Position numbers and translations under genes: made by a program
Source: Muribaculum sp.
GTDB lineage: Bacteria > Bacteroidota > Bacteroidia > Bacteroidales > Muribaculaceae
Direction of reading: 5' to 3'
DNA length: 55,424 bases
NCBI GenBank assembly: GCA_023666965.1
Contig: JAMPAZ010000008.1
Span: 1-55,424, forward strand
In this document: positions 1 to 55,424 of the stretch, one piece after another
Numbering within the stretch: position 1 is the stretch's first letter
How the letters are laid out: every line of letters starts with the position of its first letter
The notes under the pieces: generated by a model
The model's input: the letters and a program-made list of their open reading frames with translations, nothing else
Told to the model about the DNA's origin: nothing
The model's database searches: none

Positions 1-488
1 TCTACGAGAAATGGATGCAGATTTAATAGAAAGAGAGGTAACACCAAAATTAAAACCGAAATATTGGCCAATACACCTCCGGCATTATACCATATTGTAG
101 GAATTTGCTCTAAAGGTAAGTCGGGGGGAGTCAACAAGCACTGACCGCCCGTCCCGGCAACGGAAAATTTCTTAACTTTGGTTTTACCATTGACTTTTAT
201 AAAAGTTAGATTGAATATGCGAAACGACACAAACTTATAACCGGAAAGTAATCCGCACACAAGATGTCCGGCTTCATGAACCGGTATTAGAATTACCACA
301 GCAACACCTAATGACACTAACGCCACCAATGCTGCGCATCCGATTTCCACGCCTTTTGCCGAGGCCATGTTTTCTACAAATTCAGCGAAGGTAGTATCGG
401 TGAAAAGAACAACACCGATAGCAGCTATGATAAGACCGGCCGCAATACCAATCAAAAAGCACACAATCAACTTGAATATCTGTTTCAT
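1..488 (-). CDS. M50-type membrane zinc metalloprotease family protein (partial)
   Basis: The gene starts at 488 and runs off the left edge of the window, so only about 162 residues are visible. Residues 1-30 form a membrane segment, a second one ends at about residue 70, and it runs directly into HEAGH (residues 71-75), the zinc-binding HExxH motif of M50/site-2-type proteases placed in a membrane helix. A later NAGGVLANI stretch (about residue 141) resembles the small-residue motif before a following helix in this family. The start ATG overlaps the stop of the radical SAM gene (ATGA), which suggests translational coupling. The substrate cannot be told, and the second Asp ligand lies outside the window. 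Confidence 0.72.
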   Translation of the reverse strand, partial: MKQIFKLIVCFLIGIAAGLIIAAIGVVLFTDTTFAEFVENMASAKGVEIGCAALVALVSLGVAVVILIPVHEAGHLVCGLLSGYKFVSFRIFNLTFIKVNGKTKVKKFSVAGTGGQCLLTPPDLPLEQIPTIWYNAGGVLANISVLILVLPLFLLNLHPFLV

Positions 489-1411
489 TGCTTTACTTCC
501 ATATTGGGATAGTTTTCTTTGAGGTGATGATCCAGTCGCTTTTTCAGCAGCTCCACAAACTGATAGTTTTTAATGCCCCAGCGAGGCCACTCGAGCAAAT
601 CATCGGGCGATTGACTCGTAAATCGGTCTATTGCAATGCGAGGATTAATTCTTTTGACGATTGTCGCGCAGAAGTCGATATATTCGTCAAGGCTCCACCT
701 CCGGACATCTATTTCTCCAGAATTGACTTGACGGAGGATTTTCGTGCCACGCAACAGCTGAAGTTGATGAAACTTAACAACATCGATTGGCAATTTCGAC
801 ACTCTATCTACTGTCGTCAGCATTTTTTCTTCATCTTCTCCGGGCAATCCAAGTATAAGATGCAGCCCGACATGCAGTCCCCTCTCAGCGGTTCGGCTAA
901 CGGCATCCACTACCGTCTCCCACGTATGACATCTATTGACGAGCATCAATGTACTGTCGTGGGATGATTCAGCACCATATTCAATCATCACGAAATGTCG
1001 TTTCGACAGAGCTACCAAATAATCAAGCAATTCATCGGGGACGCAATCAGGACGCGTCCCTACAACAAGACCGACTACTCCATCCTGCGACAAAGCCTCC
1101 TCATACATGGGTGCCAATATATGAGAAGGAGCATGTGTGCTTGTGTATGCCTGGAAGTAGGCAAGATAACGCATATTAGGATACTTGCGCCCAAAAAATT
1201 TCTTTCCTTCTTCTATCTGCGCCGCCACAGAATCGCTCATACGGCAGTATTCCGGATTGAACGAACGATTTATACAATAAGTACAACCACCAAAAGCGAT
1301 GGTTCCGTCGCGAGTTGGACAGCTTAATCCGGCATCAATAGACAGCTTTTGAATTTTTCCGTCGAAATGTTCGGCTAAAAAGTCGGAATAATCACGGTAT
1401 GGTTTAGTCAT
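485..1411 (-). CDS. TIGR01212-family radical SAM protein (YhcC-like)
   Basis: A 308-residue protein with radical SAM cysteines at C31, C43 and C46, in the spaced form found in the TIGR01212/YhcC family (CPTRDG then GGCTYC). The rest has the (beta-alpha) barrel features of the family, such as GLHLILGLPGE around residue 190. The open frame extends nine codons upstream to 1438, but the ATG at 1411 gives the usual family N-terminus (MTKPYRDYSDFL), so I use that. It is third in a minus-strand run ybaK-aroC-this-M50. The biochemical reaction of the family is not established to my knowledge; oxidative RNA or cofactor modification is only a guess. Confidence 0.85.
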   Translation of the reverse strand: MTKPYRDYSDFLAEHFDGKIQKLSIDAGLSCPTRDGTIAFGGCTYCINRSFNPEYCRMSDSVAAQIEEGKKFFGRKYPNMRYLAYFQAYTSTHAPSHILAPMYEEALSQDGVVGLVVGTRPDCVPDELLDYLVALSKRHFVMIEYGAESSHDSTLMLVNRCHTWETVVDAVSRTAERGLHVGLHLILGLPGEDEEKMLTTVDRVSKLPIDVVKFHQLQLLRGTKILRQVNSGEIDVRRWSLDEYIDFCATIVKRINPRIAIDRFTSQSPDDLLEWPRWGIKNYQFVELLKKRLDHHLKENYPNMEVKQ

Positions 1412-1447
1412 TAGAATCTGAATATCAACGGGTACCAATAAAAATCA

Positions 1448-2524
1448 TTAAATTTTAGTGTTCCTATTCATTAGATACGCATCAAATATTGTCATTGCCG
1501 CCATGGCTTCTACAATTGGGACAGCTCTTGGAAGGACGCAAGGATCATGCCGTCCCCGAGCTTTCAGTACGGTCTTAGTACCGTCGGAATGTATTGTCGG
1601 CACCTCCCGCAAAAGCGTAGCTACAGGCTTAAAAGCGACTCTAAAATATATGTCGGCTCCGTTGGATATTCCTCCTTGTATACCTCCTGAATTATTTGAT
1701 TTAGTATATATTTTGCCAAAATCATCCGTAGCAAATTCGTCGAGCATTTCACTTCCGCGATTCCCTACCCCATCAAATCCCATGCCGTAATCAAATCCCT
1801 TAGCCGCGTTTATTCCCATCATGGCATAGGCCAACCGAGCCTGCAACTTATCAAATACCGGTTCACCAAGTCCTATAGGCACTCCGCGAACCACACATGT
1901 CACCACACCGCCGATTGTATCACCTTTACTTTTAACGTCTTCTATCAAACGGCACATTCTTTCAGCAGTAGGCTTATCCGGACACCTGACAGGGTTAGAT
2001 TCTATCAATGCTCTGTCAAATGCATTGAATCGGCCAGAAAGCACTACATCGCCTACTTGCGAAGTGTAAGCGACTATGTCCACTCCGAGCATAGCAAGTG
2101 CCTGACGTGCGACGGCTCCGGCAACTACCCTCGCTACGGTTTCGCGTGCCGATGAACGTCCTCCTCCACGGTAGTCACGGAATCCGTATTTCCTATCGTA
2201 CGTAAAGTCGGCATGTGAAGGGCGATATGTATCAGCCATCTCTCTGTAGTCAGAGGAATGTTGATTGGTGTTTTCTATAACAAAACCGATCGGAGTGCCT
2301 GTTGTGACATCGTCAATTATACCGCTAAGAAACTTTACTCTATCAGGCTCTTTTCGGGCCGTAACTATATGCGACTGCCCGGGGCGACGGCGATCCAATT
2401 CATACTGGACCGCATCCGTATCAATCCTTATGCCGGCGGGCATCCCGTCAACCACTCCGCCTAAAGCTTCTCCATGAGATTCTCCAAATGACGTAAGCCT
2501 GAAAATTTGTCCAAAAGTATTCAT
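1448..2524 (-). CDS. aroC: chorismate synthase
   Basis: Converts 5-enolpyruvylshikimate-3-phosphate to chorismate with reduced FMN, the last step of the shikimate pathway. The 358-residue length is normal. Visible family signatures are the N-terminal TSFGESHG segment, [17 protein letters not shown], the arginine/serine-rich [14 protein letters not shown] motif near residue 120, and the C-terminal [19 protein letters not shown]. The gene lies 17 bp after ybaK and 36 bp before the radical SAM gene on the same strand, so an operon is likely, although the functions look unrelated. Confidence 0.97.
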
Positions 2525-2541
2525 ATTTAACCAAATTCTAA

Positions 2542-3036
2542 TTAACGGTCAATCATCGGGCACGCAATGTCAGCGACTTTGGCACGTGTATAGTTAATCA
2601 AATCTTCAGGTTTAATCTGAATCTGCAATCCACGGACACCAGCACTTACAAATATAGTGTCAAAATCCAATGCTGTAGTGTGAAAAAATGTCGGAAACGC
2701 CTTTTTCATCCCAATAGGCGAACATCCACCCCTTATGTACCCCGTCAAAGGCAACAACTCCTTCATCGGAATCAAATCTACTTTCTTGGCTCCGGCGGTT
2801 TTAGCAGCCGCTTTTAGGTCGACTTCGAGATTACCCGGAATGACACATACGATATAACCGCATTTTTCGCCATGGAGAACCAATGTCTTAAATACACGCC
2901 GAATATCTTCACCCAGTTCTTGCGCCACATGATCAGCGGCCAAGTTATTCTCGTCCACGGTATAGGGAATTAACTTATACGTTATTTTTGCCCGATCCAA
3001 CAATCTGGCCGCGTTAGTCTTGACATTTCCTGACAT
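2542..3036 (-). CDS. ybaK: Cys-tRNA(Pro)/Cys-tRNA(Cys) deacylase, YbaK/EbsC family
   Basis: A 164-residue single-domain protein of the YbaK/aminoacyl-tRNA editing family, which hydrolyses Cys mischarged on tRNA(Pro). The features are [13 protein letters not shown] at the N-terminus, the VFKTLVL strand, the [19 protein letters not shown] segment and the C-terminal [10 protein letters not shown] loop that lines the active site. It is the first gene of the minus-strand run down to the M50 protease and has a Bacteroidota-type -7 element about 30 bp upstream of its start. Confidence 0.93.
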
Positions 3037-3067
3037 ATCAACGTATGTTTTTTACATTGTTTTTTTG

Positions 3068-3075
3068 CAAAGATA
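3068..3075 (-). promoter_or_regulatory. -7 promoter element (TATCTTTG) for ybaK operon
   Basis: The complement reads TATCTTTG, an exact match to the Bacteroidota -7 consensus TAnnTTTG, 31 bp upstream of the ybaK start. No clear TTTG -33 box is found at the usual 19-20 bp spacing. Confidence 0.6.
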
Positions 3076-3156
3076 CATGTTTATAAAACAAAAAACCATA
3101 TTCGCCTCGGACAAATGTTATACAAGACCCGAAATTGAAATTTATCTATACAAAAT

Positions 3157-3186
3157 CGGGGCGGAATCGCTAAAGACTCCACCCCG
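3157..3186 (-). terminator. possible terminator after the small lipoprotein gene
   Basis: Inverted repeat CGGGGcGGA / TCCaCCCCG with one mismatch and a 12-nt loop, just past the stop of the lipoprotein gene. On the minus strand it is followed by a loose T/A-rich run (TTTTGTATAGATAAATTT), so termination is plausible but not textbook. Confidence 0.5.
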
Positions 3187-3213
3187 GTTATAGCAAATAT
3201 TATAATAAAAAAG

Positions 3214-3714
3214 TTACTGGGCTTTTATATTTGGGGTGACTGTGAAAGTATTGTCAGCTCCCGTATCATCGGAATCACTTCCACCGTCTCCGCTGTCATC
3301 GTCTCCATCATCCGGTGTCGGCTCAGTAATTACCAAAGTATAGTCTATGACCGCCTGAGCAGGGCTATAATCAACGGCATATACCGGGAACATAATTCTG
3401 AGCAAATGGCGCCCAACAGGAAGATTTCCGGTTTCAAACGTCATTGCGTACGGAGAGACCACTGTTGTATAGTTAATACCATAATCGAGCTGATATGTGA
3501 CGGCTCCAAAAGCAATGTCTTTTGCGCTCGAATTGACCGGAACAATAGATTCAACCGCAAAACTATCCCCCTGAGGAACAGTAATTGTTCCATTCTCTAC
3601 CTGAGTTCCCTCGCTGAAAGTAACCTGCACGTCAAAATCGGGCAAATTATTGTCGTCGCTACAAGAGAGCAGCAACAACGGCAATGCGAAAAATAAATAG
3701 AATAACTTTTTCAT
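3214..3714 (-). CDS. small surface lipoprotein with Ig-like region
   Basis: A 166-residue lipoprotein. The signal peptide ends in LLLLSC with the acylated Cys at residue 18, followed by SDDNN, an acidic stretch of the type that exports lipoproteins to the cell surface in Bacteroidota. Residues 26-130 look like an all-beta Ig-like fold, and the C-terminal 35 residues are a low-complexity Asp/Gly/Ser tail. Its N-terminal wording (DFDVQVTF ... VPQGDSFAV) resembles the start of the phosphoesterase at 27665-29626. No enzymatic motif is seen, and it is isolated from its neighbours by a terminator and 159 bp of upstream DNA. Function unknown. Confidence 0.75.
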   Translation of the reverse strand: MKKLFYLFFALPLLLLSCSDDNNLPDFDVQVTFSEGTQVENGTITVPQGDSFAVESIVPVNSSAKDIAFGAVTYQLDYGINYTTVVSPYAMTFETGNLPVGRHLLRIMFPVYAVDYSPAQAVIDYTLVITEPTPDDGDDDSGDGGSDSDDTGADNTFTVTPNIKAQ

Positions 3715-3873
3715 AATAGTTTAACATTTAATAAGTGAATCTTAATAACTATACAACACTCATATATTAAATTAGTTTAAGCACGCCAAAGACTTTAACA
3801 CAGATAAATACTTAAAAGAACTTAGTCCGGCTCCCGATTGTTTATCAGTCACTAGACCAATAGATTTAACATT

Positions 3874-4236
3874 ATGACTGATATAGAATTAAGGCGTGTA
3901 TATGACGATCCTTCCGGCACTGCCGGCGACGGCGTTCGCGTATTTGTCGACAAACTTTGGCCCCGCGGGGAATCGAAAGAGAAATTCCATTACGATATTT
4001 GGGCTAAAGAAATAGCTCCGTCCACAGAACTGAGAGAGTGGTTTCATGCGAATCCGGCCGGGCGGTGGGAAGAATTCCGAAGAAAGTATATCGCGGAACT
4101 TAATTCAAATCCGGCCACTGACAGGCTTGTCAAAGAGCTCCAAAACGCTCAAAATGTCACCCTGCTGTACAGTTCGCACGATTCCGAGCACAACAACGCG
4201 GTAATTCTTGCCGACTATCTCAAAAGGAAACTATAG
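3874..4236 (+). CDS. DUF488 family protein (YeaO-like)
   Basis: A 120-residue protein of the DUF488 family: RRVYDDPSGTAGDGVRVFVDKLWPRG at the start, WAKEIAPSTELREWFHANPARW-type middle, and the C-terminal VTLLYSSHDSEHNNAVIL segment. The VDxLWPRG and LLYSSxD motifs are the conserved parts of the family. Its biochemical role is not known. It lies alone between the minus-strand lipoprotein and the plus-strand salvage operon, 31 bp before the next start, and has no recognisable -7 element upstream. Confidence 0.85.
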   Translation: MTDIELRRVYDDPSGTAGDGVRVFVDKLWPRGESKEKFHYDIWAKEIAPSTELREWFHANPAGRWEEFRRKYIAELNSNPATDRLVKELQNAQNVTLLYSSHDSEHNNAVILADYLKRKL

Positions 4237-4255
4237 GACTTACACACTTTTTTCG

Positions 4256-4263
4256 TAATTTTG
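4256..4263 (+). promoter_or_regulatory. -7 element (TAATTTTG) directly before the kinase start
   Basis: TAATTTTG fits TAnnTTTG and ends 4 bp before the ATG at 4268. As transcription in this phylum starts a few bases after the element, the mRNA would be leaderless or nearly so. No good -33 box is visible. Confidence 0.5.
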
Positions 4264-4267
4264 TGGC

Positions 4268-5731
4268 ATGAACGATAATGATTGCCACATTTTAACAGAA
4301 TTGTTCAGCGCTTCTACCGGACAAACGGCCGAACAGATTTATCTTCTGCCGGGAGCCGGTTCAAACAGACGGTATTACCGGCTGTCCAATAGGTATATTA
4401 CGCTCATCGGCGTAGCAGGCAATGTGCTCGCCGAGAACGAAGCTTTTTTATATCTTAGCCGACACTTCAAGGAGCAAAACTTGCCTGTCCCTGCAATACA
4501 TGCCGTATCACCCGACAAGATGCATTATCTCGTGGACGACTTGGGCGATACCGCCTTGTTCGACCTAATACGAGTTGGTCGCGAATCAGGCGTGTGGACA
4601 GACGAAGAGATAAGCGCCCTCGACAAAACCATTAAAATGTTGCCCCTATTGCAGTGGAAAGGAGCAGAAGGACTCGACTTTTCCAAGTGCTATCCCATCC
4701 CACAGATGGATCGACGGTCGATAATGTGGGATTTAAACTATTTTAAATATTGTTTTCTGAAATCGACAGGACTAAACGTCGATGAGCCAAAGTTGGAAGA
4801 CGACTTTCAGAAACTGTGCGACATGCTTTTAGAAAACGATACAGCGACATTCATGTTCCGTGATTTCCAATCTCGGAATGTTATGGTTGATTGCGATGGA
4901 GAGCCGCACTTCATCGATTATCAAGGTGGCCGTCGGGGGCCTTACCAGTATGATGTAGTCTCTTTCCTTTGGCAAGCAAAAGCACGTATACCGGATGAGC
5001 TGAAGGAGCATCTTATCGACTCATACATCGAAGCGAGCAAACCGTTCAAGCTAATAGAACCATCGACATTCCGAAAGGAATTGAGACTGTTCGCATTGTT
5101 CCGTACTTTGCAGGTGCTCGGTGCGTATGGATTTAGGGGCTATTTTGAGCAAAAACGCCACTTCCTCCAGAGTATCCCGGATGCAATATCCAATCTAAGG
5201 GGCATCATTTTGGACAACAAATTCGGATTAGACTATCTATCAGATTTATTAATAACTCTGACCGAACAACCACAGTTTCAGGGAACCGATAAGGCAAATG
5301 CCACAGGAGAACTAACTGTTAAAGTGGCAAGTTTTGGCTTTAAAAAGTCGGGCATTCCTTCCGATCCAACAGGCAACGGAGGCGGCTTCGTATTTGACTG
5401 CCGTGCGCTTAATAATCCGGGCCGATACGAGAGATTCCGCCATCTAACAGGTCTTGACAAGGAAGTAATCGACTTTCTTGAAGCCGACGGAGAAATTCTG
5501 ACATTTCTTGACCACGCATACTCGCTCGTAGATACGTCGGTAGAAAGCTACTTGAAGCGGGGCTTCACAAATCTATCAGTCAGCTTCGGATGCACAGGAG
5601 GACAGCATCGGTCGGTCTACAGTGCCGAGAAAATGGCCGAACATCTTCACCATAAATTTGGGTGCCGAATATATTTGTCACATATCGAGCAAGGCATTAG
5701 TAAAACAATAGAGTCCGATAGGCATGAATAA
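4268..5731 (+). CDS. AmgK-type sugar kinase fused to RapZ C-terminal domain
   Basis: A 487-residue two-domain protein. Residues 1-330 are an aminoglycoside-phosphotransferase-fold kinase like AmgK, which phosphorylates N-acetylmuramate/GlcNAc at the anomeric position in cell-wall recycling. The catalytic loop is FRDFQSRN (D199, N204) and the metal-binding motif is FIDYQG (D217). Residues 350-480 match the C-terminal domain of RapZ (VASFGFKKSGIPSD, GCTGGQHRSV at 441-450), the part that binds amino-sugar phosphate and sRNA in Escherichia coli. The RapZ nucleotide-binding half is absent. The basic C-terminal tail used for RNA binding in E. coli is replaced by an acidic end (ESDRHE). The MurU-like gene overlaps it by 8 bp, supporting a shared pathway. 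Confidence 0.85.
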   Translation: MNDNDCHILTELFSASTGQTAEQIYLLPGAGSNRRYYRLSNRYITLIGVAGNVLAENEAFLYLSRHFKEQNLPVPAIHAVSPDKMHYLVDDLGDTALFDLIRVGRESGVWTDEEISALDKTIKMLPLLQWKGAEGLDFSKCYPIPQMDRRSIMWDLNYFKYCFLKSTGLNVDEPKLEDDFQKLCDMLLENDTATFMFRDFQSRNVMVDCDGEPHFIDYQGGRRGPYQYDVVSFLWQAKARIPDELKEHLIDSYIEASKPFKLIEPSTFRKELRLFALFRTLQVLGAYGFRGYFEQKRHFLQSIPDAISNLRGIILDNKFGLDYLSDLLITLTEQPQFQGTDKANATGELTVKVASFGFKKSGIPSDPTGNGGGFVFDCRALNNPGRYERFRHLTGLDKEVIDFLEADGEILTFLDHAYSLVDTSVESYLKRGFTNLSVSFGCTGGQHRSVYSAEKMAEHLHHKFGCRIYLSHIEQGISKTIESDRHE

Positions 5732-6467
5732 ACAAGCTATGATATTCGCGGCAGGACTCGGGACACGCCTTAAACCGCTTACTGATTCTATGCCAAAAGC
5801 TTTGGTGGAGATTAACGGCACGGCCATGCTCGACCACATCATATCCACTCTTGTCCGCAACGGATTTGGCAGGATTATAATCAATGTCCACCACTTTGCA
5901 GACATGATTGTCAATCACTTGTCAAAGCATGGCCCATACGGAGCTGACATTGTGGTCAGCGACGAGCGTGAGATGCTACTCGACACTGCTGGAGGTATCA
6001 GAAAAGCCGTCGACTTTATAATTCCTGACCGTCCATTGCTAATCCATAATGCCGATATTTTGACGGACATAGATCTTTCGTCGATTTATAATTCAATTGA
6101 TGGAGTAGACGCATCGCTATTATGCTCTTCCGAGCGTAACACGTCAAGATACCTGCTGTTTAACAAAGATAGGCTATTGTCAGGATGGATTAATAAAACT
6201 ACAGGTGAAACTCGTCCGGACGATTTAGACTATGCAAATTTAATTCCGATGGCTTTCGGGGGAATACATGTCATTAGTCCTCGTATGATTGCAAAAATCA
6301 AAGCATCAATAAGCGCGGACAGACCGTCACCGATAATTCCGTTCTACATTCAAATTTGTCACGAATATAAGATACAGGCCTACGTTCCATCATATAAATA
6401 TCAGTGGTTTGACATCGGAAATTTAGACAAACTCAATCAGGCACGAACAACCTTTATCCCAGTGTAG
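5724..6467 (+). CDS. murU: MurU-type sugar-1-phosphate nucleotidyltransferase
   Basis: A 247-residue nucleotidyltransferase. The N-terminus has the signature AGLGTRLKPLTDSMPKAL (residues 10-27) that binds the nucleotide and metal. HNADILTD (about residue 108) carries the metal-binding Asp, and the end WFDIGNLDKL is typical of the MurU/HddC group. MurU converts MurNAc-1-phosphate to UDP-MurNAc. The pairing and 8-bp overlap with an AmgK-like kinase supports the recycling route over other sugar-nucleotide roles. Specificity for MurNAc rather than another sugar-1-phosphate is inferred from context only. Confidence 0.82.
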   Translation: MNKQAMIFAAGLGTRLKPLTDSMPKALVEINGTAMLDHIISTLVRNGFGRIIINVHHFADMIVNHLSKHGPYGADIVVSDEREMLLDTAGGIRKAVDFIIPDRPLLIHNADILTDIDLSSIYNSIDGVDASLLCSSERNTSRYLLFNKDRLLSGWINKTTGETRPDDLDYANLIPMAFGGIHVISPRMIAKIKASISADRPSPIIPFYIQICHEYKIQAYVPSYKYQWFDIGNLDKLNQARTTFIPV

Positions 6468-6473
6468 ACAGCT

Positions 6474-7277
6474 ATGAACATAATCGAGACCATAAAAACC
6501 CGAAAATCAGTCAGAAGATACGCCGACACGCCGGTCCCTGAATCGATTTTGGAACAGATCCAACAAGCCATTGATTCAGCGGAATCGCCATTTGGCGGTG
6601 AAACGACCATTCGGATTAAATCTTTTAACCACGGCGGAGCATTTAAGTCCGGCACTTATGGTGTCATCCGAGGGGCATCCGAATTTTTGCTAATGGCCAT
6701 TGGAGACACCGACCAATCGGCCTTAAGCGCAGGATATAAAATGGAGCAGGTAGTGCTTCGGGCGACAGAGTTGGGAATGGGCACATGTTGGATTGGAGGC
6801 ACATTCAATTCGGGATCTTTTAATAGAGACGAAAAATGGCCCGATGGAGAAGAACTCAAAATCATATCTCCCATAGGCTATCCTGCTATTAAACAGACTG
6901 CGTTAGATAAATTAAGCAGATTAGCGTTTAAAAGCGACCACAGAAAGCCCCTGGATCAACTATTTTACAATGGCGGATTAAATCGCGGGCTAATAGTTGG
7001 GGATCCATTCGAGCCGGCATTAAATATGATGCGCCTGGCCCCTTCATCCACTAATTCCCAACCCTGGAGAGCCATCACCAACGGCAAAGATTTAGTGCAT
7101 TTTTATGTCGAGAAACGAGGATTTCTTCATCTTGTCGACTGTGGTATTGGATTATACCACTTCTACTTGGCCGACACATTTTATGGTGGCAGAGGTCATT
7201 TTGAAAAGTTACAGAAACATCCGGCAGGCAAGTCCGCTTGGACATACTTAACCTCATATATACGGACCGGTAATTAA
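6474..7277 (+). CDS. nitroreductase family protein (TM1586-like)
   Basis: A 267-residue flavoprotein of the nitroreductase superfamily, in the longer form with two related halves (TM nitroreductase type). Seen are TRKSVRRYADTPVP at residues 9-22, the GMGTCWIGGTF motif near residue 100 and MRLAPSSTNSQPWRA near residue 185, which contacts FMN. It follows murU by 6 bp in the same operon. The electron acceptor cannot be predicted. Confidence 0.85.
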   Translation: MNIIETIKTRKSVRRYADTPVPESILEQIQQAIDSAESPFGGETTIRIKSFNHGGAFKSGTYGVIRGASEFLLMAIGDTDQSALSAGYKMEQVVLRATELGMGTCWIGGTFNSGSFNRDEKWPDGEELKIISPIGYPAIKQTALDKLSRLAFKSDHRKPLDQLFYNGGLNRGLIVGDPFEPALNMMRLAPSSTNSQPWRAITNGKDLVHFYVEKRGFLHLVDCGIGLYHFYLADTFYGGRGHFEKLQKHPAGKSAWTYLTSYIRTGN

Positions 7278-7291
7278 ACGACTTCTATATC

Positions 7292-8746
7292 GTGGGCAAA
7301 ACGGGGGAAATAAGGCAAAACAAGCTTTCAGAACTGGTAAGGAGCAATCGTCAAGTGACTTTTGGCGAGCAATTGCGCATTATCATTTCGCTAAGTATTC
7401 CGGCTATTTTAGCACAACTTTCTTCCATCATAATGCAGTATATCGATGCCTCCATGGTCGGGAGATTAGGAGCTGATGCCGCGGCATCAATTGGTCTTGT
7501 CTCCACATCGACATGGTTGTTCGGAGGTCTCTGCGGATCTGTAGCCACCGGATTTTCAGTTCAAGTCGCACATCTTATCGGAGCCGGAGGTGTCAATGAG
7601 GCCAAGTCCGTACTACGGCAAGCTTTGACGGCCGCGCTCATATTCAGTTTAGCAATGACCGCCATCGGAGCGGGTATCAGCCAAAGTCTCCCGATTTGGC
7701 TTGGAGGCAATGATGCCATCACTGGCGGTGCTACACTTTATTTCAGGATTTTTGCCCTGTCATTGCCTGCGCTGATGATGAATTTTTTGGGTGGAAGCAT
7801 GTTACGTTGTAGCGGCAATATGGTCGTGCCGGGAATGCTGAATGTGATGATGTGCGTGCTTGACGTTCTTTTCAACATGTTGTTGATTTTTCCGACACGT
7901 GTCGTCTCGATAATAGGAATGTCGCTTACGATTCCGGGAGCAAGCATGGGTGTCGAAGGTGCTGCTTTAGGCACAGCTTTAGCCGAAATAGCGACCATGG
8001 CGCTTATGCTTTACTTCCTATGCTTTAAAGGTGGCGACCTTCGACTTAAAGGTTTTAAAGGCAGTTTCATACCGACAAAACAATGTCTTACAAAGGCATT
8101 CAAAATCGGAATGCCGATGGGTGTGGAACATTTCATCCTATGTGCGGCTCAAATATTGACCACAGTCATAGTAGCACCATTAGGTACATTTGCTATCGCG
8201 GCAAATGCCTTTGCAATTACGGCAGAGAGTCTTTGTTACATGCCGGGATACGGAATCGGTGACGCAGCTACTACATTGATCGGACAAAGCCTCGGTGCCG
8301 GAAGGAAAGATTTGACGCGAAGCTTTGCCAATATCACCGTGGGAATGGGTATAATCGTCATGACTATCATGGGCATAATAATGTACCTCGCGGCCCCGAT
8401 TATGATGGAAATAATGACTCCTGAACGTCAAATCATCGACTTAGGCGTGATGGCACTCCGTACAGAAGCTTTTGCCGAACCAATGTTCGCAGCATCCATT
8501 GTAGCATACGGTGTATTCGTCGGAGCCGGTGATACTTTGGTGCCCTGCGCCATGAATTTATTCAGCATGTGGGCTGTCAGGCTTTCACTCGCCGCCATTC
8601 TCGCCCCCACCATGGGGTTGCACGGCGTTTGGGTGGCAATGTGCATCGAGCTTTGCTTCCGAGGCCTTATATTCCTCTTAAGACTAAAGGGCAATAAATG
8701 GATGAGTTCCGGAAATATTACAAAACTAAGAAAAGATGAAATATAA
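7292..8746 (+). CDS. MATE family multidrug/Na+ exporter
   Basis: A 484-residue integral membrane protein with twelve predicted helices and two MATE halves. Typical segments are SIPAILAQLSSIIMQYIDASMVGRLG at residues 34-59 and GVEGAALGTALAEI near residue 220. It is cation-coupled export of organic compounds in known relatives. The start is GTG at 7292, 14 bp after the nitroreductase; I found no upstream ATG in frame and no clear ribosome-binding site. The next gene overlaps its end by 11 bp. Substrate unknown. Confidence 0.9.
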   Translation: MGKTGEIRQNKLSELVRSNRQVTFGEQLRIIISLSIPAILAQLSSIIMQYIDASMVGRLGADAAASIGLVSTSTWLFGGLCGSVATGFSVQVAHLIGAGGVNEAKSVLRQALTAALIFSLAMTAIGAGISQSLPIWLGGNDAITGGATLYFRIFALSLPALMMNFLGGSMLRCSGNMVVPGMLNVMMCVLDVLFNMLLIFPTRVVSIIGMSLTIPGASMGVEGAALGTALAEIATMALMLYFLCFKGGDLRLKGFKGSFIPTKQCLTKAFKIGMPMGVEHFILCAAQILTTVIVAPLGTFAIAANAFAITAESLCYMPGYGIGDAATTLIGQSLGAGRKDLTRSFANITVGMGIIVMTIMGIIMYLAAPIMMEIMTPERQIIDLGVMALRTEAFAEPMFAASIVAYGVFVGAGDTLVPCAMNLFSMWAVRLSLAAILAPTMGLHGVWVAMCIELCFRGLIFLLRLKGNKWMSSGNITKLRKDEI

Positions 8747-9899
8747 CTTTGACGAGCTTACCGACCGACACAATTCAAATTCGGTAAAATGGGACAACGC
8801 AGATGAAGAAGTTCTTCCAATGTGGGTAGCAGACATGGATTTTCGAACCGCGCCCTGCATAATAGATGCACTTGAAAAAAGAGTGCGACATGGCATTTTC
8901 GGCTATTGTCATGTTCCGGACAAATATTATCGAGCCACAATAGAATGGATGTTCCACCGCCATAACGTATCCTTTGAGCGTGAATGGATTATATATACAT
9001 CCGGCGTGGTTCCGGCTATCTCTGCTGTTATAAAAGCTCTTACCAAGCCCGGCGATTCGGTTCTCGTTCAAACTCCCGTCTACAACTGCTTTTTCTCATC
9101 AATCAGAAATAACGATTGCAACATCGTTGAAAGTCCGCTTATATATGACAATCAGACCTATCGCATAGATTTCGAAGATTTGGAAGAAAAACTTTCTCTT
9201 CCGGAGGTGAAAATTATGCTTATATGCAACCCGCATAATCCTGCGGGACGCGTATGGACACGTGCTGAACTACAACGAATCGGAGAACTGTGTTTTCTGA
9301 ATGGTGTCATTCCCGTATCCGACGAGATACATTGTGAATTGACATTCAAAGGCCACGACTATACACCCTTTGCATCCGTTTCAAACGAATTTGTGTTAAA
9401 GTCGGTGACTTGCATGTCGCCAAGCAAAGCATTCAACATCGCCGGGCTACAAATTGCCAACATTATCTGCGCTGACAGTAAATGGAGAACGCTAATAGAC
9501 AAAGCCATAAATATCAACGAAGTATGTGACGTGAATCCATTCGGAGTTGATGCTCTCATCGCGGCATATTCCGATGGAGAAGAGTGGCTCGACAGTCTTA
9601 GAGAATATCTTTGGAGCAATTATCTTATAGTATGCGACTTTATGCATAGCGAACTGCCAAACATAGGAGTTACACGACTTGAAGGCACCTACTTAGTCTG
9701 GCTTGACTGCCGCAAACTCGGCATGACATCTGCCGAGATTAAAGACCTCCTATATAACAAGGCGAAGGTATGGCTCACGGAAGGAACCGTCTATGGTCAA
9801 TCAGGCGAGGGATTTATGCGACTGAACATAGCATGTCCAAAATCAAGACTAATCGACGGATTGAACCGAATCAAAGCTGCATTGTCAGGAAATGCTTAA
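8736..9899 (+). CDS. PatB/MalY-type PLP C-S lyase or aminotransferase
   Basis: A 387-residue fold-type I PLP enzyme of the MalY/PatB group (cystathionine beta-lyase-like). The opening FDELTDRHNSNSVKWD and LPMWVADMDF is diagnostic of this group. CNPHNPAGRVW (about residue 163) binds PLP, DEIHCEL holds the PLP-interacting Asp, and SPSKAFNIAGLQ contains the Schiff-base Lys. The MATE gene overlaps its start. It closes the operon that begins at 4268. Beta-lyase versus aminotransferase activity cannot be decided from sequence. Confidence 0.9.
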   Translation: MKYNFDELTDRHNSNSVKWDNADEEVLPMWVADMDFRTAPCIIDALEKRVRHGIFGYCHVPDKYYRATIEWMFHRHNVSFEREWIIYTSGVVPAISAVIKALTKPGDSVLVQTPVYNCFFSSIRNNDCNIVESPLIYDNQTYRIDFEDLEEKLSLPEVKIMLICNPHNPAGRVWTRAELQRIGELCFLNGVIPVSDEIHCELTFKGHDYTPFASVSNEFVLKSVTCMSPSKAFNIAGLQIANIICADSKWRTLIDKAININEVCDVNPFGVDALIAAYSDGEEWLDSLREYLWSNYLIVCDFMHSELPNIGVTRLEGTYLVWLDCRKLGMTSAEIKDLLYNKAKVWLTEGTVYGQSGEGFMRLNIACPKSRLIDGLNRIKAALSGNA

Positions 9900-9902
9900 T
9901 GC

Positions 9903-10016
9903 CTAATTATACAGACCTCCGTTAAAACTATCTCTGTATTGCTGGGGTGTCATTCCTACATGTTTCTTAAACAAGCGTATAAAATATGACACGTCGCCGT
10001 AACCCAGCATATAGGC
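9903..10016 (-). pseudogene. relic of an AraC-family regulator (C-terminal helix only)
   Basis: The minus strand encodes 37 residues, [20 protein letters not shown] then [17 protein letters not shown] and a stop. This is the second helix-turn-helix of an AraC/XylS-type DNA-binding domain with its GYxDxxYFxRxFKKxxGxTPxxYR signature. Directly upstream in frame is a TGA, and no more of the domain or the sensor part is present before the DUF3037 stop at 10042. It is therefore a degraded remnant, not a gene, and lies between two unrelated operons. Confidence 0.78.
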
Positions 10017-10041
10017 TCAATCTCTACCCCGCGGCTAACGT

Positions 10042-10422
10042 TTAGACTAATTCCGTAAAAAGTCTGTCAAAAGTTGCGTCAAGACTATCTGTCAGCCCGA
10101 TATGGGGGCGCGATGTCTGAACCATCGAACTTTTAATTGCCGTCAGCCATCGGAATCGCTCCTCTGCCTCAGCTCCTCCCATAGGTCCGCTCCCGGGAAG
10201 ACTCTCTCCTATCAGTTCAAACTCAGTCAATTGTCGGCGGAGTTCGTCCTCAGTTAATGGAGAATCATACACCTCAAGTTTACGGCTATCCACTTTTATT
10301 GCAACACGCACCCATCGCTGACGCTTGCACATCATTATTAATCCGACGTTGATAAACTCTTCACGTTCGACTCGCGGAACGTAGCGGATTACTGCATATT
10401 CATATAAGAGCTTGCCGTGCAT
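10042..10422 (-). CDS. DUF3037 family protein
   Basis: A 126-residue protein with the DUF3037 opening KLLYEYAVIRYVPRVEREEFINVGLIM, followed by a mixed alpha/beta region and the C-terminal SRPHIGLTDSLDATFDRLFTELV. Its start overlaps the 3' end of the HipA-like kinase by 23 bp, so the two are translationally linked. DUF3037 genes are known next to HipA-like kinases, but no biochemical role is known to me. It may be a partner or substrate of the kinase (inference). Confidence 0.85.
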   Translation of the reverse strand: MHGKLLYEYAVIRYVPRVEREEFINVGLIMMCKRQRWVRVAIKVDSRKLEVYDSPLTEDELRRQLTEFELIGESLPGSGPMGGAEAEERFRWLTAIKSSMVQTSRPHIGLTDSLDATFDRLFTELV

Positions 10423-11197
10423 CTAAAGCCTGTTTTACAAAAATATTACTGTTCTTCAATCGTTCGGTAAGAAAACGCTTGTACACATTACGGACTTCTT
10501 TCTCCGTAAGACTTAATCCGTCATACTTAAGCCATTCGTCAGGCACCATATCCACTATACGTTCGAGAGTGCGCGGAGTGATTCGCTGGCGCAACTCCTT
10601 GTCGGCCTCGGCAATGCGGGAAGCACGGGGCAATAAGGCATGATCCTTAATGTAAGGGAATGGAGATAACGCACTTTTATCCGGATCGGTCCACGAATGA
10701 TGAAAATAAAGCGACGCACCATGGTCAATCAACCATAGCTCCTTGTTCCACAGCAGCATATTCGTATTACGGAAGGTACGGTCCACATTTGTGAGAAACG
10801 CATCGAGCCAAACTATCTTTGAGGCCAGCATCTCATCTATACCGTTTACGTATGGGTTAATTGTCAACGAGCCTGAAAGATAATGCAATCCCAGATTTAA
10901 TCCTCGGCTGGCCTTTAGCAAATCTTGCACCTCTTCGTCGCCCTCAGAGCGGCCAAAATCCTCTCCCAATTCGGCAAATATCAGCTCAGGCACCTTAAAT
11001 CCGAGTGCTCTTGCGACTTCGCCGCCAATAAGTTCAGCTACGAGAGCTTTCGTTCCGTGTCCGGCACCGCGGAATTTAACCACATATTTAAATCCATCGT
11101 CGGCCTCAACCAATGCGGGCAACGACCCGCCTTCACGGAGAGGTGCGATATATCTTGTGATTGTCTGCTGTCTAATCTCTTTCATTTTAAGTTTCAC
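10400..11197 (-). CDS. HipA-like kinase domain protein
   Basis: A 265-residue stand-alone kinase-like protein of the HipA_2 type, shorter than classical HipA (about 440 residues). K41 in KYVVKF fits the ATP-binding Lys; VDRTFRNTN (D139, N144, N146) and LIDHG (D158) fit the catalytic loop and metal-binding Asp. There is no N-terminal HipA subdomain 1 and no HipB-like DNA-binding gene next to it, so a classical toxin-antitoxin reading is not supported. Two in-frame ATGs lie at 11197 and 11185; I keep the first. A TAATTTTG promoter element lies 40 bp upstream. Confidence 0.82.
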   Translation of the reverse strand: MKLKMKEIRQQTITRYIAPLREGGSLPALVEADDGFKYVVKFRGAGHGTKALVAELIGGEVARALGFKVPELIFAELGEDFGRSEGDEEVQDLLKASRGLNLGLHYLSGSLTINPYVNGIDEMLASKIVWLDAFLTNVDRTFRNTNMLLWNKELWLIDHGASLYFHHSWTDPDKSALSPFPYIKDHALLPRASRIAEADKELRQRITPRTLERIVDMVPDEWLKYDGLSLTEKEVRNVYKRFLTERLKNSNIFVKQALDARQALI

Positions 11198-11237
11198 TTA
11201 CGGGCGATGTGCCGCTTACTTCTGCCGCTACACATCG

Positions 11238-11245
11238 CAAAATTA
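11238..11245 (-). promoter_or_regulatory. -7 element (TAATTTTG) for HipA-like/DUF3037 operon
   Basis: Complement reads TAATTTTG, matching TAnnTTTG, about 40 bp before the HipA-like start. It is back-to-back with the plus-strand element at 11268-11275, so the 159-bp gap is a divergent promoter region. Confidence 0.5.
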
Positions 11246-11267
11246 CGAAAAATCCAATAATGTTTAC

Positions 11268-11275
11268 TATCTTTG
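11268..11275 (+). promoter_or_regulatory. -7 element (TATCTTTG) for the dxs-trkA-trkH operon
   Basis: Exact TAnnTTTG match, 81 bp before the small membrane-protein ATG at 11357. No TTTG box at the standard spacing. Confidence 0.6.
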
Positions 11276-11356
11276 TGGTGGAAAGGCCCATGTAGGCAGT
11301 GCAAATTATAAAACACTCATGGCATCGGCCTGTAGCATTATCTCATAGTGTTAAGT

Positions 11357-11539
11357 ATGAACGGGTACACCATTTTTCGACTATTTTGTTTGACCGCCCT
11401 TTGGGTGGCTCTATGCTATTTCCTTATCGTCGGGCGCGGATTGACGGGTTGGACGATATTGACTATAATAATTTCGGGTGGTGTTGTGTTCATTCCTCTG
11501 TATAAAAAATATTTTCGCAATGGAAATGGAAAAGTCTGA
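11357..11539 (+). CDS. small two-helix membrane protein upstream of dxs
   Basis: A 60-residue protein with two hydrophobic helices (about residues 4-22 and 27-45) and a basic C-terminus ([14 protein letters not shown]). The frame opens with a GTG at 11348, but the ATG at 11357 is the better start. It ends 20 bp inside dxs, in another frame, and lies after the only promoter-like element in the region, so it would be the first gene of the dxs operon. I do not recognise a family. That it is real is supported by hydrophobic pattern and arrangement only. Confidence 0.55.
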
Positions 11540-13448
11540 CGACCGGAAATATCCTCTGCTTTCAAATATAAACTCCCCTGCTGACCTGCGCAAGCTCGGA
11601 GTAAGCCAATTGTCGGAAGTTTGCAGTGAGATACGAGATTTTTTAATCAACTCATTGTCATCTAATCCCGGGCATTTTGCATCAAGCATGGGTGCGGTAG
11701 AATTGACCGTGGCCCTGCACTATGTATTCAATACCCCATACGACCGTATTGTCTGGGATGTCGGTCATCAAGCATACGGACATAAGCTGCTTACGGGGCG
11801 ACGTGACTCATTCTGTACAAACCGAAAGAAGGGTGGCTTAAGCGGGTTCCCGAACCCGGCGGAAAGCGAATACGACACTTTCACTGCCGGTCATGCCTCT
11901 AACTCCATCTCTGCGGCGCTGGGCATGGCGGTGGCTTCTACGCTTAAGGGAGAATCGCCGAAACGTAATGTCGTGGCAGTAATAGGAGATGCCTCCATTA
12001 GCGGCGGTCTTGCTTTTGAAGGGCTCAACAACGCCACGAACACCCCGAATAACCTTCTCATCATACTCAACGACAACGATATGTCGATTGACCACAATGT
12101 CGGGGCACTCAACTCGTATCTGACTCACCTGAACACGACACGAGCCTACAATAATTTTCGGTTCAAGCTATATCAATTGCTAAAAAAAGCGCACCTCGTC
12201 ACTGACAAGCAAAAGAATTTCATCCTGAGGTTCAACAACAGCCTCAAATCCATTATAGGCCATCAACAGAACATATTTGAGGGGTTAAATTTAAGATACT
12301 TCGGACCATTCGACGGACATGACATCGACAAAGTGGTCAGAGTCCTGTCAGACATAAAAGACATCGAAGGGCCAAAATTGCTCCATCTAAAGACGATTAA
12401 GGGGAAGGGATATGAACCGGCCGAAACCGATCCTGCATCATGGCACGCTCCCGGTAAATTTAATCCGCTGACAGGCAAGAAGATTTCAGACTCTCAATCA
12501 AATTCTGCCGCTAAATATCAAGATGTGTTCGGACACACTCTTCTCGAACTCGCCGGACAAAACGACAAAATCATTGGCATTACGGCCGCCATGCCGTCAG
12601 GCACGTCTATGAGCATTCTCCAAGACGAAATGCCCGGAAGAGTTTTTGACGTGGGTATTTCCGAAGGTCACGCGGTTACTTTTGCCGGCGGTCTTGCCAA
12701 GGACGGGATGAAACCGTTTTGTGCAATATACTCATCTTTTTTACAACGTGCCTTTGACCATATCATACACGACGTTGCCATCCAGCACCTACCGGTGACG
12801 CTATGCATCGACCGCGCCGGAATTGTCGGAGAAGACGGCGTGACTCATCATGGAGTTTTCGACCTATGCTACCTGCGTTCAATACCGGGTATGACCATCG
12901 CGGCGCCTTCAGACGAAGAGACTTTGCGCAATCTTATGTTTACAGCACAAGCTTCCGACATAGGACCGTTCGCCATACGGTATCCGCGAGGCAAAGGAGC
13001 CAATCCGAATTGGCGGACTCCTATGAAAGCAATCGAAATCGGGAAAGGGCGCATGTTGAAAGAAGGTTCAGACATTGCAATCCTATCTTTGGGCACCATG
13101 GCAGGAATGGCTACAAAAGCAATCAAACGAATATGCGAAGAGAATCCGGGGCTGAGCATAGCCCATTACGACATGATCTTCCTCAAACCCCTCGACGAGT
13201 CCATTATGACTGCCGTCGGGGAAAAAGGATGTCCGGTGGTAACCGTGGAAGACGGTATGCGTGACGGAGGATTCGGCTCTGCCGTCCAAGAGTGGCTGAA
13301 CGATCATGGCTATCATCCGCAAATCTGTAGAATAGGCGTGCCCGACAAGTTTGTCGAGCATGGGAAAGTGCCCGAACTTATGGCCGAATGCAGGATGGAT
13401 GCCGACGCTATATATAATTGTATTCTAAAATTATCCACTCAGCCATGA
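11520..13448 (+). CDS. dxs: 1-deoxy-D-xylulose-5-phosphate synthase
   Basis: Condenses pyruvate and glyceraldehyde-3-phosphate with thiamine diphosphate, the first step of the MEP isoprenoid pathway. The 642-residue protein has [29 protein letters not shown], the ThDP motif GDASISGG through to NDNDMSI, the PFDGHD loop, and the transketolase-like [15 protein letters not shown]. The frame is open from 11478, but the ATG at 11520 gives the normal N-terminus. The stop overlaps the trkA start (ATGA). Confidence 0.97.
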
Positions 13449-14779
13449 AAATAGTCATAGCCGGAGCCGGAGAAGTTGGCTCGCACCTTGCAAAACTTTT
13501 ATCCAGGGAAGAGCAGGACATAATGTTGCTCGACGACAACAGCGAACGTCTCGCAAACATTGATGCCAACTATAATCTTATGACTTGCCGCGGCAACCCC
13601 ATCTCATTCAATTCTCTAAGAGAGGCGGGAGTAGATCGATGCGACCTTTTTATAGCAGTCACCCCCGACGAGACGAGCAACGTATTGGCGTGCGCCATAG
13701 CTAAAAATTTAGGAGCAAAGAAGACAGTTGCCCGAATCGACAACTACGAGTTTCAGGATATAGCCAATCGCAGTTTCTTTACGAATCTTGGCGTTAATGC
13801 TGTGATCTACCCCGAATATCTGGCGGCGCAAGAGATTATTACGGCACTGCGACGTTCGTGGGTGCGACATTGGTTTGAACTGCACGACGGCCAACTCATA
13901 ATCGTCGGTGTGAAAATCCGCGATACAGCCAGAATAATCGGTATGCAGCTTAAAGAGTTCGCCATGACAGAACACAATTTCCACGTAGCTGCCATAAAGC
14001 GAAAGCATGAGACCATCATACCGCGAGGCGACGACAAAATCTTGCTAAACGACATACTTTATTTCGCCACCACTCGCGATCATGTCGATGATCTGCTCGA
14101 TATATGCGGAAAAATCCACCATCGGATTCGCAAAGTGATGATTATGGGCGGAAGTCGCATAGCCATACGCCTGGCAGCCCTTGCGGGGAATGAATTCAGG
14201 TTCAAAATCATAGAGACTGACAGGCGGAAATGCCGTATACTCCCCGAAAAATGTCCTAACTGCGACATCATTCAAGGTGACGCACGCGACATAGATGTGC
14301 TTAGAGATGAAAACATCACGGACTATGACGCATTCATAGCACTGACCGACAGCTCGGAGACAAACATTCTAACTTGCCTGACTGCAAAAGAACTCGGAAT
14401 TAAGAAGACAATTGCCGAAGTTGAAAATCTGCAGTTTATCTCCGAAGCCGAAGGACTAAACATCGGGACTATTATAAATAAAAAGTTGCTCGCATCGAGT
14501 AAGATATTCCAAATTTTGCTGGATTCAGATGTTACCACCTCCAAGTGCTTGGCAATGGCCGATGCTGAAGTGGCAGAAATTGAAGTCAAGCCTAAAAGCA
14601 AAATCACACGCGGCCCGGTAAAAAGCTTGTCGCTTCCCCATGGAATGACAATCGCCGGGTTGGTAAGAAACGGTAAAGGTATGCTCGTTTCAGGAAATAC
14701 CGTGATTGAGCCGGGCGATAATGTGGTGGTGTTCTGTCTGTCGGGTGCCCTCCACAAGATTGAACGCCTTTTCTACTGA
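13445..14779 (+). CDS. trkA: Trk system potassium uptake regulator TrkA
   Basis: A 444-residue cytoplasmic gating subunit for TrkH. It has two RCK units, each with a Rossmann NAD-binding half and a TrkA-C half. The first begins [19 protein letters not shown] with the acidic LLDDN after the second strand, and the second begins near residue 228 with a degenerate [11 protein letters not shown]. The open frame extends to 13418, but the ATG at 13445, which overlaps the dxs stop, gives the canonical start. trkH follows by 16 bp. Confidence 0.95.
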
Positions 14780-14795
14780 TTAAAAAGGAGACAAG

Positions 14796-16277
14796 ATGCT
14801 TAATTTCAGAGACAAACGGCGAATCAACTATCCAATGCTGTTGCGGGTGCTTGGATGGCTTCTTATGATTGAAGCCATATTCATGCTCATCCCGTTGCTC
14901 ACCTGCATAATTTACAAAGAGTCGGATGCTTGGGCTTTCGTCACGGCAATTGCAATAACAATGATTTGCGGGGCAGTTATGACGTTCTGTATCCGCCCCG
15001 CCTCGTCAGCGATGGCCAAACGCGAAGGATTCCTGCTTACGGCATTGGTGTGGGTGGTATTCTCCTTTTTCGGAATGATTCCGTTCATTTTATGTTCTAC
15101 GCCCATCGGCATAACTGATGCATTTTATGAAACAATGTCCGGATTCACCACTACCGGATCCACTGTTTATCCGACAGTGGAAGTGTTGTCGCATGGCATT
15201 AATATGTGGCGCTGTCTGACTCAATGGCTCGGAGGAATGGGAATAATACTCTTCACTTTGGCCGTGTTGCCTATGCTCAATTACTCCGGGGGAATGCAGA
15301 TGTTCAATGCCGAAGTGACCGGAATCACCCACGAGAAGCTGAGACCCCGTATCAGCCAGACGGCCAAAGGACTGTGGGGCATCTACTTTGGGCTGACATT
15401 CATACTGTTCGGTCTGCTCTGCCTCGGACCGATGGACATATTCGACAGTATCTGCCATGCATTTTCGACAATGTCTACCGGTGGATTTTCGACCCACGAC
15501 AACAGTATAGGATTTTGGAACTCTAACTACATCAAAATCGTGGTTACGATATTCATGTTTCTCGGAGGAGTCAATTTCAGCTTGATTTACAAGAGCGCAT
15601 ACGGCAATTACCGCGCCCTTTGGCTCAATGACACTTTCAGGGCATACATTAAGATAATATGCATGGCTTTCGTGGCCTTCGTGGCCGCAATAATTTTAGG
15701 CGGCAAAGCCTACTGTTGGGAAGACGTGACTATAGATCCCCTGTTTCAAATCATAACCACCATGTCGTCTACCGGGCTTACAGCAAACAATTTTGAGAAC
15801 TGGGGGCCGTTTGTACTTGCATTGGTGTTTCTTCTCATGTTTTTTGGAGCGTGTGCGGGATCGACAAGCGGTGGAGCCAAAATCGACAGATTGCTATACT
15901 TATTGAAGAATACAAACAATGAGCTCTACCGCTCGGTTCATCCTAACGCCATTCGGTCGGTAAGGATAAACGGCACGATAATGTCGCCTGAGACAGTAGA
16001 TAAAGTCATCGCATTTCTATGCATATATGTTATGGTCATCGCTTTCGGCGGAATTGTCCTTACAGCAGTCGGGATTCCTATAGTCGATGCCTTTTTCAGC
16101 TCATTTTCATGTGTTTCCAACATCGGTTTAGGAGCCGGTGTGACAGGAGTTGGAGGTATCGGTTACGACATAATACCCAATTTCGGCAAGTGGGTACTAT
16201 CATTTTTGATGCTCATCGGACGTCTGGAATTGTTCACTATTCTGATACTTTTTACCCCCGCGTTTTGGTCAAAATAA
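14796..16277 (+). CDS. trkH: potassium uptake channel subunit TrkH
   Basis: A 493-residue membrane protein of the Trk/Ktr family, partnered with the adjacent TrkA. Four pore-loop selectivity regions are visible, including MSGFTTTGSTV, FSTMSTGGFSTHD, TMSSTGLTANN and SCVSNIGLGAG. LTQWLGGMGII and GGAKIDR lie between them as in TrkH. A ribosome-binding-like AAAAAGGAGA lies just upstream of its ATG, one of few strong ones in the window. It ends the operon that starts at 11357. Confidence 0.96.
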   Translation: MLNFRDKRRINYPMLLRVLGWLLMIEAIFMLIPLLTCIIYKESDAWAFVTAIAITMICGAVMTFCIRPASSAMAKREGFLLTALVWVVFSFFGMIPFILCSTPIGITDAFYETMSGFTTTGSTVYPTVEVLSHGINMWRCLTQWLGGMGIILFTLAVLPMLNYSGGMQMFNAEVTGITHEKLRPRISQTAKGLWGIYFGLTFILFGLLCLGPMDIFDSICHAFSTMSTGGFSTHDNSIGFWNSNYIKIVVTIFMFLGGVNFSLIYKSAYGNYRALWLNDTFRAYIKIICMAFVAFVAAIILGGKAYCWEDVTIDPLFQIITTMSSTGLTANNFENWGPFVLALVFLLMFFGACAGSTSGGAKIDRLLYLLKNTNNELYRSVHPNAIRSVRINGTIMSPETVDKVIAFLCIYVMVIAFGGIVLTAVGIPIVDAFFSSFSCVSNIGLGAGVTGVGGIGYDIIPNFGKWVLSFLMLIGRLELFTILILFTPAFWSK

Positions 16278-16288
16278 TTAACGACTTT

Positions 16289-16319
16289 TTTGAAATGTAG
16301 CATAAAGTCGCTATCTTTG
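16289..16319 (+). promoter_or_regulatory. Bacteroidota promoter TTTG-N19-TATCTTTG
   Basis: TTTG at 16289-16292, exactly 19 bp, then TATCTTTG at 16312-16319. This is a consensus promoter. It ends 4 bp before the GTG start at 16324, so the transcript would begin at or next to the start codon. Confidence 0.8.
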
Positions 16320-16323
16320 TAGT

Positions 16324-17304
16324 GTGATTAGCTTAACAGGACATATCGAATACCTGATTCTGCGCCACGACTGCGTTGTAATCCCCGGGATAGGTGCGTT
16401 GATCGCCCATCTCGCTCCGGCGTATATTGATTCGGAAGCGAAATGCATTTTCCCTCCGAAGCGCAGTCTGTCGTTTAATCCGGAAATCACCCATAACGAC
16501 GGTCTTTTAGCCACCTCCGTAGCCAGAAAAGAGAGTGTCACATACGAAAGAGCTTTGGAGATGGTCGAAGAAGATGTCAAAGAGATGCAAGCCATTATCC
16601 ACGCACAGGGAGAATTTGCCCTCGGACGAATCGGGACAATCCGGTTGAATGCCGACAATAATTCGACATACATCTTTGACTCATTCCCGTCAACCAACGT
16701 GGCACCGAGATTGACCGGATTAAATTCCTTAAGCATCAAGAAGCTGTCGGAAATGTCCGGTGCCGTGGATCATAAAGATAATTCCGGCAAAAGGGACTTC
16801 TACTACATCCCGAGAAGCATTGCCCGAATAGCGGCATCTATTGTGGTCTTTCTTATGCTTGGATTTGCGCTGTCCACCCCTATAATCGACCAAAATGCCG
16901 ACATGGCTTCGATGGGTATTGCCATATCCGAAGCACCGTCCGACGCTTATTCACCATCGTTTGAGCTGAATCCTCGTATCGACTTCAACATTGCCTTCCC
17001 GGACGCTGAAGAGGCAACAGCATTCTATAGCCGTAAAGAAAAGCCTTGTCAGGAAGTCACATCGCCGTCCAAGTCAACCAATCGGATGAATCAAGACGAT
17101 GAATATTTTCTGATAGTGGCCTCACTCCCTTCAAAAGATAAAGCAGAGGAATATATCCGCGAACACTCAGGCATAGACAGCCTGGGAGTGCTCGAAGCCG
17201 ATGGCCGATTCAGAGTCTATGCAGCATCAGGAGCCACATATTCCGAAGCAAATTCCTATAATAAATCCGGGCGTTATCCCGACGCTTGGGTCTGCAAACG
17301 ATAA
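16324..17304 (+). CDS. HU-CCDC81 and SPOR domain protein
   Basis: A 326-residue protein. Residues 1-130 carry the HU-like HU-CCDC81 region (GHIEYLILRHDCVVIPGIGALI and a second copy-like part). A membrane helix follows at about 163-183 (SIARIAASIVVFLMLGFALS). The C-terminal 70 residues (DEYFLIVASLPSKDKAEEYI onward) form a SPOR domain that binds denuded peptidoglycan, so the predicted layout is a cytoplasmic N-terminus and a periplasmic SPOR domain, suggesting a role at the division site (inference). The start is GTG: an in-frame TAA lies at 16303 and no other start codon lies between, and homologous proteins begin at this point. Confidence 0.88.
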   Translation: MISLTGHIEYLILRHDCVVIPGIGALIAHLAPAYIDSEAKCIFPPKRSLSFNPEITHNDGLLATSVARKESVTYERALEMVEEDVKEMQAIIHAQGEFALGRIGTIRLNADNNSTYIFDSFPSTNVAPRLTGLNSLSIKKLSEMSGAVDHKDNSGKRDFYYIPRSIARIAASIVVFLMLGFALSTPIIDQNADMASMGIAISEAPSDAYSPSFELNPRIDFNIAFPDAEEATAFYSRKEKPCQEVTSPSKSTNRMNQDDEYFLIVASLPSKDKAEEYIREHSGIDSLGVLEADGRFRVYAASGATYSEANSYNKSGRYPDAWVCKR

Positions 17305-17318
17305 AATAATCCCTGTCA

Positions 17319-17855
17319 ATGGAAAACTTTCACGACCTGATAGTCAACCGTCGCAGTATCCGGAAATATACAGACGAAGAGATTCCGGCAGACAAAGTCA
17401 AGACTATAATGGAGGCGGCCTTGATGGCTCCCACATCAAAAAGCTCACGCCCGTGGCAATTTGTGCTGGTAGAAGATGCCGCAAAACTCGAAGCCTTAAG
17501 CAAGTGCAAAGAAGCCGGAGCCGGTCCGGTGGCCCATTGCGCCTTAGCAATAGTCGTGGCCGTTGATGTCGAAGCAAGCGACCCATGGATAGAGGATGCC
17601 GCCATAGCGGCCACATATATCCAACTCCAAGCCCAGGACTTAGGCTTAAGTTCATGCTGGATACAGGTGCGTGGACGTTATACCGCCACCGACATTGAGT
17701 CGGAGACCTACGTTCAGAATGTGCTCGAAATGTCAGACACCATACTTCCCGTCTGCATTATCACTCTCGGCTATCCCGACGAGACCAAAAAGCCTCAGAA
17801 CACCGAGAAACTTCTTTGGGAAAAAGTTCATATCGGCAGCTGGCAGGAACGTTGA
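17319..17855 (+). CDS. nitroreductase family protein
   Basis: A 178-residue FMN-dependent nitroreductase-fold protein. NRRSIRKYTDEEIPADKV at the N-terminus and MAPTSKSSRPWQFVLVED bind FMN; GLSSCWIQVRGR and the C-terminal ITLGYPDETK are also typical. It follows the SPOR gene by 14 bp and ends in a TGATG overlap with the next gene. The natural substrate is unknown. Confidence 0.9.
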   Translation: MENFHDLIVNRRSIRKYTDEEIPADKVKTIMEAALMAPTSKSSRPWQFVLVEDAAKLEALSKCKEAGAGPVAHCALAIVVAVDVEASDPWIEDAAIAATYIQLQAQDLGLSSCWIQVRGRYTATDIESETYVQNVLEMSDTILPVCIITLGYPDETKKPQNTEKLLWEKVHIGSWQER

Positions 17856-18637
17856 TGTCCGGACGAATAAAAGTCGTGATTTTAGGAGCAGGCAATGTTG
17901 CAACGCACATTGCTCATGCGCTTGCCGACAAAACCGACATTTTACAGGTATATAACCACAGGATTGCCGGAGCAGAAACTTTGGCAAGCCGCATCGGAGC
18001 AGAAGCGATTGATTCCATCTCCGACTTAGACAAAAGCGCAGACTTATACATCATCTCTGTAAAAGACGATGCGATTCCGGAATTGGCTCGGTCGCTCAAA
18101 GGATTCGAGTATGGAATTTGGGCGCATACATCCGGCTCTGTATCCATGGAAGCACTGGACGGAGTAGGCTCCGGGCATGGTGTAATCTATCCCCTACAGA
18201 CATTTTCCAAAGATTCCGGAATTAAAATGTCGGAAGTGCCATTCTTCTTAGAAGCGTCATCACCGCAAGCGATGAAGCTAATCGAGGAAACCGCACAACT
18301 CATCAGCGGCCATATCCACTATGCCGACTCCAATCGCAGGTGCCGACTGCACATAGCGGCGGTGTTTGCCTGCAATTTCACCAACTATATGTGGACCCAG
18401 GCCGATAGGCTCCTACACGACTACGGACTTGACATACGCGTATTCCGCTCTCTTATCTCGGCCACTTTTGAAAAAGCCATGGCCATCTCTCCGGAAGAAG
18501 GCCAGACCGGCCCGGCACGTCGAGGAGACAAAGCGATAATGGCGAAGCATGAATCTATGCTCTCGGGCGAAACCGAAGAACTTTATAGAGTGCTTTCAGA
18601 ATCAATTTTCAACCACTACAACATCACTAAAACATGA
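17855..18637 (+). CDS. Rossmann-fold/DUF2520 protein
   Basis: A 260-residue protein with an N-terminal NAD(P)-binding Rossmann domain (VVILGAGNVATHIAHAL at residues 5-21) and a C-terminal helical DUF2520 domain resembling 6-phosphogluconate or ketopantoate reductase folds (FACNFTNYMWTQADRLL; TGPARRGD). The open frame runs back to 17816, but the ATG at 17855 overlapping the preceding stop gives the correct N-terminus. It overlaps kdsC by 4 bp. The substrate is unknown. Confidence 0.85.
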   Translation: MSGRIKVVILGAGNVATHIAHALADKTDILQVYNHRIAGAETLASRIGAEAIDSISDLDKSADLYIISVKDDAIPELARSLKGFEYGIWAHTSGSVSMEALDGVGSGHGVIYPLQTFSKDSGIKMSEVPFFLEASSPQAMKLIEETAQLISGHIHYADSNRRCRLHIAAVFACNFTNYMWTQADRLLHDYGLDIRVFRSLISATFEKAMAISPEEGQTGPARRGDKAIMAKHESMLSGETEELYRVLSESIFNHYNITKT

Positions 18638-19158
18638 GCAAAATCGACTACGACCTATTGAAAATAAGTGCCGTGGCGTTTGATGTCGACGGCGTACTGT
18701 CCCCGTCATGCATACCCCTCGGCCCTGACGGCACTCCACAGCGAATGGTTAACATCAAGGACGGATATGCACTCCAGTTGGCCGTAAAACGCGGACTTAA
18801 GCTAGCAATTATAACCGGAGCCGACACTCCGGCAATCAAGGTGCGCTACGAGACACTCGGAATAAAGGACGTTTACCTTAAAGCGGGCAACAAAATCGAT
18901 GTCCTTCAAGAGTGGATGTCGCGACTTGACTTAAAACCGGAGCAGGTGGCATTTGCCGGCGACGACATTCCCGACTACCAGTCTATGCTTTCTGTCGGGC
19001 TCTCCGTCGCTCCAAAAGATGCATGTCACGACATTAAAGCAATAGCCCGCTACATATCGCCCTTCGACGGCGGACACGGCGTGGCCCGAGACCTGCTCGA
19101 GGAAATACTTAAAGCACAGGGGCTGTGGATGAACGACGCTAAAGCATTTGGCTGGTAA
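18634..19158 (+). CDS. kdsC: KdsC-type 3-deoxy-D-manno-octulosonate-8-phosphate phosphatase
   Basis: A 174-residue HAD phosphatase without a cap domain, as in the tetrameric KdsC family. FDVDGVL (D17, D19) is HAD motif I, NIKDGYALQL is characteristic of KdsC, IITGAD is motif II, the Lys of LKAGNK is motif III, and GDDIPD is motif IV. It removes phosphate from KDO-8-P during lipid A core synthesis. The spacing of HAD motifs is normal for the family. A role in another sialic-acid-like sugar pathway cannot be excluded. Confidence 0.9.
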   Translation: MSKIDYDLLKISAVAFDVDGVLSPSCIPLGPDGTPQRMVNIKDGYALQLAVKRGLKLAIITGADTPAIKVRYETLGIKDVYLKAGNKIDVLQEWMSRLDLKPEQVAFAGDDIPDYQSMLSVGLSVAPKDACHDIKAIARYISPFDGGHGVARDLLEEILKAQGLWMNDAKAFGW

Positions 19159-19170
19159 AAGTATATCACT

Positions 19171-19761
19171 ATGGAGAGTCCACTTGAAAACAGACTAAAG
19201 TACGACATTTTGCTCGCCAGCCATTCGCCTCGCCGCCGCGAGCTTTTAGAGATGCTTAATGTACGGTTCAAAATAGCCGACGGCATAGAAGTCGACGAGA
19301 CTTATCCGGAACAGCTTGCTCCGGAAGAGGTTCCGTCATATCTGTCCAGAAAGAAGAGCGAAGCTTATCAGGCAGAACTCACCGACAGTCAGTTAGTCAT
19401 TACAGCCGACACCATCGTAATTATCGACAACGAGATTTTAGGGAAGCCCGAATCTCCGGCTCAGGCAAAAGAGATGCTTCGCAAGCTGTCCGGCAGAACC
19501 CACAAAGTCGTAACCGGAGTGACACTCGCATCCATCGAAAAGATGTCGACTTTTTCCGTATCGACGGCCGTCGAATTTGCGCCCCTGTCGCAAGATGTAG
19601 TTGACTACTACGTTGACACGTTCAAGCCTCTTGACAAGGCCGGAGCATACGGCATACAAGAATGGATCGGTGCGGTGGGCATACGTGGCATTCACGGAAG
19701 TTACTACAACGTCATGGGATTGCCGGTACACCGCCTTTACAACGAATTACTTCGCTTCTGA
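19171..19761 (+). CDS. maf: Maf-like nucleoside triphosphate pyrophosphatase
   Basis: A 196-residue Maf/YhdE-type house-cleaning enzyme that hydrolyses non-canonical or dTTP/UTP nucleotides. The N-terminal LLASHSPRRRELL (S/R/R phosphate loop), DETYPE, ITADTIV (catalytic Asp region) and DKAGAYGIQ are the conserved motifs. Its 3' end overlaps the 3' end of the converging ATP-grasp-like gene by 15 bp, so the two mRNAs are complementary there. Confidence 0.92.
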   Translation: MESPLENRLKYDILLASHSPRRRELLEMLNVRFKIADGIEVDETYPEQLAPEEVPSYLSRKKSEAYQAELTDSQLVITADTIVIIDNEILGKPESPAQAKEMLRKLSGRTHKVVTGVTLASIEKMSTFSVSTAVEFAPLSQDVVDYYVDTFKPLDKAGAYGIQEWIGAVGIRGIHGSYYNVMGLPVHRLYNELLRF

Positions 19762-20889
19762 AGCTTCATTCATCACCTCCACTTGAAACGCAAACTTTGC
19801 ATCCGGGTCGGGAGGTGTAAGCGACAAATGTCCTTCCAAAAGCCTGCCATCTTTAATTATAGGTGGTTGACCGGCATTCTGACTACAATTAGCCGGGCCG
19901 ACAGTGAACTTCGCGCAGGCACCGGGCGATAGATAGCGGTCGCGCCAAATAGCGGCCACCATACCCATAGTCATGCGCAGGTTTACCTCAACACACGGTG
20001 CAATCATTCCATCCTTGGCAACCATCATGTCCACTCCGAAATAACCTTCATAATGAGGAGCCAACAAGTCGGTAAATGTGGCGACAAGAACTTTCTTAAT
20101 TTCATTTAGTTTATACAAATCAACACCATCAGAGACGAGAATCGCTTCAATCCCGGAGTCCGGGGCAAGCAGATTTCCACCGTATGATGTCCCGTTTCCG
20201 TTAAAGAAAAGAGAATAGGCCACCCACTCCACTACCCCATCATGCGAGTAAAACTCCAAGGCAAAGTCACGACGTTTGTCCACCGCACACTCGCACATAA
20301 CGCTCCCCTGTCGACGGATAATGTTGGATATTCGTGATTCGACAGAATCCGTCCACTTGTCAACATATATTACTCCGCGCCCACTGCTTGACCACGGAGC
20401 CTTGACATACATTTCACCATAATCCGCAAACCGCTTCTTTATATCAACTGTTGACCAAGCCTCTAACGGCACGTCCGGCAATCGGAACGGAAGCGTAGCT
20501 TTCAAGCGACTCATTACCTCGGTGGTCAACCGGCGGTGGCTTAGTTCACGGATATGCAACAGCGACTCATAGTCGGGGATTTTAGCTCCGATCGCTGAAA
20601 GTTGACGAGCCGCATCGACCGACCATCCCCACGGCATTCCCTTCAATCCCGCCGGGACACGGTCTGAAACGTTGACTTCAAGACCAAAAAGCCGCGACAT
20701 TTCCCGCCGCCAGTCCTTAGAGGCCGCAGTATTGGCATCATACACATAATCGCCGGGCGAGGCGTACCACATCGGTATCGCGGCCCCGTCGGCATGAAGA
20801 GCCTTAACCATCGGAGTTAGAGTGAAACTCTGCTTCCAGTAGCCTAATGCCACGTCATTTTCCGGATTAAACAGATATACTTTAGCCAT
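19747..20889 (-). CDS. ATP-grasp-like protein of unknown function
   Basis: A 380-residue protein opening with MAKVYLFNPENDVALGYWKQ, a start I know from uncharacterised Bacteroidales proteins. YVKAPWSSSGRGVIYV (about residue 200) resembles the nucleotide-binding Lys and glycine-rich loop of ATP-grasp enzymes, and FGVDMM ... PCVEVNLRMTMGM near residue 300 resembles the acidic, Asn-containing metal-binding end. The open frame extends to 20916, but the ATG at 20889 fits. A TAACTTTG promoter element ends 8 bp upstream. The ligated substrate is unknown. Confidence 0.75.
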   Translation of the reverse strand: MAKVYLFNPENDVALGYWKQSFTLTPMVKALHADGAAIPMWYASPGDYVYDANTAASKDWRREMSRLFGLEVNVSDRVPAGLKGMPWGWSVDAARQLSAIGAKIPDYESLLHIRELSHRRLTTEVMSRLKATLPFRLPDVPLEAWSTVDIKKRFADYGEMYVKAPWSSSGRGVIYVDKWTDSVESRISNIIRRQGSVMCECAVDKRRDFALEFYSHDGVVEWVAYSLFFNGNGTSYGGNLLAPDSGIEAILVSDGVDLYKLNEIKKVLVATFTDLLAPHYEGYFGVDMMVAKDGMIAPCVEVNLRMTMGMVAAIWRDRYLSPGACAKFTVGPANCSQNAGQPPIIKDGRLLEGHLSLTPPDPDAKFAFQVEVMNEASEAK

Positions 20890-20897
20890 CGTGCCCG

Positions 20898-20905
20898 CAA
20901 AGTTA
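20898..20905 (-). promoter_or_regulatory. -7 element (TAACTTTG) close to a start codon
   Basis: Complement reads TAACTTTG, a TAnnTTTG match 8 bp before the ATG at 20889, predicting a leader of only about 4 nt. Confidence 0.5.
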
Positions 20906-20930
20906 CGAAAAACCATAAAGATATAGAACG

Positions 20931-20964
20931 GCGGAGGCCAACCGCAGAATCGGCAGGCCTCCGC
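20931..20964 (-). terminator. terminator-like hairpin at the end of the SusCD operon
   Basis: Perfect 9-bp inverted repeat GCGGAGGCC / GGCCTCCGC with a 16-nt loop, 33 bp past the stop of the BACON lipoprotein gene. The downstream side is only moderately T-rich. Confidence 0.6.
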
Positions 20965-20996
20965 ACTATCTAAAGTTTGGTTATGAGTTTCAAGAA

Positions 20997-22529
20997 CTAC
21001 ATCATCGGGCTGTAAACCTTAATGTTGTCGAGGAACCAACGTCGTGTGCTTGAATGCGGCCACTGGTCATCTGTGTTACGGATAGTAATCTTCGTATCCT
21101 TATTGACAGTTGCACCGGTGAGTACAATATCCGCTTCTACCCACTTCAATGGATCATCAGGAGTTATACCATGAGGAGGAACATCGAACATCATCTCATT
21201 ATCTCCATTCTTAACGACTACCACAAGTGTCGTGGGATCCTTCGTACCTGAACCTTGTACCATCGGACACCACTGGAATGAAACGTGAACAGTAGTACCA
21301 TCCCCAATTCCTTCGATTGACGGCAAGGTCAAACCACACTGATAAGCAGTCAGACCGAACTTCAAGTAATTGGTCTGCAAGTAAGTCTGCTTACCAGGTT
21401 CGCGTGCGCTCTTGCTTGCATCGTGTACAGCAGGAATCTCAAATCCCTTTGCAATAAGTGCATCGTAAGCCGTAACACCATCAATCTTCGGAGTGGTCAA
21501 TTGAAGTGCATTATCGTCAGCATTCTTCTCAACGGTTTGTCCTGCAGGAGCACCATTACCAATTGCAGACCACTGAGCAAGCCATTCAAAGTCTTCAGTG
21601 AAGTAAATATTCTGAGCTTCTCCAAGATCCTCCACTTCAGCAGAAATGACTTTCATAATCGGAGCGGCAACACCAGCGAAGTAACCATAGACACGAACAA
21701 AGTGACCGTTAAGCGAACTGTAGTCAACAGATTCAGGCAGATTATCCAATGTTACAGTTAACGACGAACCGGTCACTGCTACGCTACCTAAATTATAAAT
21801 ACCCTCTACAGAGATGTATTCACGGGTCGTAGGATTATACTTGTCAATAGTCTCAGTGATGTTGACAGGTTCCGGATACGTCACTTCGTTACCCTTAGAG
21901 TTAACAGTAATTTCATCGGCAACTACATATGCAAGCGACTGGCTATCAGTAAGCTTTTGGCAAAGCAGAGTCACATTGTCACCCTTATCCACCGCTTCCG
22001 AGCTTACGACGAGCATGTTGCTTTTATAGTCGGCATTGGAAATGACGAAACCGGTAGCAGTATTTGCAACTACTATTGCGTTAGGTATGGACATGTAGGT
22101 TTCATCTGTGGCACCATAAAGCTGCTCGACAGTGTAGTCCTTGCAATCACGGTATTTGTCACCTTCTTGAGCTATTGTCACAAATGCACGACTTGCAAGC
22201 GTACTGCCATGAAAAACAAGTTCCGCTTTGCGGGGATTGTCGGGCGTACCCTCACGGAGGTTATCAGATACCGATACAGTGACTTCCGTTGTACCGGCAG
22301 TACCGGTCGCAGGAGAAATAGTCACCCATTCAGGAACGTCGGCCACCCAGTTGGCATCGGAATAGACCGTAATCAACTGCGGTGTGGCAGAAGTCTCCTG
22401 AAAATTCAATAAAGAGGCACTCGCAAGGACAGCTTTAGACATTGAATCCTTGTCATCGTCCTTACAGCCCGACATCATGCATGAAGACATAAGCACGAGC
22501 GCGGCCATCATATAATGTTTGATTTTCAT
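20997..22529 (-). CDS. BACON-domain surface lipoprotein of the SusCD operon
   Basis: A 510-residue lipoprotein. The signal peptide ends in MMSGC (Cys22), followed by KDDDKDS, fitting surface export. Residues 36-125 form a BACON domain (LNFQETSATPQLITVYSDANW ends with AFVTIAQEG). Residues 130-290 resemble an OB-like beta domain (DYTVEQLYGA, NGHFVRVYGYF), and the C-terminal 200 residues look like a lectin/CBM-like beta sandwich ending in WFLDNIKVYSP. It is last in the operon, 30 bp after SusD, in the position where surface glycan-binding proteins (SusE/F-like) usually sit. The ligand is unknown; by context it may bind the phospho-polymer. Confidence 0.82.
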   Translation of the reverse strand: MKIKHYMMAALVLMSSCMMSGCKDDDKDSMSKAVLASASLLNFQETSATPQLITVYSDANWVADVPEWVTISPATGTAGTTEVTVSVSDNLREGTPDNPRKAELVFHGSTLASRAFVTIAQEGDKYRDCKDYTVEQLYGATDETYMSIPNAIVVANTATGFVISNADYKSNMLVVSSEAVDKGDNVTLLCQKLTDSQSLAYVVADEITVNSKGNEVTYPEPVNITETIDKYNPTTREYISVEGIYNLGSVAVTGSSLTVTLDNLPESVDYSSLNGHFVRVYGYFAGVAAPIMKVISAEVEDLGEAQNIYFTEDFEWLAQWSAIGNGAPAGQTVEKNADDNALQLTTPKIDGVTAYDALIAKGFEIPAVHDASKSAREPGKQTYLQTNYLKFGLTAYQCGLTLPSIEGIGDGTTVHVSFQWCPMVQGSGTKDPTTLVVVVKNGDNEMMFDVPPHGITPDDPLKWVEADIVLTGATVNKDTKITIRNTDDQWPHSSTRRWFLDNIKVYSPMM

Positions 22530-22559
22530 ATTGTTTTCAGATTGCTTAAATTAAAGTTA

Positions 22560-24335
22560 TTAATTCCAACCGGGATTCTGAGCGAAGTCGGGATTTTTCT
22601 CCTTATAGAGCGATATTTCGTCGGTAGGTATCGGATAGAGATAATCTCTGTCCTCATTAAATACATGACCTATATTATAATGATAGTCAGTGTAGCCCTT
22701 ATCGCCGCCTGAAAGGAATACATCGGAACCGATTTGATACACAGGAACACCGTCAGCGGCAGTCGGCTTAGACTGGCCGGCAGCATACAACACTATGTCG
22801 GCTTCTCCGTCACCGTCGAAGTCATATTCACCCGGGCCGGGGAAATACATGCCTGTAAGAGACTGCTCGGTGCACTTACCGGCTTTCCAACGCATCAGGT
22901 CGTTCCAGCGGAATCCTTCCTGAGCAAGTTCAACGGCACGTTCGCGGCGAATCTCAAGGATGACACCCTTGTTGGCACCTTCGACATTGCTGTAACCGGT
23001 TTCGGGGTCAGACAGGTATCTGTCAGGATTAGCATTTGCATAGCTCATAATAAGATGTGCCATACCCACGCGATCTCGGAGAAGGTTTACGGACTTGTCC
23101 AAATCTTCCTGAGTAAGAGTGCCAAGCTCAGCTTTAGCCTCGGCATAGTTCAGCAATACTTCAGCGTAGCGGTAAACCGGCATATCGCAAGTCGAGTTGT
23201 CAGAGCGGGTGATACCATCCTGGACAAACTTAATCGGGTTGTATCCAGTAACAGACTCAGACAAATTCGGCTTAATGGCACTGCCGTTAAGAGTAAAACC
23301 TGGATAACGAATAGACTGAAGCAGACGAGGATCGCGATCTTTAATTTCCTCAGCATAAGTCATTTCCTGCCATCCGGGTTTATCGGTAAATGCAGTACCA
23401 TCCTTCATTAAATACATATTGACAAACTTACGGGTGTAGCCGGGCATACCACGAGAGAGTACGCATGAAAATCCGTAAGCATCATGGAATGTCTGAGTTT
23501 GTGATCCGAATTTAATGGCCAAGATATATTCATCTGAATTGGCATTTTCAGAGCGGAACATTTCCAAATATGTGGTATTGGGATTTCCGTTTGAATAAAT
23601 CTTATACTTGTTGCCGGCCATCAGTTGGCTTGCGGCATCGACGGCCTGCTCAAGGTAATACTTATAATCATGCCCTTCAAGAGTCAAGCCGTGATACTTA
23701 CGGTAGGTACCCTCAAACAGACAGAACTGGGCCTTTAGAGCCATGGCAGCCCACTTTGTGGCACGATAAGGCACGTCGGTCTGAGTCTTTTCATCAGGAA
23801 GATTAGCAATGGCATAATCCACATCAGCGAGCATGTTAGTCATAACAACCTCGCGGGAATCACGAGACTTATACAAATCGGGGTCAGCCGAACCAAGCTC
23901 TTTGTCATACCAAGGTACATCGCCGAAGCGCTTAACCTTCTCAAAATAGAAAAATGCGCGGAAAAATCTCGACAAAGCGGTATACTTTACAACAGCTGCC
24001 TCGTCATTGCAACGGTCGACTCGAGCCAACAGCGTATTTATACGGCGGAGATCTGTCCAAGTCCATCCGCCACCGGAGGCCGGCACTGAACGGAATGTAC
24101 CACCACGCATTTCATTCGAAAGATTTTGGCATACCACCAAGTCACTCTGATCGTCATACGGCTCCTTATTAAGCATATTGTTGTAGTAAGGATTTGTGAA
24201 CAGCTTCAAGTCACTTTCGGTATTGAAATAGTCAGATTCACTGACACGGTCTTTCGGATTCAAGTCAAGCTGATCATCGCAAGACGCAAATCCCAACGAC
24301 AAAAGAACCGCAAATGGCAATATATATTTTTTCAT
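22560..24335 (-). CDS. susD: SusD/RagB-family nutrient-binding lipoprotein
   Basis: A 591-residue SusD-like lid protein of an outer-membrane SusCD importer. The lipobox is LGFASC followed by DDQLDLNPKDRVSESDYFN, the normal opening of mature SusD. TPR-like helices and the C-terminal RRERAVELAQEGFRWNDLMRWKAG are diagnostic. An earlier in-frame ATG at 24344 would add three residues. It lies 15 bp after SusC. No carbohydrate specificity can be read from sequence; the neighbouring phosphodiesterases suggest a phosphate-containing ligand. Confidence 0.95.
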   Translation of the reverse strand: MKKYILPFAVLLSLGFASCDDQLDLNPKDRVSESDYFNTESDLKLFTNPYYNNMLNKEPYDDQSDLVVCQNLSNEMRGGTFRSVPASGGGWTWTDLRRINTLLARVDRCNDEAAVVKYTALSRFFRAFFYFEKVKRFGDVPWYDKELGSADPDLYKSRDSREVVMTNMLADVDYAIANLPDEKTQTDVPYRATKWAAMALKAQFCLFEGTYRKYHGLTLEGHDYKYYLEQAVDAASQLMAGNKYKIYSNGNPNTTYLEMFRSENANSDEYILAIKFGSQTQTFHDAYGFSCVLSRGMPGYTRKFVNMYLMKDGTAFTDKPGWQEMTYAEEIKDRDPRLLQSIRYPGFTLNGSAIKPNLSESVTGYNPIKFVQDGITRSDNSTCDMPVYRYAEVLLNYAEAKAELGTLTQEDLDKSVNLLRDRVGMAHLIMSYANANPDRYLSDPETGYSNVEGANKGVILEIRRERAVELAQEGFRWNDLMRWKAGKCTEQSLTGMYFPGPGEYDFDGDGEADIVLYAAGQSKPTAADGVPVYQIGSDVFLSGGDKGYTDYHYNIGHVFNEDRDYLYPIPTDEISLYKEKNPDFAQNPGWN

Positions 24336-24350
24336 ATTAATCATTAGTTA

Positions 24351-27300
24351 TTAGAATGTTAAGTCTATACCGAACATATAAGTCTTCTGCCAAGGATAGA
24401 ACATACGGTTCATTGAACCACTACGCGTGATAGCTCCTTCAGGATCGATATACTTGTTATGCTTCTTTATAGGCGACCAATAGCAGAGGTTTTCTCCGGA
24501 GAAATACACACGAATTTGGTCAATTCCAGCCTTCTTGGTTAGCTTGGCAGGAACAGTGTAGCCTACGGTCAAATTCTTAAAGCGGAGATAACGTATATTT
24601 TCGAGGAATCGGTCGTTAACATCGCGAAGATAACCACCTGTGGCGATATTAGAACGCGGACGTGGCATATATGCATCGGCATTGTCAGCCGCCCAAACAT
24701 TATTCAAGAAGTTGCTCGGCAAATAAGAGTTCATCGGGTAGCCGTAAGGACCCCAATATACAAACGATTCATTTTCCGGATACCAGTAGTGGTTACCGGT
24801 TCCCTGGAAGAACACAGAAACGTCAAACCCAAAATAGCGCAGGCTACCTGTGATGCCATACTGCAAGCTCGGGAGAGAGTTGCCAAGAATCTTGCGGTCG
24901 CCCGGATCGTCAACGGTATTTTCACCAATGCTGATTTCGCCATCACCGTCGACATCGACAAACTTCAAGTCGCCGGCGCGCCAACCACCGGTCAAGTTAC
25001 CGGTAAGACGGCTTAAGAATGACAAATTCTTAGTATATTCTTGAGCTTCCTCATCGGTGGCATAAAGACCGTCGGTGACATAACCCCAAATTTCGCCGAT
25101 TCGCATACCTACATAGTAGTCTTTGGCAAATGTCTTTGTTGGGTTGTCGTATTTAGTGATTTCACTGCGGTAGTCGCTGATGTTGAAACCGATGCTGTAA
25201 TCGAGAGGATGACCGAACAGCTGGACATTGTCACGCCAATTGATGGCCAATTCATAACCCTTAGTACGAAGGTCGGCCGTGTTCATGTCAGGTACATCAG
25301 CACCGTAAACGGCAGGAAGAGCGATACCTGCGGTAAGCATATCCTTGGTATCGCGGATATAAACGTCACCGGTAAAGTTGAGTCGGCCGTTAAGCATCGA
25401 ATAGTCGATACCGAGGTTGTACTGATTAGCCTTCTCCCAAGTAAGGTCGGATGCGATAGGAGCACCAAGTGAAGAATACTTGCCAACCGATCCGTCGCCG
25501 AATGTGAATGAGCCAAAGTCCTTAACTGTAATCAAACGAAGGAATGTGTAATAAGACGATACGTTTTGGTTACCAAGGCTACCGTAAGAGAAGCGAATCT
25601 TAAGATTGTCGACAACGTCACGGGCGGGAGCGAAGAATGACTCTTCTGAAATACGCCAACCCACAGAAGCCGAGGGGAAGAAGCCCCAACGATTACCGCG
25701 TCCGAAGCGGGAAGAACCATCGTAACGGCCACTGGCTTCGAATAGATAACGTCCTTTATAGTCATAGTTGATACGTCCGAAAATACCGGAAAGCATATAC
25801 TCATTCTGACCTCCACTATAGTTACCGTCAGAAGCGGCCGTGGTACCAAGGTTGAGGTCGTCGAGTGAAGATGATGAAAGATTACCGGCCGCTACACCGA
25901 TGTTCTTAATCTTCAATGACTCATTGTTGTAACCGGCAGTTACGGTCAAGTTGTGCGCACCGGCAAAAGTGTCGGTATAAGTAGCGTATACGTTATACGA
26001 CATATAGTTACGGGTGTTGACAGCTTCATCAAGGCGGTCTTCACCGGCTGCGGTCGTGTATGAACCAAGGTCTCCATCAGGATAAACTCTAAAGAACATG
26101 TTTTGAGAACGGCTCGTGTTGCGCTTCTGGAAGAAACGATAAGTAAAGTCGGCTGTGATACTCAACTGCTTAAACGGAGTGATGACCAAGCGGCTCGTGT
26201 TAGAAAAATCAGTAGTGCGATCAACGTTGCGGTGAGTATTATCTCCTACAAGAATGTGTCGTCCATTAGCCACGCTATAGCTTGAAGAAGAGAAGTATGG
26301 AGTGTCTCTCAGCCATGAACCGTCGGGATTCTTCATCGGGAAAATCGGAAGAGCGTGAGCCGCACTATATGCAAGGGTATTCTCCACACTTCCGTCTCCA
26401 AGATACTTATATTCAGAAGAGAAGAAAGAGGTATTGTTGGAGAAAGTAGCGTACTTATTGATGCGGAAGTCTATTTTCGAGCGAAGGTTATATTTGCGGA
26501 ATATGTCGGGATTCTCCTTCAGAATACCCTTCTGCCAGTCAAGGCCTCCGGAAACGTAGTACTTGACATCCTTGTTACCGCCACTGATTGAAACGTTGTG
26601 CTGAGTGGTGGGGTGCTTGTCGTTGTACATCTGATGCCACCAGTCGTTGTTGCCGTAGTAGACCCATTGGCGACGGCCGTTGCGTGTATCCTCAACCACC
26701 CACGGACGATCGGGATTTTCAGTCTTGTCATGCACACGGGCAAGAAGCTGCTGCATGTCATAGTCTGTATAGTTGATGTATTTGGTCCCACGAGTCTCCA
26801 TTTGGAAGAGGTTCATGGTGTAAACTGACCAATAACCGGTAGTCTCATAGTCGGTAGAAGTGGTGGGTTCTTCCCAACCTACACGGCCGCTATAGCGAAC
26901 GGTGGCCTTGCCATCCTTTTCGGCACCGGATTTGGTAGTTACAAGAATCACACCGAATGCGGCGCGTGCACCATAAACAGCGGCGGCGGAAGCATCCTTA
27001 ATAACAGAGATTGATTCAACGTCGTTAGGATTGACATTGGCAAGCTCGCCTTCAGAACCGTCAATCAACACCAACGGGTTGGTTGCATTGATAGATGTCG
27101 TACCACGGACGTTGATAGCTGCGGACTGGCCGGGAGCACCTGAAGAAGTAGTCACATTAAGACCGGCCACGGAACCTTGGAGCATGTTGGTCACAGAGTG
27201 AGAAACACGATTTTCAAGATCTTTTGCACCTACACTTGCCACGGCACCGGTCAAATTGACCTTCTTCTGCGTACCGTAACCGATCACGACTGTCTCATCG

Positions 27301-27614
27301 AGCATCACGGCATCTTCATGCATGACCACGCTGACTTCGTTTTGACCGGGAGCAACTTTGATTCTTTGAGCTTTGAATCCCACGTATGTGAAACTCAATT
27401 CCACTTCGCCGGAAGGAACCGAAAGCGTGAACTTACCGTCAATGTCGGTCATGCCGCCGTTCTGAGTGCCGACCTGCATCACGGTAACACCAGCCAAAGG
27501 CTCATCCATCGTGTCGACAACGGTTCCCGACACAGTTCTGTTCTGAGCGGCAAGCGGCACGAAGCACGTTATCGCCAGCAACAGACTTAGAATTAAGGAC
27601 TTAGTTACTTTCAT
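24351..27614 (-). CDS. susC: SusC/RagA-family TonB-linked outer-membrane transporter
   Basis: A 1087-residue TonB-dependent transporter. After the signal peptide (ending about residue 23) comes a CarboxypepD-like domain (VSGTVVDTMDEPLAGVTVMQ to about residue 95). The TonB-box region is DETVVIGYGTQKKVNLTGAV, and a plug domain has the SusC signature NPLVLIDG and SIEVIKDASAAAVYGARAAFGVI-like wording. The rest is a 22-strand barrel ending in an aromatic residue (GIDLTF). Such proteins import ligands held by the partner SusD, here encoded 15 bp downstream. It lies 50 bp after the phosphoesterase gene. Confidence 0.96.
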   Translation of the reverse strand: MKVTKSLILSLLLAITCFVPLAAQNRTVSGTVVDTMDEPLAGVTVMQVGTQNGGMTDIDGKFTLSVPSGEVELSFTYVGFKAQRIKVAPGQNEVSVVMHEDAVMLDETVVIGYGTQKKVNLTGAVASVGAKDLENRVSHSVTNMLQGSVAGLNVTTSSGAPGQSAAINVRGTTSINATNPLVLIDGSEGELANVNPNDVESISVIKDASAAAVYGARAAFGVILVTTKSGAEKDGKATVRYSGRVGWEEPTTSTDYETTGYWSVYTMNLFQMETRGTKYINYTDYDMQQLLARVHDKTENPDRPWVVEDTRNGRRQWVYYGNNDWWHQMYNDKHPTTQHNVSISGGNKDVKYYVSGGLDWQKGILKENPDIFRKYNLRSKIDFRINKYATFSNNTSFFSSEYKYLGDGSVENTLAYSAAHALPIFPMKNPDGSWLRDTPYFSSSSYSVANGRHILVGDNTHRNVDRTTDFSNTSRLVITPFKQLSITADFTYRFFQKRNTSRSQNMFFRVYPDGDLGSYTTAAGEDRLDEAVNTRNYMSYNVYATYTDTFAGAHNLTVTAGYNNESLKIKNIGVAAGNLSSSSLDDLNLGTTAASDGNYSGGQNEYMLSGIFGRINYDYKGRYLFEASGRYDGSSRFGRGNRWGFFPSASVGWRISEESFFAPARDVVDNLKIRFSYGSLGNQNVSSYYTFLRLITVKDFGSFTFGDGSVGKYSSLGAPIASDLTWEKANQYNLGIDYSMLNGRLNFTGDVYIRDTKDMLTAGIALPAVYGADVPDMNTADLRTKGYELAINWRDNVQLFGHPLDYSIGFNISDYRSEITKYDNPTKTFAKDYYVGMRIGEIWGYVTDGLYATDEEAQEYTKNLSFLSRLTGNLTGGWRAGDLKFVDVDGDGEISIGENTVDDPGDRKILGNSLPSLQYGITGSLRYFGFDVSVFFQGTGNHYWYPENESFVYWGPYGYPMNSYLPSNFLNNVWAADNADAYMPRPRSNIATGGYLRDVNDRFLENIRYLRFKNLTVGYTVPAKLTKKAGIDQIRVYFSGENLCYWSPIKKHNKYIDPEGAITRSGSMNRMFYPWQKTYMFGIDLTF

Positions 27615-27664
27615 AAATTTGCATCTGGTTTTTAAATAAATTATTGGTTAACTCTAAATAATTA

Positions 27665-29626
27665 CTATTTGTAGGCTTCAATCGAGAAGGCTTTCGGACG
27701 CTGCATCTGCTCAATCCAAGTGTGTCCGAATTCATCTTTGACGGTGATGGTCAAATCTGTATCGGCATCCGGAGCCTTAACTTTGAAGAAGTGGGTAAAC
27801 TCTTCGGTGATGAAGCTCGGCTTGCTCGAAAGGTTCGACTTATTGAAGCGTGGAACTGAGAGGGCCGCGATATGGAGCGGGTCGTAAGCCCAAACGGCTG
27901 TCGGGGTCAACGACTGTCCACCCTCAGTGGTGACCGTAATGGTCCAATTAGGATTGTAGTTCCATACATTAATCAGCACCTCGTTGTTGCTGTTGACCGG
28001 ATATGCCTTGGTGTAGGGTTCGAAACCGTCGGCAACCTTTGCCGGCATGTCGGGAACATCGGCCGCGGTGAAGCTAACCTTGTTCAAGTCGTAGGAACGG
28101 AACTGGTAGTCCTCCGACTTTCCGGTGGGCTTAAACACCCACTTCATGTCGGTGCCGTTGATGTCCCAAACGACGTAACCGCCGGGAGCACCGTCAGTGC
28201 CGATGTGTATGCCAGGAGTCAGATAGCCCGACCACCACCACGAAGCGCAAATGGCACCCGAATTGTGCTCGAAAATGTCGCGTCCGCTAAGGATGCTTTC
28301 TCCCGGGGCAATATTATAGACCTGATGGGTGTGGCCGGTGACGATATTCACCTTGTAGCCGTCAATAAGCGATAGGAACTGGTTGGTGTTTGCCTCGTCA
28401 TGGTCAACCTTGAACCCACCCGACTTAACAGGCTTATAAACCTGGGCGTGCATGGTGATAATCAAAGGAGTAGACTTCGGCACGTAGGCAAGATCCTTGG
28501 CAAGCCACGAGAGCTGATCGGCAGAAATGCCCTTCTTGTAGTTGCGCGAGGTGGATCCGTCGTAAGAGCTGCAGTCGATGTCGTCGAGCACCACATAGTG
28601 GACTTTACCTATATTAAATGAATAGTAGGTGGGGGCCAACACAGTGCGGTAACGGTTTTCTGCAGTGAAGTCTGACGTAGCCTTAAAGTCGTTGTCGTGA
28701 TTACCCATCGTGTGGAAAATCTGGAGATTTTTCACTTGGGTGTTAACGGTCTTAAGATAATCGGCTATCTCATACTTATTGTCGTACCAATAAAGATCCC
28801 ATGTCATGTCGCCTAGAGTGATGGCATACATTTTTTCGCCGTAATGGCTCTGGGTATAGTTGTTAAGGTCGGTAGTAAATTCCAAGAACTGGTTAGCGTC
28901 ACCGGTACGGTTGGCAAGATGCATGTCGCCGAGGAAAAAGACTTTATACGTGTCCTGACCGCTGACTTTGTTAAGCTTAAAGTCGGCACGTTCCTGCGAC
29001 CTCTCATCTGAAGTCAACAGCCTATACAACACAGGGAGGACACCGTCGGACTCAGCTTCAAAGCCCGATGGAATCGACATGAACACATATCCGTACTTTT
29101 TGGCCGAATTGAGGCGATAGACACCTTCGCTGTCGGTAGTGGTCACTTCGATGCCGTCAGAAACCACCACTCCGGCAACGGGTTCATCGCCGGCAGTAAT
29201 AAGGCCGTAGACGGTAGAGTCGCCTCCGTCTATCTGCTTGGTAATTATATTTATAGAGGTCTGTCCGACAAGCTTCTTACGCTGGTCGCGCTTAAGATAC
29301 ACTTTATATGAGCCTTCGACGACTTCTTCAACAAAACGCACTGTAAACTGAGTAGCCGAAGCATTTACTATCGGGCAAAGGTAAGATACGCCCGAAGCTG
29401 ATTCCACCACCATGAAATCAGACATTTTGGGCGCAACACCGTTCGTAACGGTGAACGTAAACTCACCGCCTTTAGGGACATCTATCTTAGTAGGAAGAGT
29501 GAACTGAATGTCGAAGTCATCGACATTCGGTTCGTCCTCTGAGGACGACGATCCGCATCCCGCCAACGTAAAAGGCAGGATTGCGGCCATCAACATCCAA
29601 ATTAGATAATTGGATATATTTCTCAT
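27665..29626 (-). CDS. surface calcineurin-like phosphoesterase lipoprotein
   Basis: A 653-residue lipoprotein (LAGC, Cys24, followed by SSSSEDEPN). Residues 36-128 are Ig-like. Residues 137-200 fit the MetallophosN domain, residues 225-460 form the calcineurin-like catalytic core, and the remainder is the MetallophosC beta domain. All metal ligands are visible: D234/H236 in GDMHLAN, D273 in GDMTWD, GNHD at 308-311, H393 in TMHAQ, and GHTH at 431-434. Such enzymes hydrolyse phosphate mono- or diesters. Placed between glpQ and SusC it is a good candidate for the surface enzyme that cuts or trims the polymeric or lipid-derived phosphodiester (inference). Confidence 0.9.
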   Translation of the reverse strand: MRNISNYLIWMLMAAILPFTLAGCGSSSSEDEPNVDDFDIQFTLPTKIDVPKGGEFTFTVTNGVAPKMSDFMVVESASGVSYLCPIVNASATQFTVRFVEEVVEGSYKVYLKRDQRKKLVGQTSINIITKQIDGGDSTVYGLITAGDEPVAGVVVSDGIEVTTTDSEGVYRLNSAKKYGYVFMSIPSGFEAESDGVLPVLYRLLTSDERSQERADFKLNKVSGQDTYKVFFLGDMHLANRTGDANQFLEFTTDLNNYTQSHYGEKMYAITLGDMTWDLYWYDNKYEIADYLKTVNTQVKNLQIFHTMGNHDNDFKATSDFTAENRYRTVLAPTYYSFNIGKVHYVVLDDIDCSSYDGSTSRNYKKGISADQLSWLAKDLAYVPKSTPLIITMHAQVYKPVKSGGFKVDHDEANTNQFLSLIDGYKVNIVTGHTHQVYNIAPGESILSGRDIFEHNSGAICASWWWSGYLTPGIHIGTDGAPGGYVVWDINGTDMKWVFKPTGKSEDYQFRSYDLNKVSFTAADVPDMPAKVADGFEPYTKAYPVNSNNEVLINVWNYNPNWTITVTTEGGQSLTPTAVWAYDPLHIAALSVPRFNKSNLSSKPSFITEEFTHFFKVKAPDADTDLTITVKDEFGHTWIEQMQRPKAFSIEAYK

Positions 29627-29669
29627 AATAATTAAGGTTAGTAAGACTGCTATATAGAATTATCAGCGA

Positions 29670-30428
29670 TTATTTTGAAATAAGTTTTTGAGCCTCTTCG
29701 GGGTGGTTCGTAGTGATATAATCGACACCTTGCTCGAGGAAGTACTTAATGTCCTCCTCTTTATCGACAGTCCATACATTTACTTCCAGACCGAGGTCGT
29801 GGGCCTGCTGAATCCACTCGGGATGTTTGCGGAGCGCCTTCATCGAATAGTCGACACCGGCAAGTCCGAGCTTTGCAATCTTCTTCGGAGGAAGATCACC
29901 GTCAAGATAGTAAATCTTCACTCCCACGGGACACAGCTTCTTAAACTGGATGCAGGCATTGATGGAGAAGCATATTATGTCGGTGCGGTCAAGAAGACCG
30001 TATTTTCTTAAGTCAGCCACAATCATTTCGGCCGCTTTATCTTCACGAGTCAAGTCGGTAAGCGACTTAAGTTCAAGAATCAAGCGGGTGTCGGGCAATT
30101 GAGCTGCTTTCGCAAGATATTCGTCGAGTGTCGGCACAACTTCACCGTTATCAAGTCGAATCTTTCGGATTTCATCAAATGTAGAGGTCTCAAAGTCAAC
30201 GCCTTTAAAAACCTTGTCGTGATTAACAACAATGCGGTCGTCTGAAGTAAGCCAAACGTCAAACTCAGATCCGAACACCTTGATAGAATCGGCTTTCACA
30301 AGCGATCTGATTGAGTTCTGGGCAGATCCGTCGGTCTTCCAGTAACCACGGTGGGCAATCACTTTTGCTTGAGAGAACCCAAGCACGGCCACGCAAAGGC
30401 ATAGCGCTGAAAACAATACTCTTTTCAT
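29670..30428 (-). CDS. glpQ: periplasmic glycerophosphodiester phosphodiesterase
   Basis: A 252-residue GDPD-family enzyme that cuts glycerophosphodiesters (e.g. glycerophosphocholine, or terminal units of poly-glycerolphosphate) to glycerol-3-phosphate and an alcohol. A signal peptide ends at about FSQ/A (residues 20-21). The catalytic AHRGYW (H26, R27), metal-binding GSEFDVWL (E55, D57) and VVNHD (H70) are intact, as is the C-terminal VNVWTVDKEEDI. An upstream extension to 30512 is in frame but lacks a signal peptide, so I choose 30428. It is the first gene of the operon running to 20997. Confidence 0.94.
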   Translation of the reverse strand: MKRVLFSALCLCVAVLGFSQAKVIAHRGYWKTDGSAQNSIRSLVKADSIKVFGSEFDVWLTSDDRIVVNHDKVFKGVDFETSTFDEIRKIRLDNGEVVPTLDEYLAKAAQLPDTRLILELKSLTDLTREDKAAEMIVADLRKYGLLDRTDIICFSINACIQFKKLCPVGVKIYYLDGDLPPKKIAKLGLAGVDYSMKALRKHPEWIQQAHDLGLEVNVWTVDKEEDIKYFLEQGVDYITTNHPEEAQKLISK

Positions 30429-30562
30429 TGTATATTTAAGTTTATATTCTATTCTCTGGTTTAAATTATCATATATATCCCATGCAAGAAATATCCAACA
30501 CTTTAAACACAAGTTCAGTTAACTATGAAAGGGTTAGCTTACTAAAATTCATATCAACCGAA

Positions 30563-30594
30563 CAAAGGTATGCAAGCGTTTAATTTTATACAAA
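30563..30594 (-). promoter_or_regulatory. Bacteroidota promoter TTTG-N20-TACCTTTG for glpQ-susCD operon
   Basis: On the minus strand TTTG (30591-30594), 20 bp, then TACCTTTG (30563-30570). A start site near 30558 would leave a leader of about 130 nt before glpQ. The gap of 302 bp between glpQ and the transporter gene contains this promoter and the terminators listed separately. Confidence 0.75.
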
Positions 30595-30627
30595 TATATT
30601 TGGTTAAAATTTGACTCTTAAGGTACT

Positions 30628-30657
30628 TAAAAAACCGGCACCTAAGATTTGGCCGGT
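30628..30657 (-). terminator. intrinsic terminator after the GlpT-type gene
   Basis: On the minus strand ACCGGC, a 12-nt loop, GCCGGT and then a run of six T. This is a clear Rho-independent terminator, 74 bp past the transporter stop, and separates the glpABC-transporter unit from glpQ. Confidence 0.8.
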
Positions 30658-30668
30658 AATCTGCACCT

Positions 30669-30692
30669 CCCATGTCGGATCTCCGACATGGG
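30669..30692. repeat. perfect 11-bp inverted repeat in front of the terminator
   Basis: CCCATGTCGGA, 2 nt, TCCGACATGGG. It is perfectly palindromic and could be an extra terminator stem, an RNA-stability hairpin protecting the glp mRNA end, or a repressor operator. It lies between the transporter stop and the T-tailed terminator. Confidence 0.6.
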
Positions 30693-30730
30693 GGCAGAGA
30701 CTTTTTAACTAATACATTCGATTACATTTC

Positions 30731-32290
30731 TTATACGTCGGTATCGGCGGGATTGCCGGAATTATCGGCGATATTCTCTTCAGCTTCAAGGACATTATGC
30801 GCTTCACCTGCATAGAACTGCTGAGCACGTGCATAACCGTCGCGAGGAGCCATCCACATAGTCAGGAATGTTATGGCACCGAGTACGCCAACACCGATAA
30901 TAAGGTAGAAGACGACATTCCATCCATAGTGGTCGGCGATGATGCCGACTCCGATAGCCGACAGGAACGAACCAACGTAGCCAAAGATACCGGCAAGGCC
31001 GTTGGCCGTAGCGGCCGCCTCCTTAGTAGCCTGGTTAGCCGAGCCGATTCCTATCAATGCCTGAGGTCCGTAGATGAAGAATCCGGCAAAAGCGAGCACA
31101 ACGAGCGAGAAGAACGAGGGCATTCCGGGGAAGAAGATGAATATTCCCATGAAGATGGAAGCTAATGCCATACAGAGCAGACACATCCGGTGTGATTTAC
31201 CTTTAAATATATGATCCGTGGCCCATCCGGCAAAGATAGTGCCGACAATAGCGAAAATTTCAAATACGGCCACCGACCAAGCGGCATCTTCAATCGACAT
31301 GCCTCGGGACTCGGTAAGGAACTTCGGTCCCCAGTCGAGAATGCCCATGCGCATCACATATACAAAAACATTTGCAATGCAAAGAGTCCAAATCCAACGG
31401 TTGGTCCAAACCATAGCCTTAAGGAAGCGTGAACGGCTACCCTTGCTCGGAGCTGTAGCAGTACTTTTTCCGGTGTTGGTGTCAGGGAGTTCCGGAAGTC
31501 CGACCGAACGAGGGTCGTCGCGCAGTCCGAAGTAAAGCCACAACGAGCCACACACGGCTATTGCCGCAGGAATCCAGAAGCACCAACGCCATGCATCCCA
31601 GTGTTGAGCGTACTGCAGAATCTGCTTCATCCCGTCGGCACTGTTCTTATCCACGCCGAGATTCTTAGCGACCGTGTCGATAATCTCAGGATTATTGCTC
31701 AAGTCAGTACCTAAAGAACCCATTATGTAGCCGCAGGCCACCACAGCGGCGGCGGCTCCTATGGAATGTGAAGTGTTCCAGATAGACATCTTTGTCGCCA
31801 ACTCCGACGGATGAATCCAGCTCGGCAACAACCGGGCGCACGGAGGATAGCCGACACCCTGGAACGCCTGATTCAACACAATCGTGACGGCCATAACCAA
31901 CACGAGCATATTGATTAGGTCCGGGCCCTGATCAACACCCGTAATCCATGAAGATATATTCACGCCGAAACCGAACGCGAAATTTGACAAGGCACAGAGT
32001 AAAAGTCCGATAGCCATGACGGTACGTGCGCTGAAACGGTCGACAATGAATCCATTGGCAAAACGCGAAGCTCCATAAATCAACGACCCGATACCGATCA
32101 CGATTCCGAAGCTGGTGTTGGAGATTCCATACTGAGCTGTCAAGCCCGGCATGGCAAGAGAGAAGTTCTTCCTTACAAAATAATAGATAGCGTAACCTAT
32201 CATCGAGACCAAAATCGTACGGAGCTGCCAAGTCTTAAAGCGCTTGGTGACCGCCGGATCCCAATTAGCGTATATGTCTACCTTTGCCAT
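30731..32290 (-). CDS. glpT: GlpT-type glycerol-3-phosphate/phosphate antiporter (OPA family MFS)
   Basis: A 519-residue transporter with twelve membrane helices. YAIYYFVRKNFSLAMPGL at about residues 33-50 is typical of the organophosphate:phosphate antiporter family, as are the loop GVGYPPCARLLPSWIHPSELATKMSIWNTSH around 150-180 and the GPQALIGI segment near 410. Members exchange glycerol-3-phosphate or hexose phosphates for phosphate across the inner membrane. The position between glpC and glpQ points to glycerol-3-phosphate, although UhpT-like use is possible. It follows glpC by 41 bp and is followed by a terminator. Confidence 0.92.
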   Translation of the reverse strand: MAKVDIYANWDPAVTKRFKTWQLRTILVSMIGYAIYYFVRKNFSLAMPGLTAQYGISNTSFGIVIGIGSLIYGASRFANGFIVDRFSARTVMAIGLLLCALSNFAFGFGVNISSWITGVDQGPDLINMLVLVMAVTIVLNQAFQGVGYPPCARLLPSWIHPSELATKMSIWNTSHSIGAAAAVVACGYIMGSLGTDLSNNPEIIDTVAKNLGVDKNSADGMKQILQYAQHWDAWRWCFWIPAAIAVCGSLWLYFGLRDDPRSVGLPELPDTNTGKSTATAPSKGSRSRFLKAMVWTNRWIWTLCIANVFVYVMRMGILDWGPKFLTESRGMSIEDAAWSVAVFEIFAIVGTIFAGWATDHIFKGKSHRMCLLCMALASIFMGIFIFFPGMPSFFSLVVLAFAGFFIYGPQALIGIGSANQATKEAAATANGLAGIFGYVGSFLSAIGVGIIADHYGWNVVFYLIIGVGVLGAITFLTMWMAPRDGYARAQQFYAGEAHNVLEAEENIADNSGNPADTDV

Positions 32291-32331
32291 TACAAGATTT
32301 AAATTATGTTTTTAACTGGTTTATTTTAAAG

Positions 32332-33582
32332 TTAATGAAGATTATTAGCCTTCTTCGTGGCTTCCAAATCAAGAGCCTGGGCAATTATTGAAATCGGGTT
32401 GTCGACATGCACTCCGGTAGACATTTCAATCTGCCATTTGCACGTTTCGCAGTCGGTGGCCACGACATCGACCCTCTCGGCAAGTATCTGCTTAAACAGT
32501 GCCGAACCTATCTCCTGAGAATATTTATAATTTTCTTTCTTAAAGCCGTACGTTCCGGCAATGCCGCAACATACGGAATCGAGCGGCACAAAGTCAAGTC
32601 CGGGAATCATCTTCAACAATGACGTCGAATATACAGCCCAACCGAGTTTCTCCATGTGGCACGGAGTGTGGTATGCCACACGCTTTTTAAAGTCCTTGCG
32701 GAACACCAATTTCACTTTACCCTTATCTACGAGGTTGAACAAGAATCTTGTCGCCAACATTATTTCGTCGCGCACATCGGCATTGTCGATATGCAAAAGG
32801 TGGGGATATTCGTCGCGCATCGTAAACGTACAAGTCGAACTTGTGCCAAGAACTACCCTGCCCCGCTCCACCGACTTGCGGATAGAAGCGAGATTGATGT
32901 TAGCGTCGCGGGTAGCCTCCTTGACAAGTCGATTAGCTATCTTTGCGACACCGCAACAACGTTCTTTTTCGAGTAGATCCACGCCGTAACCGACAGCGTT
33001 CATGACTGTCACGAAATCTTTGCCGAGCTGCGGGTAGTTGTACTGGACATAACATCCATGAAAATATGACACATGGTTTGCGAACTTGCCTTGAACCGGA
33101 GCCGCCTCCTTTTTAAACCACGACGTAAATTTCTGAGATGAATATGCCGGGAACTGGCGGTGTTCGTCGATTTTCAACACAGAATCCATAACCATCTTGA
33201 CCGGCTTCAATTTGAGAGTCGTATTCACGATCGGGGCAAACGCCGACGACATTGTACCTACGAAATCGGTGTTCGCAAGTATGGTGTCGCGCAGACTTGG
33301 CTTGGACTTTGTATATTTGATACGGGCCGATTGTATTATGTCGCCGATTTTAACGTTCGACGGACAAGCCACTTCGCATCGCTTGCAGTTAAGGCAATAC
33401 TTTAGGGCCTCATCATAAAAATACGGTTTTTTCAAACGATAGCGCTCTCCGTCCGGACCGGCTTGCTTGGGACCGGGATAATTCGGATTGAACGGCGTGA
33501 CAGGACAATAGACCGTACAGATGGTACACTTAATACAGTCCTCAAAATTGTTAGCACTTATGTTTTGCTCTTGATAATTCAT
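32332..33582 (-). CDS. glpC: anaerobic glycerol-3-phosphate dehydrogenase subunit C
   Basis: A 416-residue iron-sulfur subunit that passes electrons from GlpAB to the quinone pool. Two [4Fe-4S] motifs are near the N-terminus (CIKCTICTVYCP from residue 16 and CLNCKRCEVACPS around residue 63). Two CCG domains follow, with CCGVAKIAN and CCGIAGTYG. No membrane helix is seen, so membrane contact would be peripheral, as in E. coli. Its start overlaps the glpB stop (ATGA). Confidence 0.95.
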   Translation of the reverse strand: MNYQEQNISANNFEDCIKCTICTVYCPVTPFNPNYPGPKQAGPDGERYRLKKPYFYDEALKYCLNCKRCEVACPSNVKIGDIIQSARIKYTKSKPSLRDTILANTDFVGTMSSAFAPIVNTTLKLKPVKMVMDSVLKIDEHRQFPAYSSQKFTSWFKKEAAPVQGKFANHVSYFHGCYVQYNYPQLGKDFVTVMNAVGYGVDLLEKERCCGVAKIANRLVKEATRDANINLASIRKSVERGRVVLGTSSTCTFTMRDEYPHLLHIDNADVRDEIMLATRFLFNLVDKGKVKLVFRKDFKKRVAYHTPCHMEKLGWAVYSTSLLKMIPGLDFVPLDSVCCGIAGTYGFKKENYKYSQEIGSALFKQILAERVDVVATDCETCKWQIEMSTGVHVDNPISIIAQALDLEATKKANNLH

Positions 33583-34841
33583 TTTTTGCCTCCTTTCCCG
33601 TTCAAAATGTCATCGGCCACTTTTATGGAAGTCAAAAGCGACACTCCGCCTCCCGACTCCTCTTTCATTGAATTGCAACCGGCCAATACGGCGCCCACGG
33701 CCCTCAAATTGCTGATTTTATTCCCGTCCTTATATACGTGGAAATCGCCGTCATTGACCACCCCGTACTGCATATAATTCTGTGTCTTGTAAATGTCCAT
33801 ATCGCACCAATCCGGCCGACTCGCGGAAGCCACCACGTCAAGGCCGAAAATAGGCTCGTAAATCGATGTCGGATTCGCCTCTATTCCGTGGCTGAAGAAA
33901 CTGCCGGTAGCCAATATGAAGTTGTCGGCTTCGAGAGGCATATCCCCCAGATTCTGCGTGCTCACAGCCACAAGTCTGTCGTTTTCAAAACGTCCGGCAG
34001 TCACTTTGTCGCCAATCAGATATGTTCCGCCAAGCTTCAGGAAATATTTACGCAAGCTCATCTGCGCACGCATCCCACCAACAGACATCGGCATAGTAGA
34101 CACCAAATATACCGGTTTAACGACTTTACTTCTGAGCAACCGGATGGGTTCCTCGTCGTAAAGGCCGAGAATTGCAGGCAGAAGCACCGTATCTGCGCTA
34201 CTTTCCTTTAAGTAAGTGTTAATCTGCGAAGCCATCTGAAGGATTACTTCGTCTTTAAGCACTCTGGCTATATTCGTAGCGCGCATCTCGGTGGCACTCT
34301 TTCTAAGCGTCTCCAAACCCGGTAGGATAAAAGTCCTGGAGACACACTCCAGACCGGCTTTGCTCAGACCGAGTTCAAGGAATTGGGGATAAAAATCGAT
34401 AAATCCGGCGAGATTAACTATCAGTACTTTTCCCCAAGGAATCGACTTTGGATCGTCGACCGTAGCATATCCGTCCATCGACAGCCATGCCGGCTTAAAC
34501 ATACCGATTGGAGTCAATCTATAGTGGTTGCGCTCGGCCGACCCATGCAATGTAACGCCGGCCTCAGCAAACAAAGGAGCCACCTCGCTTACATATTTGC
34601 GGATATTCTCCATACCCAACTTGCCGTAAGGATGTTCCGCAGAAAGATGTTCAATAGACTCTAACGGACGAACTACGTCACGGCCATGCTCATGGCCAAG
34701 CAACGACATCGAGCCCGAATTAAAGTGGAGTGCACTCTGGCCGACAGACACTATGGCAACCTTTTGTCCGGCCTTTCTCAGCCGAATTCCCGCCACAAGT
34801 CCGCTCATGCCTCCACCGATTATAATAGTATCGTATTTCAT
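33579..34841 (-). CDS. glpB: anaerobic glycerol-3-phosphate dehydrogenase subunit B
   Basis: A 420-residue flavoprotein subunit with an N-terminal FAD/NAD-binding dinucleotide motif (DTIIIGGGMSGLVAGIRL, residues 4-21) and the C-terminal NLRAVGAVLAGCNSMKEESGGGVSLLTS. It works with GlpA and GlpC. It lies 12 bp after glpA and overlaps glpC by 4 bp, so the three are translated together. Confidence 0.95.
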   Translation of the reverse strand: MKYDTIIIGGGMSGLVAGIRLRKAGQKVAIVSVGQSALHFNSGSMSLLGHEHGRDVVRPLESIEHLSAEHPYGKLGMENIRKYVSEVAPLFAEAGVTLHGSAERNHYRLTPIGMFKPAWLSMDGYATVDDPKSIPWGKVLIVNLAGFIDFYPQFLELGLSKAGLECVSRTFILPGLETLRKSATEMRATNIARVLKDEVILQMASQINTYLKESSADTVLLPAILGLYDEEPIRLLRSKVVKPVYLVSTMPMSVGGMRAQMSLRKYFLKLGGTYLIGDKVTAGRFENDRLVAVSTQNLGDMPLEADNFILATGSFFSHGIEANPTSIYEPIFGLDVVASASRPDWCDMDIYKTQNYMQYGVVNDGDFHVYKDGNKISNLRAVGAVLAGCNSMKEESGGGVSLLTSIKVADDILNGKGGKK

Positions 34842-34853
34842 GATTTCTATCCT

Positions 34854-36509
34854 TTATTTAGCATCGATTAAATCCTCGGGGTTCGCCAGTTGATTTATTC
34901 CACAAACACCCTCATAAAGCCACGACATGAACTGTCCCTCGACAAGGGTCTCACCCCACGACACCGGATACATGCCTTTCCAACGCTCGTTGATAAACGA
35001 CGACAAGTCGCGAAGGGTGCGTTCGGCACATTTGTTATAATTAACCAAAATACCCGCGGCTCGGCACGCACAAAGCTCGCCCTGACAAGTTCCCATACCC
35101 ATTCGAGTACGTCGGCGTAGATTTATCAGATTGCCGACGTGCAAATGCTCGATAGCATACTTCATTTCGCCCACCGACACCTGTTCACACTCACAGACAA
35201 GAGCCTCATCGTCTTCGGTCTTATACTCAATCTGCTCACTAAGCGAACCATGACGTCCTTCGGCGGCTTTCTGTTCGGTGCTTAGTTCTATAATGTGCGA
35301 CTTTTTATGCTCGTCGGGGCCGTATGACTTATCCATTTCCGATCCGGGCAGAGGAGTCTCCGCCGTCTGACATTTAGCCGACCTCCCCAGCTTTTTACAA
35401 GCAAGGTCGGTGGCCCATTCAGCCATAAGGCGATAAGTCATAAGCTTTCCTCCGGTGATGGTTATGAACCCTTCCAATCCGTCGCGAGTAGCGTGGTCGA
35501 GACATACGATTCCTCGGCTGATAGTACGTCCTGACGGATCGTGGTCAGAAGCCACCAGCGGACGGACACCTGCGTATGCTCTTAAGATTCGTGTATATGC
35601 GAGCGACGGTGCAATCTTTATACCCTCGCGCAACAATATGTCGACCTCCTCGGGCGTAACCTCCATATTGTCAATTTGATCGTATGGGATACGGGTAGAG
35701 GTGGTACCAATCAAAGAAATGGTATCGCCCGGAACCAAGATGTCGGCATCGGCCGGCTTTCGGCAACGATTGATCACAACGTCGTTCACACGGTGCCCGA
35801 ATATCAACAATGCGCCTTTTGCGGGGAACATATTAACTTTTACTCCTGCCAATTCTGCTATGTGGTGTCCCCAGATACCGCCGGCATTAATCATCAAGTC
35901 GGCATATTCAACCGTCTCCTCCCCGCTACGGGTATCCCGCAGACGAACGCCGATTAGCCGGTTTTGTTCTCGTTCAAATGCGACAACTTCATGGTATGTC
36001 AGAACATCCGCGCCATCACGGCGAGCCGAAACGACGTTGGCAACAGTCAAGCGGAATGGATCGATAGCTCCGTCCGGGACTCTGACCGCGCCGATTATAT
36101 CCTTGTTGACAGCAGGCTCTATAATCAATGCCTCTTTCGGGTCTAAAACTTCCGCGCTGATTCCGGCCTTCAAACATGCATCAACGAATTTTTTCTGATA
36201 ATCAAGGTCGTCTTCGGGCAAAGTAACGAAGAGTCCACCGGTGTCTTCCACGCAGTGGCGGGCTATACGCCTTAAAATCATATTCTCCTTTATACACTCA
36301 GTGGCCGACTCCTGATCGGTGACGGCATATCTCGCACCACTGTGGAGCAGGCCATGATTTCGTCCTGTGGCACCGGCGGTAAAGTCGAATCGCTCCACAA
36401 GCAACGTTCTCAGACCACGCATAGCACAGTCGCGTGCAGTGCCGGCTCCCGTGGCACCACCTCCTATCACTATGACATCATAGTGCTTCTTGCCGAATTT
36501 ATTGTCCAT
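34854..36509 (-). CDS. glpA: anaerobic glycerol-3-phosphate dehydrogenase subunit A
   Basis: A 551-residue catalytic FAD subunit oxidising sn-glycerol-3-phosphate to dihydroxyacetone phosphate. VIVIGGGATGAGTARDCAMR (residues 13-32) binds FAD and GRNHGLLHSGARYAV follows as in GlpA. A BFD-like [2Fe-2S] domain lies near residues 430-490 (CECEQVS; GMGTCQGELCACR). The length is normal for GlpA rather than aerobic GlpD. It is the first gene of glpABC-transporter, and its promoter shares an 18-bp sequence with the HAD gene promoter. Confidence 0.96.
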   Translation of the reverse strand: MDNKFGKKHYDVIVIGGGATGAGTARDCAMRGLRTLLVERFDFTAGATGRNHGLLHSGARYAVTDQESATECIKENMILRRIARHCVEDTGGLFVTLPEDDLDYQKKFVDACLKAGISAEVLDPKEALIIEPAVNKDIIGAVRVPDGAIDPFRLTVANVVSARRDGADVLTYHEVVAFEREQNRLIGVRLRDTRSGEETVEYADLMINAGGIWGHHIAELAGVKVNMFPAKGALLIFGHRVNDVVINRCRKPADADILVPGDTISLIGTTSTRIPYDQIDNMEVTPEEVDILLREGIKIAPSLAYTRILRAYAGVRPLVASDHDPSGRTISRGIVCLDHATRDGLEGFITITGGKLMTYRLMAEWATDLACKKLGRSAKCQTAETPLPGSEMDKSYGPDEHKKSHIIELSTEQKAAEGRHGSLSEQIEYKTEDDEALVCECEQVSVGEMKYAIEHLHVGNLINLRRRTRMGMGTCQGELCACRAAGILVNYNKCAERTLRDLSSFINERWKGMYPVSWGETLVEGQFMSWLYEGVCGINQLANPEDLIDAK

Positions 36510-36860
36510 GGCTGGAATATGGTATGTAATTTATTCTGGGGTTAGTATATAACTCTAATAATAAAAAGATGGTCATCGATTAGTTCACGAGGCTCATTGC
36601 CACAAGAAACAAAAACGGATAATCAAGTTTCGCAACAAAAGTATGAATTTTTATATTCAAAACAAAACTTTTCTTGATTTTTTTGCTTAGGCAACCGATT
36701 TTTTCCGTTTCGCCCCCATAAAATCGTCTTATTAGGTTAAATTCATAAAATTTAGCACCATAAAACCAACCTTCCGCGGGCAAAAACATCTTTCATCACG
36801 TCAAGCACCGCTTTCGTTTCGCAAGCTCATAATTCGACTCAGTCCAACATTCGACCGAAG
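36510..36860 (-). other. glpA upstream region and leader without a gene
   Basis: A gap of 351 bp between glpA and the propeller gene. It holds the glpA promoter (36636-36666) and a leader of about 125 nt that is A/T-rich without a clear hairpin. The part from 36667 to 36860 is A/T-rich with no convincing ORF and no terminator after the propeller gene, so read-through into glp is possible. A second copy of the 9-mer GTTTCGCAA occurs at about 36815. Confidence 0.6.
36636..36666 (-). promoter_or_regulatory. glpA promoter TTTG-N19-TACTTTTG with shared downstream box
   Basis: On the minus strand TTTG (36663-36666), 19 bp, TACTTTTG (36636-36643), a consensus promoter. The 18-bp TACTTTTGTTGCGAAACT (36626-36643) recurs exactly at the HAD gene promoter, and the -33 boxes also share AAAGTTTTG. 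The start-site region TTGCGAAACT could be an operator. Confidence 0.8.
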
Positions 36861-37829
36861 TCAATGCACCAATTCATACACGTAAAGTTCATGTATTTCG
36901 CCACTGTAGCCCTCTTCAGCCAGCGGCCCCTCCGACATTCCGAGCACAATTCGGGTACCACGGTTGTTCAGCACCACAAGGTCGTTTGTCACAGGGTCAA
37001 CAGACAGACCCTCAATCTCTCCCTCACGGATAAAATCCGACATCTCTCTCAAATGACGCACTTTTGCACGCGAAGCACCGGCTGCCACCAACCCCTTTCG
37101 CGTCACAGGACGGCCCGAATCGTCGAGTTTTACACTAAACGGGGTGTCTTTGACAACCTCTTCACCTTCCCTCAGGCCCGTGAACGAGGCTTCAGAAATA
37201 TCCGCCACATAAAGGTTGTCGGGTATCCGATAAGAAGCTTCACCGTCATCGGCCGAAAACAGCATCTTACCGTCCACGATGAAAATTCCTTGACACCAAT
37301 ATGGCGTAGGCGCACACTGCAGTTTCGTAAAATATTTTCCGGTCGACAAGTCGTAGCCGTACACATAACGGCTATCCACCCAGTCAGACATCCACACCAT
37401 ATTTCTATTCCGATCCACAGCAAGCCCCGACACCTCTACTTGCCCCGACTCAGGCACCCAGGGCAAATCACGCTTCCATTCAAGCGTCTCAGCATCATAC
37501 ACAGACACGGCTATGTTATGACCACGCCCGTATTCAAATTTTTCAATACCGCAGTAAATTTCGCCATTCCAAACATCAATATCTCCAAAATGGTTAGCCA
37601 CTTCGGGATGCATGAACGGCGAGTCATTTACCGCAATCAGCTCACCGTCCTTGCTGTATTTATACAGAGCTTTCGTATCCGACACATAATAATATGTGCT
37701 GTCAATGGCTATGCCTTGCCTGCCGGCTACAGGAATAACTTTTTTAAGACTATATTCAGTGCCCAATTTCTGCCCGGAAGCAGCGACAGCGCACAGCAAA
37801 ACGACCAAAGCAGGCAATGCGTACTTCAT
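36861..37829 (-). CDS. secreted beta-propeller protein
   Basis: A 322-residue protein with a signal peptide ending near VAASGQ (residue 20; no lipobox). Repeated blade-like motifs such as GIAIDSTYYYVSD, VSGLAVDRNRNMVWMSD and EGLSVDPVTNDLVVLNN indicate a periplasmic or extracellular beta-propeller of the YncE/SdiA-regulated kind. No catalytic residues are recognised. It is 6 bp downstream of the HAD gene and ends in YELVH. Its position between that gene and glpA suggests a link with phospho-glycerol metabolism, but this is only context. Confidence 0.72.
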   Translation of the reverse strand: MKYALPALVVLLCAVAASGQKLGTEYSLKKVIPVAGRQGIAIDSTYYYVSDTKALYKYSKDGELIAVNDSPFMHPEVANHFGDIDVWNGEIYCGIEKFEYGRGHNIAVSVYDAETLEWKRDLPWVPESGQVEVSGLAVDRNRNMVWMSDWVDSRYVYGYDLSTGKYFTKLQCAPTPYWCQGIFIVDGKMLFSADDGEASYRIPDNLYVADISEASFTGLREGEEVVKDTPFSVKLDDSGRPVTRKGLVAAGASRAKVRHLREMSDFIREGEIEGLSVDPVTNDLVVLNNRGTRIVLGMSEGPLAEEGYSGEIHELYVYELVH

Positions 37830-37835
37830 GGCAAA

Positions 37836-38711
37836 TCAGTCTTTCTTACGCGATTCCAGCAAAAGCTCTCCGAATTGAGCAATAGTAGGAACGGTCACCG
37901 GGGGCTGAGGATCGGAATTAACAGCGGTGTCGAGGGTGGTCTCGCCCGACAGCACAAGCACGCCCAATGCTCCGGCGTTATTGGCCATCGCTACGTCGGT
38001 GTAAATTCGGTCGCCGCACATCGCTATTTCGTCAGCCGCAAGGCCGTAGCGACGGCGTATTCCCGTCAACATATCAGGGTTTGGCTTCCCTATTACTATA
38101 TCCGGACGGCGTCCCGTGGCATGATGGATGCATTCACACAGCGAACCGCAGTCGACAAGTATGGTCTGCTGATCCGTAGGACACACTCGATCCGGATTAG
38201 TGGCAATGTACGGAATACCCTTCGACGCGAGCCAAGAGGCATGGCACAGTTTTTCATAGACGAGCGTAGTGTCAAAAGCCACGACCAAGACATCCGGCAT
38301 ATCGGAAGCATCCGGACCCGTCAGAACAAAACCCGCATCTTCAAATTCCTTCAGCATACTCGGAGTGCCTATCGCATACAGTTTTTTCACTTCAGGCATA
38401 GTCGCTTTAAGGTACTCAATAGTGGCCACGGCAGTCGTATACATTCTCTCCTCGTCGGCTTCCACACCCAATCCCTCGAGCTTCTTCAGATAGTCCGCAA
38501 TACTCTTGGTAGGGTTGTTTGTCAAGAATGAATACCCGATACCATTTTCTTCGAGCGAGCGCAAAAAATCTTTCGTGAACGGAAACAATTTAGATCCAAG
38601 GTAGATAGTCCCGTCCATATCAAGAGCCACATGCTTTATCTTTGCACATGCCTCCATAAGTTCTTTGTCGCTCATCGGCGACATGTACTTTTCTATTGTT
38701 GCCATAGCCAT
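37836..38711 (-). CDS. HAD-IIA (NagD-like) sugar/glycerol phosphatase
   Basis: A 291-residue HAD phosphatase of the NagD/PGP class with a C2 cap. ALDMDGTIYLG (D31, D33) is motif I, FLTNNPT motif II, IGKPNPDML contains the motif III Lys and CGDRIYTDVAMANNAG is motif IV. Members dephosphorylate small phosphates including glycerol-3-phosphate, phosphoglycolate and nucleotides. Because its promoter is copied in front of glpA, a glycerol-phosphate substrate is an attractive inference. Two other in-frame ATGs (38705, 38684) could be the start. Confidence 0.83.
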   Translation of the reverse strand: MAMATIEKYMSPMSDKELMEACAKIKHVALDMDGTIYLGSKLFPFTKDFLRSLEENGIGYSFLTNNPTKSIADYLKKLEGLGVEADEERMYTTAVATIEYLKATMPEVKKLYAIGTPSMLKEFEDAGFVLTGPDASDMPDVLVVAFDTTLVYEKLCHASWLASKGIPYIATNPDRVCPTDQQTILVDCGSLCECIHHATGRRPDIVIGKPNPDMLTGIRRRYGLAADEIAMCGDRIYTDVAMANNAGALGVLVLSGETTLDTAVNSDPQPPVTVPTIAQFGELLLESRKKD

Positions 38712-38740
38712 ATCTTATGAATTACGTTTTAGTTTCGCAA

Positions 38741-38771
38741 CAAAAGTAGGGAATTTTCATTTAAAATCAAA
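38741..38771 (-). promoter_or_regulatory. promoter TTTG-N19-TACTTTTG of the HAD-propeller operon
   Basis: On the minus strand TTTG (38768-38771), 19 bp, TACTTTTG (38741-38748), followed by TTGCGAAACT. The 18-bp stretch 38731-38748 is identical to the one at glpA. It is divergent from the umuD promoter. Confidence 0.8.
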
Positions 38772-38802
38772 ACTTTCGGATGTTAAATCCGCCACGGAGG
38801 CT

Positions 38803-38829
38803 TTAATGGACTATTTTAATAGCCATTAA
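38803..38829. promoter_or_regulatory. candidate operator upstream of umuDC
   Basis: TTAATGG(a)CTATT, TT, AATAGCCATTAA: a 12-bp inverted repeat, perfect except for one extra base in the left arm. It covers the place where the -33 box of the umuD promoter should be, which itself does not match TTTG. A damage-response repressor site is the simplest reading; the repressor is not in the window. Confidence 0.55.
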
Positions 38830-38834
38830 TTCGC

Positions 38835-38842
38835 TATCTTTG
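38835..38842 (+). promoter_or_regulatory. -7 element (TATCTTTG) for umuDC
   Basis: Exact TAnnTTTG match ending 8 bp before the umuD ATG, giving a leader of about 4 nt. The -33 region is replaced by the inverted repeat. Confidence 0.65.
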
Positions 38843-38850
38843 CACCATCT

Positions 38851-39309
38851 ATGGAAACAAAAGACGTTAGACTCACACTATATAGCCCCGATGATTCCAC
38901 AGAATTGTCGCTGCCTTACGCCGAAGGAGGTGTCCGAGCCGGATTTCCAAGTCCAGCCCAGGAATATGTCAATGAACGCATTGACCTCAACAAGGCGCTT
39001 ATACCCCACCCTGCCGCAACCTTTTTTGCAAAAGTGGAAGGTCTTTCAATGGTCGAAGAGGGCATCGATGAAGGAGACATTATAATCGTAGACCGTTCCA
39101 TCGATCCAGAAGACGGAGATCTCGCCGTGTGCTGTATAGACGGAGACTTTACCCTTAAACGCATCAAAGCACAAAGGGGAAAAATATTCCTCATGCCCTC
39201 AAACCATAAATTCCGACCTATAGAAATAACGGAAGACAACGAGTTTAAAGTATGGGGAATAGTTATACATACCATCAAAACCAACCGCCGCCTGCGCCGC
39301 CGTCTATGA
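38851..39309 (+). CDS. umuD: UmuD-type S24 self-cleaving peptidase
   Basis: A 152-residue LexA-like protein without a DNA-binding domain, thus UmuD rather than LexA. The self-cleavage Ala30-Gly31 (VRAGFPSP), nucleophile Ser66 (GLSMVEEGI) and general base Lys103 (FTLKRIK) are all visible. RecA-stimulated cleavage activates error-prone polymerase V in known systems. The stop overlaps the umuC start (ATGA). Confidence 0.95.
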   Translation: METKDVRLTLYSPDDSTELSLPYAEGGVRAGFPSPAQEYVNERIDLNKALIPHPAATFFAKVEGLSMVEEGIDEGDIIIVDRSIDPEDGDLAVCCIDGDFTLKRIKAQRGKIFLMPSNHKFRPIEITEDNEFKVWGIVIHTIKTNRRLRRRL

Positions 39310-40574
39310 TTGGGCATATTGACTGCAACTCTTTTTTCGTCTCCTGCGAGCGAGTGTTCAGACCCGATCTTGAGGGTAAACCGGTTGTCGTACTTACCAA
39401 CAACGACGGATGCATATCCTCCCTCTCGCCGGAAGCAAAGAAGCTTGGACTAAAACGTGGAACACCGTTCTTTAAATTCAAGCAAATAGCGGAAGCCAAT
39501 GGTGTAGTTTGCTTTTCGTGCAACCATCGACTATACGGCGACATGTCGTCAAGAGTCATGTCCACACTTAGATCCCTTTCTGACGATGTAGAAATATATT
39601 CAATTGACGATGCATTTATCCGACTCGACGAATGCCATAACGACGACCTTGGAGAATTCGGGCACTACATCGTGCACAAAATCAGGCGCGATGTCGGAAT
39701 TCCGACATCAATGGGAATAGCGCCCACCAAGACCTTGGGAAAGCTCGCAAGTCATTTCGCCAAACGTTACCCCGCATATCGTGGAGTAGCAGTCATCGAT
39801 TCGGTCGAAAAGTCCCGTAAGGCGATGAGTTTAGTCCAAGTAGAAGATATTTGGGGCATAGGACGCAGACTCGCAGAGCGACTTCACCAAATAGGCATCG
39901 ATACCGCCCTTGCTCTTGCCGATATGACCGAAGAGAGAGCTAAAGAGCTGTTCAATGTCACAGCACAACGAACATGGCGCGAACTGAACGGCCAACCATG
40001 CATCCCATACGAAGCTCATCATCCCGACCAAAAGACCATGACCTCGTCACGATCATTCGCCACTGACATTTCCGACTTCGGAAAGCTAACCGAAGCGATA
40101 AGCGAATTTGCGGGAACCATAGCACGCAAACTCCGTCGCGACAACATGTACGCCCTCGAAATCTCTGTATTTCTCACCACCAACAGGTTTCATCCTGACG
40201 AACCCCAAATCTTCGACAGCGCGCAAGCTTCATTTCCGGAAGGCACAAACGACACGATTATGATAACTAAAGCCGCCGTTGAAGCCATGTCAAAAATATT
40301 CCGGCGCGGCTACAAGTTTAAAAAGGCAGGACTCACGGCCACCCGAATAGTCAATCAAGACGGACTGCAACATGAGCTGTTCACCGATCCTGAAGTCAGA
40401 GATAGACGACGACGGCTGATGAGCACCATAGATGCCGTCAACGCCGCGTGCCTGAAAAAAGACATTGTCAGACTCGCCTCCACAGGCAACGGCATATCGA
40501 CTCTTGTGCGCCACGACCTCGGCTCGCCACTGTATACGACACGATTATCCGACATCATCACCGTACACGTATAA
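39306..40574 (+). CDS. umuC: UmuC-type Y-family DNA polymerase
   Basis: A 422-residue translesion polymerase. IGHIDCNSFFVSCERVF holds the first metal-binding Asp (D6), GMxSRV-like GDMSSRVM follows, and MGIAPTKTLGKLA and VEDIWGIGRRLAERL (helix-hairpin-helix) are normal. The catalytic motif usually written S-x-D-E reads SIDDAF, with Asp102 in place of Glu. The frame is open from 39252, but the ATG at 39306 overlapping the umuD stop gives the right start. The little-finger and C-terminal DUF4113-like region (GNGISTLVRHDLGSPLYTT) are complete. Confidence 0.95.
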   Translation: MIGHIDCNSFFVSCERVFRPDLEGKPVVVLTNNDGCISSLSPEAKKLGLKRGTPFFKFKQIAEANGVVCFSCNHRLYGDMSSRVMSTLRSLSDDVEIYSIDDAFIRLDECHNDDLGEFGHYIVHKIRRDVGIPTSMGIAPTKTLGKLASHFAKRYPAYRGVAVIDSVEKSRKAMSLVQVEDIWGIGRRLAERLHQIGIDTALALADMTEERAKELFNVTAQRTWRELNGQPCIPYEAHHPDQKTMTSSRSFATDISDFGKLTEAISEFAGTIARKLRRDNMYALEISVFLTTNRFHPDEPQIFDSAQASFPEGTNDTIMITKAAVEAMSKIFRRGYKFKKAGLTATRIVNQDGLQHELFTDPEVRDRRRRLMSTIDAVNAACLKKDIVRLASTGNGISTLVRHDLGSPLYTTRLSDIITVHV

Positions 40575-40581
40575 ACACACA

Positions 40582-40614
40582 GACGGCATTCCGAGCAAGC
40601 CCCGAAATGCCGTC
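40582..40614. terminator. terminator hairpin between umuC and the TM2 gene
   Basis: Perfect 9-bp inverted repeat GACGGCATT / AATGCCGTC with a 15-nt loop, 8 bp after the umuC stop and near the convergent TM2 stop. Only weak T-runs flank it. Confidence 0.65.
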
Positions 40615-40643
40615 CTCTATACATTAGTAATATATAACCCGAT

Positions 40644-41003
40644 TTAAAAAAGCGGGAATGTCGAGGTCGAATAGACGTATTTACGCTCGAAATCTTGCTG
40701 ACTCATGCAAAGCATAAGGATGCCCTGTATGAGCCATATAATACTTGGGATTCCGCAAAGGCACAGCGAGATAATCAAAGTTATCACTCCGGCAGTGTTC
40801 TTACCCAGATAAAAATATTGAATACCAAGAGATCCTAAAAATATGGCGAGCAGACCCGCAACACCACGACTTTTCCCGGAAGGACCGGGAGTAAAAATGT
40901 CGCCATTGTTTACCGGGGGCTGTGGGGGATACTGATTGTTGCCATATCCGCCACCATTATTATAATAGCCACCACCGTTGTTGTAATAATTTCCGTTGTT
41001 CAT
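40644..41003 (-). CDS. TM2 domain membrane protein
   Basis: A 119-residue protein. The first 40 residues are low-complexity Asn/Gly/Tyr/Pro repeats (YYNNGGGY). A TM2 domain follows with two helices linked by a short turn: GVAGLLAIFLGSLGIQYFYL and GVITLIISLCLCGIPSIIWLI. TM2 proteins have no defined biochemical function. It lies opposite to umuC and upstream of the DUF805 gene. Confidence 0.85.
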   Translation of the reverse strand: MNNGNYYNNGGGYYNNGGGYGNNQYPPQPPVNNGDIFTPGPSGKSRGVAGLLAIFLGSLGIQYFYLGKNTAGVITLIISLCLCGIPSIIWLIQGILMLCMSQQDFERKYVYSTSTFPLF

Positions 41004-41123
41004 TGTCTACAAGATTAATAATGATTGATTTCACAAACTTACAACTATTTTTCAGCATTAGCAAGCAAATCAAGCAAAATCGGCTTAAAACATAGTATCT
41101 GCACAGATTTTATTAAAATTTCG

Positions 41124-41155
41124 TTTGGATATGAACGCTTATTTACATACCTTTG
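41124..41155 (+). promoter_or_regulatory. promoter TTTG-N20-TACCTTTG for the DUF805 gene
   Basis: TTTG at 41124-41127, 20 bp, TACCTTTG at 41148-41155, 35 bp before the ATG. Spacing equals that of the glpQ promoter. Confidence 0.72.
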
Positions 41156-41190
41156 TGAAATAACATATAATCAAACTTCAATTTTAAACT

Positions 41191-41601
41191 ATGTATCAAT
41201 ATCAAGTATCATTTGGAGATGCCATTCACCGTGCATTCAATAAGTATTGCTGTTTCACAGGGCGTGCATCCCATTCTGAATTCTGGTGGTGGATTTTGTT
41301 CACCCTGCTGGTATCATGGGTAGTCAATATCATTGTGTCTCTGGTTGCGCGGCCGGAAACAGTTGTAACTGTTTCTTCAATTATAGGACTCATATTTTTA
41401 CTGCCAAGCTTAGGACTTTGGTTCCGCAGACTCCACGACATCGGCAAGTCGGGATGGTGGTGGCTTCTAAGCTTCATTCCTTTAATCGGTATTATAATTC
41501 TAATCGTTTGGTGGTGCCAGGACAGCCAACCGTCAGAAAATCAATATGGGCCTATTCCTAACTTGACTGAACGGAACAATGGGGTAAAGATGCCTTACTA
41601 A
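41191..41601 (+). CDS. DUF805 membrane protein
   Basis: A 136-residue inner-membrane protein of the DUF805 family. It opens with a soluble AFNKYCCFTGRASHSEFWWW segment, then three hydrophobic helices, including LPSLGLWFRRLHDIGKSGWWWL, the family signature. The function is unknown. It has its own consensus promoter and is followed by the GTGTCAAAA palindromic element. Confidence 0.88.
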   Translation: MYQYQVSFGDAIHRAFNKYCCFTGRASHSEFWWWILFTLLVSWVVNIIVSLVARPETVVTVSSIIGLIFLLPSLGLWFRRLHDIGKSGWWWLLSFIPLIGIIILIVWWCQDSQPSENQYGPIPNLTERNNGVKMPY

Positions 41602-41637
41602 GTAGGGCGGTCTTCTTTAAAAGATGATTAATTCATA

Positions 41638-41708
41638 GAGTGGCTGTGTCAAAATAAAATTATCGAGGTTCTGCAACACCTTCTATTTGTGTTTTGACAC
41701 ACCCTCTC
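41638..41708 (+). repeat. GTGTCAAAA palindromic element, copy 1
   Basis: TGTGTCAAAA (41645-41654) and TTTTGACACA (41692-41701) form 10-bp perfect arms, extended outward to 15 of 17 pairs. It lies just after DUF805 and before the convergent DUF5686 stop, where it can serve as a terminator for either. The 17-mer GTGGCTGTGTCAAAATA (41640-41656) occurs again, inverted, at 53515-53531. Confidence 0.7.
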
Positions 41709-41732
41709 GAATATATCGCCACTTTTTAACTC

Positions 41733-44300
41733 CTAAAAAGCCAAGTGGAGAGCGACTCGCACGCCCCAATCAGGCGCGCCCGGAGTTCCACGGTAGGACA
41801 ATCTTGTAACATAATCCACCCTCAACACACTGAAAATATTGTCAATGCCGGCGCTCAGTTCCATATAGGGAGTGTTTGACATTCGTCGCGTATGGACATC
41901 ATCCGGAAATATGAATAAGTCCCGGTTATGCGAAGGATCGTTCCTGTCGCTCAGATGCCCCCATAGACCTTTAAAGTTAACCACTTCACGGAGTTTCAAC
42001 TTATTCAACAAAGGTATTCGGTTAAATATCAACCCGTTCAACCAATAAGTAAAGTCGACGGCCGCGTATGAATCGTTGATAAATTCAAGTGGATTCATCA
42101 ACGAATAGCTTTCGGGCTGAATCGTGTACGACAAATTGGTGTTAGGCAGCAACAGATTCATATAAGGCACCGAACTCCACACATGCCCCCCCTTTACTAC
42201 GGCATCGATATACCCGAAAGCCGACAACCACCAACGCTGCTGGTAGCGCAATTCAGTTCGGTTAATAGTAAACTTACTTCCAAACACACCCCCGGGTGCA
42301 AAGGTGTGGGTAAGTTCAAATACCGGAGCATCAAGATTAATAGGCAACCGATTGGTCTTACCTTGATAGAATTTTTCTCCCGGCGCGAACCTTAGCTTTA
42401 ATTCCAATGACGTCTCGTTGTAATGTCCCAACCGCCTCCCGTATCCATCGATAAAAGGAATCCACTTGGTGGACTCTTGACGTTCAAACATTATTCCGGC
42501 TTCTACTGAAAAGTTATTTTTCAGCTCAAGTATATAGTCCAATCGCTGATACCGCTGATAAGTCACCCTGACATCCTCCATTCTCTTAAACGACAAGAAT
42601 ATATTGTCAGCATTTGTATTGGAATAACGTTGTCCAAGCTGATCCAGATCGTAAAGGGAGGTAAACCGAAGAGAATGCACCGGGAACTCTCTCGAATGAT
42701 ACTTTTTATCGTGGAAGGAGTATTCCAGTTCGCCTCGATATTTCACTTTCTTGTCATGGAATCCGTATGCTACATATCCTCGCATAAACCACCGCTTTGA
42801 AAGATTGGCAGTGGTCATACCTCCCGCTCGCAAGCGAAGACCTTCGACGGTATTATAAGACGCGCTTGTGTTAACAGGCCCGTAATCAAACTTACTCGGA
42901 TTTCCGGTATGGACATAGCCGCTGACCAAAAGCCGCAATGCTCTTTCGGACCAATAATATATCGGTTGTTTACGAAGTTTGGTCATCATGTCGCCAACAC
43001 CCGACTCGCCCTTATTTAAAGGCACAGCTCGGTTAACAGTCCAGAATGTATCAGACTGAGCGTATGCGTCGTCAGCGACAACTTGATACTCCGAATACTT
43101 AAACAATGTGCTGTCGGCGGGCGCTTCGAAGTTAAAATTTTGATAAGCCGTGTTGCGCCGCACGTACATTTTCGGTGCTCCTGGAAGTATCGACAGTTCA
43201 AAAATCATATCGTCCTTTGTCTTAAGCCGCGAACCGTCGACAGCTTTTTCAAATGTCTGCGAAACGGTCATGCCATCGATGAAATTCACATTTATTGTGT
43301 GCGGCAGATGCAGGTCAACCCTTTTTATGAACATGGTAGAGTCATTTTTAGGCACATAAAGTTTGCCGATAAATCCCCACGTCTGAGGGGTATGAGGCAC
43401 AAAACTAAGCACTATGCACGTATCTTGTTCGACTACAAGAGTATCCGTCAGATAAAATTTATAAAAATCAGAGGCAATGCGCGACAGTGGACTCACGAAT
43501 CTATTCTGAAGCAGTGTGACGTCATTTTCATATATATCAATTTCCCTAAAGACATCCTCCATTGCCTGACGTATGCCTTCTTGATTATTGGCAATATCGT
43601 CAATACCTTCCTGACGCATCCCTTTGACATGCTCATGCTCTGAAAGCGGATCTCTTCTATAATTGACCGTAGAACTTTTTTCCCGGACTGATATATTCAA
43701 TATCGGTTTACCGGAAATCCCTGATACATCGACATAATCCTTTAAAAATCCGAATTTCTTACCTGACCAAGAGCCATCTTTTTGGTTAAAGTCATTTATC
43801 GCCATGGTCAGGCGTTCGTACTTGTCGTAATTATAATATTCGTTGCGTTTTGGATCGGTCATATTCCTCGCCGAACGTATACGCTCCAAAAACTCCACGG
43901 CAGGATTATTTTTCTTACTATACTTCTCCTTTTTAGGCCTTACCACTATTTCATTAAGGCGCACGCCGGCAGGAACAATCTCTATAGTCAAATCCGACAA
44001 CTCTTTACCGGCCAACGGAACCATCTTTGTCGTGTAGCCCATTACCGAAACCCGCAGACTGTCGGGAGATGTCGATGATTTTATATAAAATGCGCCCTTA
44101 TCGTCCGAGAGCGCACCGTTCCCGGTCTTGTTTATTAACAGCGCCACGTATGGCACCGGCTCACGAGTAACAGAGTCCACAACGACTCCCTTAAGTCCAA
44201 CACTTTGGGAGTAAGCAGACAGTATCGAAAGCAACAGTATGACCGAAAGCAACAGCCTGCGCACGGTAGCGCGATAAAATATGTATTTTAAACTAAGCAA
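41733..44300 (-). CDS. DUF5686 / CarboxypepD-reg outer-membrane protein
   Basis: An 855-residue outer-membrane protein. A signal peptide precedes a carboxypeptidase-like regulatory domain (GLKGVVVDSVTREPVPYVAL from about residue 34). The DUF5686 body follows (NPAVEFLERIRSARNMTDPKRNEYYNYDKYERL is typical of the family), and the C-terminal half alternates like beta-barrel strands and ends in an aromatic residue (RVALHLAF). The substrate is unknown; the family is common in Bacteroidota and resembles TonB-dependent transporters without a plug. Convergent with DUF805. Confidence 0.85.
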   Translation of the reverse strand: MLSLKYIFYRATVRRLLLSVILLLSILSAYSQSVGLKGVVVDSVTREPVPYVALLINKTGNGALSDDKGAFYIKSSTSPDSLRVSVMGYTTKMVPLAGKELSDLTIEIVPAGVRLNEIVVRPKKEKYSKKNNPAVEFLERIRSARNMTDPKRNEYYNYDKYERLTMAINDFNQKDGSWSGKKFGFLKDYVDVSGISGKPILNISVREKSSTVNYRRDPLSEHEHVKGMRQEGIDDIANNQEGIRQAMEDVFREIDIYENDVTLLQNRFVSPLSRIASDFYKFYLTDTLVVEQDTCIVLSFVPHTPQTWGFIGKLYVPKNDSTMFIKRVDLHLPHTINVNFIDGMTVSQTFEKAVDGSRLKTKDDMIFELSILPGAPKMYVRRNTAYQNFNFEAPADSTLFKYSEYQVVADDAYAQSDTFWTVNRAVPLNKGESGVGDMMTKLRKQPIYYWSERALRLLVSGYVHTGNPSKFDYGPVNTSASYNTVEGLRLRAGGMTTANLSKRWFMRGYVAYGFHDKKVKYRGELEYSFHDKKYHSREFPVHSLRFTSLYDLDQLGQRYSNTNADNIFLSFKRMEDVRVTYQRYQRLDYILELKNNFSVEAGIMFERQESTKWIPFIDGYGRRLGHYNETSLELKLRFAPGEKFYQGKTNRLPINLDAPVFELTHTFAPGGVFGSKFTINRTELRYQQRWWLSAFGYIDAVVKGGHVWSSVPYMNLLLPNTNLSYTIQPESYSLMNPLEFINDSYAAVDFTYWLNGLIFNRIPLLNKLKLREVVNFKGLWGHLSDRNDPSHNRDLFIFPDDVHTRRMSNTPYMELSAGIDNIFSVLRVDYVTRLSYRGTPGAPDWGVRVALHLAF

Positions 44301-44514
44301 TGTGTTCGTTTATGTAGTAGTACTACGGAAACTTTTTTAAGTCTCCGACCATTAATGCCACAAAATTACAAAATACCCATCTAAAATTCCGACAAAATAC
44401 CATAATTTATCTTATATCGCATCACCCAACTGCTGTAAAACGCTACATGAACCATAACAGACCTACGCAAGTTATATAATAAGATAACCCAAATTAAAAT
44501 CTATTTGAAAAATT

Positions 44515-45078
44515 ATGAGCAACTTTAAGCCAATGGCATGGATGCTTCCACAGCCAGTAATGATTATCGGCACCTATGATGCCGACGGCACACCCAACGC
44601 CATGAATGCCGCATGGGGAGGCCAATGGGATATGAATAAAATAATGATATCAATGGGAAGCCATGCTACGACCGAGAATCTCAACCGCTGTCCAGATTTT
44701 ACTGTGGCGTTTGCGACTGTCGACACAATGGTAGCTGCAGATTATGTGGGAATCGTCAGTGGAAGGAGAGAACATGACAAGGTCGATAAGGCCGGATGGA
44801 AATCCGCCAAAGCCGAAAACGTCAACGCACCCATATTCGACTGTTTCCCGATGACACTCGAATGCAGGATAAAAGAGAAACTATACGAGTCAAAGACCGG
44901 ATACTACATCATTGCCGAAATAGTCAATATAGTGTGCGATGAAAAATATCTCGCAACGGACGGAAAACCGGATGTCGAAAAGATGAAACTCATAACATTT
45001 GACCCGATCCACAACGGCTACATCGCTCTTGGCTCACGCGTGGGAAATGCATTTCACGATGGTCAAAAATTAAAATAG
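44515..45078 (+). CDS. flavin reductase-like domain protein
   Basis: A 187-residue FMN-binding split-barrel protein. MIIGTYDADGTPNAMNAAWGG at residues 17-37 and ISMGSHATTENL are typical of the flavin reductase-like family, as is the later VGIVSGREHDK. It probably acts as an FMN-dependent reductase or FMN carrier; the partner is unknown. It stands alone, with a 214-bp upstream gap and no clear -7 element. Confidence 0.88.
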   Translation: MSNFKPMAWMLPQPVMIIGTYDADGTPNAMNAAWGGQWDMNKIMISMGSHATTENLNRCPDFTVAFATVDTMVAADYVGIVSGRREHDKVDKAGWKSAKAENVNAPIFDCFPMTLECRIKEKLYESKTGYYIIAEIVNIVCDEKYLATDGKPDVEKMKLITFDPIHNGYIALGSRVGNAFHDGQKLK

Positions 45079-45158
45079 ATAGTCCAAGCAAAAGTTGAAC
45101 CCCGATAAACGACGAATGCGCTTATTGCCTAAATTTGACAATAAGCGCATTTACTTTG

Positions 45159-45246
45159 CGGAGGGAGGGGGATTCGAACCCCCGAAACGCTTTTGACGTT
45201 TACACGCTTTCCAGGCGTGCCTCTTCAACCACTCGAGCATCACTCC
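45159..45246 (-). tRNA. tRNA-Ser (GGA anticodon)
   Basis: An 88-nt class II tRNA. The anticodon stem CACGC / GCGTG encloses the loop CTGGAAA with anticodon GGA. There is a long variable arm (AAACG..CGTTT), the T-arm GGGGG-TTCGAAT-CCCCC, and a D-arm with GAGTGGTTGAAGAG. The acceptor stem pairs GGAGTGA with TCCCTCC, leaving one T-C mismatch at position 5-68. CCA is not encoded. Confidence 0.92.
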
Positions 45247-45319
45247 AAAGAAAAAAGGCTGAAACTATAATCGGCCACGTCAACCTGCAAGTCCTAAGCC
45301 CGTTTTCGCTTTGCGTGTG

Positions 45320-45327
45320 CAAAGATA
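45320..45327 (-). promoter_or_regulatory. -7 element (TATCTTTG) for tRNA-Ser
   Basis: Complement TATCTTTG, an exact match, about 73 bp upstream of the mature tRNA 5' end. No -33 box at the standard spacing. Confidence 0.5.
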
Positions 45328-45413
45328 TAAATAATATTTCAAATAAACGCCATCTGTATCTTTTTTTTAGCGACTTTTCACGCCCGAAACGGCGCGAACC
45401 GGGCATAGATCTT

Positions 45414-45830
45414 TCAGCGTATTCGGTCGTAACTTTTCAGCAGCCTTTCGTCGGCTTTCATGCGGATATACGCCCATATAGTCAACACTATCGACACAAC
45501 GGTCATTACTACGCCAAATATGCTGCCATAAACCGCGGCAAGACAGCTGACTACGACCGACAGAAATATGCAGACGAGTGCGACTTGCTTCTGATGACGT
45601 AAATTCTTATAAAGGAATATGTCGACCAAGAGCAACAGAAATGTCAAACATAGAAGGATAAAAAGAGGAAGCACATCGAAAGCGTACATTTCCTCCATAA
45701 TCATGCTGACAGAAGAACTGTCGGGAGTACTTTCTTCGAGCACACGGTTCCCGATCGGGAACACGAGTTCAGCACCTATTATCAAGGCTGAAATGAAGAG
45801 CAGCAACGACTGCCAACGTTGAATCACCAT
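45414..45830 (-). CDS. DUF4293 membrane protein
   Basis: A 138-residue protein with four predicted membrane helices, opening MVIQRWQSLLLFISALI as DUF4293 proteins do and ending in a short charged tail (MKADERLLKSYDRIR). No biochemical function is known for the family. It is divergent from the thioredoxin gene, with 166 bp between them. Confidence 0.83.
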   Translation of the reverse strand: MVIQRWQSLLLFISALIIGAELVFPIGNRVLEESTPDSSSVSMIMEEMYAFDVLPLFILLCLTFLLLLVDIFLYKNLRHQKQVALVCIFLSVVVSCLAAVYGSIFGVVMTVVSIVLTIWAYIRMKADERLLKSYDRIR

Positions 45831-45962
45831 ACTTGATTAAATAATTTGAATGTATTTTATTAACGTTTTTTACACGACAAATTTACGACACATTTTCCAA
45901 ATTGCCAAACATGTCCGCGCAACAAATGCAGTCGGCAACGACCTTACGTAGGTTTTATTTGT

Positions 45963-45970
45963 TATATTTG
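45963..45970 (+). promoter_or_regulatory. -7 element (TATATTTG) for the TlpA-like gene
   Basis: TAnnTTTG match 26 bp before the ATG at 45997. No -33 box at the standard spacing. Confidence 0.6.
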
Positions 45971-45996
45971 CATCTTACTAAATTATCTACTCGCTT

Positions 45997-47076
45997 ATGA
46001 ATAAAAGAATTGTCTTGTCGTGCGTCCTGACGGCTGCGGTCTTATCGGCTGGCGCAATCGACTATGTCGTTGAGGGTCAAATGCCTAATGCTGACGGATT
46101 GACTATATATCTCAAGGACTATGATACCGACACGAATATTGACTCGACATTGGTGGCATCAGGGAAATTTCGCATGGAAGGTGAATATTCGCGAAACGCA
46201 TTCGCCAGAGTGGAAGCCGGCTATAATTATGCAAATTGCGTTCTCGACACCTTGGTAGTGGTAGACTTCAACACCCATATGCCCAGAGAAGGCTGTTCCG
46301 CGCTTAACGACAGTATTTTAGCCATCCTTAAATTCGAGGACGCAATAAACAGCAAACTCACGGGATATGCAAGGCAAATTCAATCACAAGGATTCAACCA
46401 GGAAAAGACCGGCGACTTATACAAAAATTTTTACCACAAGCTACGGCCTCAAATCTTAGATTATTACTCAGATGTAATCGGCAAAAACCCTAACGGCATA
46501 GGAGAAATGGCCGTAATTCACCTGATGGACTGGATGTTGACCCCCGATGAATGGGATTCGATATATCAACGCATGCCCACGGAAATTAAAGGCCGAAACA
46601 TATCCCAAGAACTTAACAATCGATACGCCACGCTACGCAGAACGATGCCCGGAATGCCGTTCATCGACTTTTCCGGAAAGACACCGGAGGGCAAAGACGT
46701 ACGCTTTTCCGACTATATCGGTCACGGTAAATATGTACTTGTCGACTTTTGGGCTTCTTGGTGCGGGCCATGTCGCGCAGAAGCGAAAAATGTACTTATA
46801 CCGCTATATGAGCGCTTGAAAGACAATGATAAATTTGAAATATTAGGTGTAGGTGTCTGGGACAATCCCGAAGAGACCAATAAGGCCATCAAGACTTTAG
46901 GATACAATTGGCCTCAAATTATCGACACCGGCACCACTCCTATGGAACTATACGGGTTCAATGCTATTCCAATGATAATGCTGTTCTCACCCGACGGCAA
47001 GATCCTCGCCCGTCAACTTCGCGGAGACAACCTCGTCAACGAAGTCGACAAAGCGTTAGGACTCGGCAACGAATAG
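45997..47076 (+). CDS. TlpA-like periplasmic thiol-disulfide oxidoreductase
   Basis: A 359-residue protein with a signal peptide (about 20 residues). Residues 22-200 form a DUF4369-like beta domain and a helical linker. Residues 225-359 are a thioredoxin domain with the active site WCGPC (C256, C259) and the cis-Pro region NAIPMIML. Such proteins reduce periplasmic disulfides, often for cytochrome maturation or surface proteins. It stands alone and ends at a strong terminator. Confidence 0.92.
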   Translation: MNKRIVLSCVLTAAVLSAGAIDYVVEGQMPNADGLTIYLKDYDTDTNIDSTLVASGKFRMEGEYSRNAFARVEAGYNYANCVLDTLVVVDFNTHMPREGCSALNDSILAILKFEDAINSKLTGYARQIQSQGFNQEKTGDLYKNFYHKLRPQILDYYSDVIGKNPNGIGEMAVIHLMDWMLTPDEWDSIYQRMPTEIKGRNISQELNNRYATLRRTMPGMPFIDFSGKTPEGKDVRFSDYIGHGKYVLVDFWASWCGPCRAEAKNVLIPLYERLKDNDKFEILGVGVWDNPEETNKAIKTLGYNWPQIIDTGTTPMELYGFNAIPMIMLFSPDGKILARQLRGDNLVNEVDKALGLGNE

Positions 47077-47102
47077 CCATGCTGACATGGTAGGAACATA
47101 AA

Positions 47103-47145
47103 GAGTATCCGGGGATTGGAACCTCATTCCAATCCCCGGATACTC
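47103..47145. terminator. bidirectional terminator (19-bp perfect stem)
   Basis: GAGTATCCGGGGATTGGAA, 5 nt, then its exact reverse complement. It lies 26 bp after the TlpA-like stop and 54 bp before the convergent GH43 stop, thus serving both. Confidence 0.8.
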
Positions 47146-47198
47146 AAATTAAGCTTATTTCAGATTCGATAACTCCATTTTGACTCATATTCTGTGAA

Positions 47199-49274
47199 TC
47201 ATTCTTCCCAACGGAAAACTGCACCGTTTCTGCGTGCAGGATCGGCTCCGGCATAGTCCATCGAATAGGGACTCCCGGTCGTCGGGCTCTTACCTACATA
47301 CTTATGATTGCGCATAGACATCAGCATAAACTCTTTATTTAAAAAATCCTGCCACATGAACTCTTCGGCAAGATTTATGTCGTCGGTAAGTCTGACATCA
47401 CCCGGCAATCCAAATCCTGAGACAAAAACATAACGTCCGTCAACACATTGAAGAACCACCTTACCGTTGCCACGGTCAATCGCACGGAACCGCGTTTGTG
47501 GTGAATCTGCATCGGCACGCGTATCGTGCATCAAACCGTGAGGAGTGGCGTGCATCGGCAATCCGGTTGCGAGATTGATAATCCGGAAAGTCTTATCAAA
47601 CGGGATGTAGCCGTCGCGGGAAGCGTCGGGCTCTTCAACAGTAAAATTGTCAAATTCGGCATAGCCGCCGTTTTTGCCATTCTTATTGAACGCGAACAAC
47701 GACATTCGAGCTCCTTGGAAAGTGATGAGCTGATAGCTCAATACCATCTCACCGCCAAGATCATTGAAGGTCATACCATCCGTAGAATATGCATATCGAC
47801 CTTTATCATTATCAAAATCGCCAATAAACCGAAGCCAGATTTTTCCGTCATTGAGTTTTACGGGGATGTCAAGCGTATCATTGTTGAGTTGTTCAAATCT
47901 CCGGAGAACCAATTTGTTATCTTCCTTGACTATGCCGGCCCATGAGCAGGGAACATTTATGTTACCTAAGCCACAGACATCGCCGTCCTTAAGATGGTTC
48001 ACGTCAAGCTCGACAGTAGTGATTGATGTCGGGCCGATTGCACGTTGTGTAAGCGTGTTGCGTGCCCACATCAATTGATCGGCCGGCATCGTGTTTAAAC
48101 GTAGTTTGCCATTCTTAAGGCTCCACATTTTGTCATCGGGATTATGATTCCACTGCCAGACGCGCCCGAGAGTCTTTCCGTCGAAGTTTTCATTTCGCTC
48201 ATAGGGTGCGTGGATTGGCTCCGTGTCGCGCGCAGCGGTATTTGGCTTAAGCCACGTACGCGGAGCACGTCCTGGATTGCCTTCAAGTCCGATCATGGGC
48301 CATCCGTCAGTCCATGTAATAGGTGCCAACGTCACTGTTCGTCCGATAGAATGGAAATCCATCATCAACAATGCCCACCACTGTCCGTCGGGAGTGGATA
48401 CGATGCCCCCCTGATGAATATTTGATGCGGCTGTTTTGTCCGGATCTGCGGGATTAATGCTGACAGGATGACCGTCTGGCATTATGCGCCCTCTGATTTG
48501 AGTCATGGGGGCCGCATGATAGCCAAAAGTCTCGTCCGCTGTAATCACGCACGTTTCGTAGGGTCCCCAAATACTCTTTGACCTCGAACAGAGCGTACGC
48601 CCGTTGGGAATATAGTCAGTGGATATAAGATAATACATTCCATTAATCTTGTACATGTGGTGTCCCTCTCCCACTGCACTTCCTTCCGGGATAATCACCC
48701 GCTCCGTCTCCTCTATAGGTCCGCTCATGTCCGGCTTAAGTTCGGTACATTTGACTTCACCGTAGCCATGAATTGCATATATTTTTCCGTCATCGTCAAA
48801 CAGCACGCTTAAGTCATAGATGCGTCCTTCCATATTGATGTGCTTCCAAGGCCCCTCAATATTTTCGCTTACATAGCACTGCAGACCTTTACCATTGACA
48901 TTGCTGTAAAGGTAAAATTTACCATCATTGTAACGGATACATGGAGCCCAAATACCTTGGCCATAGATTTCTTTACCGTTTTTCAACGAGAACGCATCGT
49001 CGTCAAAGTCAAACCGGTCAAAGCAATATGACACATTCTCCCAATTCACAAGGTCCTTAGAATGCAAAATCACCAGACCCGGAACAGAATGCATCGTAGT
49101 ACCGGCAAGATAATAGTCATCCCCGACCCTGATTACATCCGGGTCAGAAAACTCATCATAAATCAACGGATTAGTAAATGTGCCGTTGCCGTTGTCGGCG
49201 CTCCACGACTTAGATTGGGCCATACCGCATAATGACGTGGCCAGCAAAGTCAGACTAATAATAGCTTTTTTCAT
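47199..49274 (-). CDS. glycoside hydrolase family 43 enzyme (beta-xylosidase/arabinofuranosidase type)
   Basis: A 691-residue secreted enzyme. The signal peptide ends near CGMAQ (residue 20; no lipobox). The five-bladed propeller starts with NPLIYDEFSDPDVIRVGDDYYL, whose Asp in SDPD is the base. YDLSVLFDDDG holds the second Asp, and GEGHHMYK the acid Glu. Residues from about 355 form a concanavalin-A-like beta-sandwich common in large GH43 enzymes, followed by a C-terminal accessory domain. The frame is open from 49307; 49274 gives the signal peptide. It stands alone, so the glycan target is not indicated. Confidence 0.9.
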   Translation of the reverse strand: MKKAIISLTLLATSLCGMAQSKSWSADNGNGTFTNPLIYDEFSDPDVIRVGDDYYLAGTTMHSVPGLVILHSKDLVNWENVSYCFDRFDFDDDAFSLKNGKEIYGQGIWAPCIRYNDGKFYLYSNVNGKGLQCYVSENIEGPWKHINMEGRIYDLSVLFDDDGKIYAIHGYGEVKCTELKPDMSGPIEETERVIIPEGSAVGEGHHMYKINGMYYLISTDYIPNGRTLCSRSKSIWGPYETCVITADETFGYHAAPMTQIRGRIMPDGHPVSINPADPDKTAASNIHQGGIVSTPDGQWWALLMMDFHSIGRTVTLAPITWTDGWPMIGLEGNPGRAPRTWLKPNTAARDTEPIHAPYERNENFDGKTLGRVWQWNHNPDDKMWSLKNGKLRLNTMPADQLMWARNTLTQRAIGPTSITTVELDVNHLKDGDVCGLGNINVPCSWAGIVKEDNKLVLRRFEQLNNDTLDIPVKLNDGKIWLRFIGDFDNDKGRYAYSTDGMTFNDLGGEMVLSYQLITFQGARMSLFAFNKNGKNGGYAEFDNFTVEEPDASRDGYIPFDKTFRIINLATGLPMHATPHGLMHDTRADADSPQTRFRAIDRGNGKVVLQCVDGRYVFVSGFGLPGDVRLTDDINLAEEFMWQDFLNKEFMLMSMRNHKYVGKSPTTGSPYSMDYAGADPARRNGAVFRWEE

Positions 49275-49296
49275 AAATAATGATTGGTTACCTTTG

Positions 49297-49304
49297 CAAA
49301 TATA
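49297..49304 (-). promoter_or_regulatory. -7 element (TATATTTG) for the GH43 gene
   Basis: Complement TATATTTG, 22 bp upstream of the GH43 ATG. Together with the plus-strand element at 49360 it makes this a divergent promoter region. Confidence 0.6.
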
Positions 49305-49359
49305 CACATTTTCCTTATAATCGATGATATTCGACTATGACTAATATCCAACTTTTCCT

Positions 49360-49367
49360 TACCTTTG
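49360..49367 (+). promoter_or_regulatory. -7 element (TACCTTTG) for the Dus gene
   Basis: TAnnTTTG match 28 bp before the ATG at 49396. Confidence 0.6.
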
Positions 49368-49395
49368 CCGAAGATATTTTTGACACGACTAATTT

Positions 49396-50325
49396 ATGAA
49401 ATTTTTTTTCGCTCCGATTCAGGGATATACAGATGCACTTTACCGTAACTTACATGCCCGCTTTTATATGCCGGCCGACGTGTATTGCGCTCCATTTATG
49501 CATATCGAACATGGAGAACCTCGCCGACGAGACATGCGCGACATTACGTCTCCGTTAAACGACAACATCACCCTGCTCCCTCAAATTTTGTTCAAGGACA
49601 TAGACGAATTTAATGTTTTAGCTTCGGCCATTACAAATTCCGGATATAACGCCATCGACCTGAACATGGGTTGTCCGTTTCAGCCCCAAATACGAAAGGG
49701 TCGCGGCGCAAGTATGATTACGGATTTAGAATGCCTCAAAAATATTTCCAAATACATGTCGGAGCATCCTGAAATATCGTTTTCCATAAAAATGCGACTC
49801 GGAGTAAACTCAGAAGATGAATGGCAGAAATCTATCGGCATAATTAATGACATGCCTCTGCGGCATCTGACGATCCATCCGCGAATAGCCCGGCAACAAT
49901 ATTCGGGAGAGCTCTTCATGGACGAATTCGATAAGATATATTCCCGACTCAATCACCCATTGATATTCAATGGAGATCTAACTACCGTCGAGTCAATCAA
50001 TTCCATCACCTCCCACTACCCTGAATTACATGGAGTAATGGTCGGCAGAGGATTATTGGCTCGCCCGACACTTATTGAAGAATGGCGGACTAATGCCGAA
50101 ATATCTCGTGCCGAACAAATAGAGCGCCTGCTGACAATGCACGCAGAACTGCTCGCCAACTACGAAAGCGCCCTATGCGGAGATACGCAGATATTGGCAA
50201 AAATAAAGACCTTTTGGGAATACCCGGCCGAACTCATTGGGCGAAAATGTGCAAAACTAATCAAAAAAGCAGGGTCGCTTAATGCCTATAAAAGTGCCAT
50301 CGCGACAATCGCCGACACTCAATAA
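49396..50325 (+). CDS. tRNA-dihydrouridine synthase
   Basis: A 309-residue FMN-dependent Dus enzyme reducing uridines in tRNA D-loops. APIQGYTDALYRNLHARF, the NMGCPFQPQIRKGRGASM motif with the catalytic Cys, SIKMRLG, and GVMVGRGLLARPTL with the phosphate-binding glycine are visible. The length suits a DusC-like member; the target position cannot be told. It has its own promoter and stands alone. Confidence 0.93.
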   Translation: MKFFFAPIQGYTDALYRNLHARFYMPADVYCAPFMHIEHGEPRRRDMRDITSPLNDNITLLPQILFKDIDEFNVLASAITNSGYNAIDLNMGCPFQPQIRKGRGASMITDLECLKNISKYMSEHPEISFSIKMRLGVNSEDEWQKSIGIINDMPLRHLTIHPRIARQQYSGELFMDEFDKIYSRLNHPLIFNGDLTTVESINSITSHYPELHGVMVGRGLLARPTLIEEWRTNAEISRAEQIERLLTMHAELLANYESALCGDTQILAKIKTFWEYPAELIGRKCAKLIKKAGSLNAYKSAIATIADTQ

Positions 50326-50469
50326 ATGTCCGGCCAAATAGCAAAACCCGGATGAAGATGAGACAGTCATAGAGTTGATAAAAAACATGATGAGACAAAT
50401 CGGTTCTTGACCAGAATCAAAGGTCGCGTTAAAATAAAAAGGATAAGAGCCACTTTCAAAATTTTATCG
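50326..50469 (+). other. A/T-rich gap without a recognised feature
   Basis: This part of the 461-bp gap after the Dus gene has no ORF or hairpin that I can support. A promoter element and the structured RNA candidate follow. Confidence 0.5.
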
Positions 50470-50477
50470 TATATTTG
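50470..50477 (+). promoter_or_regulatory. -7 element (TATATTTG) for the structured RNA
   Basis: TAnnTTTG match. Transcription would start near 50482, about 305 nt before the lipoprotein ATG. No clear -33 box. Confidence 0.6.
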
Positions 50478-50481
50478 CACA

Positions 50482-50735
50482 CAAATTTCAGCCAAAGAGT
50501 TGGCCGATGTAATGAAAAGGTGTTATTTGAATTATCTTCTTTAGTAAATTCTCGCAAAATTCACTAATAGATAGAAAGATAATGGCAGATAGCACCTACA
50601 CCGTTAGCTATATACATGCCCTTTGGGTACTATATAGGCTTCAATGGTGTGGGTTTGCTGCACTATCTCTATCTAAGGCAATGCGAGAAGCCTACTAAAG
50701 GGTATGCAGAGTACAATCCCACACCTTTTCTTTAT
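50482..50735 (+). ncRNA. candidate structured non-coding RNA or long mRNA leader
   Basis: About 250 nt after the promoter with several perfect long-range pairings. A 10-bp closing helix GAAAAGGTGT (50514-50523) pairs with ACACCTTTTC (50721-50730) and is followed by TTTATCC. Inside are ATTATCTT/AAGATAAT (50531-50538 with 50576-50583), a 10-bp helix 50615-50624 with 50697-50706, and TAGGCTTC/GAAGCCTA (50635-50642 with 50687-50694). GGTGTGGG (50646-50653) can pair across with CCCACACC (50718-50725), competing with the closing helix. No long ORF fits. It may be a stand-alone small RNA ending in the T-run, or the 5' leader of the next gene. I do not recognise a known family; a 6S-like RNA of Bacteroidales is possible but unproven. 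Confidence 0.5.
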
Positions 50736-50786
50736 CCATAGGTAATCGCTCCTTTGGGATTTAGGAGCACATAAATTCATTAAACA

Positions 50787-51242
50787 ATGAAGTATGCTTT
50801 TAAACATCTACAGTCGCTGGTCGCTGTAGCTCTGTGTGTCATTATGAGCTTGACTTTTGCAAGCTGTAGCGATGATGACGATGAACCAGAAGAAAGTGAG
50901 TTGGCAAACGTAGTAGTGGGAACTTGGGCGCAAGATGGTGATAACGATATTCTCACCGTTAATGCTAATGGAACCGGCGTATGGTACAATAGCCCCCAAG
51001 ATTATCAGAATAATCAAGTAGCCACAACTTTCCTCTGGAGGTATAATGACGGATGGGTAGACGTAACAGAAGATGGTTATATGGTAGAGAAAATGCGAGC
51101 CAAATCTGTTTCTCAGAATAAAATCGTTTGGCAGAGATATGCGATTGAATCTGATGGCTACGATCCATCTGAAGATGACTGGGATGGCCACGATGCCTTT
51201 GGCTATTATGACCTGTGGACATGGGAGCGTTATACAAAATGA
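50787..51242 (+). CDS. small surface lipoprotein (lipocalin-like)
   Basis: A 151-residue lipoprotein with the lipobox TFASC (Cys27) followed by SDDDDEPEES, a strong surface-export acidic run. The mature part begins VVGTWAQDGDNDILTVNANGTG, the GxW opening of lipocalin-like beta-barrel families common in Bacteroidota, and is rich in Trp and Tyr. No catalytic motif. The gene follows the structured RNA and precedes a strong terminator, so it is a single-gene unit. Function unknown. Confidence 0.78.
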   Translation: MKYAFKHLQSLVAVALCVIMSLTFASCSDDDDEPEESELANVVVGTWAQDGDNDILTVNANGTGVWYNSPQDYQNNQVATTFLWRYNDGWVDVTEDGYMVEKMRAKSVSQNKIVWQRYAIESDGYDPSEDDWDGHDAFGYYDLWTWERYTK

Positions 51243-51264
51243 TAATCTGAGGATGTTGTAATTC

Positions 51265-51308
51265 AAAAAGCCGGATAAACGGCCGTCTAACCGATTTATC
51301 CGGCTTTT
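51265..51308. terminator. bidirectional intrinsic terminator
   Basis: AAAAGCCGGATAAA / TTTATCCGGCTTTT, a perfect inverted repeat with A-run and T-run on its flanks. It lies between the lipoprotein stop and the convergent hcp stop. Confidence 0.88.
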
Positions 51309-51340
51309 AATTTGTTCGGATGAAGATTTTTACACTCAGG

Positions 51341-52996
51341 CTACATTTTGTCATTAATCAATGTGGCTATGTCATCCTCTACCGTTGAAATAGTTCCAAT
51401 ATTGAATTTCTCTTGAAGAACTTTAAGAATGTCGGGGGTAAAGAATGCAGGCAGTGTCGGACCCGTATGGATATTCTGTACACCTAGCGACAGCAATGCC
51501 AACAATACGATGACAGCCTTCTGCTCATACCACGCTATGTCATAAACAATCGGGAGATCATTTACCGACTGAACCTTAAGGGCGTCCTTCAAAGCCAAGG
51601 CTATTCTTACGAGTGAATATGAGTCATTGCATTGACCCGCATCAAGCACTCGAGGCACACCCTCGATGTCGCCCAACGGCAATTTTATATAACGGTACTT
51701 TGCACATCCGGCAGTCAGAATTATGCAGTCCTTAGGCAAAGCTTCAGCAAATTTCGTATAGTATTCACGACTTGGCATACGCCCGTCGCAACCGGCCATT
51801 ACCACAAATTTGCGAATCTTACCGCGATTAATCAAATCTACGATCTTCGGAGCAAGTTCAACTACTTGATGATGAGCAAAACCGCCAATAATCTCGCCAT
51901 GCTCTATCTCCGTTGGAGGCGGACACTTTTGGGCGTGGGCGATGAGCTCCGAGAAGTCTTTTGGATGTCCATTCGGAATATGGTGCGTCCCCGGCATACC
52001 GACAACTCCGGTGGTATAGACACGATCCATGTAAGTACAATTGCCTCGCGGGGGCACTATACAGTTGGACGTGAACAAGAATACTCCATTGAATTTTTCA
52101 AACTCGGTGGTTTGCCTCCACCATGCGTTTCCATAGTTTCCGGCAAAATGCGGATATTTCTTGAAGAATGGGTAATATTGTCCCGGAAGCATCTCAGAGT
52201 GGGTATAGACATCTACCCCTTTATCTTTAGTCTGCTCGAGCAATTCCTCCAAATCTTTCAAATCATGGCCGCTAATAAGAATGCCGGGGCGATTGCGTAC
52301 ACCAATGTCAACCTTGGTAATCTCCGGATTGCCGTATGTTCCGGTGTTGGCTCGGTCGAGAAGATCCATCACTTTTACACCTCCGTTGCCGACCTCGAGA
52401 ACGAGCGACAGTAGCTCATCAACGCTCATGTCCGGACGCGCGATCTCGGCCATAGCATTTTCGATAATAGCATACACGTCTTCATCCTCGTATCCAAGGT
52501 TAGCGGCATGGCGGGCATAAGCGGCCATACCTTTACAACCGTAGATTGCGAGCTGCTTCAAGCCTCGGATATCTTCATTAGGTTCGGCAAGGACTCCGGT
52601 AATGGCCTCATATTTGCCAGCATCATCCGGGGTGGCAAAAAATTCCACTTGAGGCAGTGACGGAAGTCCTATATCCTGCTTTTTAGCAGCTCCGGCAAGA
52701 ATATTTTTCAATTCAAATGCCTTTCTGATATATCTGTCAAGCGAATCATTGTCAAAATTCGCATTGGTGATTGTCGTAAAAAGAGCGTCTATGACGAAGT
52801 GGCTGGCATCGCGATTCGGTTCACCCTTCTTACGCAGTTCGCGATTGATAACCGCAATCCCACGCACTGCATAAAGCAAAAGGTCCATTCGAGCCGAAGT
52901 ATCGGCATGTTTTCCGCACACACCTTGAATCTCACAGCCTTTGCCATGCGCCGTTTCTTGACACTGATAGCAAAACATGTTAGGTCTGTTATCCAT
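51341..52996 (-). CDS. hcp: hybrid cluster protein (hydroxylamine/NO reductase)
   Basis: A 551-residue Hcp. The N-terminal [4Fe-4S] ligands are C9, C12, C21 and C27 ([20 protein letters not shown]). The hybrid-cluster ligands lie in [31 protein letters not shown] and [11 protein letters not shown]. It protects anaerobes against NO and reactive nitrogen, and was historically assigned hydroxylamine reductase activity. The cupin gene precedes it by 14 bp, so the two probably share a transcript. No Hcr-type reductase is nearby; the rubredoxin at 53.6 kb is a possible electron carrier (inference). Confidence 0.96.
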
Positions 52997-53010
52997 ATCA
53001 AAAGTCGATT

Positions 53011-53340
53011 TTATGGTTTAATTTTAATAAGCATCACCTTCGAATCGGCATTAGCAACCACACTGTGAGGCACTCCCGAACCCATGAGCATAAATTCACC
53101 GGCCTTAATCGTATGAAGCTGATCGATCATTGTAAAAGCAATCTCGCCCTCCAATACACAGACCATTACTTCCGCTGGAGCAAGATGCTCATCGAGTTTC
53201 TGCCCTGCCTTAAAAGCCAAAAGCGAGACACCGCCGTTGGCGTTGTCAAAAATCTTTTTGAACTGTACGCGGTCTAAACCATTTTCTACCTGTGAAGCGA
53301 GCCCATGCACTTCGCCAAACTTATAATCAGTGTCCAACAT
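53011..53340 (-). CDS. cupin domain protein
   Basis: A 109-residue single cupin. [21 protein letters not shown] carries cupin motif 1, and [25 protein letters not shown] carries motif 2. It lies directly upstream of hcp in the same direction, a pairing that suggests a role in nitrosative stress or in sensing, though no activity is known. A near-match promoter (TA, 3 bp, TTTG) lies at about 53394-53402. Confidence 0.88.
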
Positions 53341-53465
53341 AATATATTATTTTAAGATTTAAATTTCACCCTTATAAACAGAAAATCGAGCCACAAAGTT
53401 TACATTCCGCGCATCGGTCCACGTCAAACAGCCACACAAATAAGGCACCACACAATGCTCATAAA

Positions 53466-53534
53466 CAAGAAGCTGCGTCAAAATGCAATTATCGCTTCTG
53501 AAAGAAGCAAATGCTATTTTGACACAGCCACTTG
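53466..53534 (-). repeat. GTGTCAAAA palindromic element, copy 2
   Basis: GCTGCGTCAAAAT (53472-53484) pairs with ATTTTGACACAGC (53516-53528) with one mismatch, and CAAG/CTTG adds four pairs outside. An inner GCTTCT/AGAAGC hairpin sits near the middle. On the minus strand it opens with GTGGCTGTGTCAAAATA, identical over 17 nt to copy 1 at 41.6 kb. It lies 18 bp after the rubredoxin stop, where it would act as its terminator. Confidence 0.68.
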
Positions 53535-53551
53535 TTTCACTCAATTTCAGT

Positions 53552-53713
53552 TCAATCAACTTTTTTGAACTGATCTTTTCCTACTCCGCAAATTGGACAA
53601 ACCCAATCGTCAGGAATATCCTCAAATTTAGTTCCCGGAGCTATACCTCCGTCCGGGTCGCCTACTGCGGGGTCGTATACCCAATCGCAAACTTCACATA
53701 CATATTTGTCCAT
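53552..53713 (-). CDS. rubredoxin
   Basis: A 53-residue rubredoxin, found by reading the minus strand. CEVCDW at residues 6-11 and CPICG near residue 39 supply the four Cys ligands of the single iron. The middle has [25 protein letters not shown], the near-invariant rubredoxin core. It is a low-potential electron carrier for peroxide or superoxide reduction in anaerobes. It lies upstream of the cupin-hcp pair on the same strand but is separated from it by 211 bp and a palindromic element, so probably not co-transcribed. Confidence 0.96.
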
Positions 53714-53828
53714 AATCATTCAATTTTAAATTAATACTAACAGTAAATTTTACGATTATCGCTTCTCACGCATAAGAAACAATCCGTAGACAAATATGGT
53801 TTACCAATTAACCGAGAAGACCTAAATA

Positions 53829-54044
53829 TTATTCTATCAAAGCCACCTCCAATGGCGTGCCCCACCGCGATTCACTTATCACCGCAATTTCCCTCTCTAT
53901 ACTCATTTTTGCAATCAGTGGGTATATCCGCAACTTATCCGCTACAGAATCACGAATTAATTCCGCCACCTTGCAATGCCCGCCACACATGCGCAGGTAT
54001 TCTACGATCCGGTCGTGGTCAAGTTTTGCATAGTCAAGTTCCAT
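53829..54044 (-). CDS. small hypothetical helical protein
   Basis: A 71-residue acidic-to-neutral protein (MELDYAKLDHDRIVEYLRMC ...). The middle KVAELIRDSVADKLRIYPLIAKMSIEREIAVI suggests a winged-helix-like alpha/beta fold, but I recognise no family. The frame opens with TTG at 54050; the ATG at 54044 is the better start. It lies 9 bp after the glycosyltransferase stop and could belong to the same operon. Confidence 0.6.
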   Translation of the reverse strand: MELDYAKLDHDRIVEYLRMCGGHCKVAELIRDSVADKLRIYPLIAKMSIEREIAVISESRWGTPLEVALIE

Positions 54045-54053
54045 ATTCAATCA

Positions 54054-55169
54054 TCACTCAACCGCCCTCTCCGCGACACGTCGCCGTGCCATGCGAGACA
54101 GCCCGATATTGATACCTGTCCAGATAAGTATATCGCCGAGAACTATCAAGTTTATGTTGACGAATGCCGAGCAGAGAATATTCACAAGCGTTAAGATTAT
54201 TGCCACGGAGATTATAGACACCATGGCCATCCGTTGCCTCATACCGATTGCCAACAGTTTATGGTGGATATGATTCTTATCAGGCAAGAATGGATTTCGG
54301 CCGTTTCTGACCCGATGCAAATAGACCCTTACGACATCGAAGCACGGCACAATCAGGGGAGAAAACGCCAAGACAATAGGATTGGCGGCGGTCATGCTCT
54401 CCGACTGATTGCAATCGGCAATCCGCATCGAAAAAAAGCATAACAGAGCGCCGATTGTCAAGCTCCCGGTATCGCCCATGAATATCTTCTTACGCTTAGC
54501 CGGATCGCCGAACACATTAAAGAAAAAGAACGGTATCAAAACCCCGAGAGTGGCAAACGACACCATCGCAAATACATATTCGCCGAAATACAAGAACATC
54601 AGTCCGTAATATAGACACGCTATACCGCTCAATCCGGAAGCCAGACCGTCGATGCCGTCGATCAAATTCACCGCATTAATAATAAACACGGACACAAGCA
54701 CGGTCAGCGGCCATCCCAACCAATTAGGAATCGTATTAATGAACAGAAACCCATACAGATCATAAAGCCACAATCCCCCCAAGATAAACATGATGCCGCA
54801 TATTATCTGGGCGACAAACTTAGCACGATACTTAATTCCGACCAAGTCGTCTGCCATGCCGACAAGATAAAGCATCATCACCGTGCAAAATCCAAACGAA
54901 ATCGGCTTCACCTGATCTGTATACTCCTCCAACATTGACACCCCGCAAATTATGCTCAACCCCAAGAGGAGCGACATAGAGAACATTATGACCGGGGCAA
55001 ACGCTATACCTCCGAGCCGAGGCACCAAACTCGTATGAATTTTCCTCTCGTCAGGCACGTCAAAAAGCTGCTTGCGAAATGCTATGAGCAATATCTGAGG
55101 AATCACAACTCCGGCCAGCAACACGCACAGAGCACATGCCACCAGACAATTAATTAACCATGTCAGCAT
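54054..55169 (-). CDS. WecA/MraY-family undecaprenyl-phosphate sugar-phosphate transferase
   Basis: A 371-residue integral membrane enzyme with about eleven helices. VPDERKIH and RLGGIAF at residues 38-55, NLIDGIDGLASGLSG with the catalytic Asp pair, MGDTGSL, and HIHHKL are characteristic of the polyprenyl-phosphate N-acetylhexosamine-1-phosphate transferase family. It primes O-antigen, capsule or similar glycans on undecaprenyl phosphate. MraY itself is unlikely because of the HIHHKL form and the lack of neighbouring mur genes. An rmlB-like gene precedes it. Confidence 0.9.
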   Translation of the reverse strand: MLTWLINCLVACALCVLLAGVVIPQILLIAFRKQLFDVPDERKIHTSLVPRLGGIAFAPVIMFSMSLLLGLSIICGVSMLEEYTDQVKPISFGFCTVMMLYLVGMADDLVGIKYRAKFVAQIICGIMFILGGLWLYDLYGFLFINTIPNWLGWPLTVLVSVFIINAVNLIDGIDGLASGLSGIACLYYGLMFLYFGEYVFAMVSFATLGVLIPFFFFNVFGDPAKRKKIFMGDTGSLTIGALLCFFSMRIADCNQSESMTAANPIVLAFSPLIVPCFDVVRVYLHRVRNGRNPFLPDKNHIHHKLLAIGMRQRMAMVSIISVAIILTLVNILCSAFVNINLIVLGDILIWTGINIGLSRMARRRVAERAVE

Positions 55170-55336
55170 AAATATTTATAGGTTTAGATTTGTTACGGTC
55201 ACAACAAAAAGTAGCCCAGCATCACCTAAGAGCCACACAACTATATAATTCCCGGAAAAGGACTATGCATAAATTAAAAAGGAGAAATGGCGAGAGGTAA
55301 AATTTGGAGAATATGTATGGATAGAGGCTACAGAGG

Positions 55337-55424
55337 TTATCGATCCTTGTACATGTCGTCGTAGTAGCTGGCGTAGTCGCCGGAGGTGATGTTGTCCATC
55401 CAGTCTTGGTTGTCGAGGTACCAG
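55337..55424 (-). CDS. rmlB: C-terminal end of an RmlB-like dTDP-glucose 4,6-dehydratase (partial)
   Basis: The minus strand encodes WYLDNQDWMDNITSGDYASY then YDDMYKDR and a TAA at 55337-55339. WYLDNxxWxxxxxSGdYxxYY is the usual C-terminus of RmlB-type dehydratases, which convert dTDP-glucose to 4-keto-6-deoxyglucose. Only 28 residues are visible, so the assignment rests on the tail. It is 167 bp upstream of the WecA-like gene on the same strand. Confidence 0.7.
   Translation of the reverse strand, partial: WYLDNQDWMDNITSGDYASYYDDMYKDR

Follow-up and report, generated by a model that had tools for sequence, protein, structure and literature searches.

A SusCD locus of Muribaculum that may be coupled to glycerol-3-phosphate catabolism

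Introduction

SusCD transporters are generally viewed as importers of glycans. The closest known systems to the locus that we describe here are the Pi-inducible PusCD systems (PUSI-IV) of Flavobacterium. As in our locus, SusCD is accompanied by phosphodi- and monoesterases instead of carbohydrate-active enzymes (PMC8115612). In the available part of that paper, gut anaerobes are not scrutinised, no word starts with glycerol, glpQ, glpT or teichoic, and "glycerophospho" occurs in one cited title only (PMC8115612). Among the literature matches listed, in a library with few subscription journals, none describes SusCD proteins dedicated to teichoic acid or glycerophosphate, and the nearest was PusCD, for organic phosphorus.

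We analyzed 55,424 nucleotides from Muribaculum sp. (Muribaculaceae; GCA_023666965.1, contig JAMPAZ010000008.1, positions 1 to 55,424, forward strand), which we call the window. A preliminary description of this window had proposed that a SusCD pair is wired to a glycerol-3-phosphate pathway. Our results support a functional coupling of the SusCD pair and its phosphoesterase to glycerol-3-phosphate catabolism, as judged from gene content and comparative genomics.

Results

Genes of the locus

Open reading frames and profile matches confirm the gene content, order, and strand that had been described: nine genes at 20997-36509, all on the minus strand (as are all features below). GlpA, GlpB, and GlpC, the subunits of the anaerobic glycerol-3-phosphate dehydrogenase (34854..36509, 33579..34841, and 32332..33582), pass NCBIfam equivalog cut-offs (best scores of 874, 409, and 588 bits). 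They are followed by a GlpT-like organophosphate antiporter (OPA type, MFS; 30731..32290), which was identified by profile search. Its match to the glpT equivalog (TIGR00712) reaches 275 bits, where the cut-off is 633, so "GlpT-type" is correct and "GlpT" is unproven by sequence. This cut-off is reached in none of 247 Muribaculaceae genomes. (glpK is elsewhere in the same genome.)

The next gene encodes a GlpQ-type glycerophosphodiester phosphodiesterase (GDPD; 29670..30428) with a signal peptide and a match to PF03009 above the cut-off. We took the ATG at 30428 as its start; a longer frame with a TTG start is also in the list of open reading frames. HRG, ExD, NHD, E119, and K121 are invariant across seven aligned sequences, including the window's copy, and we take HRG, ExD, HD, E, and K to be the catalytic residues. 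The protein fails the cut-off of the sole NCBIfam equivalog that it touches (38 versus 264 bits). In a sequence search of the PDB, the GDPD matched 3no3 (1e-67). It also matched 7ww4 (1e-43), labelled beta-1,3(4)-glucanase, over that entry's N-terminal part. We take 7ww4 to be a two-domain protein and do not read this match as evidence for a glucanase function.

The GDPD is followed by a lipoprotein (27665..29626) with MetallophosN, calcineurin-like Metallophos, and MetallophosC domains, which we abbreviate MPE. Its DxH, GDxxxD, GNHD, and GHTH motifs, presumably the metal motifs, are intact. An AlphaFold model from three sequences was poor (mean pLDDT 48.6), and the PDB search gave a weak match alone, to a purple acid phosphatase (E = 0.0036). 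A protein search of genome contigs with MPE as the query found only three close relatives. Then come adjacent genes for a SusC-like TonB-dependent transporter (24351..27614; TIGR04056, 913 bits) and a SusD-like surface lipoprotein (22560..24344; PF07980 and PF14322). Last is a lipoprotein of 510 amino acids (20997..22529), whose BACON match spans 60 residues and is barely above the cut-off (25.4 versus 25 bits). Export signals were judged by eye. As had been claimed, there is no glycoside hydrolase, lyase, or sulfatase among the nine genes. The nearest glycoside hydrolase among the window genes that we scanned (part of the total) is a GH43 at 47199-49307.

Upstream of glpA are an exported-looking protein of 322 amino acids (36861..37829), for which we found no family match in NCBIfam or Pfam, and a HAD-IIA phosphatase (37836..38711; TIGR01460, 136 bits, cut-off 100). 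Synteny also links the phosphatase to the locus: in sister genomes its orthologue comes directly after glpT (glpABCT-HAD). The 322-residue protein is also behind the HAD gene in genome G002.

Transcription units

The window's genes likely form three transcription units. The Bacteroides-type promoter pattern TTTG-N18..22-TAnnTTTG has eight matches in the window, versus 1.04 expected. One match (38741-38771) precedes the HAD phosphatase and the 322-residue protein. Another (36636..36666) precedes glpABCT and is followed by GTTGCGAAACTTGA, a weak operator-like match with six mismatches. The third (30563..30594; TTTG-N20-TACCTTTG) precedes GDPD-MPE-SusC-SusD-BACON and is conserved in genome G007. 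Two hairpins lie 3' of glpT (30629..30692), and the second is followed by a T run, as in a terminator. Paired changes in G007 preserve their stems. (We found these hairpins by eye; they are absent from our terminator scan because its loop limit was 8.) We therefore rejected the idea that all nine genes form one operon, as they are split by a hairpin resembling a terminator and by a promoter, and glpABCT and GDPD-MPE-SusC-SusD-BACON probably are not cotranscribed.

An operator-like motif, GTTGCG-N3-TGAAAC-N7/8-TTTCGTTT, occurs in sister genomes at DeoR/glp promoters and at MPE-SusCD promoters. With up to two mismatches it has 13 sites in 20 genomes (5 of which served to write the pattern), and 12 of these are at glpA promoters or at MPE or SusCD-MPE promoters. 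This is consistent with a putative shared regulon. At the window's own GDPD promoter we found no match to the motif (the best has nine mismatches). The DeoR gene of this genome is away from the locus, at C11:930394.

The same SusCD type in other genomes

We read nine genomes with the same SusCD type. This count leaves out G013, whose MPE has an internal stop and is at a contig end without SusC, and further places with an MPE of similar length that may be of the same type, such as G356:C27, G422:C53, G468:C196, and G481:C53. Just 3 of the 9 genomes have glp genes in the same fetched stretch, and GDPD is adjacent in 2, which does not support glpQ as a constant companion of this SusCD type. G281 shows a second arrangement, in which the SusCD genes are divergent from glpABCT, with DeoR and a GH89 between them.

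The preliminary description would have counted it against its reading if homologous SusCD pairs were consistently away from glpQ and beside glycoside hydrolases. This is part of what we see. Within the fetched stretches, six of the nine genomes have neither glp genes nor glpQ near the orthologous MPE-SusCD block. A GH123-type gene is about 0.4 kb from two of these blocks (in G001, and in G010, whose counterpart was judged from the start of the sequence). The G002 block neighbors a gene for a hybrid two-component regulator and, farther out, has a GH95 about 4.5 kb away, and G036 has a sulfatase among the neighbors. Both of these last two blocks carry the operator-like motif.

Other SusC lineages beside glp genes

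Three lineages of SusC, which are 21-29% identical to each other, all occur with an MPE beside glp genes, and the pairing recurs with non-orthologous SusCD and MPE genes in three families. A second type from Muribaculaceae (G036, G407, and G425) has the arrangement glpABCT-HAD / DeoR-BACON-BACON-SusC-SusD-MPE-GH31-GDPD. (In G425, the second BACON gene was called as two frames.) G258, from another family, has GlpD-GlpT-MPE-SusC-SusD-MPE-BACON with operon-like gaps of 14-97 bp. GlpT, MPE, and SusC are also together in G535, G564, G543, G614, and G565, and in a variant order in G500. In G543, the GlpD-GlpT-MPE-SusC-SusD run includes a single frame of 744 amino acids that fuses MetallophosN, MetallophosC, and GDPD. 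Some sister loci also contain alpha-glycosidases (GH31, GH36, and GH89).

Across the 247 Muribaculaceae genomes, which are related to each other, 12 of 91 GlpT/OPA places are within 20 kb of an MPE, versus 2.5 under uniform placement, and for the glpABCT-operon type it is 10 of 38 versus 1.2 (the class limits were fixed after the scores were seen). That unrelated SusCD-glp pairings recur within the order suggests dedicated feeding on glycerol-phosphate compounds.

Discussion

We think, with a probability of roughly 70%, that two adjacent units here make up a system for using glycerophosphate. In our preferred reading, glycerophosphate-containing substrates are taken up to supply carbon, energy, and phosphorus. 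On the cell surface, the lipoproteins SusD and BACON would bind a glycerophosphate-containing molecule, and the surface MPE would cleave phosphodiester bonds or end phosphates. SusC would import the resulting pieces, from which the periplasmic GDPD would free glycerol-3-phosphate. The GlpT-like antiporter would bring this in, in exchange for phosphate, and GlpABC would oxidise it to dihydroxyacetone phosphate and pass electrons to the quinone pool. From the genes and their order, the intact catalytic motifs, the export signals, the recurrence with unrelated SusCD, the MPE-GDPD fusion, and the motif in sister genomes, we predict what the enzymes do and where they are located, that the two units are co-induced in this organism, and what the substrate is. 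The proposed tie of MPE-SusCD to glycerol-3-phosphate is supported by the recurrence, the fusion, and the motif. The idea of one wired unit in the window is not supported, given the intervening hairpin and promoter and a GDPD promoter that lacks the motif.

Several observations count against a glycerophosphate system: the six unlinked blocks and that same promoter, the distant position of the DeoR gene in this genome, the antiporter and GDPD scores below the equivalog cut-offs, the poor model of MPE, and a possible role of the glp genes in plain glycerol metabolism. If an ordinary glycan locus, with MPE removing phosphate decorations, had landed beside a glp operon by chance, then the unlinked blocks, their GH123, GH95, regulator, and sulfatase neighbors, and the separate promoter and hairpin in the window would all make sense. 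But chance would not explain the second arrangement in G281, the two other SusC lineages, the excess of GlpT-MPE linkage, or why the blocks of G002 and G036, although unlinked, carry the operator motif, and we consider it improbable. Phosphate scavenging in the manner of PusCD is slightly easier to credit, but still unlikely. There, phosphorus would be the aim, any organic phosphodiester would do, and the neighboring glp genes would clear leftover glycerol-3-phosphate. However, the recurrent company is a route to carbon and energy (GlpABC or GlpD) with a DeoR/AgaR-like regulator, and sister loci add alpha-glycosidases.

If glycerophosphate compounds are indeed the substrate, the target might be small glycerophosphodiesters from the diet or the host (deacylated phospholipid head groups), with no polymer. 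GDPD, GlpT, and GlpABC are the textbook route for these compounds, and the window's locus has no glycosidase of its own. On the other hand, such small molecules pass porins by size, and GH31, GH36, and GH89 would be needless for head groups. Lipid headgroups were proposed for PUSI, in the part of the PusCD paper available (PMC8115612). We see this narrower reading as possible but would not bet on it.

The same glycosidases hint at glycosylated polyglycerolphosphate (teichoic-acid-like) polymers. They would remove the sugars, MPE and GDPD would depolymerise the chain, and GlpT with GlpABC or GlpD would burn the glycerol-3-phosphate. GlpQ from B. subtilis cuts unsubstituted wall teichoic acid, but lipoteichoic acid, the enantiomer of that polymer, is not cut when intact (PMC7086022, as far as the available text goes). 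More speculatively, there could be a distinct class of Bacteroidales SusCD systems, run by DeoR/AgaR-type regulators and assembled several times with unrelated SusCD, that eats polyglycerolphosphate carrying alpha-linked sugars, for example teichoic acids from Gram-positive neighbors; we are doubtful of this.

If SusCD and a phosphoesterase are coupled in a regulated way to glycerol-3-phosphate oxidation, then glycerophosphate compounds would join the nutrient classes of gut bacteria. This might account for some of the SusCD loci without carbohydrate enzymes. It would also make it testable whether gut Bacteroidales eat the wall polymers of Gram-positive neighbors or the remains of phospholipids.

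Compared to the PusCD systems, which respond to Pi depletion in the text available (PMC8115612), what recurs here is a whole glycerol-3-phosphate route with a DeoR-type regulator. In B. thetaiotaomicron, a SusCD pair (BT4724-25) and a GDPD (BT4727) similarly have near-adjacent locus tags, as known from annotations in an iron-response table alone (PMC10434189, available in part). The locus resembles canonical Sus-like PULs in having SusC, SusD, a surface lipoprotein, a surface hydrolase, and a Bacteroides-type promoter, but it contains no carbohydrate-active enzyme and its catabolic end is the oxidation of glycerol-3-phosphate. The Glp regulon of Enterobacteria comprises glpABC and glpTQ. Both it and our locus bring together a GDPD, an antiporter, and the anaerobic dehydrogenase, but the window adds a TonB-dependent SusCD and a surface phosphoesterase, as might be expected for larger or scarcer substrates.

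The window locus

On the minus strand of the window, positions 20997-36509 encode GlpA, GlpB, GlpC, a GlpT-like antiporter, a GlpQ-type glycerophosphodiester phosphodiesterase (GDPD), a calcineurin-like phosphoesterase with MetallophosN/C domains (MPE), SusC, SusD, and a BACON lipoprotein. This gene set and its single-strand order are as the preliminary description gave them. GlpA, GlpB, and GlpC all pass their equivalog cut-offs. The antiporter, which had been called GlpT-type, misses the glpT equivalog cut-off (275 of 633 bits) and is best classed as an organophosphate antiporter (OPA).

By eye, MPE, SusD, and the BACON protein have lipoprotein-type signals at their N-termini (LAGC, FASC, and MSGC), with acidic residues directly after them. 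Acidic residues behind the signal are a trait of Bacteroides surface lipoproteins. The signal sequence of GDPD is of the ordinary type (also by eye), and its HRG, ExD, NHD, E119, and K121 are kept in 7/7 aligned sequences, including the window's. (Next after the gene for a HAD-IIA phosphatase (HAD) lies a gene for a 322-aa protein, at 36861-37829, as is also seen in the comparison genome G002. This protein has no Pfam or NCBIfam match.)

Scanning the window for the promoter pattern TTTG-N18..22-TAnnTTTG gave 8 matches versus 1.04 expected, with matches before HAD (38741), glpA (36636), and GDPD (30563). Inspected by eye, the glpT-GDPD spacers of the window and G007 have two hairpins in common, whose stems carry paired changes; no other part of the spacer is as well conserved as the GDPD promoter. 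The hairpins are absent from our terminator-scan list. Given the shared hairpins and the conserved promoter, the genes probably form two tandem transcription units, glpABCT and GDPD-MPE-SusC-SusD-BACON.

Linkage of SusCD to glycerol-3-phosphate genes

The locus had been described as a SusCD system tied to the glycerol-3-phosphate (G3P) pathway. By physical linkage alone, this claim would look weak. We read the window's MPE-SusC block and its orthologues ("type A") in nine genomes: the window's own, G007, G001, G010, G002, G036 (contig C1), G143 (another family), G281, and G425 (two copies). (G013 was left out, as it has only MPE, at a contig end.) The glp genes lie in the same fetched stretch in 3/9 (window, G007, and G281), and GDPD adjoins the block in 2/9. 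In G001 and G010, the genes upstream of the block encode a GH123-type protein and an aldolase (from a Pfam scan for G001; the G010 counterparts were judged by sequence start). G002 has a divergent hybrid two-component regulator with GH95 beyond, and G036 has a divergent sulfatase. The glpABCT-GDPD block is kept in G010 and G001 (glpB frame uncalled in G001), and G013 keeps it from glpT onward, at a contig end.

Downstream of glpT-GDPD, G001, G010, and G013 all carry a radical-SAM gene and a sulfatase (both assigned by Pfam scans of G001 only), then a different SusC, which is a further lineage beside glp genes (L052:11419-20000, L053:1-8743, L054:2750-16000).

What rescues the claim is the pairing in other genomes. 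In G281, from another genus of the family, type-A SusD-SusC-MPE, GH89, a 378-aa protein, and DeoR are divergent from glpABCT-HAD-GH36. In three further genera (G036, G407, and G425), HAD-glpTCBA is divergent from a second lineage ("type B"), DeoR-BACON-BACON-SusC-SusD-MPE-GH31-GDPD. (The second BACON gene of G425 was called as two frames.) The stretch fetched from G342 stops at GH31 and has the type-B arrangement as far as it goes. DeoR-MPE-GH31-GDPD (G356, G422) and DeoR-MPE-GDPD (G468) also occur without SusCD.

G258, from another family, has GlpD-GlpT-MPE-SusC-SusD-MPE-BACON as one run, with gaps of 14-97 bp. From that family (199 genomes), we fetched 20 of 98 GlpT/OPA places, chosen from the score list blind to neighbours: 14 near G258's score and 6 from the top. 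MPE was present in 10/20 stretches (a raw count), and GlpT, MPE, and SusC occurred together in six (G535, G564, G543, G614, G565, G500). These six genomes and G258 span four genera. (In L186, from G564:C24, the GlpD gene is two overlapping frames, from a frameshift or assembly error.) A third family contributes SusC-SusD-GlpT-MPE-GH31-MPE, in G042; this SusC is type-B-like (47-49% identical), and this GlpT exceeds the curated cut-off (669 bits in the genome search). Pairwise identity among the type-A, type-B, and G258 SusC proteins is only 21-29%, so the pairing involves at least three SusC lineages.

Across 247 Muribaculaceae genomes, MPE is found in 66 (121 places) and GlpT/OPA matches in 66 (91 places), with 12/91 of the latter within 20 kb of MPE versus about 2.5 by uniform placement. 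The proximity is 10/38 for the glpABCT-operon type (1.24 expected; Poisson P = 8e-7), 0/32 for canonical GlpT (0.25 expected), and 2/21 for other OPA proteins (1.05 expected). The P value should be taken as no more than a rough indication, since the class limits were set after the scores were known, the genomes are related, and the expectation uses a single genome size and ignores contig ends. In an order-wide sample of 247 genomes, 7 have both MPE and GlpT/OPA, within 20 kb in three (the window's genome, G042, and G258).

MPE and GDPD are neighbours (at most one gene between) at 5/36 GDPD places in a set of 61 genomes (window, G007, G002:C88, G036:C22, G036:C9), and additionally in G407, G425, G356, G422, G468, and G453. 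In G543, a single 744-aa frame contains MetallophosN, MetallophosC, and GDPD (L188:434-2668), within a GlpD-GlpT-MPE-SusC-SusD run. This fusion argues that MPE and GDPD act in one pathway. In G407 and G002, the gene after MPE-GDPD is of the Esterase_PHB type (L134:4359-5261, L055:10605-11465); its product might remove ester groups, such as D-alanine, from the substrate.

A putative DeoR regulon

An operator-like motif, GTTGCG-N3-TGAAAC-N8-TTTCGTTT, follows the promoters of type-A MPE genes (G002, G036) and of type-B BACON genes (G036, G407, G342). We wrote a pattern from these five sites and scanned 20 whole genomes, picked since most carry MPE/SusCD loci. With up to 2 mismatches there are 13 sites (10 N8, 3 N7), 12 of them at promoters of MPE, BACON-SusCD-MPE, or glpA. 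Outside the original five, this holds for 7/8; the exception, the only one in the 20 genomes, precedes a GH92 gene (G422:C10:134; L151:1-434). (The G356 site overlaps the first codons of an over-long, mechanically called MPE frame.) The signal fades at 3 mismatches: hits up to that limit number 26 for N8 versus 7 for the reversed pattern, and 6 versus 9 for N7.

Upstream of genes in the fetched loci (L034-L049 and L052-L146, which overlap, so some genes count twice), sites with up to 2 mismatches precede 7/84 MPE, 3/18 BACON, and 1/18 GlpA genes, and 0/48 SusC, 0/43 GDPD, and 0/855 other genes. Among the other genes, a 3-mismatch match occurs once, at the DeoR gene next to glpA in G002. An operator-like site also lies between DeoR and glpA in G017. 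(G013:C251, in L150, has a second DeoR/glpA pair with such a site between, at 3 mismatches.) Because 77/84 MPE genes are without a site, the putative regulon would cover some MPE loci only. The motif's reader is likely the DeoR protein beside glp/MPE loci, whose best model is AgaR, scoring just below the cut-off.

In the window, the glpA promoter matches the motif weakly (6 mismatches, equalled or bettered by 21/855 other genes), and the GDPD promoter has no match (9 mismatches). The window's genome has a perfect N7 site at a type-B-like locus (C11:762871). This second locus, BACON-BACON-SusC-SusD-MPE (L045, G000:C11:745000-764999), has a counterpart in G007 (L088, G007:C26); in both genomes it brings an additional MPE, has a perfect operator-like site, and is unlinked to glp.

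Proposed pathway and substrate

Judging by protein families, SusD and BACON would capture the substrate, the surface MPE would cut it, and SusC would import the pieces. Periplasmic GDPD would then release G3P, which the GlpT-like antiporter would take up in exchange for Pi and GlpABC would oxidise.

The GH31, GH36, and GH89 genes of sister loci fit substrates with alpha-linked sugars on glycerol phosphate, which are found in many teichoic acids. The window locus has none of the three. In the window's genome, the type-B-like locus is followed by a 749-aa gene at the position of the sister GH31 (placed by position alone). According to PMC7086022, Bacillus GlpQ takes wall teichoic acid and not intact lipoteichoic acid, the polymers being enantiomers. 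Because of this discrimination, wall teichoic acid or sn-3 glycerophosphodiesters fit better than lipoteichoic acid.

Comparison with PusCD

The study of Flavobacterium PusCD (PMC8115612) established a SusCD system for organic phosphorus. It already proposed lipid headgroups as a PUSI source and states that gut anaerobes were outside its scrutiny. In a text search of this source, as far as its text was available, no word began with glycerol, glpQ, glpT, or teichoic, and "glycerophospho" appeared in a cited title only. At the title and abstract level, we found no closer published system. Three features are new here: the recurrent coupling to G3P oxidation, the fusion of MPE with GDPD in one frame, and a putative regulon under DeoR.
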